This document shows, in pieces, positions 1-25,976 of a DNA stretch of 25,976 bases. Within the stretch, counting starts at the first letter, position 1; each line of letters starts with the position of its first letter. This stretch comes from Rubrobacter sp. (GTDB lineage Bacteria > Actinomycetota > Rubrobacteria > Rubrobacterales > Rubrobacteraceae). Below the pieces are notes generated by a model, which worked only from the letters and a program-made list of their open reading frames with translations, had not been told where the DNA came from and did not search any database. Made by a program: the position numbers and the translations under genes. The stretch spans positions 1 to 25,976 of the forward strand of contig JADDPY010000034.1 of assembly GCA_016781635.1 (NCBI GenBank), read 5' to 3'.

Positions 1-1
1 G

Positions 2-157
2 GGGGTGCTGACGATCGTTCTGATCGGCTTCCTCTTGATCCCTGTCATGGCCCTCCTCACCGTCGTCCCCTTCGTCCACGGCGCATACGCCGCCTACAAG
101 GTCAACAAGTACGGTGAGTACCGCTATCCCCTGATCGCCGACCTTATCTCCCGCTAG
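2..157 (+). CDS. DUF4870-like membrane protein, C-terminal fragment
   Basis: This open frame enters from the left edge and ends at TAG 155-157, giving 51 visible residues. It starts with a hydrophobic stretch (VLIGFLLIPVMALLTVVPFV), which is a membrane segment. It ends with a cytosolic-looking tail of the form HGAYAAYKVNKYGEYRYP followed by LIADLISR. A short tail after the last helix, with a 'xxKxxxGEYYRYPxxxxFI'-like pattern, is what I know from the C-terminus of small DUF4870 membrane proteins. The start, the length and any upstream partner are outside the window. The function of DUF4870 proteins is not established. The family call rests only on this tail. Confidence 0.6.
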   Translation, partial: GVLTIVLIGFLLIPVMALLTVVPFVHGAYAAYKVNKYGEYRYPLIADLISR

Positions 158-206
158 GGGTTAGCGAGAACCGAGATGTTTATGGGGTCCTGACTCGATG
201 CGCCGG

Positions 207-223
207 AGCCCCGTCGGCTTTTT
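207..223 (+). terminator. weak hairpin plus T-run after the DUF4870-like gene
   Basis: AGCC (207-210) pairs with GGCT (216-219) around the loop CCGTC, and T residues follow to 223. The stem has only 4 strong pairs plus possible G-U pairs, so it would be a weak intrinsic terminator. It lies 50 bp after the stop of the upstream gene and before the next gene, which is the expected place. Confidence 0.3.
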
Positions 224-270
224 GGGGCAGCCGCTAAAATGGGGTAGAACCCCGGGGAGGAGTCCGTAGC

Positions 271-858
271 ATGCAAGAGTATCCGCTGGACCTGAGCTTC
301 AAAATCTTTACGATCGGCACGCGGGTCGGGGTGGTGGACGCGCACGGGAGGCAGGTTGCCTACGTCCGGAAAAAGAAGTTCAAGCTCAGGGAAGACGTTA
401 TGGTCTACCGGGACGAGGGGCAGCGCGAGGCACTGTTCCGCTTGAAGGCCGACAGGATTCTGGACTTCGGCGCGAGCTACGCCGTAACCGCACCGGATGG
501 GCGGCTTCTCGGCCACGTCAGGCGCCAGGGCGTGAGGTCACTCTGGAAGAGCGCCTACGGCATCGTGGACGTGGGCGGCAGAGAGGTCGGCGGCATCCGG
601 GAAGAGAACCCCTGGATCAAGGTGGCCGACGGCCTGCTGGAGATGATCCCGTTCGGCGACGTCCTGGGCGGGCTCTTCTTCAACCCTGCCTACCGTATCG
701 ACCTACGTGACGATACGGTGTTGCGCCTCCGGAAGCAACGCGCCCTCCTGGAGAGCAGGTTCCGTCTGGAGAAGCTCGGAGATTTCTCCGAGGCGGAAGA
801 GGACCTTCTCCTCGCGAGCGTCGTCATGATGCTCCTGCTGGAACGCGATCGCGGTTGA
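271..858 (+). CDS. LURP-one-related / tubby-like beta-barrel protein
   Basis: The product has 195 residues and no signal peptide or membrane helix. The start ATG at 271 has a strong ribosome site (GGGGAGGAG) about 9 bases upstream. The sequence is a run of short beta-strand-like repeats such as FTIGTRVGVVDAHGRQVAYV, VMVYRDEGQREALFRLKAD and YAVTAPDGRLLGHVRRQGV. These 'x-V-x-D-x-x-G-x-x-x-x-x-V' turns are typical of LURP-one-related proteins, a 12-stranded barrel related to tubby and phospholipid scramblase. Bacterial members are common in actinobacteria and have no firm biochemical role; lipid binding has been proposed for the fold. A helix-rich C-terminus (about 160-195) follows. The gene ends 42 bp before the sensor kinase, so co-transcription is possible. 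Confidence 0.75.
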   Translation: MQEYPLDLSFKIFTIGTRVGVVDAHGRQVAYVRKKKFKLREDVMVYRDEGQREALFRLKADRILDFGASYAVTAPDGRLLGHVRRQGVRSLWKSAYGIVDVGGREVGGIREENPWIKVADGLLEMIPFGDVLGGLFFNPAYRIDLRDDTVLRLRKQRALLESRFRLEKLGDFSEAEEDLLLASVVMMLLLERDRG

Positions 859-900
859 CCACCCTTATGCCTTGAAGACTCCGGAGCCGGTGAGCGAGAC

Positions 901-2394
901 GTGAAGCGCGGCATCTTCTCGCTGCGGCGTCTGCGATGGAAGCTGACCTTTACCTACACGCTCGTGACCGTGGTGGCACTACTCGCCCTGGAACTGCTCG
1001 TGGTAAGCGCGGTGGTGGCCTTTTTGAACTCGAACCTACCGCCGACCCTGGCCGCCCAACAGATAAGGGACGATCTCGCACCGCGCCTGGAGACTCACCT
1101 CCAGGAGACGCCACCGGACGCAGACGGATTGCGGCAGGAGCTGGCGGACTTCACGGGCGGGGCGGAGGTTCGGGAGGCAGGGGCACGGCGCGAGGACCCC
1201 ACGAGCTTCGAGTTAGGGCCGGGTGGCGGGTCGCTCTTCGTCATTGACGAGGAGCAGCGACTGCTCGTCTCCACCCCGGAGCTTCAGGATTTCCCGGAGG
1301 GGAAGAGGTTCGACGCGGCTCGCATCGACGGCCTGGACCCGTTGGTCGACGCGGCCCTCGGTGGCGAAGAGAGCTCCAGGCGCCTCTCGGCCAACACCGG
1401 GGAGAGGATGCTGACGGTAGTGCCGCTCGAAGATGGGGACGGCCGCGTCTCGGGCGCGCTCGTGGGGACGGTACGAGTGCCGAACCTCACCGGGGCACTC
1501 CTGATCGGGGTAGGGATAAGCGCGGTCCTCCTAATGCTCCCGGCTGCCCTCCTCGGTACGCTCTTCGGCTTCGTGACCGCGTGGGGGCTGACCCGGCGCT
1601 TGCGCAGGCTGGCCCGCGCCGCCCAGAGGTGGAGCGGGGGAGATTTCTCCGTAAACGTCGAGGATCGTTCGAAAGACGAGCTCGGACAGCTCTCCCGCGA
1701 GCTCAACAGCATGGCCGCGCAGCTCGAAACCCTCATGCAGACCAGGGGCGAGCTCGCCACGCTGGAGACCCGCAACCGCTTCGCCCGGGACCTGCACGAC
1801 TCCGTCAAGCAGCAGGTCTTCGCCACCTCCTTACAGGTCGCCGCCGCACGCGCCCTCATCCAGAAGGACAGAGGAGCCGCCGAGGCCCATCTCGTGCAGG
1901 CCGAGGAGCTGGTGCGCGGTACCCAGAAGGAGTTGAACGTCCTGATCCACGAGATGCGCCCGGCCGCCCTGGAGGGGGAGGGCCTCGCCTCGGCCCTTCG
2001 CGAATATGCCGCGGCGTGGTCACGCGGGAGCGAGATCCCGGCCGAAGTCCGCGTCCAGGGCGAGCGCGAGACGCCTTTGGAAGTCGAGCAGGCGCTCTTC
2101 CGGGTGGCGCAGGAGGCCCTCGCGAACGTCGCCAAGCACAGCGCGGCGAAGGGTGTGGAGGTGGACCTCGACTACGGCCCCGACGCCCTCACGCTTCGTG
2201 TCTCCGACGACGGGCGTGGCTTCGACACGGGTAAGGCTAGCGGAGGCTTCGGCCTCAGAAGCATGGGGGAGCGGATGGAGGGGCTCGGCGGGTACATCGA
2301 CGTCGAGAGCGCTCTGGGGGAGGGGACGCGCGTTATCTGCGTTTGTCCTCTGGGAGAGGCACGAGGAGAGGGGAGAAGATGGGCGAAGCGGTAA
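901..2394 (+). CDS. NarL-family sensor histidine kinase with HAMP domain
   Basis: This is a 497-residue membrane kinase. A short basic N-terminus is followed by TM1 (about 15-42), an extracytoplasmic sensor region (about 43-198), TM2 (about 200-230) and a HAMP segment (about 231-285). The HisKA_3 dimerisation/phosphoacceptor helix contains ARDLHDSVKQQ, with the likely phosphorylated His299. The C-terminal ATPase domain has an N-box (ALANVAKHS, about 408-416), a G1 box (DDGRGFD, about 436-442) and a G2 box (GGFGLRSMGERMEGLGG). This matches LiaS/DesK/NarX-type kinases. The extracytoplasmic part resembles no sensor domain I know, so the stimulus is unknown. The start is GTG 901 with a modest GAGCGAGA upstream. 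The gene overlaps the response regulator by 16 bp, implying translational coupling and a cognate pair. Confidence 0.92.
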   Translation: MKRGIFSLRRLRWKLTFTYTLVTVVALLALELLVVSAVVAFLNSNLPPTLAAQQIRDDLAPRLETHLQETPPDADGLRQELADFTGGAEVREAGARREDPTSFELGPGGGSLFVIDEEQRLLVSTPELQDFPEGKRFDAARIDGLDPLVDAALGGEESSRRLSANTGERMLTVVPLEDGDGRVSGALVGTVRVPNLTGALLIGVGISAVLLMLPAALLGTLFGFVTAWGLTRRLRRLARAAQRWSGGDFSVNVEDRSKDELGQLSRELNSMAAQLETLMQTRGELATLETRNRFARDLHDSVKQQVFATSLQVAAARALIQKDRGAAEAHLVQAEELVRGTQKELNVLIHEMRPAALEGEGLASALREYAAAWSRGSEIPAEVRVQGERETPLEVEQALFRVAQEALANVAKHSAAKGVEVDLDYGPDALTLRVSDDGRGFDTGKASGGFGLRSMGERMEGLGGYIDVESALGEGTRVICVCPLGEARGEGRRWAKR

Positions 2395-3035
2395 CCGTAT
2401 TGCTGGTGGACGACCATGAGCTCGTTCGGCGGGGGGTACGGGCGTTTCTGGAGACGCAGCCCGGGATCTCGGTCGTCGCCGAGGCCGGTAGCGGAGAAGA
2501 GGCCGTGAAGCTCGCCGCAGAACACGCCCCCGACGTCGCTCTGATGGACCTGATCATGCCGGGCGGCATCGACGGCGTCGAGGCGACGCGCCGTCTCAGG
2601 GCGATCTCACCGCGCACGAACGTCGTGGTCCTTACCTCCTACCACGACGACGAGCACGTCTTCCCCGCGATCCGCGCTGGCGCTCTCTCCTACGTCCTCA
2701 AAGAGGTCGGACCAAAGGAACTTGCCGATGCCGTTCGAAAGGCCGCCGTGGGCGAGGCAATCTTGCATCCCAGGGTGGCGGCGAGGGTGGTGCGTGAGAT
2801 CCACGGCGCCAGGGGTACGGAGCCGAACGTGTTCCAGGACCTTTCGGAGAGGGAGCTAGAGGTACTGAAACTTATAGCTGACGGGCTCTCGAACGCGGAG
2901 ATCTCGGGCCGCCTCTACATCAGCGAGAAGACTACCAAGAGTCACGTTTCGAACATCCTCGGAAAGCTCCACCTCGCCGACCGGACACAGGCCGCGGTCT
3001 ACGCCTGGCGCCAGGGGGTCGTAAGGCGCGACTAG
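2379..3035 (+). CDS. NarL/LuxR-type response regulator
   Basis: The product has 218 residues from ATG 2379, chosen because GAGGGGAGAAG sits directly in front and the protein then begins MGEAVTVLLVDDHELVRRG, the usual receiver start. The receiver domain (about 1-120) has the acidic pair DD at strand 1, the phosphoacceptor Asp57 in LMDLIMPGG, the Thr in VVLTSY and the Lys in YVLKEVG. The C-terminal LuxR/GerE helix-turn-helix (about 150-212) reads LSERELEVLKLIADGLSNAE, then KTTKSHVSNILGKL. It is the DNA-binding partner of the overlapping kinase. Its targets are not evident, though the convergent metal-response operon ends 15 bp downstream of its stop. Confidence 0.95.
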   Translation: MGEAVTVLLVDDHELVRRGVRAFLETQPGISVVAEAGSGEEAVKLAAEHAPDVALMDLIMPGGIDGVEATRRLRAISPRTNVVVLTSYHDDEHVFPAIRAGALSYVLKEVGPKELADAVRKAAVGEAILHPRVAARVVREIHGARGTEPNVFQDLSERELEVLKLIADGLSNAEISGRLYISEKTTKSHVSNILGKLHLADRTQAAVYAWRQGVVRRD

Positions 3036-3050
3036 CCAGTAACCTATCCT

Positions 3051-3752
3051 CTAGTGCTCGTGGCCTCCATGCGGTGCTCCTTCGGTCGGGGCTTCTGCCG
3101 GTGGGACGGCTCCTCGGCTCCTCAGGAGGTCTTTCATAATCTGGATCTCGTTCCGCTGTGAGGCGACGATCGCGCTCGCGAGCTGCTCGACCTCGGGCCG
3201 GTCGGTCTCTGCGAGTACGGCCTCGGCCATCGGGATGGCGGCCTCGTGGTGCGGGATGAGGAGCCGCAGAAACTGCTCGTCCGCCTCGTCGGGCGGCAGG
3301 GTCTCCAACGCGCTTATCTCCTCGGGGGTTGCCATGCCCGGCATCGGACCGTTGGTAGGATGGCCCATCCAGGACATCGGGGCCTCGTCCCCGGTCTGCG
3401 GGAGGCGCCACACGGCGAGCCAGCCCTGCATCTGGCCGATCTGCCCCTGCTGGGTGAGAGCGATATCGGTGGCGAGCAGCCTTATCTCGCCACTCTCGGT
3501 CCTGCGCTGCACGATCTCGGCCATCTGTACGGCCTGGGCGTGATGCACCGCCATATCCCTGGCGAACCCGGCCTCCGCAGAATCTTCTCCGGGAGGCCTG
3601 TACGACAAGCTCAGGTAGAAGCTGGCGAGCGCTGCCCCGACCAGAAAGACCCCGACTAGCAACCCGACGAGGACGAGGGCTCGTCTGCTTCGGGAAGGCT
3701 CCGAGCCTTCCCCCCGTTTCGTGGCGGTAGGAAGGGGGCTCGTGGACCTCAT
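3051..3752 (-). CDS. DUF305 family membrane-anchored His-rich protein
   Basis: This is a 233-residue protein with a basic N-terminus, one membrane helix (about 24-47) and an extracytoplasmic DUF305 domain. The domain carries the two diagnostic half-repeats, DMAVHHAQAVQMAEIV and LLIPHHEAAIPMAEAVL, each with an HH pair, and the protein ends in a His-rich tail (GAPHGGHEH). DUF305 proteins are ferritin-like helical bundles with conserved His and Met residues that often sit beside metal-handling genes; metal binding is plausible but not proven by sequence. Its ATG directly follows the TAG stop of the DUF3105 gene (TAGATG), so translation is coupled. It is the last gene of the minus-strand metal operon and converges with the response regulator gene, leaving only 15 bp between the stops. 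Confidence 0.85.
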   Translation of the reverse strand: MRSTSPLPTATKRGEGSEPSRSRRALVLVGLLVGVFLVGAALASFYLSLSYRPPGEDSAEAGFARDMAVHHAQAVQMAEIVQRRTESGEIRLLATDIALTQQGQIGQMQGWLAVWRLPQTGDEAPMSWMGHPTNGPMPGMATPEEISALETLPPDEADEQFLRLLIPHHEAAIPMAEAVLAETDRPEVEQLASAIVASQRNEIQIMKDLLRSRGAVPPAEAPTEGAPHGGHEH

Positions 3753-4346
3753 CTAGGCGGGCTCCGCTGTTCCGCCGGTGCAGGTGGCGTTGGGCTCGGG
3801 GGTCTGGGGCCCGCGGCGGAAGGATTGGATGAACCCCTGGAGGGCCTCGTCGTTTGCGTTCTCGACGGCAAGCTGCTTTCCCCATGCCGAGGCCACGATC
3901 GGGGTGCCACCCGGAAGGTCGGGGTAGGGGCTCGCCATCAGGCAGTCCCGGCCTTCGACGAGCTCCCGTATTCTGTCCTTCTGGTCCTGCGGGAGGTCGG
4001 GGGAGTAGGTGATCCAAACCGCCCCGTGCTCCAGCGTGTGGACCGCGTTCTCGTTGCGTATGGGCTGGTCGTAGAAGGCTGCGTTCTGCCACACGTTGTT
4101 GTGCGCCCCGCCAACCGGGGGGGTCTGCTCGTAGTTCACGGGGTCCTGGGTGTGGTTGCCCTCACCGCTCGCCACGTCGAAATCTTTGACGCCGCTTGGC
4201 GGGCCGGAGCTCTGGCTGCTGTCGTACCAGATCAGCGCGCCGAAGCCCGCCAGGAATGCGAGGATTACCAGGCCGATAATTACCGTTGTCCTGGAAGGCC
4301 CACCGCCCGCCGCTTGCTGGCCCTGCGCGCCCCTGTTCTTGCCCAA
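3753..4346 (-). CDS. DUF3105 family membrane-anchored protein
   Basis: The product has 197 residues with one N-terminal membrane helix (about 20-41) and an extracytoplasmic DUF3105 domain. Family hallmarks visible are the NYEQTPPVGGAHNNVWQN segment, AVHTLEHGAVWITYSPDLP, and a C-terminal region ending in ATCTGG. The frame stays open to 4442, but TTG 4346 is preferred because GAGAGG lies 8 bases upstream and the protein then starts just before its helix. In many family members as I remember them, the residue after WQN is Cys; here the segment is WQNAAFYDQP, so that Cys is absent. Function is unknown. Conserved His residues and pairing with DUF305 suggest a metal or redox role outside the membrane, which is inference. 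Confidence 0.8.
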   Translation of the reverse strand: MGKNRGAQGQQAAGGGPSRTTVIIGLVILAFLAGFGALIWYDSSQSSGPPSGVKDFDVASGEGNHTQDPVNYEQTPPVGGAHNNVWQNAAFYDQPIRNENAVHTLEHGAVWITYSPDLPQDQKDRIRELVEGRDCLMASPYPDLPGGTPIVASAWGKQLAVENANDEALQGFIQSFRRGPQTPEPNATCTGGTAEPA

Positions 4347-4491
4347 CTCCCCTACCTCTCTCGTTGCTTTTTCACAGTTCAACCCGAAAGGCCGGCGGGT
4401 ACCGGGCCCGCGTGTTCCGGACGGGCGTTGCAATCCTAGCACACCAAAATCGTGCTACCGGAAGGCCCTCGCGAAGGTCGCCGCGACGTTT

Positions 4492-4890
4492 TTACAAAGG
4501 CCGCGCCCACCTCGCGACGAGAAAGACCGCGAGCACCGCAAGGGCGATCCACACCGTCACCACTACCGCCGCCGCCACCTTGTTCACCGGTTTACCGCTC
4601 GCCATGACCTCCCGCGCCCTCGCGCGACACTCGGCGAGCACGGCCGCCGGAATCATGCGTATCGCGAGCGCCACACCGAGGGGGACGAGCACCAGATCGT
4701 CCAGGTATCCGAGAACGGGGATGGCGTCGGGGATGAGGTCTATAGGGCTGAACGCATACCCCACCACGACCGCGGCGAATACCCGAGCGTACAGGGGAAC
4801 CCGCGAGTCCTTGTACGCCAGGTACAACGCATACACCTCCGTCTTGAGCCTCCTTGCCCACCGCTTGAGCCTCTCGAAAGCCTCCGTCAA
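4492..4890 (-). CDS. YkvA family (DUF1232) membrane protein
   Basis: The product has 132 residues and starts at TTG 4890 behind AAGGAGAGAGGC. The DUF1232 core motif [19 protein letters not shown] (about 48-66) is well preserved and is followed by the hydrophobic [16 protein letters not shown]-terminal membrane helix (about 105-128) ends in basic residues. YkvA/DUF1232 proteins are small membrane-associated proteins of unknown function that turn up often near transport genes. The gene lies 22 bp downstream of ynfA, fitting one transcript with the metal ATPase. Confidence 0.85.
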
Positions 4891-4912
4891 GCCTCTCTCC
4901 TTTTTACGGCCT

Positions 4913-5248
4913 TCAGCCGCGGGAAGGAGCGACCATGACTAGCACCCCGAGGACGGCGATGGCGGCCCCCAGGACGTCGTATCGGTCGGGTCGCCACCCT
5001 TCCACGAGGACGCCCCAACCAAGCGCGAGGGCTATAAAAACGCCGCCGTATGCGGCGTACACGCGCCCGAAGGCGTCGATGGGTTGCAGGGCGGCGATCA
5101 CCCCGTACAGCGCGAGAAGCACGGCTCCCAGTAGCGCCCACGCGAGGGGCTTGTCCTGTCGGAGCCAGCCCCAGATCAGGTATCCCCCGCCGATCTCGCA
5201 CAGTCCCGCCAGGACGAAAAGGCCGCCGATGATCAGCAACTTTGGCAA
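4913..5248 (-). CDS. ynfA: YnfA family small membrane protein (SMR superfamily)
   Basis: The product has 111 residues and four predicted membrane helices covering nearly the whole chain. The signature [19 protein letters not shown] (about 70-88) and the ending [18 protein letters not shown] are typical of YnfA/UPF0060. TTG 5248 was chosen over upstream codons because AAGGAG lies exactly 6 bases before it and the protein then has the family length (108-111 residues). YnfA belongs to the small multidrug resistance superfamily, whose members work as dimers exporting small cations. It begins 10 bp after the P-type ATPase stop, so it is almost certainly in the same operon. Its substrate here is unknown. 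Confidence 0.9.
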
Positions 5249-5258
5249 CTGGTTCTCC

Positions 5259-7376
5259 TTAACCCCGACCCCGGACGTCTCTGGCGCGGAAGAGCCGGAG
5301 GCCGTTGAGCGTGACGGCGATGGAGGTGCCCATGTCGACGAGGACGGCGAGCCACAGCGCAACGAGGCCGAAGGGCGCCAGGGCGACGAAAACCCCCTTC
5401 ACGATCACCGAGACGAGGATGTTCTGCTTGATGATCCCCGTGGCGGCGCGCGAGAGCGTCACCGCCTCCGCGAGCTTCGGCAGGTCGTCCTGCATGAGCG
5501 CCACGTCAGCGGTCTCAAGCGCCACGTCGGTGCCCGCCGCACCCATCGCGAAGCCTACGGAGGAGGCGGCGAGCGCCGGCGCGTCGTTTACGCCGTCGCC
5601 GACCATGCCCGCCGAGCCGTGCTCCGCCACGAGCCCGCGCATCGCCTCGACCTTATCTTCGGGCAGGAGCCCGGACCTGTAGCCGATGCCCAGGTTCTCC
5701 GCCGTCCTGCGGGCAGGCGCTTCGGCGTCTCCCGTGAGCATCACGAGGTTCTCGACCCCGGCCTCCCGGAGCGCCGAGATCGTGGCCTTCGCGTCGGGAC
5801 GCACGGCGTCGGCGAGCCCGAAGACGGCGATGGGGCCGTTCTCGTCGCCCAGGATCACCGGCGTTTCGCCCTCCCGTTCGACCTCCTCCAGCGCCCCTCC
5901 GGCGCCATCCAGGGAGACGCCCGCTTCGGCGAAGAGCCGGGGGCTGCCTATAGCGTAGCGTCTTCCCGCGATCTTGCCCTCGGCGCCCCGCCCTGCGACC
6001 GAGCGGAATCCTTCGACCGGCGGCAGGATACCTGTACCGTACCTCTCGGCCTCCGTCAGGATCGCGTGTGCCAGAGGATGCTCCGAGCGCCGTTCCAGCG
6101 CCGCGGCCAACCTCACCGCCTCGGTCTCGTCCTTGCCATTCAGCGCCACGACGCGGGAGACTACGGGTCGGCCCTCCGTCAGAGTACCCGTCTTGTCGAA
6201 GGCAAGCGCCTTGATCCTTCCCGCGGCCTCGAGCGCCGCCCCGCCCTTCACCAGGATGCCCCGCCGCGACGCCGCCCCGATCCCGGAGACCACCGTGACG
6301 GGGGTGGAGATCACGAGCGCGCAAGGGCAAGCGATGATGAGCAGCGCCAGGCCCCGGTAGAACCAATCTCCGAAGGAGGCCCCGAGCAGAGGAGGTACAA
6401 CCGCCAGGAGTACGGCCATCGCCACCACTACCGGCGTGTAGACGCGTGAGAAGCGGTCGACAAACTGTTCTGCGGGCGCCTTCTTCGCCTGCGCATCCTC
6501 CACGAGCCGGACGATGCTCTGAAGCGTCGAGTCCCCCGCTCGCTTCGTCGCCCGGACCAGTAGCCCTCCGGAGCTGTTGAGAGTGCCCGAGTAAACCACG
6601 TCCCTCGGCCCTTTCTCCACCGGCACGCTCTCCCCCGTAACCGGGGCCTCGTCCACCGCCGAAGATCCCTCGGTCACCACGCCGTCTACCGCGAGCCTCT
6701 CGCCGGGCCGGACGACCACGGTCTCACCAACGCCAACATCATCCGCTGGTACGACAACCTCGGCGTTACCCCTCCTGACCAGAACCTCGCTCGGGGCGAG
6801 CCGGACGAGCGAGCGCACCGCGCCCCGCGTCCTGTCCACCGCGTAGACCTGAAGGGCGTTGCCGACGGCGAACAGGACCACGACCGAGGCGGCCTCCGCC
6901 CATTCGCCGATGCCCACGGCCCCGATAGTCGCGGCGCCCATGAGCACGTTCATGTCCATGTGGCGTGCGCGCAAGCCGGCGATGGCCGCCCGGAAGATCG
7001 GCAGCCCCCCGACCACGATGGCGGCTAGGTAAACCCCCACTCGCGCAACCTCCGGCGCACCGGTGAAGCCGAGCGAGAGCCCGACGAGAAACAGGAGCGC
7101 CGATGCGGCCGTCGAGAGCGCCCTCGGGGTACGCCAGAAGGGCGTCCCGTCTACTACCTCGGTACTGCCCACGCCGAAGCCGGCGTCCCTGATCGCCTGC
7201 TCTATCTCTTCAAGCCGGAGGCCGGGGGCGTGCTCGGCGTCCAGGCGGCCCGCCGCGAAGTTCACGGTCGCCCGATGGATGCCGGGCAGCTTTGCGACCC
7301 CTCTCTCTACCGTGATCGCGCAGCTCGCACAGTCCATGCCCTCGACCCGCACCACCGTCCGCTCCGTACCGTCCAC
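5259..7376 (-). CDS. cadA: P1B-type heavy-metal ATPase (Zn/Cd/Pb exporter type)
   Basis: This 705-residue ATP-driven exporter has an N-terminal metal-binding domain with GMDCASC (Cys16, Cys19) and paired membrane helices. The actuator loop contains VTGES. The intramembrane CPC motif is Cys350-Pro-Cys352, the phosphorylated Asp394 lies in DKTGTLT, HP is in SEHPLAHAI, and the hinge reads [15 protein letters not shown] together with Asp in the last helix ([18 protein letters not shown]) points to the Zn2+/Cd2+/Pb2+ (P1B-2) class rather than copper. GTG 7376 is the only canonical start, but its ribosome site is poor. The frame is open upstream as far as the repressor stop at 7475 without ATG, GTG or TTG, so an unusual start (for example CTG) cannot be excluded. 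It follows the CadC-like gene, its likely regulator. Confidence 0.93.
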
Positions 7377-7472
7377 GGGAGGCTCGTACTTATGCTCCTC
7401 GCGCGTCGTCGAACCGACGGGCTGCTCGGCCAGCTCCTGCCCCCAGTACGGGGAGCATCTTCCTCGGGCGGC

Positions 7473-7862
7473 TCATCGCGTCACGGCTTTCGCGGGCTCC
7501 GACTTCTCGCCGAGCACGGCGCCGAGGAGGGCTCGCCCGGCGGGGGTGAGGGAGTACATGACGAGCTTGCCGCTCCGGCGGGAGCCCACGAGGCCGTGGG
7601 AGCGGAGCGTGCGCAGGTGGTGCGAGACCAGGTTCTGGGCGCGAGAGGAGATCCAGGCGAGATCGCAGACGCACAATTCCCCGACCTCTCCCGACTCCCC
7701 TGCCTCGCGCAATGCCGCCGCGAGCGTGAGCCTCGTCGGGTCCGAGAGCGCCCTAGCCCGCTCCGAAGCCTCGCGAGCGGCACCATCCTCCAAGAGCGCC
7801 CGACGGATGCTCTCCGCCCTGGGTGCGTCCAAACAAAGCAAATCACAACGTTCGTTTCTCAT
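7473..7862 (-). CDS. cadC: CadC-like ArsR-family metal-sensing repressor
   Basis: This is a 129-residue winged-helix repressor. Two Cys pairs match the thiolate site of Staphylococcus aureus CadC: Cys6 and Cys10 in the N-terminal arm (ERCDLLCLD), and Cys64 and Cys66 in ELCVCDLAW. The recognition region SSRAQNLVSHHLRTLRSHG and the wing GKLVMYSLTPAGR are intact. In CadC, Cd2+, Pb2+ or Zn2+ binding to these cysteines releases the repressor from its operator. The start ATG at 7862 is preceded by a weak AGGAT. The gene is first in a row with the ATPase about 100 bp downstream, the standard cad arrangement. An inverted repeat lies just upstream. Confidence 0.92.
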   Translation of the reverse strand: MRNERCDLLCLDAPRAESIRRALLEDGAAREASERARALSDPTRLTLAAALREAGESGEVGELCVCDLAWISSRAQNLVSHHLRTLRSHGLVGSRRSGKLVMYSLTPAGRALLGAVLGEKSEPAKAVTR

Positions 7863-7873
7863 GGTTTCATCCT

Positions 7874-7891
7874 AACATGCGTTGAGATGTT
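7874..7891. promoter_or_regulatory. candidate CadC operator (inverted repeat)
   Basis: AACAT (7874-7878) and ATGTT (7887-7891) form a perfect 5-bp inverted repeat with an 8-bp spacer, 12 bp upstream of the repressor start. The position and the A/T-rich arms in otherwise GC-rich DNA fit an ArsR-family operator. Exact operator sequence of this CadC is not known, so this is inference from placement and symmetry. Confidence 0.45.
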
Positions 7892-7997
7892 GGTGTGAAA
7901 AACGTGAGCTGATGACGTCCGGGTCCATGAATATTCCAAAGGGATGAGCTTGCGTCGAACCGAGACGTGGGAGAGGGCGCGCGTTGCGAGGCCCGCG

Positions 7998-8939
7998 TTA
8001 CTCGCTTTGGGAGCGGAATTTGAGGGAGTGGAGGGTGGCGTGGTGGTCACCGGCGTGGTCGACCTGAAGGGTGGTGTGTTCTATGCCGTACTCGTGTTCC
8101 AGCAGCTCTTCGAGCTCGCGGCGTTTGTCGTGGCAGTTCTCGTCGCGGCCGACGAGGACGTGGGCGGCCAGGGCGGGGAAGCCGCTGGTTATCGTCCAGA
8201 TGTGGAGGTCGTGGACCTCCCGTACGCCATCGACGCCGACCATCTTGCCGCCCACGTTTTCGGCGTCGATGCCGCGGGGGGTGGCTTCGAGGAGGATGAT
8301 GACCGAGTCTCGCAGGAGCTTCCATGAGGAGGCGAGGACCAGGAGGCCGATAAGGGCGCTGACCAGGGGGTCCGCGTAGCGCCAGCCGGTGAAGATGATG
8401 ACGACGGCGGCGATTATCGCGCCGACCGAGCCGAAGACGTCGGCGATCACGTGCCGCAGGGCGCCCTCGACGTTCAGGCTTTCACCGCTCGAGCGCGAGA
8501 GGATCACGGCCCCGGCGATGTTCACCAGGAGGCCGAGCACGGCGACGGCGAGCATCAGTCCGCCCAAGACCTCCGGCGGCTCCGAGAGGCGCTGGTATGC
8601 CTCCACGAAGATCCAGACCGATATCGCTACGAGCGTCAACCCGTTGAACAGGGCGGCGAGAATCTCCGCCCGCCGGAAGCCGAAGCTGCGGGACGGTGTC
8701 GCCGGGCGACCGGCGAGCCAGGCGGCGAAGAGCGCCACCGCTAGAGAGGCGGTGTCCGAGAGCATGTGTCCGGCGTCGGCCAGTAGGGCAAGGGAGCCCG
8801 TGAAGAGGCCCCCGATCACCTCGGCCACCATGAAACAGCCGGTCAGGGCCAGCACGACCGCGAGCGAACGCTTCGGCGTGCTCTGATGATCGTGGGAGTG
8901 CCCGTGACCCCCATGCGAGTGATCGTGCCCGTGGCCCAC
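7998..8939 (-). CDS. czcD: CDF family divalent cation exporter (CzcD/ZitB-like)
   Basis: The product has 313 residues. A His-rich N-terminus (GHGHDHSHGGHGHSHDH) precedes six membrane helices. The transport-site motifs are HMLSD in helix 2 (within LLADAGHMLSDTASL) and HVIADVFGS in helix 5, giving the H/D set usual for Zn2+/Cd2+ proton antiporters. The cytosolic C-terminal domain contains VREVHDLHIWTITSG and ends in a His-containing tail (VDHAGDHHATLH). The start is GTG 8939, with AGGAGGGC 9 bases upstream; it lies 5 bp after the stop of the small upstream gene, so the two are probably co-transcribed with the HtrA-like gene. Zn2+ is the most likely substrate by family. Confidence 0.93.
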   Translation of the reverse strand: MGHGHDHSHGGHGHSHDHQSTPKRSLAVVLALTGCFMVAEVIGGLFTGSLALLADAGHMLSDTASLAVALFAAWLAGRPATPSRSFGFRRAEILAALFNGLTLVAISVWIFVEAYQRLSEPPEVLGGLMLAVAVLGLLVNIAGAVILSRSSGESLNVEGALRHVIADVFGSVGAIIAAVVIIFTGWRYADPLVSALIGLLVLASSWKLLRDSVIILLEATPRGIDAENVGGKMVGVDGVREVHDLHIWTITSGFPALAAHVLVGRDENCHDKRRELEELLEHEYGIEHTTLQVDHAGDHHATLHSLKFRSQSE

Positions 8940-8944
8940 CGGTG

Positions 8945-9172
8945 TCAGCCCTCCTCGTACTGCTTGAGGGCGAGCCAGATCCCGAAGCCGATCTGCGCCG
9001 CGCCCAGGGCCCGCATGTAGTTCGGGTTCTCGGCGAAGAAGCGGGCGACCCTACGAGCAGCCTCGGGCCCCGCCTCCCAAAGAAGGGAATGCTGCTTCGG
9101 CGCGATCACCTCTATAGCGCCATCTCCTATGGTCAAGATTGCGAAAGTCTCGACCATCCGCTTCTTCCACAC
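8945..9172 (-). CDS. small protein of unknown function
   Basis: The product has 75 residues and is not a family I can name. It starts at GTG 9172, chosen because GGAGGGG lies about 8 bases upstream; the longer frame to 9202 would overlap the preceding gene. It contains ETFAILTIGDGAIEVIAPKQ, then a Trp/Arg-rich middle (SLLWEAGPEAARRVARFF), and ends with an alanine/glycine-rich, weakly hydrophobic helix (RALGAAQIGFGIWLAL). This looks like a small peripheral or single-pass membrane protein. It sits 26 bp after the HtrA-like gene and 5 bp before the CDF exporter, so it belongs to that operon. Confidence 0.65.
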   Translation of the reverse strand: MWKKRMVETFAILTIGDGAIEVIAPKQHSLLWEAGPEAARRVARFFAENPNYMRALGAAQIGFGIWLALKQYEEG

Positions 9173-9198
9173 GCTAGTGCCCCTCCTATCCGTGATTC

Positions 9199-10293
9199 TC
9201 AACGTCGCGGGCTCTCGTCCAGCTCGGCCTCGAACTGCTGCTCCTCGCCGTCCCGGACGACCGTCAGGTCTATGGTATCGCCGGGACGATAGTCGCGCAG
9301 GGTCCCCAGGAGGTCGCCGTAGCTCGCGACCTCGACGTCGCCGGCCGCCGCGATCACGTCGCCCCGCTCCAGCCCGGCTTCGTCCGCCGGACCGCCAGGC
9401 ACGACGTCCCGGACAAGCACCCCTCCGTTGACCGGGATACCGAACTGCTCGGCGTCCTCCGGGGAGAGTGCTTCCAGATCGACCCCCAGGAACGGCTGGG
9501 TCGCTTCCCCGTCCTCGATAAGCTGGTCGGCGACCGAGATCGCCGTATCCGAAGGAATCGCGAACCCTATGTTTTCCGCACCGGTCTGCGCCGGCGGCAG
9601 GTAGGCGACGTTGATACCGACGATCTCTCCGGCGCGGTCGGCCAGCCCGCCGCCCGAGTTGCCGGGGGAGATGGCCGCATCCGTCTGGATAAGGTCGACG
9701 AGCGAGCTGTCGCCCCCCGTGAGCTCCGGCGGCAGGGACCTGTTGATGCCGCTTATGACCCCGGCGGTCACGGTGGATTGGAACCCGGACGGGCTCCCTA
9801 TCGCGACCGCGAGCTGGCCTGGCGTCAGGTCCGCGCCCTCACGGAACCGCGCCGCCGGCAGGTCGCCCCGCTCCACCTTCACGACCGCAAGGTCGGTGGC
9901 ACGATCGTTCCCGACGACCTCGCCGCGCTCGATGCTCCCGTCGGCGAAGGCGATGTTGACCTCGCTCGCGTCCTGGACCACATGATTGTTCGTGACGATG
10001 AAGCCGTCCTCGCGGTAGATCACACCGCTACCCAGCCCCTGCGCCTCTTGCGTCCCGAACGGCGTCTCCTGGATCCCCTCCACGTTCACCTGAACGATGC
10101 TCGGCTCCACCTGCGACGCCACCTGCGCCACGGGCTCGTCTCCGGAGACGCCGGCGCTCGGCTCGGGTGCCTCCTGAGCCACGTTCGTAGCTTTTTGCCC
10201 GGATTCCTCGGACCGATCGCCCCCGAAAGTGCATCCTCCCGTAAGCGTCAGCAGGGCTACCATCACAGGAAGCGCCAACTTTCTTCTAGTCAT
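9199..10293 (-). CDS. HtrA/DegP-like trypsin-fold serine protease with PDZ domain, probable lipoprotein
   Basis: This is a 364-residue exported protease. A signal peptide with a lipobox-like LTGGC (Cys21) suggests lipid anchoring, and a Ser/Glu-rich linker follows. The chymotrypsin-fold domain has the catalytic triad His104 (TNNHVV), Asp134 (ATDLAVVK) and Ser213 (SPGNSGGG). One C-terminal PDZ domain (about 265-355) includes PFLGVDLEAL and GGPADEAGLERGDVIAAAGD. HtrA proteases degrade or refold damaged envelope proteins. The ATG at 10293 has GGGAGG about 10 bases upstream. It leads an operon with a small protein and the CDF exporter, which links envelope stress and metal export; that link is inference. 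Confidence 0.95.
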   Translation of the reverse strand: MTRRKLALPVMVALLTLTGGCTFGGDRSEESGQKATNVAQEAPEPSAGVSGDEPVAQVASQVEPSIVQVNVEGIQETPFGTQEAQGLGSGVIYREDGFIVTNNHVVQDASEVNIAFADGSIERGEVVGNDRATDLAVVKVERGDLPAARFREGADLTPGQLAVAIGSPSGFQSTVTAGVISGINRSLPPELTGGDSSLVDLIQTDAAISPGNSGGGLADRAGEIVGINVAYLPPAQTGAENIGFAIPSDTAISVADQLIEDGEATQPFLGVDLEALSPEDAEQFGIPVNGGVLVRDVVPGGPADEAGLERGDVIAAAGDVEVASYGDLLGTLRDYRPGDTIDLTVVRDGEEQQFEAELDESPRR

Positions 10294-10386
10294 CCTTCAT
10301 ACCTCCCGCTGGCAGCGCCGTGTTCGTGAGGACCTGCGATCTTTGCCCCGCCTCGCCGAACCAGCGTGAAGGGCGAACTTGCTCTG

Positions 10387-10392
10387 AGTATA
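10387..10392 (-). promoter_or_regulatory. candidate extended -10 element for the HtrA-like operon
   Basis: Read on the minus strand, this is TATACT preceded by TGG, i.e. an extended -10 (TGnTATACT), about 94 bases before the HtrA-like start. No good -35 is visible at the usual distance, which is acceptable for extended -10 promoters. No experimental support is available. Confidence 0.4.
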
Positions 10393-10449
10393 CCAATGCC
10401 TCCGCGCCCCTTACCGTCCCCGCTCTTACCGCCCGGCTCCACGGACGGT

Positions 10450-10706
10450 CTGTTGGAGGTACAGCGGGCGGCATGGAATCGGTGTGGCCGAAGTCGAAGC
10501 CGTCGGTTGCGGCGAGAAGCTTTCCCCCAGGGGGCCTTTGTTCGAGAAGCCGGAGACGACGAGGGCTTGTTTCCCCCGACGCGTACCTCGAAGCCCATGG
10601 CCCCCAGTTTGCGGACGCTGCGCTCGAAGCAGCCCGGACGCAGGGCTGCAATAGGGGAGAGCGGGGAAACAATGCCCACTGCGTCGCCTTTCAGGAGGCG
10701 GGTGGA
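10450..10706 (-). pseudogene. relic of an LD-carboxypeptidase (LdcA-like, peptidase family S66)
   Basis: The 436-bp gap between the HtrA-like gene and the next gene holds two disconnected pieces of one family. From about 10706 to 10577 the minus strand encodes LLKGDAVGIVSPLSPIAALR and then FERSVRKLGAMGFEVRVG, the N-terminal beta-strand and helix of LD-carboxypeptidases ('GDTIGIVSPSSPIA...FERGV..LE.MGFEV'). From about 10520 to 10465, in a different frame, it encodes GFDFGHTDSMPPAVP, the C-terminal catalytic-His segment ('GLDFGHTDPMLTLP'). Roughly 230 residues between them are missing, the frames disagree, and a stop lies just before the first piece. This is a gene destroyed by a large internal deletion. 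The family assignment is from remembered motifs. Confidence 0.7.
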
Positions 10707-10729
10707 TCATCGGTGCGCCACCGTGCTTG

Positions 10730-10996
10730 TCAGCGGAGCTTGTCTTTGACCTTCTCTTCTTCGTCTTTGAGGTAGAGAAAGACGTCCTGGGCGAAGCGGA
10801 CGGCGTGCTCTTCGGGCAGGTTGATCCTGCGGTTGGCGATCACCGACCCGAGCTCGCGAATGGCGGCATCCGCCATCCCGACCATCATCTCGGCCTCGTG
10901 CAAGACCTCCTGACGCTCGGATTCCGAGAGCTCCCGGGGATTCTCGGTTTTCTCCCTGTGCTCCCTGAGGTATTCGATGAAGTCTCTGATTCCCAA
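10730..10996 (-). CDS. small helical protein of unknown function
   Basis: The product has 88 residues, is acidic and almost entirely helical, and has no membrane segment or cysteine. The TTG start at 10996 has AAGGAAGG 7 bases upstream, and a consensus TATAAT lies farther upstream, so expression is credible. Visible features are FIEYLREHREKTENP, a central AEMMVGMADAAIRELGSVIA and a charged C-terminal helix (LKDEEEKVKDKLR). I do not recognise the family. It lies downstream of the BchB-like gene on the same strand but has its own promoter-like element, so it need not be related to it. Confidence 0.7.
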   Translation of the reverse strand: MGIRDFIEYLREHREKTENPRELSESERQEVLHEAEMMVGMADAAIRELGSVIANRRINLPEEHAVRFAQDVFLYLKDEEEKVKDKLR

Positions 10997-11022
10997 AGAT
11001 GCGCCTTCCTTTCTTCGCGAGG

Positions 11023-11028
11023 ATTATA
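11023..11028 (-). promoter_or_regulatory. consensus -10 (TATAAT) upstream of the small helical protein
   Basis: The minus strand reads TATAAT here, 26 bases before the TTG start at 10996. It is a perfect match in a GC-rich region. No convincing -35 was found 16-18 bp upstream. Confidence 0.45.
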
Positions 11029-11046
11029 GCGGCTGAGCGGGGGGCA

Positions 11047-12462
11047 TCAGGGACGGCTGTCCTCCAGGATCTCGGGGGTTACGGTGGGTGAGCCGGCGGC
11101 CCTCGCCCGCTCCTCGGCGAGCCTGCGCGTGCGGCCCCTCAGAAAGGCCGGCACGTCCTCCAGCGCCTCCAGCGCCTCCTCGGTCCATCCGAGTGCACGG
11201 GCTTTGCCTCCACGCCTGTGTTCCCTCGGCGGATTGCCCAAAGCGCCATCGAGGGCGTCGGCGAGCACGCTCGACCCCGAATAGCCCATCAGCGGCTTCC
11301 CCACGAATGGATTCTGAGCAACGGGGGGGCAGAGGGGCAGGAACGGGATGCCGAGGGCGTCGGCGACGTCTCCTTCGAGGTGTGTGCCGACGATGAGGTC
11401 CGGGTCCGCCTCCTCCACGCGGGCGGCGACCTCGTCGGGGTCGTCGGTGACGAACGCTTCTTCGGTGAACGTTCCGGCTTGGAAAAGGAAGTCCTTTTCG
11501 AGCTGAGAGAGGTACGTCCCCGCCCATGCGACCTCTAGCCCAACCTCACGCGCCAAGGTGTACCCCAGCCCGAGAGCGTAGGTGAAATCTCCGAAGATGA
11601 CGGCCCTGCGCCCTGCGAACGTCTCGGGGACGGCGAGGCGAGCGTACCATGGCAGCTTCGCCGTTCGCGCGAGCTCCGCCCACACCGTCCGGCGCACCCT
11701 CCCTGCGTCCAGCGAGCACAGCTCGCCCACCGCCCGCATGACCGCTCCCGTCCCCGCCGAGCCCAGGGGCGGGGTCGTCACGCGCGGCATCCCGAACTCG
11801 TTCTGCAAGAAGCGGGTCGCCGCTTCTCCGACCTCCCGGTAGAGCACGATGTTCGCCCAGGCCCGGGGGAGGCGGGCGAACTCTCCGACCGAGGTACCGA
11901 GCGGCACCCGTGTCGCGCCGATCCCCAGAAGGTTCAGGAGACGCTCCACCTCCCGGGCTTCCTCCTCCGCGCCCGGCCCGAAGAGCGGCGGTCCGAAGAT
12001 GTTGACCGTCGGGGTCAGGCTTCTCGCCTGGGGCCTCGCGTGTACCCTGACGAGCTCCTCGAGGGCGAGGTCGGCGGCCTCGATCTCGCGCAAGGAAGGC
12101 GACTCCCAGGGGCAGGTCACGAGCTTCGGCCTCCGGCCGGTCTCGCTGCTCTCGGGGAGTACGGGATCAGAGAACTCTTCCCCGGAGAGCAGTGCCGCCT
12201 CGGAACGCACCAGGATCACCGCCTCGGCGTCGGGAGACCTGCGCAAGATCTCCTGCAGGTCGCGCGCGAGACCCGGACCGCCGACGGGGCTCAGGGAGAC
12301 CGGCGCCGGATCCCCGGAACGCGTGAGCGCGCCGTGGATCGCCGAGAAGTACCCCTCCTCCGGGTAGGCGCGCAGCACCGCCTGCACCCCCTCTACGGAA
12401 GCCGCTACCCGAAGGATGCCGTGGCTGCCGGGGCCCTCGTAGAGGCCGCGCAGTACCCTCAC
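11047..12462 (-). CDS. BchB-like (DPOR subunit B / nitrogenase component 1 family) protein
   Basis: This 471-residue protein is co-linear with BchB, the B subunit of dark-operative protochlorophyllide reductase. It starts GLYEGPGSHGILRVAASVEG (BchB: 'YEGPxHxGxMRxAxxMxG'). A middle domain contains NIFGPPLFGPG and VPLGTSVGEFARL. A third domain contains VIFGDFTYALGLGYTLAREV, AFVTDDPDEV and IVGTHLEGDVADALGIP. The C-terminal PCP_red-like tail reads GWTEEALEALEDVPAFLRGR. In Rhodobacter capsulatus BchB, Asp36 ligates the 4Fe-4S cluster; ungapped alignment from the N-terminus puts Glu36 here. The Cys of the BchB 'CTAELL' segment is absent (RSEAALL). It lies 25 bp after the BchN-like gene. The substrate is unknown, and no BchL-like reductase is in the window. 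The start is GTG 12462. Confidence 0.85.
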   Translation of the reverse strand: MRVLRGLYEGPGSHGILRVAASVEGVQAVLRAYPEEGYFSAIHGALTRSGDPAPVSLSPVGGPGLARDLQEILRRSPDAEAVILVRSEAALLSGEEFSDPVLPESSETGRRPKLVTCPWESPSLREIEAADLALEELVRVHARPQARSLTPTVNIFGPPLFGPGAEEEAREVERLLNLLGIGATRVPLGTSVGEFARLPRAWANIVLYREVGEAATRFLQNEFGMPRVTTPPLGSAGTGAVMRAVGELCSLDAGRVRRTVWAELARTAKLPWYARLAVPETFAGRRAVIFGDFTYALGLGYTLAREVGLEVAWAGTYLSQLEKDFLFQAGTFTEEAFVTDDPDEVAARVEEADPDLIVGTHLEGDVADALGIPFLPLCPPVAQNPFVGKPLMGYSGSSVLADALDGALGNPPREHRRGGKARALGWTEEALEALEDVPAFLRGRTRRLAEERARAAGSPTVTPEILEDSRP

Positions 12463-12487
12463 CCTCGCCCCGTACTACCTACCGGAC

Positions 12488-13876
12488 TCACAGGTTGAGG
12501 GCGTCCAGGGCCTCGGCCCGCTCGAACGTCTGGGCGAAGAGCGCGAGCACCCTGCGCGCCCCCTCGTAACCCCGCGGATCGAGGGCGAGAAGGGCCAGCG
12601 ACGAGCGGCACAGGTGCCCTCGCGCCACGAGTGGGACGAAGAGACCAGGGCTCGCCACTACCACATCCGGACGGGCCGCTTCTATACGCTCGAGCTGCGC
12701 CCGCCAGTCCGGGGCCTCGACCACGTCCACGTCCGATCCCAACGCCGAGAGCTCCACCCCGAGAAAGCGCTTCTCCAGGCGCGGCGTCCCCACCTCCAGG
12801 ACGACCGCCCCCGCGTTCGCAAGGAAGCGGGCGAGCGGGATCTCCAAACCCGAGTCCCCGGTAAGGAAGACTCGCTTGCCCCGGATCCTGCTTCGAAGGT
12901 GCTCGATGCCCTCCCAGACCTGCCGAGCGTGGACCACCTCGCTCGTTATGCCTCCGGTCGCCGCTACGACGTCGCCGATGAAGCGGGCCGTGCCGTCCAC
13001 CCCGATGGGGAACAGCGTCCTCACCACCTGTGCCCCGCGTTCCTCTGCCTTCCGAGCCGCCCGGACGAGGTATGGGTCCAGGACCGCCACGACAGTCCCC
13101 TCCCCGACCACCGGAAGCTCCGGAACCCCGCCCGGCAAGCCGCCCCGCGCGTCCGCCGGCACGCTCCCGACGACCTCGACCCCGGCCCGCCTGAGATCCG
13201 AGGCCAACTCTTCCCGCGAACCCGAAGCCCCGCCGAGCAGCACGACCGGTCTGCGCTCGAATACGTCATCGTGCGCCCCGTGGCCCCCCGACCTCCCCCT
13301 CAACCTGCCGAGAAAACCGGCCCTGGCGCCAACCTTGGCTCCGGCTTTGGCCGGCAACGGCTCCTCGTGCTCCGGGCCCGAAACACCGCGGGGGCTAAGG
13401 CCGACGAGGACCCGCAGCGTCTCGTCCACGAGCTCCTTGGAGAGTACGGCGGAGGCTTCCTCTGAGATGCCGATCGCCCGTACCGGCAGGCCTCCCAGAC
13501 GCCGCTCGGCAAGCTCCGCCTCGAAGTGGGGATCCACCCCCAGGAGGCGCGCCGAGCGGCAGGCGACGATCAGCACCACGCCGACATCGCGTGAGCCCGA
13601 AGCGACCTCGAAGATGCGAGAAGTCAGAATCCCGCCCTCCGGCCGCTCGTCCGGCTCCAGAAGAACGAAGGAGACGCCCGGCAAACCCGGTGCGTCGGCC
13701 GGGGCGGGCGCCGCGGGGGAGCCCGGGAGCGGGCCGGAGAGGGAGAGGGAGAGGTGCAAGTCGGCTCGGGTGCCGGCCACGACGATCAGGGCATCCCCAA
13801 GGTCCTCCGCCAGGCCGGAGAGGCCGTGCAGCGGGGAGACGACGTCTGGTACCCCCGACTCGTTGAGGATGGTCAA
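12488..13876 (-). CDS. BchN-like (DPOR subunit N / nitrogenase component 1 family) protein, degenerate cluster site
   Basis: The product has 462 residues; the TTG start at 13876 is preceded by AGGGAG. It is weakly BchN-like: SPLHGLSGLAEDLGDALIVV followed by GTRADLHL aligns with the BchN N-terminus ('CxxxCxxWLHQKIEDSFFLVxGTKTCAHLL'), and LIVACRSARLLGVDP with 'LVGSCPSEVIKLDL'. A C-terminal Rossmann-like domain has RGKRVFLTGDSGLEIPLARF. Of the three BchN cluster ligands (Cys26, Cys51, Cys112 in R. capsulatus), the first two positions are Ser14 and Asp39 here; only Cys106 matches the third. A basic, Gly/Ala-rich insert (about 175-200) precedes the second domain. It pairs with the BchB-like gene 25 bp downstream. 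It may hold an altered cluster or none. Confidence 0.75.
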   Translation of the reverse strand: MTILNESGVPDVVSPLHGLSGLAEDLGDALIVVAGTRADLHLSLSLSGPLPGSPAAPAPADAPGLPGVSFVLLEPDERPEGGILTSRIFEVASGSRDVGVVLIVACRSARLLGVDPHFEAELAERRLGGLPVRAIGISEEASAVLSKELVDETLRVLVGLSPRGVSGPEHEEPLPAKAGAKVGARAGFLGRLRGRSGGHGAHDDVFERRPVVLLGGASGSREELASDLRRAGVEVVGSVPADARGGLPGGVPELPVVGEGTVVAVLDPYLVRAARKAEERGAQVVRTLFPIGVDGTARFIGDVVAATGGITSEVVHARQVWEGIEHLRSRIRGKRVFLTGDSGLEIPLARFLANAGAVVLEVGTPRLEKRFLGVELSALGSDVDVVEAPDWRAQLERIEAARPDVVVASPGLFVPLVARGHLCRSSLALLALDPRGYEGARRVLALFAQTFERAEALDALNL

Positions 13877-13897
13877 TGTCTCTCCCTACGATACTTT

Positions 13898-13919
13898 GCG
13901 GGCCTGCTACGCGGCCCGC
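13898..13919 (-). other. GC-rich intergenic hairpin between deoD and the BchN-like gene
   Basis: GCGGGCC (13898-13904) and GGCCCGC (13913-13919) form a perfect 7-bp inverted repeat with an 8-base loop, in the 61 bp between the deoD stop and the TTG of the BchN-like gene. No T-run follows on either strand, so it is not a standard intrinsic terminator. It could be a processing or partial termination signal that lowers expression of the downstream pair. Confidence 0.4.
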
Positions 13920-13937
13920 CACCCGCTCCCGGAGGTC

Positions 13938-14660
13938 TTAGTGTAAGGCGTCGAGGGTCTCGAGCGCCAGCTCCATCATGTTGTCCACCGCGCCTTTGAG
14001 GGAGGAGTCTTCTATACGCTCGACGCCCTCGGCAGCGATGGTGTCGGAGACCGTGAGCAGGCAGCCGGCTTTCACGCCGTGCATCGCCGCCAGCGTGAAG
14101 ATCACCGCCGCCTCCATCTCGACCGCGAGCACGCCGAGGGAGTTCCAGAGCTCCTGGGGGTCCTCCTCGGGGTCGTAGAAGAGGTCAGAGCTCACTATGG
14201 GCCCGAGGAAACGCCTGCGCTCCGGGGCGATTCGCTGGGCCGCGTGGTAAGCGGCGTGTACGAGGTCGAAATGGGCGGCCGGGGCGTACGGCATACCCTG
14301 CGTGATGCTGGAAACCGTGCCGTCCTGGGCGGTGGCGGCGGTCGCGATCACGAGGTCTCCCAGAGTCATCTCGGGGTTGTAGCCGCCGCAGGTGCCGACC
14401 CGGAGGAGGTTCTTCGCCCCGAGCCGTATGAGCTCCTCCGTCACGATCGCGGCCGACGGGCATCCCATCCCCGTGGTCTGCACCGAGACGGGCTTACCCT
14501 TGTAAGTGCCGGTGTACCCGAGCATCCCCCGCTCTTCGGTAACGAGCCTCGCACCCTCGAAGAAGTTGTCGGCGATATACTTCGCTCGCCTCGGGTCCCC
14601 CGGCAACAGCACGTTCTCGGCAAAATCTTCCGGCTCGGCCCGCACGTGGACAGGGCTCAT
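13938..14660 (-). CDS. deoD: DeoD-type purine nucleoside phosphorylase
   Basis: This 240-residue enzyme splits purine (deoxy)nucleosides with phosphate into base and (deoxy)ribose 1-phosphate. The phosphate-binding N-terminus reads NVLLPGDPRRAKYIADNFF, and RVGTCGGYNPEMTLGDL gives the phosphate Arg and loop. The nucleoside-binding segment is GVLAVEMEAAVIFTLAA. TVSDTIAAEG contains the Asp equivalent to the catalytic Asp204 of the E. coli enzyme. The ATG at 14660 is chosen over GTG 14681 because GGGAG lies 5 bases upstream and the protein then begins MSPVHVRAEPEDFAENV, as in the family. It lies downstream of pdp and deoB on the same strand, forming a nucleoside salvage set. Uridine phosphorylase is the main alternative but fits less well. 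Confidence 0.9.
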   Translation of the reverse strand: MSPVHVRAEPEDFAENVLLPGDPRRAKYIADNFFEGARLVTEERGMLGYTGTYKGKPVSVQTTGMGCPSAAIVTEELIRLGAKNLLRVGTCGGYNPEMTLGDLVIATAATAQDGTVSSITQGMPYAPAAHFDLVHAAYHAAQRIAPERRRFLGPIVSSDLFYDPEEDPQELWNSLGVLAVEMEAAVIFTLAAMHGVKAGCLLTVSDTIAAEGVERIEDSSLKGAVDNMMELALETLDALH

Positions 14661-14763
14661 CTGTCTCCCTTCGATAGACACTGGTCGACACGCCGCCTCT
14701 CAGCGGTCTGCTCTCTGTTGCGCCTGCTGCTCCCGGATCGGCTCGCCGGACCGTCTCCTCTGA

Positions 14764-14796
14764 GGCGGACTACCGCCGAACCAGCCCATGGGCTGG
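14764..14796. promoter_or_regulatory. palindrome and adjacent hairpin between pdp and deoD
   Basis: CCAGCCCATGGGCTGG (14781-14796) is a perfect 16-bp palindrome about 18 bp past the pdp stop. Next to it, GGCGG (14764-14768) and CCGCC (14773-14777) form a second inverted repeat with a 4-base loop. Neither is followed by a T-run. They lie 104 bp or more before the deoD start. They could be a dimeric repressor site, a transcript-stabilising structure or a Rho-dependent end. No known operator matches. Confidence 0.35.
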
Positions 14797-14813
14797 AATG
14801 CTGACAGGCTTCT

Positions 14814-16109
14814 TTACAAGCTCCCAAGGATAACAGGGGGGCGCCGCGTGGGCTCGTCTGAAACCTTCAAAGAGGACCGGATTAACTCCTCAGCCCTCCC
14901 GGCGTTGCGCGAGCCGTAGATCCGGGCGACCGGCTGTCCCTCTTCGACTCTATCCCCCGTCTTGACCAGGACCTCGACGCCGACCCCCGGGTCCACCCGT
15001 TCGCCCTTCTTCTCCCTTCCGGCGCCGAGCGCGAGGGCGGCTCGTCCGACCCCCAGAGCCCCGAACTCGACCACGTGGCCGGGGCGGGGTGTCGTGACCT
15101 CGCGGACGTCCCCCGAGACGGGCAGATCCTCCAGGGCCTCCGCGTCGCCGCCCTGGGCCGCGACAAACTCGCGGAGCTTCTCGAAGGCGGCGCCGGAGGA
15201 GAGGGCGCGTTCCACGGCTCCCTCCGCATCACCGATGCCCTTGAGCTCCAGCAGGCGGGCCGCCACGACGCGGGCCATCTCCGAGAGGTCGGCGGGGGTG
15301 CCTTCGCCTCTGAGGAAGCGCACGCTCTCTCGAACCTCCAGCGCGTTGCCGATGGCGGACCCTAGAGGCTCGTCCATATCCGTTATGAGGGCCGAGGCTT
15401 GTATGCCCGAGTCGTTGCTGAGGCGAACGAGGAGGCTCGCGAGCTCGCGGGCTTCTTCCGTGCTCTTCATGAAGGCGCCCGAGCCCTGCTTCACGTCGTA
15501 GAGGAGGTGGCCGGCGCCGGTTGCTGCTTTTTTGGAGACGATGGAGGAGCCGATGAGGGGCAGGGAGTCGACCGTGCCGGTGGCGTCGCGGAGGGCGTAG
15601 ATCGCCTTATCCGCCGGGGCGACCTCTCCGGCCTCCACTATAGCGAGGCCCACCCCTTCCACCTGACGGCGGAACCGTTCCTCGGAGAGGGCTACGGAGA
15701 AGCCCGGGATCGCCTCCAACTTATCGACCGTCCCGCCGGTCGTACCGAGCCCCCGGCCCGAGAGCTTGGCGACAGGCGCCCCGCAGGCGGCGACGATGGG
15801 GAGAGAGGTCAGAGAAATCTTATCTCCAACCCCACCTGTGGAATGCTTATCCACGCACTCCGGGAAGGAGTACCGTGCCCCGGAACGGGCCATCGCCGCG
15901 GTGAGCGCCAGCGTCTCCCCGTACCCCATCCCCCTGATAAAGATCGCCATCAGGAGCGCGGACATCTGGTAATCGGGCACCGCCTCCGTGGTGTAGCCCT
16001 CGATCACCTCCTGGATCAGACCTTCCGAGAGCTCGCCGCCCCGTTTCTTGAGCTCTATGGCTTCCAGCACCGGGCTTCCCGAACGTGCTGCGCCTCCGTT
16101 ACCGGTCAA
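14814..16109 (-). CDS. pdp: pyrimidine-nucleoside (thymidine) phosphorylase
   Basis: The product has 431 residues. TTG 16109 is preferred over ATG 16160 because AAGGAGG lies exactly 6 bases upstream and the length then matches the family. It phosphorolyses thymidine, and probably uridine, to base plus sugar 1-phosphate. The phosphate site is KHSTGGVGDK (about 88-97). The pyrimidine site comprises ALRDATGTVDSLPLI with its Arg, and SSIVSKK with Ser and Lys. A dimer-interface helical domain lies at the N-terminus and the C-terminal domain has RPGHVVEFGALGVGRAALAL. One oddity is that the usual SGRGLGHTGGT reads SGRGLGTTGGT. It lies between deoB and deoD in the same orientation; products feed DeoB. 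Confidence 0.93.
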   Translation of the reverse strand: MTGNGGAARSGSPVLEAIELKKRGGELSEGLIQEVIEGYTTEAVPDYQMSALLMAIFIRGMGYGETLALTAAMARSGARYSFPECVDKHSTGGVGDKISLTSLPIVAACGAPVAKLSGRGLGTTGGTVDKLEAIPGFSVALSEERFRRQVEGVGLAIVEAGEVAPADKAIYALRDATGTVDSLPLIGSSIVSKKAATGAGHLLYDVKQGSGAFMKSTEEARELASLLVRLSNDSGIQASALITDMDEPLGSAIGNALEVRESVRFLRGEGTPADLSEMARVVAARLLELKGIGDAEGAVERALSSGAAFEKLREFVAAQGGDAEALEDLPVSGDVREVTTPRPGHVVEFGALGVGRAALALGAGREKKGERVDPGVGVEVLVKTGDRVEEGQPVARIYGSRNAGRAEELIRSSLKVSDEPTRRPPVILGSL

Positions 16110-16327
16110 GCCGTACCTCCTTCTGAGCCTCCGGTCCACGCGTTTTTCGGGGGCTAGCATGGTATTCTCGCAATCTTACCGGCTAGCTCACAGAAGCTCG
16201 GATCGAGCGGCTACTCCTCCCCGAATACTCCCTGGCCCTTCCCGAAGCCCGCCTGCACTACAGCGTTCCCGAGCCCCCGCTGGTAAGCACCGCCATATCC
16301 AAATGTCCCTCCACCTACCTCCCACGT

Positions 16328-17503
16328 CTACGCGAGAAAGCTTTTCCCTGGCAACCCTTCTTTCTCCACCCCGAGCCACGCCGCCACGGTCGCGCCCACA
16401 TCAGAGAAGCCGCCCCTGATGCCCAGGGGCCGGCCTGCGACTGCGTCTCCCCCTACGACCAGAAGAGGGACGCGCTCTCTAGTGTGGTCGGTGCCCCTGA
16501 ATGTCGGGTCGTTGCCGTGGTCTGCGGTGACGATAAGCAGATCGTCCTCCGAGAGGGCCGCGAGGATACCGGGTACCCGGGCATCGAAGCGTTCGAGGTT
16601 CTCGGCCATACCTTCGGGGTCGCGGCGGTGACCGTACTTCGCGTCGAAGTCCACGAGGTTAGCGAAGACGAGCCCGGATTCCACGCTTCCCAGGGCTTCG
16701 AGGACGGCGTCGACCTTTGCGGCGTCGTCGGGTTGTCCGGGGAGGTGCTCTGTGATGCCGCGTCCGTCGAAGATGTCCCGGACCTTGCCGACGGCGACCA
16801 CCTCGTGGCCGGCATTCTTCAGGAGGTCCAGGTACGTGGCGCGGGGCGGGGTGATGCCGTAGTCGTGGCGGTTCTCGTGCTCCCGCTCGTAGGCTCCGGG
16901 GCTCCCGTGGAAGGGGCGTGCGATCACGCGCTCGACGAGAATCTGACCCTCCCCGATGAGCATCGCATGAGCCTTCTCGCAGGCCTCATAGAGCTCCTTC
17001 AGGGGGACCACACCGGTGTGCGCCGCAACCTGAAAGACCGAGTCGGCGGAGGTGTAGACGATCCAGGCGCCGGTCCCCTCATGCTCGGGGCCGAGCCTCT
17101 CTAAAATCTCCGTCCCCGATGCCGGCTCGTTCCCTATGACCTTGCGCCCGGTCTCCCCCTCGAAGCGCGAGAGGATCTCCTCCGGGAACCCTTCGGGGTA
17201 GGTCGGCAGCGCATCCTCGATGACGATCCCCATCATCTCCCAGTGGCCGGCGAGCGTAGCCTTGGCCGCCGAACGCTCCTCCATGAGCCCGTAGCCCGCC
17301 CGCGGATCCTCGACCGGCGGAACTCCCTCCGTCTCGACGGCGTTGCCCAGGCCCAGGGAGACAAGGTTCGGCACATTCAAACCGCCTACCGCACGCGCAG
17401 TGTTGCCTAGCGTGTTCGCTCCCTCGTCGCCGAACTCCGCGGTGTCGGGAGCGTCCCCCGCCCCCACGCCGTCAAGCACCAGGATCACGGCCCTCCGGCC
17501 CAT
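16328..17503 (-). CDS. deoB: phosphopentomutase
   Basis: This 391-residue cytosolic metalloenzyme interconverts (deoxy)ribose 1-phosphate and 5-phosphate, linking nucleoside breakdown to the pentose pathway. It belongs to the alkaline phosphatase superfamily. The first metal-site Asp is Asp11 (VLDGVGAGDAPD), the phosphorylated Thr is Thr83 in KATLAGHWEMMG, and the C-terminal metal ligands are in VTADHGNDPTFRGTDHTRE. NLVDFDAKYGHRRDPEG is another strong family segment. The ATG at 17503 has AGGAGG about 7 bases upstream. It is the first gene of the set deoB-pdp-deoD; gaps of about 218 and 153 bp mean that one transcript is likely but not certain. Confidence 0.95.
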   Translation of the reverse strand: MGRRAVILVLDGVGAGDAPDTAEFGDEGANTLGNTARAVGGLNVPNLVSLGLGNAVETEGVPPVEDPRAGYGLMEERSAAKATLAGHWEMMGIVIEDALPTYPEGFPEEILSRFEGETGRKVIGNEPASGTEILERLGPEHEGTGAWIVYTSADSVFQVAAHTGVVPLKELYEACEKAHAMLIGEGQILVERVIARPFHGSPGAYEREHENRHDYGITPPRATYLDLLKNAGHEVVAVGKVRDIFDGRGITEHLPGQPDDAAKVDAVLEALGSVESGLVFANLVDFDAKYGHRRDPEGMAENLERFDARVPGILAALSEDDLLIVTADHGNDPTFRGTDHTRERVPLLVVGGDAVAGRPLGIRGGFSDVGATVAAWLGVEKEGLPGKSFLA

Positions 17504-17581
17504 CGCTTCCTCCTACCTCTGCATCGCCGCAACGGCCCCGTTTCGGAGCCCGCGGCAACGGACGATTGCCACCGAAAACCC

Positions 17582-17610
17582 ATCATAAAGGAGAAAGACG
17601 GACGAGTCCG
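17582..17610 (-). promoter_or_regulatory. tentative deoB promoter in the divergent 245-bp gap
   Basis: On the minus strand, TATGAT (17587-17582) lies 17 bp downstream of CGGACT (17610-17605), a 3-of-6 match to TTGACA, and 78 bp before deoB. The rest of the 17504-17748 gap between deoB and the divergent acetyltransferase gene shows no other structure that I can support. Confidence 0.25.
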
Positions 17611-17748
17611 GGGGCGTTAGAGCTACGGGGAAGATCGAGGTTCGGAGGTAGGGGACGGTTCGCTGCAGGTCCCCGGCGCCCCCTCGACCTCGCCCGCCCA
17701 CGGAGGCGTCCCGGGTTGCGAACTATCCCGGCCGGGCAAGAAGGGGGC

Positions 17749-18237
17749 ATGCTATCCGGGGGAAGAGAAACCGTACGCGGGGCCCTCGCGTCGGACGCGA
17801 GGGCGGTCCACGACCTTGCCAGCGAGCTGGCGGAGACGCTCGGGGATACGCCACCCATGTATCCGGCCTTCCTCAAGCGCCTCCTCGAGCTGCTGGATGA
17901 GCCCCGGGTGAAGGTCTTCGTCGCAGAGGGCGAGGAGGGGGTGGTCGGCGCCGCGACGCTCTGGGTCAAACCGGACCTCGCCCACGGCGACGTCGTCGTC
18001 GAGGTCCCGATGCTCGTCGTAGCGAGCGCGGCCCGCCGTCGGGGCGTCGGCAGGTTACTGGTCGATGAGGTGAGGGGCGTCGCCGCCGCTGAAGGCGCCA
18101 CCCTGGTCGAGCTTATCGCGACTTCCGACAACGCAACCGCCCGCGACTTCTACCGGTCTTTGGGTTTCGTGGAAACGGACCATGTCTCTCTCGAGTTTGT
18201 CGGGGATATGCAGGATCCGCCAGATTCGGAGGAGTAG
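17749..18237 (+). CDS. GNAT family N-acetyltransferase
   Basis: This is a 162-residue single-domain acetyltransferase. The ATG at 17749 is preceded by AAGGGGG; the frame is open farther upstream, but those residues look non-genic. GNAT landmarks are the strand KVFVAEGEEGVVGAATLWV (about 62-80), the strand VVVEVPMLVVASAARRRG leading into the acetyl-CoA pyrophosphate loop ARRRGVGRLL (about 101-110), and the C-terminal NATARDFYRSLGFVETDHV. The acceptor substrate cannot be told from sequence. It converges with the next gene; only 16 bp separate the two stops. Confidence 0.88.
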   Translation: MLSGGRETVRGALASDARAVHDLASELAETLGDTPPMYPAFLKRLLELLDEPRVKVFVAEGEEGVVGAATLWVKPDLAHGDVVVEVPMLVVASAARRRGVGRLLVDEVRGVAAAEGATLVELIATSDNATARDFYRSLGFVETDHVSLEFVGDMQDPPDSEE

Positions 18238-18253
18238 AAAGCCCCGGTCGGCC

Positions 18254-18787
18254 CTACAACACGGCCCGGGCGACGAACATGAGCAGCCCGCCGACGACAA
18301 GGCAGGAGAGAAACGCCCTTCCGAACGTGATCTCACGGACCACCGAGAGCCCGATCGCGAGCAGCAAGACCCCGGCGTAGGCCGCCGCAATCCACCGCAC
18401 CCCCGGTACCGCCGTCAGGGGCCATAGAAAGCCAAGCGGGTAGGCGAGGATGCGCCACGTAACGACGTAACCGAACCTGCCGCCCCAGGAGGCCAGGTGG
18501 TAGGGTGCGGCGAGCACGAGTGAGAGCGGCAGGGGCAGTACGAGCGCCGCCAGCGACCCGTAGAGCCCATCCGCTAAAAGCCATACCACGGCCGCTAAAA
18601 TTCCGGAGAAAACGAGAAACAGCGCCGGTGCCCTGGGGTCCGGGACCCTCGGCAGGAGCTCGAAGAACCGCAAAGGGTGGACGAGCAGGCGTCCCAGGAG
18701 CCTGAGGTAGCTTGAGAAGGGCCGCGAGACGTCCCAGTCCGTCGCCCCACCGCGAATCGTGTCCCGGTTGTAGCCGCGCTTTGCCAC
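18254..18787 (-). CDS. multi-pass membrane protein, possibly Yip1-like
   Basis: The product has 177 residues with about four to five membrane helices from residue 45 onward (for example APALFLVFSGILAAVVWLLA and LVLPLPLSLVLAAPYHLAS). A cytosolic N-terminus includes FSSYLRLLGRLLVHPLRFFE. The pattern 'R-x-hhxxPxxFFxxLP' before the first helix followed by a helical bundle is like bacterial Yip1-domain proteins, whose function is unknown. The start GTG 18787 has no real Shine-Dalgarno, but a TATACT -10 sits 6 bases upstream, so the transcript may be leaderless. It shares a 109-bp divergent promoter region with aconitase. Confidence 0.65.
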   Translation of the reverse strand: MAKRGYNRDTIRGGATDWDVSRPFSSYLRLLGRLLVHPLRFFELLPRVPDPRAPALFLVFSGILAAVVWLLADGLYGSLAALVLPLPLSLVLAAPYHLASWGGRFGYVVTWRILAYPLGFLWPLTAVPGVRWIAAAYAGVLLLAIGLSVVREITFGRAFLSCLVVGGLLMFVARAVL

Positions 18788-18793
18788 GAGCTC

Positions 18794-18799
18794 AGTATA
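18794..18799 (-). promoter_or_regulatory. -10 element for a possibly leaderless transcript of the membrane protein gene
   Basis: The minus strand reads TATACT ending 6 bases before GTG 18787, which puts the expected transcription start on the G of the start codon. Leaderless mRNAs are common in actinobacteria. No clear -35 was seen. Confidence 0.4.
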
Positions 18800-18819
18800 A
18801 GACCGGCTCCCCTCCGGGG

Positions 18820-18847
18820 CTGACGGTCGCTTGGAATCCGTTATACT
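18820..18847 (+). promoter_or_regulatory. aconitase promoter
   Basis: CTGACG (18820-18825) and TATACT (18842-18847) are separated by 16 bp and lie about 50 bp before the aconitase ATG. The -10 matches five of six consensus positions, the -35 four of six. It is back to back with the -10 of the divergent membrane protein gene. Confidence 0.55.
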
Positions 18848-18896
18848 TGGCCCTAGATTTTGCTCTTTTGGAGAGGCTCGAAGAGAGGGACCGCAG

Positions 18897-21839
18897 ATGC
18901 AGAACAATGATCCGTTCGGCGCTCGCAAAACCCTTGCCACAAGTTCCGGTGAGGTTGCCTATTACAGCTTGAAGGAGCTGGACAAGAAGGTAGAAGGAGA
19001 CATCTCCTCGCTGCCGTTCTCGATCCGGGTGCTCCTCGAGGCGCTGCTTAGGAACAATGGCGGCAAGTTCGTCGCGAAGGAGGACGTCGAGGCGCTCGCC
19101 TCCTGGCCCGAGTCGATAGGCGGAGAGCTCGCCTACCTCCCGGCGCGCGTCGTCATGCAGGACTTCACCGGGGTTCCGGCCGTCGTGGACCTCGCGGCGA
19201 TGCGGAGCGCGATGAAGGCCGTCGGTGGGGACCCGAAGAAGATCAACCCGCTCGTCCCAAGCGACCTCGTCGTGGACCACTCCGTGCAGGTCGACGCCTT
19301 CGGCTCGGCCGCAGCTCTCCAGATCAACGCCGAGCGCGAGTTCCAGCGCAACCGCGAGCGTTACGAGTTCCTGAAGTGGGGCCAGCAGGCCTTCGACGAC
19401 TTCACGGTCGTCCCGCCGGCGACCGGCATCATCCACCAGGTCAACCTGGAGTACTTCGCCCGCGTCGTCGAGGTCCGCGACGGCGTCGCGATGCCGGACT
19501 CTCTCGTCGGCACGGACAGCCACACGACCATGATCGAGGGCCTCGGTGTGCTCGGCTGGGGCGTGGGTGGCATCGAGGCCGAGGCCGTCATGCTCGGCCA
19601 ACCCTACTACATGCTCGTGCCGCAGGTGATCGGCTTCAAGCTGACCGGCGCCCTGCGAGAGGGCGTGACCGCAACGGACCTCGTCCTCACCGTCACGCAG
19701 ATGCTCCGTAAGCACGGCGTCGTCGGCAAGTTTGTCGAGTTCTACGGCGAGGGCTTGAGCAAGCTCTCCCTCCCCGACCGCGCCACGATCGCCAACATGG
19801 CGCCCGAGTACGGGGCGACGTCGAGCTTCTTCCCCGTGGACGCCGAAACTGTGAAGTACATGCGCGGCACGGGCCGCGATGAGGAGCTCATCGAGCTCGT
19901 CGAGCAATACACGAAAGAGCAGGGCCTCTGGCGCACGGACGAGACGCCGGACCCGCGCTTCACGGAGACGCTGGAGCTCGACATGAATACCGTCGAGTCG
20001 AGCCTCGCCGGACCCAGGAGGCCGCAGGACAGGGTTGCGCTGGGGGAGATGAAGCACTCCTTCCGCCAGAGCCTGGCCGAGATGGTCGGTTCCGAGCACG
20101 CCATGGTGAGCATGAACGGGGGTTCAGGGACGGACACCGAGTCCTCGAACCCGGACGTCCCCACCACGGACGGGGGGCGGGCCAAGGGCGCGGCCAACGA
20201 GGCCGAAGGCCAGGAGGGAGGCGCCGTCTCCGCGGGCCAGAGCCACGAGGAGGACGATACCGAGTCCTTCCCGACGAGCGACGCCCCGTCCGGCGCCTCG
20301 GACGCGACCGGCGACGGCGAGGCCGATCCCACCGCCGGGGCCGAGCCCGGAGACCGGAAGCCCGAAGCGGCCCCGGCCGGCGAGGTCACTGTGACCCTCG
20401 ACGGTAAGGAGGCGCACCTCAAGCACGGCTCCGCCGTTATCGCCGCGATCACGAGTTGCACCAACACCTCGAACCCGTCGGTCATGATCGGCTCTGGCCT
20501 TCTCGCCAAAAAGGCGGTCGAGAAGGGCCTCACCGTCGACGCGCACGTGAAGACGAGCCTCGCGCCGGGCTCCAAGGTCGTCACGGAGTATCTGCAGACC
20601 TCGGACCTGTTGCCGTACCTCGAGGAGCTCGGCTTCGACGTCGTCGGCTACGGCTGCACGACGTGCATCGGGAACTCCGGACCCCTGGATGAGGAGGTCA
20701 GCAAGGCCGTCGAGGAGAACGACCTCGTCGTCGCCGCCGTCCTCTCCGGCAACCGCAACTTCGAGGGCCGCATCAACCCGGACGTCCGGGCCAACTACCT
20801 GGCCTCCCCGCCGCTCGTCGTCGCCTACGCGCTCGCCGGCACGGTCGACATCGACCTGGTCAACGATCCTCTGGGGACGGGCAAGGACGGGGAGCCCGTC
20901 TACCTCAAAGACATCTGGCCGTCGCAGGCCGAGGTGGCGCGCGAGACCGAGGACGCCCTCGACCCGAGCCTGTACACGAAGCAGTACGCCAACGTGTACA
21001 CCGGCAACGAGATGTGGAACGAGGTCGAGGTGCCCGAGGGGGAGATATACACCTGGGACCCGGATTCTACGTACATACAGGAGCCTTCGTTCTTCCAGGA
21101 CCTCTCGCCCGAGGCCTCGGATCTCACGGACATCGAGGGGGCGCGCGTACTGGTCAAGGTCGGCGACTCGGTAACGACGGACCATATCTCTCCGGCTGGC
21201 GCGATCCCCTCGAACAGCCCCGCCGGGCGATACCTCGTCGAGAAGGGCGTCGACGCCCGCAACTTCAACTCCTACGGCTCCCGTAGAGGCAACCACGAGG
21301 TAATGGTGCGCGGCACCTTCGGGAACATCCGCTTGCGCAACGAGCTCGCGGGCGGCAAGGAGGGTGGCTACACGGTCCACCTGCCTGACGGCGAGGACAC
21401 GACGATCTACGACGCCGCGATACGCTACGCCGAGGAGAACGTCCCCCTCGTGGTGCTCGCCGGCAAGGAGTACGGCACCGGCTCCTCCCGCGACTGGGCG
21501 GCCAAGGGCTCGTTCCTGCTCGGCATAAAGGTGGTCATTGCCGAGAGCTTCGAGCGCATCCACCGTTCCAACCTCATCGGCATGGGCGTCCTCCCGGTCC
21601 AGTATGCGAACGACGAGAACGCCGAGTCTCTGGGCCTCACCGGCAAGGAGACCTACGACGTCCTCGGTCTCGCCGACCTCGCCCCTGGTGCCACGCTCAC
21701 CGTGCGGGCTACCTCCGACGACGGGGAGACAAAGGAGTTCGAGGTCGTGGCGAGGGTCGACTCGCCCGTCGAGGTCGAGTACCTGAGGAACGGCGGCATC
21801 CTGCACACCGTCCTCCGCCAGCTCAAGGAGAGCGCTTAA
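18897..21839 (+). CDS. acnA: aconitate hydratase (AcnA type) with acidic insert
   Basis: This 980-residue TCA-cycle enzyme interconverts citrate and isocitrate through cis-aconitate. ATG 18897 is chosen because AGAGGGA lies just upstream and [13 protein letters not shown] is a normal AcnA start; the frame is open to 18831. The 4Fe-4S ligands are Cys521 ([10 protein letters not shown]), Cys587 and Cys590 ([11 protein letters not shown]). Active-site segments include [38 protein letters not shown] and the swivel-domain [17 protein letters not shown]. Between about residues 405 and 496 there is a low-complexity Gly/Ser/Asp/Glu/Ala-rich insert of about 92 residues, which accounts for the extra length relative to E. 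coli AcnA (891). Shorter inserts occur here in other actinobacterial aconitases. Its own promoter and a strong terminator make it monocistronic. Confidence 0.97.
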
Positions 21840-21874
21840 AGAAGTAACGCGCCGGTACGAGGGCGGACTTCCCT

Positions 21875-21914
21875 CCGGGCGCCGGGGCCATCTGGCTCCG
21901 GCGCCCGGTTTTTC
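21875..21914 (+). terminator. strong intrinsic terminator of aconitase
   Basis: CCGGGCGCCGG (21875-21885) and CCGGCGCCCGG (21898-21908) are perfect 11-bp arms. The stem extends inward by 4 more pairs (one G-U) to an ATCT loop, and TTTTT follows (21909-21913). It ends 75 bp after the aconitase stop. Confidence 0.92.
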
Positions 21915-21943
21915 TTGACCGGGGAGCCGAACCCGTCTACCTT
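21915..21943 (+). promoter_or_regulatory. promoter of the dehydrogenase-cyclophilin-SDR operon
   Basis: TTGACC (21915-21920) and TACCTT (21938-21943) are separated by exactly 17 bp, directly after the aconitase terminator. The -35 matches five of six positions. It implies a 5' leader of about 135 bases before GTG 22084. Confidence 0.5.
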
Positions 21944-22014
21944 CGTACTACTCTGGTTTGTCTATTGGGGAGGGGACGAAGTTGGCTTCCAGGATCGGGA
22001 AGGTAATTCGTGTG

Positions 22015-22045
22015 AGGTTTCTCGGCGCCGGGCTTCGAGAAACCT
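22015..22045 (+). promoter_or_regulatory. hairpin in the 5' leader of the dehydrogenase operon
   Basis: AGGTTTCTCG (22015-22024) and CGAGAAACCT (22036-22045) are perfect 10-bp arms around an 11-base loop. No T-run follows, so it is not a terminator. It ends 38 bp before GTG 22084 in a leader without a clear ribosome site near the start. It may be a regulatory RNA structure or a dimeric operator overlapping the leader. No riboswitch class is recognised. Confidence 0.45.
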
Positions 22046-22083
22046 GCCGTATCGTACGCTCCGGCCACGAACGGTAGCGGATC

Positions 22084-23046
22084 GTGACCGGGAAAATCCT
22101 CGTTACGCGCGAGATCCCCGAAGCCGGGCTCCGCGTCCTCGATGAGGCCGGCTTCGACGTGACCGTCCTCTCCGAAGCGCCCCCCGCCCGAGAAAAGCTA
22201 CTTGAAGCAGCCCAAGGTGCCGAAGGCGTGCTCTCCACCGTGACCGAGACGGTCGACGACGAGTTTATGGATGCCGCCGGAGACGGCCTGAAGGTCGTCT
22301 CCAACATGGCCGTCGGCTACGACAACGTGGACCTCGGGGCGGCAAAGAAACGGGGCGTCGTCGTTACCAACACCCCCGGCGTCCTCGACGAGACTACGGC
22401 CGACGTGGCGTTCATGCTCTTGCTCGCCGCGGCGCGGCGCCTCGGCGAGGCCGAGCGGGTACTGCGCGCGGGGAGGTGGGAGTGGTGGGGTCCGAAGCTT
22501 TTTATGGGCCCGGACGTGTGGGGTAAGAGGATAGGCATAATCGGGCTCGGCAGGATCGGGCAGGCCGTCGCCCGGCGAGCCTGGGGCTTCGGCATGGAGA
22601 TCGTCTACCACAACCGCTCCCGCAAGGAGGAGGCCGAGAAGGGTCTGGGGGCGCGCCGCATGGAGCTGAACGAGCTTCTGGAGACGAGCGACTTCGTCTC
22701 GATCCATACCCCGCTTACCGAGGATACGCACCATCTCATAGGCGCCGAGGAGCTCGAAAAGATGAAGCCCCGGGCGGTGCTGGTCAACACCTCGCGCGGG
22801 CCGGTGGTGGACGAGGCGGCGCTTGCCGGAGCGCTGGCGGCGGGTAGCATCTTCGCCGCCGGGCTCGACGTCTACGAGGAGGAGCCGAGGGTCCACCCGA
22901 AGCTTCTGGAGCTCGAAAACGTGGTGCTCGCCCCGCACATCGGGAGCGGCTCCATCGAGACGCGAGATAAGATGGCGGTCCTGGCGGCGGAGAACATAAG
23001 GGCGGTGCTCGGGGGTGAGCCGCCGAAGAGCCCGGTCGAGGGGTAG
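22084..23046 (+). CDS. D-isomer-specific 2-hydroxyacid dehydrogenase (glyoxylate/hydroxypyruvate reductase type)
   Basis: This 320-residue NAD(P)H-dependent enzyme is most like D-glycerate dehydrogenase/glyoxylate reductase. The N-terminal substrate domain includes VVSNMAVGYDNVDLGAAKKR. The nucleotide-binding motif is GIIGLGRIGQAV (GxGxxG, about 151-160). Catalytic residues are Arg238 (NTSRGPVVDE), Glu267 (DVYEEEP) and His285 (LAPHIGSGS). A basic HNRSRK segment after the second strand hints at NADPH rather than NADH. The start is GTG 22084; the ribosome site is weak. It is first in an operon with a cyclophilin-like protein and an SDR, with 24- and 18-bp gaps. The exact substrate is not decided by sequence. 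Confidence 0.92.
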   Translation: MTGKILVTREIPEAGLRVLDEAGFDVTVLSEAPPAREKLLEAAQGAEGVLSTVTETVDDEFMDAAGDGLKVVSNMAVGYDNVDLGAAKKRGVVVTNTPGVLDETTADVAFMLLLAAARRLGEAERVLRAGRWEWWGPKLFMGPDVWGKRIGIIGLGRIGQAVARRAWGFGMEIVYHNRSRKEEAEKGLGARRMELNELLETSDFVSIHTPLTEDTHHLIGAEELEKMKPRAVLVNTSRGPVVDEAALAGALAAGSIFAAGLDVYEEEPRVHPKLLELENVVLAPHIGSGSIETRDKMAVLAAENIRAVLGGEPPKSPVEG

Positions 23047-23070
23047 AAGTAGAGCGAGGGAGGGGTACGA

Positions 23071-23442
23071 GTGGCGAAACGCATGATCCTACGGGGAGAA
23101 GAGGCGGAGATCACGGTGCAACTCGAAGAGCGCCCGGTCGCCGACGAGATGTGGGAGAGGCTCCCCATGAAATCCAAGGCGAGGCTCCGGGGGGACGACG
23201 AGATCCACTTCCCCGTCCTCGTGCCGGAGGCGGTCGAGCCTCCCGACAACAACGGCATCGAGGCCGGTGACGTGGCCTACTGGCCGGAGGGGAACGCCCT
23301 GTGCATCTTCTGCGGCCCCGCCTCGGACGACTCTCCCCGCGACGCCGAGGACTTCACGAAGGTCGGCAGGGTCGTCGAGGGTCTCGAAAGCTGCGGGAGC
23401 GTCCGCGCCAACGAAGAACTCCGCATAGAAGCCGCGGAGTAG
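23071..23442 (+). CDS. cyclophilin-like fold protein (TM1367/PF04126-like)
   Basis: The product has 123 residues and starts at GTG 23071 behind GAGGGAGGGG. The segments EITVQLEERPVADEMWERLP, DEIHFPVLV and GDVAYWPEGNALCIFCGPA match the small cyclophilin-like beta-barrel family typified by TM1367 ('GDIAYWPxGxxxCIFFGP'). Family members lack the proline isomerase active site, and no activity is known for them. It lies between two oxidoreductase genes with short gaps, so co-expression with them is likely. A role in the same catabolic route is a guess. Confidence 0.78.
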   Translation: MAKRMILRGEEAEITVQLEERPVADEMWERLPMKSKARLRGDDEIHFPVLVPEAVEPPDNNGIEAGDVAYWPEGNALCIFCGPASDDSPRDAEDFTKVGRVVEGLESCGSVRANEELRIEAAE

Positions 23443-23460
23443 GCGAGGGGGAGGCTCAGA

Positions 23461-24258
23461 TTGGCTTCAGAAGTTCCGCAAACACCCGTGGCGGTCGTAA
23501 CCGGTGCCGGGCGAGGCATCGGCCGCCGGGTGGCGATCACCCTCGCCGAGCGTGGCTACGCCGTGGCCGCGAACGACCTCGAAGCGCCGGATGGGACGCT
23601 CGAGGAGTTGCGAGCGCTCGGCGTCCCCGCCCTCTCGCTCCCCGGCGACGTCTCGGAAGAGGGAATGGTGCGGGAGATGCTGGAGGTGGTTATGGACGAG
23701 TTCGGGCGCGTGGACTCGCTCGTGAACAATGCCGGCGTGAGCTTTATCGCCCCGGCAGAGGAGACTACGCTCTCGGACTGGCGGCGCGTCCTGGAGGTTA
23801 ACCTCACCGGGCCGTTTCTCATGAGCCGCATCTTCGGCGTCGAGATGCTGCGGCGGGGGAGCGGCAGCATCGTCAACGTGAGCTCCGTGGCGGGGCTTCT
23901 CGGGATCGGGGACCGGGCGGCGTACAACGCGAGCAAGCACGGGCTTATCGGCCTCACGCGTACCCTGGCCGCCGAGTGGGGCGGCCGGGGCGTGCGCGTC
24001 AACGCCGTCTGCCCCGGCTGGGTCAAAACGGAGATGGACGTATCGGTCCCACAACACCAAAACACAGCCCCGCGAGGTCTCCTTCCACCTCGACCGTTCC
24101 GTCTTCCCCGGTGGTGGCCCGGAGGCCTACCATCTGGTAGATCCTGCGCCTCTCCGTTTGGGAGAGTCCGTCTATCTGGCGCGGGGTTACCTCCTTCAGG
24201 CTCTCGAGGAGGGCGTCCTTGTTGTGGCGCATCTCTTCGAGTTGTTTGCCCCTCTTGA
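23461..24258 (+). pseudogene. short-chain dehydrogenase/reductase, 3' end replaced by an inserted element
   Basis: The TTG start at 23461 follows GGGGGAGG. Residues 1-193 are a normal SDR: cofactor motif TGAGRGIG (14-21), NNAG (89-92), and catalytic Ser142, Tyr155 and Lys159 (VSSVAG, AAYNASK). The NAVCPGWVKTEMD segment ends at Asp193. After that the family sequence stops. The frame runs on for about 72 residues of proline/arginine-rich translation antisense to the recombinase gene and ends at 24258. The lost part normally holds the substrate loop and the last strand and helices, so the product is probably inactive. The missing 3' end should lie at the far end of the inserted element, outside the window. 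It was the third gene of its operon. Confidence 0.85.
24023..24060. other. probable attachment-site junction (attL) of the element
   Basis: SDR homology ends at codon 193 (24037-24039), and beyond this the DNA is recombinase coding sequence on the other strand, so the crossover lies near 24030-24060. The exact core cannot be fixed because the other junction is outside the window. No long direct or inverted repeat is obvious, as expected for serine integrases, whose cores can be 2 bp. Confidence 0.6.
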
Positions 24259-25738
24259 GGAGGGAGTCGACCTCCCCCTCAGCGATCGATCTCTCATCCT
24301 CCAGCTCCTGGAGGTGCTCCTTGAGCTCGGCGAAGTCGATCAGCCCCTCCGCCGCCATCTCCTGGTAGCGCTTGCGCTTGTTGTCGAGCGCCGAGATTCT
24401 CTCCAGCCACCTTTTGGCTTCTTCTGAGGGGTCGCGGCCCGAAGACTCCTCCGCTTTTTGGCGGATCATCTTCTCCAAGCCCGCCTCGAGCCTCGCGGGT
24501 TCTTTGAGGAAGGCCGAGACCTCCTCCCAGACCCGGACCTCCAGCGCACCGGCGCGGTAGGTCCTGCGGTAGGAGCAGAGCTCCTTGTGGGTCGACGCGT
24601 ACTGGCAGCGGTAGTAGTGGTAGCGCACCTTTTTGCCCCCCTTCTTGGAGTAGGAGGCGTGGGCCGCCATCGAACGTCCGCAGCCGCCGCAGCGGAAGAT
24701 GCCGCCGGAGAGCTCCCAAAAACGATCGTCCGCCCTGGACGAGGGCCCGTTCCCTTCCAGGCGTTGCCTCGCCGCCTCGACCACGGCCTTGGGGATGCCG
24801 GCGTCGGGGACGGGGATGCCGATCCACTCGCTCTTGTCTTTGATGGCGCGCTTGGTCTTCTTCTTGTAGATCCTGCCCGCCGGCGTGTCCACCGCGACGG
24901 AGCGCGTGGAGACCCTCTCGCGGTTGAAGTAGTAGACCCCGTAGGTTTTCGTGGGGTCCACCGCGGCGAGGACCTGAGGGGTGAGGATCTCCTCGAGTTC
25001 GTCGTAGGAGTGCGGCCTGTAGGAGTCCTCCCACACCATCCTCTTCACGATGGCCCGCTCCCAGATCCTCTTGCCGGTGGGCGTCGGTACCCCCTCCCGC
25101 TTGAGGGCGGCTATGACCCCGTGAACGCCGACGCTTTCGACGCCGATCAGGTGGAATATCCGGCGGACGATCGCCATCTTCTCTTCGTCCACCTCGTAAC
25201 CGAGGCCCGACGCGTTCGCCCTGAAGCCGTACCTCGTCCTCTTCGCGTTCACTATTTTGCCCGAGCGAGCCTTCTGCAGCTTGCCTCTTCGGGTCCTCTC
25301 CGCCATCTTCGCCCGCTCGAACTTGGCGAGCTGGTCGAGGATGCCGTCGGTGAGCTCCCCCTCCGGCGTGTCGTCCCCCCGATCGTTGAGGGCACGAAGC
25401 TTGCAGCCGCGGTCCTCGAACTCGCGCTTGAGGAGGTAGTGGTAGGCCGGCTCGCGGGCGAAGCGGTCCCGATCCTGAGCCAGGACGACGGTGACGCCGC
25501 CCCCGTCCACGAGGTCCCGAACCCTGTCCATCCCCGGCCGCTCCAGGCTTGCCCCGCTTTGCCCCGGGTCGGCGATCTCCTCCAAGACCTCGTACCCCTC
25601 AAAGGCCGCGTACCCCCTCAAGGCCTCCATCTGCTGCTCCAAAGAGTAGCCACTCCTGACCTGCTCGTCGGTGGAGACCCGAGCGTAGAGTATGGCCCGC
25701 TGGGGTTGCCGGCCGTTGCCGTGCGCTCCGTTTGACAT
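24023..25738 (-). CDS. large serine recombinase (integrase) of an integrated element
   Basis: The product has 571 residues; ATG 25738 is chosen because GAGGAGG lies 4-5 bases upstream. The N-terminal resolvase domain has the nucleophile Ser22 (LYARVSTDEQ), GQSGASLERPGMDRV and LAQDRDRFAR. The recombinase domain follows (RTRYGFRANASGLGYEVDEE onward). A zinc ribbon has Cys350-x2-Cys353 and Cys378-x9-Cys388. Then comes a long coiled coil (about 430-520) typical of integrases controlled by a directionality factor, and a short C-terminal strand region. It catalyses attP x attB exchange. It lies at the left end of the element, antisense to the broken SDR. Its last residues (about GPIRPSPF) and stop appear to be encoded by the host SDR DNA. 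Confidence 0.95.
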   Translation of the reverse strand: MSNGAHGNGRQPQRAILYARVSTDEQVRSGYSLEQQMEALRGYAAFEGYEVLEEIADPGQSGASLERPGMDRVRDLVDGGGVTVVLAQDRDRFAREPAYHYLLKREFEDRGCKLRALNDRGDDTPEGELTDGILDQLAKFERAKMAERTRRGKLQKARSGKIVNAKRTRYGFRANASGLGYEVDEEKMAIVRRIFHLIGVESVGVHGVIAALKREGVPTPTGKRIWERAIVKRMVWEDSYRPHSYDELEEILTPQVLAAVDPTKTYGVYYFNRERVSTRSVAVDTPAGRIYKKKTKRAIKDKSEWIGIPVPDAGIPKAVVEAARQRLEGNGPSSRADDRFWELSGGIFRCGGCGRSMAAHASYSKKGGKKVRYHYYRCQYASTHKELCSYRRTYRAGALEVRVWEEVSAFLKEPARLEAGLEKMIRQKAEESSGRDPSEEAKRWLERISALDNKRKRYQEMAAEGLIDFAELKEHLQELEDERSIAEGEVDSLLKRGKQLEEMRHNKDALLESLKEVTPRQIDGLSQTERRRIYQMVGLRATTGEDGTVEVEGDLAGLCFGVVGPIRPSPF

Positions 25739-25976
25739 GTTTCCTCCTCGGCAAGGGGAGCCGCTCAAAAACCGCTACAGCCCGCAAGAACGCTGCGAAA
25801 GACGAAACCCCTCGAACGAGGGGCCAAGAAGAGAACCTTGGTTGCCTCCTCGGCCTCATCTCCCCTTAGCGGGCTGGTGGCACCTCGGCGTTCTCAAGCC
25901 AGGTTGCCGGACGGTCGAAGGGCCAGATCCCTCGCGCCTCTCTCGATGAGATATTCGATTTGCTACTAAGAGCATC
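25739..25976. other. non-coding start of the inserted element, with an inverted repeat
   Basis: The 238 bp upstream of the recombinase to the window edge contain no convincing gene. CCCCTCG (25808-25814) and CGAGGGG (25817-25823) form a 7-bp inverted repeat with a 2-base centre, about 70 bp upstream of the recombinase start. It could be an operator. The last 35 bases are clearly more A/T-rich than the rest of the window. No promoter could be assigned with confidence. Confidence 0.35.

Follow-up and report, generated by a model that had tools for sequence, protein, structure and literature searches.

The window, a stretch of 25,976 nucleotides from a Rubrobacter sp. contig, carries two adjacent minus-strand genes (the strand of all features described here) whose products are, among nitrogenase-like families, closest in sequence to BchN and BchB. 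The first (12488..13876) encodes N', a BchN-like subunit of 462 residues without the cluster cysteines, read from a TTG start, and the second (11047..12462) encodes B', a BchB-like subunit of 471 residues, read from a GTG start. Such an adjacent pair had been proposed in a preliminary description, and both open reading frames and their affinity to DPOR were borne out, as the top profile for N' was DPOR_bchN (191.7 bits, below the equivalog cut-off of 420) and that for B' was the ChlB/BchB model (418 bits, below the equivalog cut-off of 509). B' also matched PF08369, the C-terminal PCP_red domain (11059..11187, 49.7 bits), which is not present in some B' proteins of the Rubrobacter family. The chlorophyllide oxidoreductase proteins BchY and BchZ are of the same superfamily, but N' scored 34 bits with BchY vs. 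192 with BchN, and B' 50 bits with BchZ vs. 418 with ChlB/BchB. AlphaFold models of the single chains had BchN chains as the best structure matches of N' (2xdq_A, E 5e-26; 8vqh_C, target TM 0.86) and BchB chains as those of B' (2ynm_D, E 6e-28; 3aek_B, target TM 0.75; pTM of the B' model 0.66).

Residues 165–206 of N' (13259..13384) form an insert absent from canonical BchN, of low model confidence and probably disordered, with a basic-hydrophobic motif. A pattern for this motif, composed after inspecting the rows, is found in 23/30 family N' proteins, 66/105 rows of alignment A3, 0/34 canonical BchN and 1.6% of shuffled segments. Immediately upstream of N' lies a purine-nucleoside phosphorylase gene of the DeoD type (PNP, 13938..14681), followed upstream by genes for a pyrimidine-nucleoside phosphorylase (PyNP, 14814..16160) and phosphopentomutase DeoB (16328..17503). 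On the other side, B' is followed by X (10730..10996), an unannotated protein of 88 residues with a TTG start after a ribosome-binding-like site (AGGAAGG). The preliminary description overlooked both the phosphorylase block and X.

Homologs of BchB and BchN have been listed among the features common to Rubrobacteria and taken as no sign of phototrophy (PMC7901476), and a different function has been speculated for them (PMC7203096). These are the same proteins, and the pair was thus already known, as the preliminary description had it; the phosphorylase block and X around it are new here, and the passages on the homologs in these two papers make no mention of ligand loss, of the block or of X.

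Cluster ligands and catalytic residues are missing

The three cysteine columns of BchN that hold the DPOR cluster contain cysteine in 33/34 (one gap), 34/34 and 34/34 phototroph sequences (the reference comprising BchN from 34 and BchB from 36 of 36 loci) and in 0/30, 0/30 and 0/30 family N' proteins (29 genomes; in the family counts G005 is entered twice and the R. marinus N' fragment and G040 are omitted). In the window, these columns are occupied by Ser14 (13835..13837, at Cys26), Asp39 (13760..13762, at Cys51; Glu or Asp in 30/30) and Arg107 (13556..13558, at Cys112; Arg in 25/30 and Trp, Leu or His in 5/30). The earlier alignment was correct for Ser14, Asp39 and B' Glu36, but was one residue off in placing Cys106 at the third ligand; in the ungapped motif VGSCPSE / VACRSAR, Arg107 stands at Cys112 and Cys106 at the preceding Ser, and all three cysteines, rather than two of three, are gone. 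The residue at Cys106 is cysteine in 6/30 family N' proteins, but in 93/105 rows of A3, an alignment made up for the most part of the subclade of the window's own protein (104 of 120 N' matches entered A3, and 100 of 120 B' matches entered A4). An altered cluster using Cys106 was rejected, as this residue stands one position away from the ligand, varies within the family and is one of only two cysteines in the whole of the window's N'. Besides that total, two measures depend little on the alignment: the first 160 residues hold zero or one cysteine in 16/30 family N' proteins vs. at least four in 34/34 canonical BchN, and 0/30 have, for each of the three ligand positions, a cysteine no more than three columns away. 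A DPOR-type altered Fe-S cluster, one of the possibilities first raised, is unsupported because N' cannot supply three cysteines. The absence of these cysteines is derived, since the equivalents of Cys51 and Cys112 are cysteine in NifD, NifE, BchY, a nitrogenase-like protein and the non-family match G040, and also, by eye, in the non-family match G223. At the clearly aligned P-cluster cysteine positions of NifDK (two in NifD, one in NifK), the family holds Asp/Glu, Arg and Glu/Asp.

In B', the position of the BchB cluster ligand Asp36 (Asp in 36/36 phototroph BchB vs. 0/32 family B', from 31 genomes) is taken by Glu36 (12355..12357) in 32/32, confirming the conservative change of acid proposed at the outset. 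Glu88 (12199..12201), at the position of the conserved BchB Cys95 (Roseobacter numbering), is Glu or Asp in 32/32, and acidic residues are thereby found at three old cluster-region positions (N' 39, B' 36 and B' 88) in all aligned family proteins. The catalytic residues are lost as completely as the ligands: the proton donor Asp274 (Asp in 36/36 phototrophs) is Pro, Val, Ser, Arg, Thr or Ala in 32/32 family B' proteins, and His378 and the eight-residue stretch 402–409, intact in 36 phototroph BchB, are lost in 32/32. Near-invariant cysteines that are new to the family occur at N' Cys423 (30/30) and at B' Cys249 (32/32) and Cys378 (30/32). The acids and new cysteines are consistent with a new cofactor enzyme, in which another metal would be bound, either by the former cluster site, now rich in carboxylates, or by the cysteines, and a new reaction catalyzed. 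We think this quite unlikely, as arginine in place of Cys112 and of His31 suggests salt bridges rather than a metal, and Arg107 is itself substituted in the five proteins noted above. That N' and B' form a cluster-free, non-DPOR complex is, by contrast, highly probable.

Retention in the family and missing partner genes

B' is retained in 34/39 family genomes; G025 and G032 have B' and X, but no N' was found in either. By simple Nei-Gojobori counts, dN/dS was 0.16–0.27 for N' and 0.15–0.18 for B' (five pairs each), and 0.13 for X and 0.12 for PNP (one pair each), and the genes are thus kept across the family under purifying selection. These values and the broad retention of B' contradict the idea that the genes are decaying, functionless relicts, to which we give next to no chance; the frame-shifted pieces in which N' is found in R. 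marinus would fit it, but PNP and PyNP of the same stretch were also matched in pieces, pointing to errors in the sequence or to some local event.

In a survey of 396 genomes of the phylum, scoring up to four candidates per genome, 41 genomes matched at E 1e-8, comprising 34 of the family and seven others. Among the latter, G223 has an intact DPOR with ligand cysteines and BchL, G040 keeps the Cys and Asp residues, and G361, G039 and G290 look nitrogenase-like. A contig scan with two short patterns, which recovered part of the family and may have missed an intermediate, gave 25 family loci (at least 57% identity) and 34 others (27–31%), with none in between. The N' and B' families each form one clade (SH-aLRT 99–100), which is placed outside canonical DPOR in trees made by a quick method, with long branches that render deep placement unsafe; B' of the family and G040 were grouped in one tree (support 83) and apart in another.

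The BchL model (TIGR01281) was not matched over cut-off in any of the 39 family genomes. Sub-threshold matches, present in 38/39 family genomes, were short N-terminal stretches of the kind expected from other P-loop ATPases, and the search also gave matches in each of the 14 control genomes. The genome of the window is 77.7% complete, and relatives rated 100% complete are equally without BchL over cut-off. The absence of a BchL-like gene nearby, reported in the preliminary description and seen again among the annotated open reading frames of the window, thus holds genome-wide at this cut-off, and the different reductase partner suggested with it finds no support. A different NifH-like reductase was also rejected; the lone PF00142 match in the window's genome (profile residues 4–56) reached 25.5 bits, barely above the Pfam cut-off of 25. 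It is hardly credible that the pair is a working or ancestral DPOR whose cluster is unusual and whose reductase is ParA-like: the similarity to the DPOR subfamily, and a clade outside canonical DPOR as an early branch would be, are what such an enzyme might show, but the ligand cysteines are absent by derived loss, BchL is missing over cut-off and both BchH-like proteins that were checked are CobN.

Neither BchM nor BchH was found over cut-off in the 39 family genomes. BchH/CobN-like matches occur in 32/39, the full-length ones mostly at 770–806 bits vs. a cut-off of 829, and the two such proteins scanned (from G000 and G024) are CobN (1236 and 1220 bits), making corrin synthesis likely in many family genomes; remnants of a chlorophyll pathway were rejected on these grounds. 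Together with the DPOR ancestry and fold, these chelatases would suit a non-redox role in which the DPOR pocket holds haem, a corrin or a porphyrin for storage, sensing or protection. This tetrapyrrole-binding role, also proposed at first, has gained no positive support and appears decidedly improbable to us, as Asp274, His378 and residues 402–409 are lost in every B' examined (32/32), BchM is absent over cut-off, and N', B' and X are kept in G010, G022 and G030 (one genus, 96–99% complete) and G019 (98%), in which there was no BchH/CobN-like match.

Gene order around the pair and the small protein X

The same-strand order PyNP-PNP-N'-B'-X was found in 19/19 regions (18 genomes), with 38–118 bp between PNP and N' in 19/19 and -4 to 28 bp between N' and B' in 17/19. 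Long gaps occur between N' and B' at L052 (190 bp), L108 (329 bp) and L116 (464 bp) and between B' and X at L051 (642 bp), L105 (575 bp) and L117 (952 bp). An HtrA gene and a cation-efflux gene are also recurrent neighbors; their distances vary, and that to DeoB varies or DeoB lies beyond the fetched region, unlike the constant order of the five-gene core. In the four genomes that lack N', B' and X (G006, G008, G009 and G020), neither block phosphorylase has a strong match. Incomplete assembly might account for this co-occurrence (completeness is 75–89% for three of these genomes and 94% for G020), or synteny could be inherited without a functional link. It is conceivable, though rather doubtful, that a cluster-free N'B'X is unrelated to nucleosides and has no more than its operon and regulation in common with the phosphorylases; the partial specificity of the local synteny, the recurrence of HtrA and cation efflux, and the long gaps speak for this, and the fixed order and strand of the core against the variable distances of the other genes speak against it.

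X, helical by eye, is found in the same 32/36 family genomes as B' and in 0/24 other genomes. No Pfam model matched it over cut-off, and PF01409 (tRNA-synt_2d) was sub-threshold in two of three scanned X proteins (14–15 bits, cut-off 19.8), a likeness that may be the reason some sources call X a phenylalanyl-tRNA synthetase alpha subunit. There was no match to the PDB at E < 0.7, and a sequence search gave 1,747 matches at E ≤ 10, the names among the 120 matches listed being hypothetical or unfitting.

A possible role for the N'B' complex

Repurposing of the pair, as first suggested, is supported by purifying selection that persists despite the loss of the cluster ligands, of the proton donor and of BchL. 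Like DPOR BchN/BchB (ChlN/ChlB), N' and B' are a subunit pair with N-B gene order, the same predicted fold, a C-terminal PCP_red domain and an acid at BchB position 36; unlike DPOR, they are without the cluster cysteines, Asp274, His378, residues 402–409 and BchL, and come with the N' insert, the phosphorylase block and X. We infer that they form a DPOR-derived complex, probably a heterotetramer, that would no longer bind the [4Fe-4S] cluster or accept electrons from a BchL/NifH-type ATPase, and whose old cluster cavity may be closed by charges (N' Asp/Glu39, B' Glu36, B' Glu/Asp88 and usually N' Arg107 and B' Arg31).

The data show homology, the fold predicted for each single chain, the full loss of ligands and catalytic residues, retention across the family under purifying selection, and the fixed block with two phosphorylases and X. 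Our tentative choice of function, to which we give slightly less than an even chance, is a nucleoside-linked, non-redox role. The complex, with X as a putative third component, would then serve nucleoside phosphorolysis as a ligand-binding scaffold or as a regulator, and the former place of protochlorophyllide might be taken by a flat molecule, for example a nucleobase or a nucleotide. NifEN, an NifDK-type heterotetramer that carries clusters and cofactor precursors, serves as a scaffold with the small partner NifX, and NifEN-NifX structures were among the matches in the structure search with the AlphaFold models. A scaffold of this type can therefore work with a small partner, although N'B', unlike NifEN, is without cluster ligands and no Pfam model matches X over cut-off. 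A bolder version, which we consider unlikely, is that the heterotetramer exchanged its Fe-S site for an invariant carboxylate cage of N' Asp/Glu39, B' Glu36 and B' Glu/Asp88 and, with X, became an enzyme or regulator of nucleoside and pentose-phosphate salvage that depends on a metal (Mg or Mn) or is gated purely by a ligand. It would then be a branch of the nitrogenase superfamily without any Fe-S chemistry.

The Rubrobacter BchB/BchN homologs were reportedly given a photosynthesis-related reading by Gupta and Khadka in 2016. They have also been put forward as an argument for a possible photosynthetic ancestry of Actinobacteria, and the claim is still cited (PMC4783071). That argument is weakened, because all ligands are lost, BchL and BchM are not found over cut-off and CobN is behind the two BchH-like matches checked. 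In the Rubrobacter family, N' and B' probably serve a new purpose, since the residues that hold the cluster are replaced and the genes adjoin those of enzymes for salvaging the building blocks of DNA and RNA. Because the block holds two phosphorylases as well as the unannotated X, the function is open to direct test. Nitrogenase-like proteins are familiar as redox enzymes with Fe-S clusters, and a lineage-wide, selected branch without a cluster would show that the nitrogenase-like scaffold is usable for another purpose.

Kinship and fold of the BchN/BchB-like pair

The window spans one entire contig. Its host genome is fragmented and 77.7% complete (3.22 Mb in 707 contigs) and, as Rubrobacter marinus and named Rubrobacteraceae assemblies are among its close relatives, we assigned it to the Rubrobacteraceae. 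On the minus strand the gene order is phosphopentomutase (16328-17503), pyrimidine-nucleoside phosphorylase (PyNP, 14814-16160), DeoD-type purine-nucleoside phosphorylase (PNP, 13938-14681), the BchN-like N' (12488-13876), the BchB-like B' (11047-12462) and a small gene, X (10730-10996). An open frame 3' of X (10293-10706, minus strand) resembles by eye the start of an LD-carboxypeptidase, and a Pfam search of 10290-10679 gave no match. Also on this strand are a SAM riboswitch at the contig edge (25853-25952; RF00162, 51.1 bits) and a large serine recombinase with Resolvase, Recombinase and zinc-ribbon domains (24023-25768), possibly of mobile-element origin.

The BchN/BchB kinship claimed in the preliminary description was borne out by the best profile and structure matches (BchN, ChlB, and BchB), though neither N' (DPOR_bchN, 191.7 bits) nor B' (ChlB/BchB model, 418 bits) reached the equivalog cut-offs. 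BchY/BchZ and Nif models scored far lower, and the closest PDB structures by sequence were ChlN/ChlB and BchN/BchB. Single-chain AlphaFold2 models of N' (mean pLDDT 75.5, pTM 0.76) and B' (mean pLDDT 75.0, pTM 0.66) placed BchN chains (2xdq_A, E 5.2e-26; 8vqh_C, target TM 0.86) and BchB chains (2ynm_D, E 5.9e-28; 3aek_B, target TM 0.75), respectively, at the top of the PDB matches. Low pairwise dN/dS values (N' 0.16-0.27 and B' 0.15-0.18, five pairs each; X 0.13 and PNP 0.12, one pair each) indicate that all four are maintained proteins. Residues 165-206 of N' form a low-confidence insert with a basic-hydrophobic motif, the pattern for which was drawn up after the rows had been inspected; it matches 23 of the 30 proteins of the family, 66 of the 105 rows in a larger N' alignment (mostly the window's own subclade), 0 of 34 canonical BchN and 1.6% of shuffled segments.

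Cluster site and catalytic residues

For comparison, 30 N' from 29 family genomes and 32 B' from 31 were put in alignments with 34 BchN and 36 BchB taken from phototroph loci. In the phototrophs each BchN ligand position is cysteine (Cys26, 33/34 with one gap; Cys51 and Cys112, 34/34 each), and in the 30 family N' these positions hold S (19), P (9), A (1), or H (1) at Cys26, E (24) or D (6) at Cys51, and R (25), W (2), L (2), or H (1) at Cys112. Cys106 of N', previously taken as the Cys112 equivalent, sits one residue N-terminal to that position, and no family N' (0/30) has a cysteine at most three columns away from each of the ligand positions. Cysteine totals, which depend little on alignment, are two in the window N' and at most two in 7 of the 30. 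The assignment of B' Glu36 to the BchB Asp36 position stands, the residue being E in 32/32 family B' vs. D in 36/36 phototrophs. BchB Cys95 (Roseobacter numbering; C in 36/36 phototrophs) is replaced by E (26) or D (6). Asp274, described as the proton donor in PMC12518044 and PMC4157233, is likewise invariant in phototrophs (36/36) and is replaced by P, V, S, R, T, or A across family B'; His378 (36/36 phototrophs) is found in 0/32, and residues 402-409 are absent from 32/32.

The Cys51 and Cys112 equivalents are cysteine in NifD (whose Cys26 column has no clean alignment), NifE, BchY, a Chlorohelix nitrogenase-like protein and G040, another genome of the phylum, and ligand-type cysteine motifs are present by eye in G223, also of this phylum. 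From these sequence comparisons we therefore infer that ligand loss is derived in the Rubrobacter family, not ancestral. Newly conserved cysteines (N' Cys423, 30/30; B' Cys249, 32/32; B' Cys378, 30/32) could represent a different site.

The BchN/BchB-like pair of G040 (L035, G040:C4, about 7899-10372) is divergent, lies in a small (1.3 Mb) genome and has Cys and Asp residues where the cluster ligands are expected. G223 carries an intact BchL-BchN-BchB operon (L168, G223:C99, about 7109-10722) with two nearby ORFs resembling BchE-type radical-SAM proteins by eye; a search of that genome for a type II reaction centre (PF00124) found none.

Reductase and chlorophyll-pathway partners

The reported lack of a BchL-like gene nearby extends to the family, as BchL (TIGR01281) was found above cut-off in 0/39 genomes; short sub-threshold matches occur in 38. 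BchM (TIGR02021) and BchH (TIGR02025) were also above cut-off in 0/39. TIGR02025 matches of any strength occur in 32/39, and the two of these BchH-like proteins that were scanned are CobN (1236 and 1220 bits, cut-off 822). No BchH/CobN-like match at E 0.001 was found in G010, G022, and G030 (one genus, 96-99% complete) or G019 (98%), all of which have N', B', and X. Given these absences, the CobN identities and the presence of N'B'X in genomes with no BchH/CobN-like match, a Mg-tetrapyrrole role is unlikely.

As N'B' lacks the cluster ligands, the proton donor Asp274 and the partner BchL of dark-operative protochlorophyllide oxidoreductase (DPOR), we do not class it as DPOR; it is DPOR-derived and set apart from that enzyme.

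The phosphorylase block and a proposed role

PyNP, PNP, N', and B' lie together on one strand, followed by X, in 19/19 family regions (18 genomes). Measured from aligned starts, the gaps are 38-118 bp for PNP to N' (19/19), -4 to 28 bp for N' to B' (17/19; the others 64 and 190 bp) and 11-181 bp for B' to X (18/19; the other 642 bp). In a second, partly overlapping set (L093-L117), 21 of the 23 N' to B' gaps measured fall between -4 and 28 bp, and the remaining two are 329 and 464 bp.

Among 36 family genomes, the window's own included, N' occurs in 30, and B' and X in an identical set of 32. In 24 other genomes of the phylum X was not found and G040 gave the sole, weak N'/B' match. A strong B' match is present in 34/39 family genomes, the exceptions being G006, G008, G009, G020, and G061. 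When both phosphorylases were searched in 22 family genomes, the four without a strong match to either were G006, G008, G009, and G020, which also lack N'B'X. The block is gained, lost or missed as a single unit; because assemblies are incomplete, loss and assembly gaps are inseparable.

B' profile matches stop near position 420 of 480 in G028, G034, G035, and G062, so the PCP_red tail is missing; X is kept in the three searched for it (G028, G034, and G035). In many family genomes the PCP_red-like tail of the B' profile also weakly matches a separate protein (e.g., G012:C4:2445026-2445223), in open frames mostly of about 780-880 aa. G005 has two block copies (contigs C85 and C42), whose N' share 81% and 60% identity with the window N'; they are either paralogues or the product of a mixed assembly, contamination being 5%. 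In the complete R. marinus genome (L093, G002:C1, about 3134700-3139700) B' and X are whole, whereas the matches to N', PNP, and PyNP are split into several pieces lying in different frames, through sequence errors or real decay, which are indistinguishable here.

A BchN/BchB-like pair in Rubrobacter is already known. Passages of PMC7901476 describe it as common to Rubrobacteria and not as phototrophy, of PMC9561532 as unconnected to phototrophy and of PMC7203096 as speculatively of different function; a passage of PMC6473150 mentions it, and one of PMC4783071 cites Gupta and Khadka for a possibly phototrophic ancestry of Actinobacteria. Cluster loss, the phosphorylase block and the partner X appear unreported so far, no report having been found in passages of the open literature, a scope outside which Gupta and Khadka (2016) falls.

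N' and B' would pair in the DPOR manner, with the old cluster cavity probably occupied by acids and usually also Arg, and DPOR chemistry presumably could not run because the reductase is absent. There is a real possibility that the operon link of N'B'X to the phosphorylases is incidental. Our proposal is that N'B' and X may form a complex that binds a ligand without redox chemistry and is coupled to the phosphorolysis of nucleosides.
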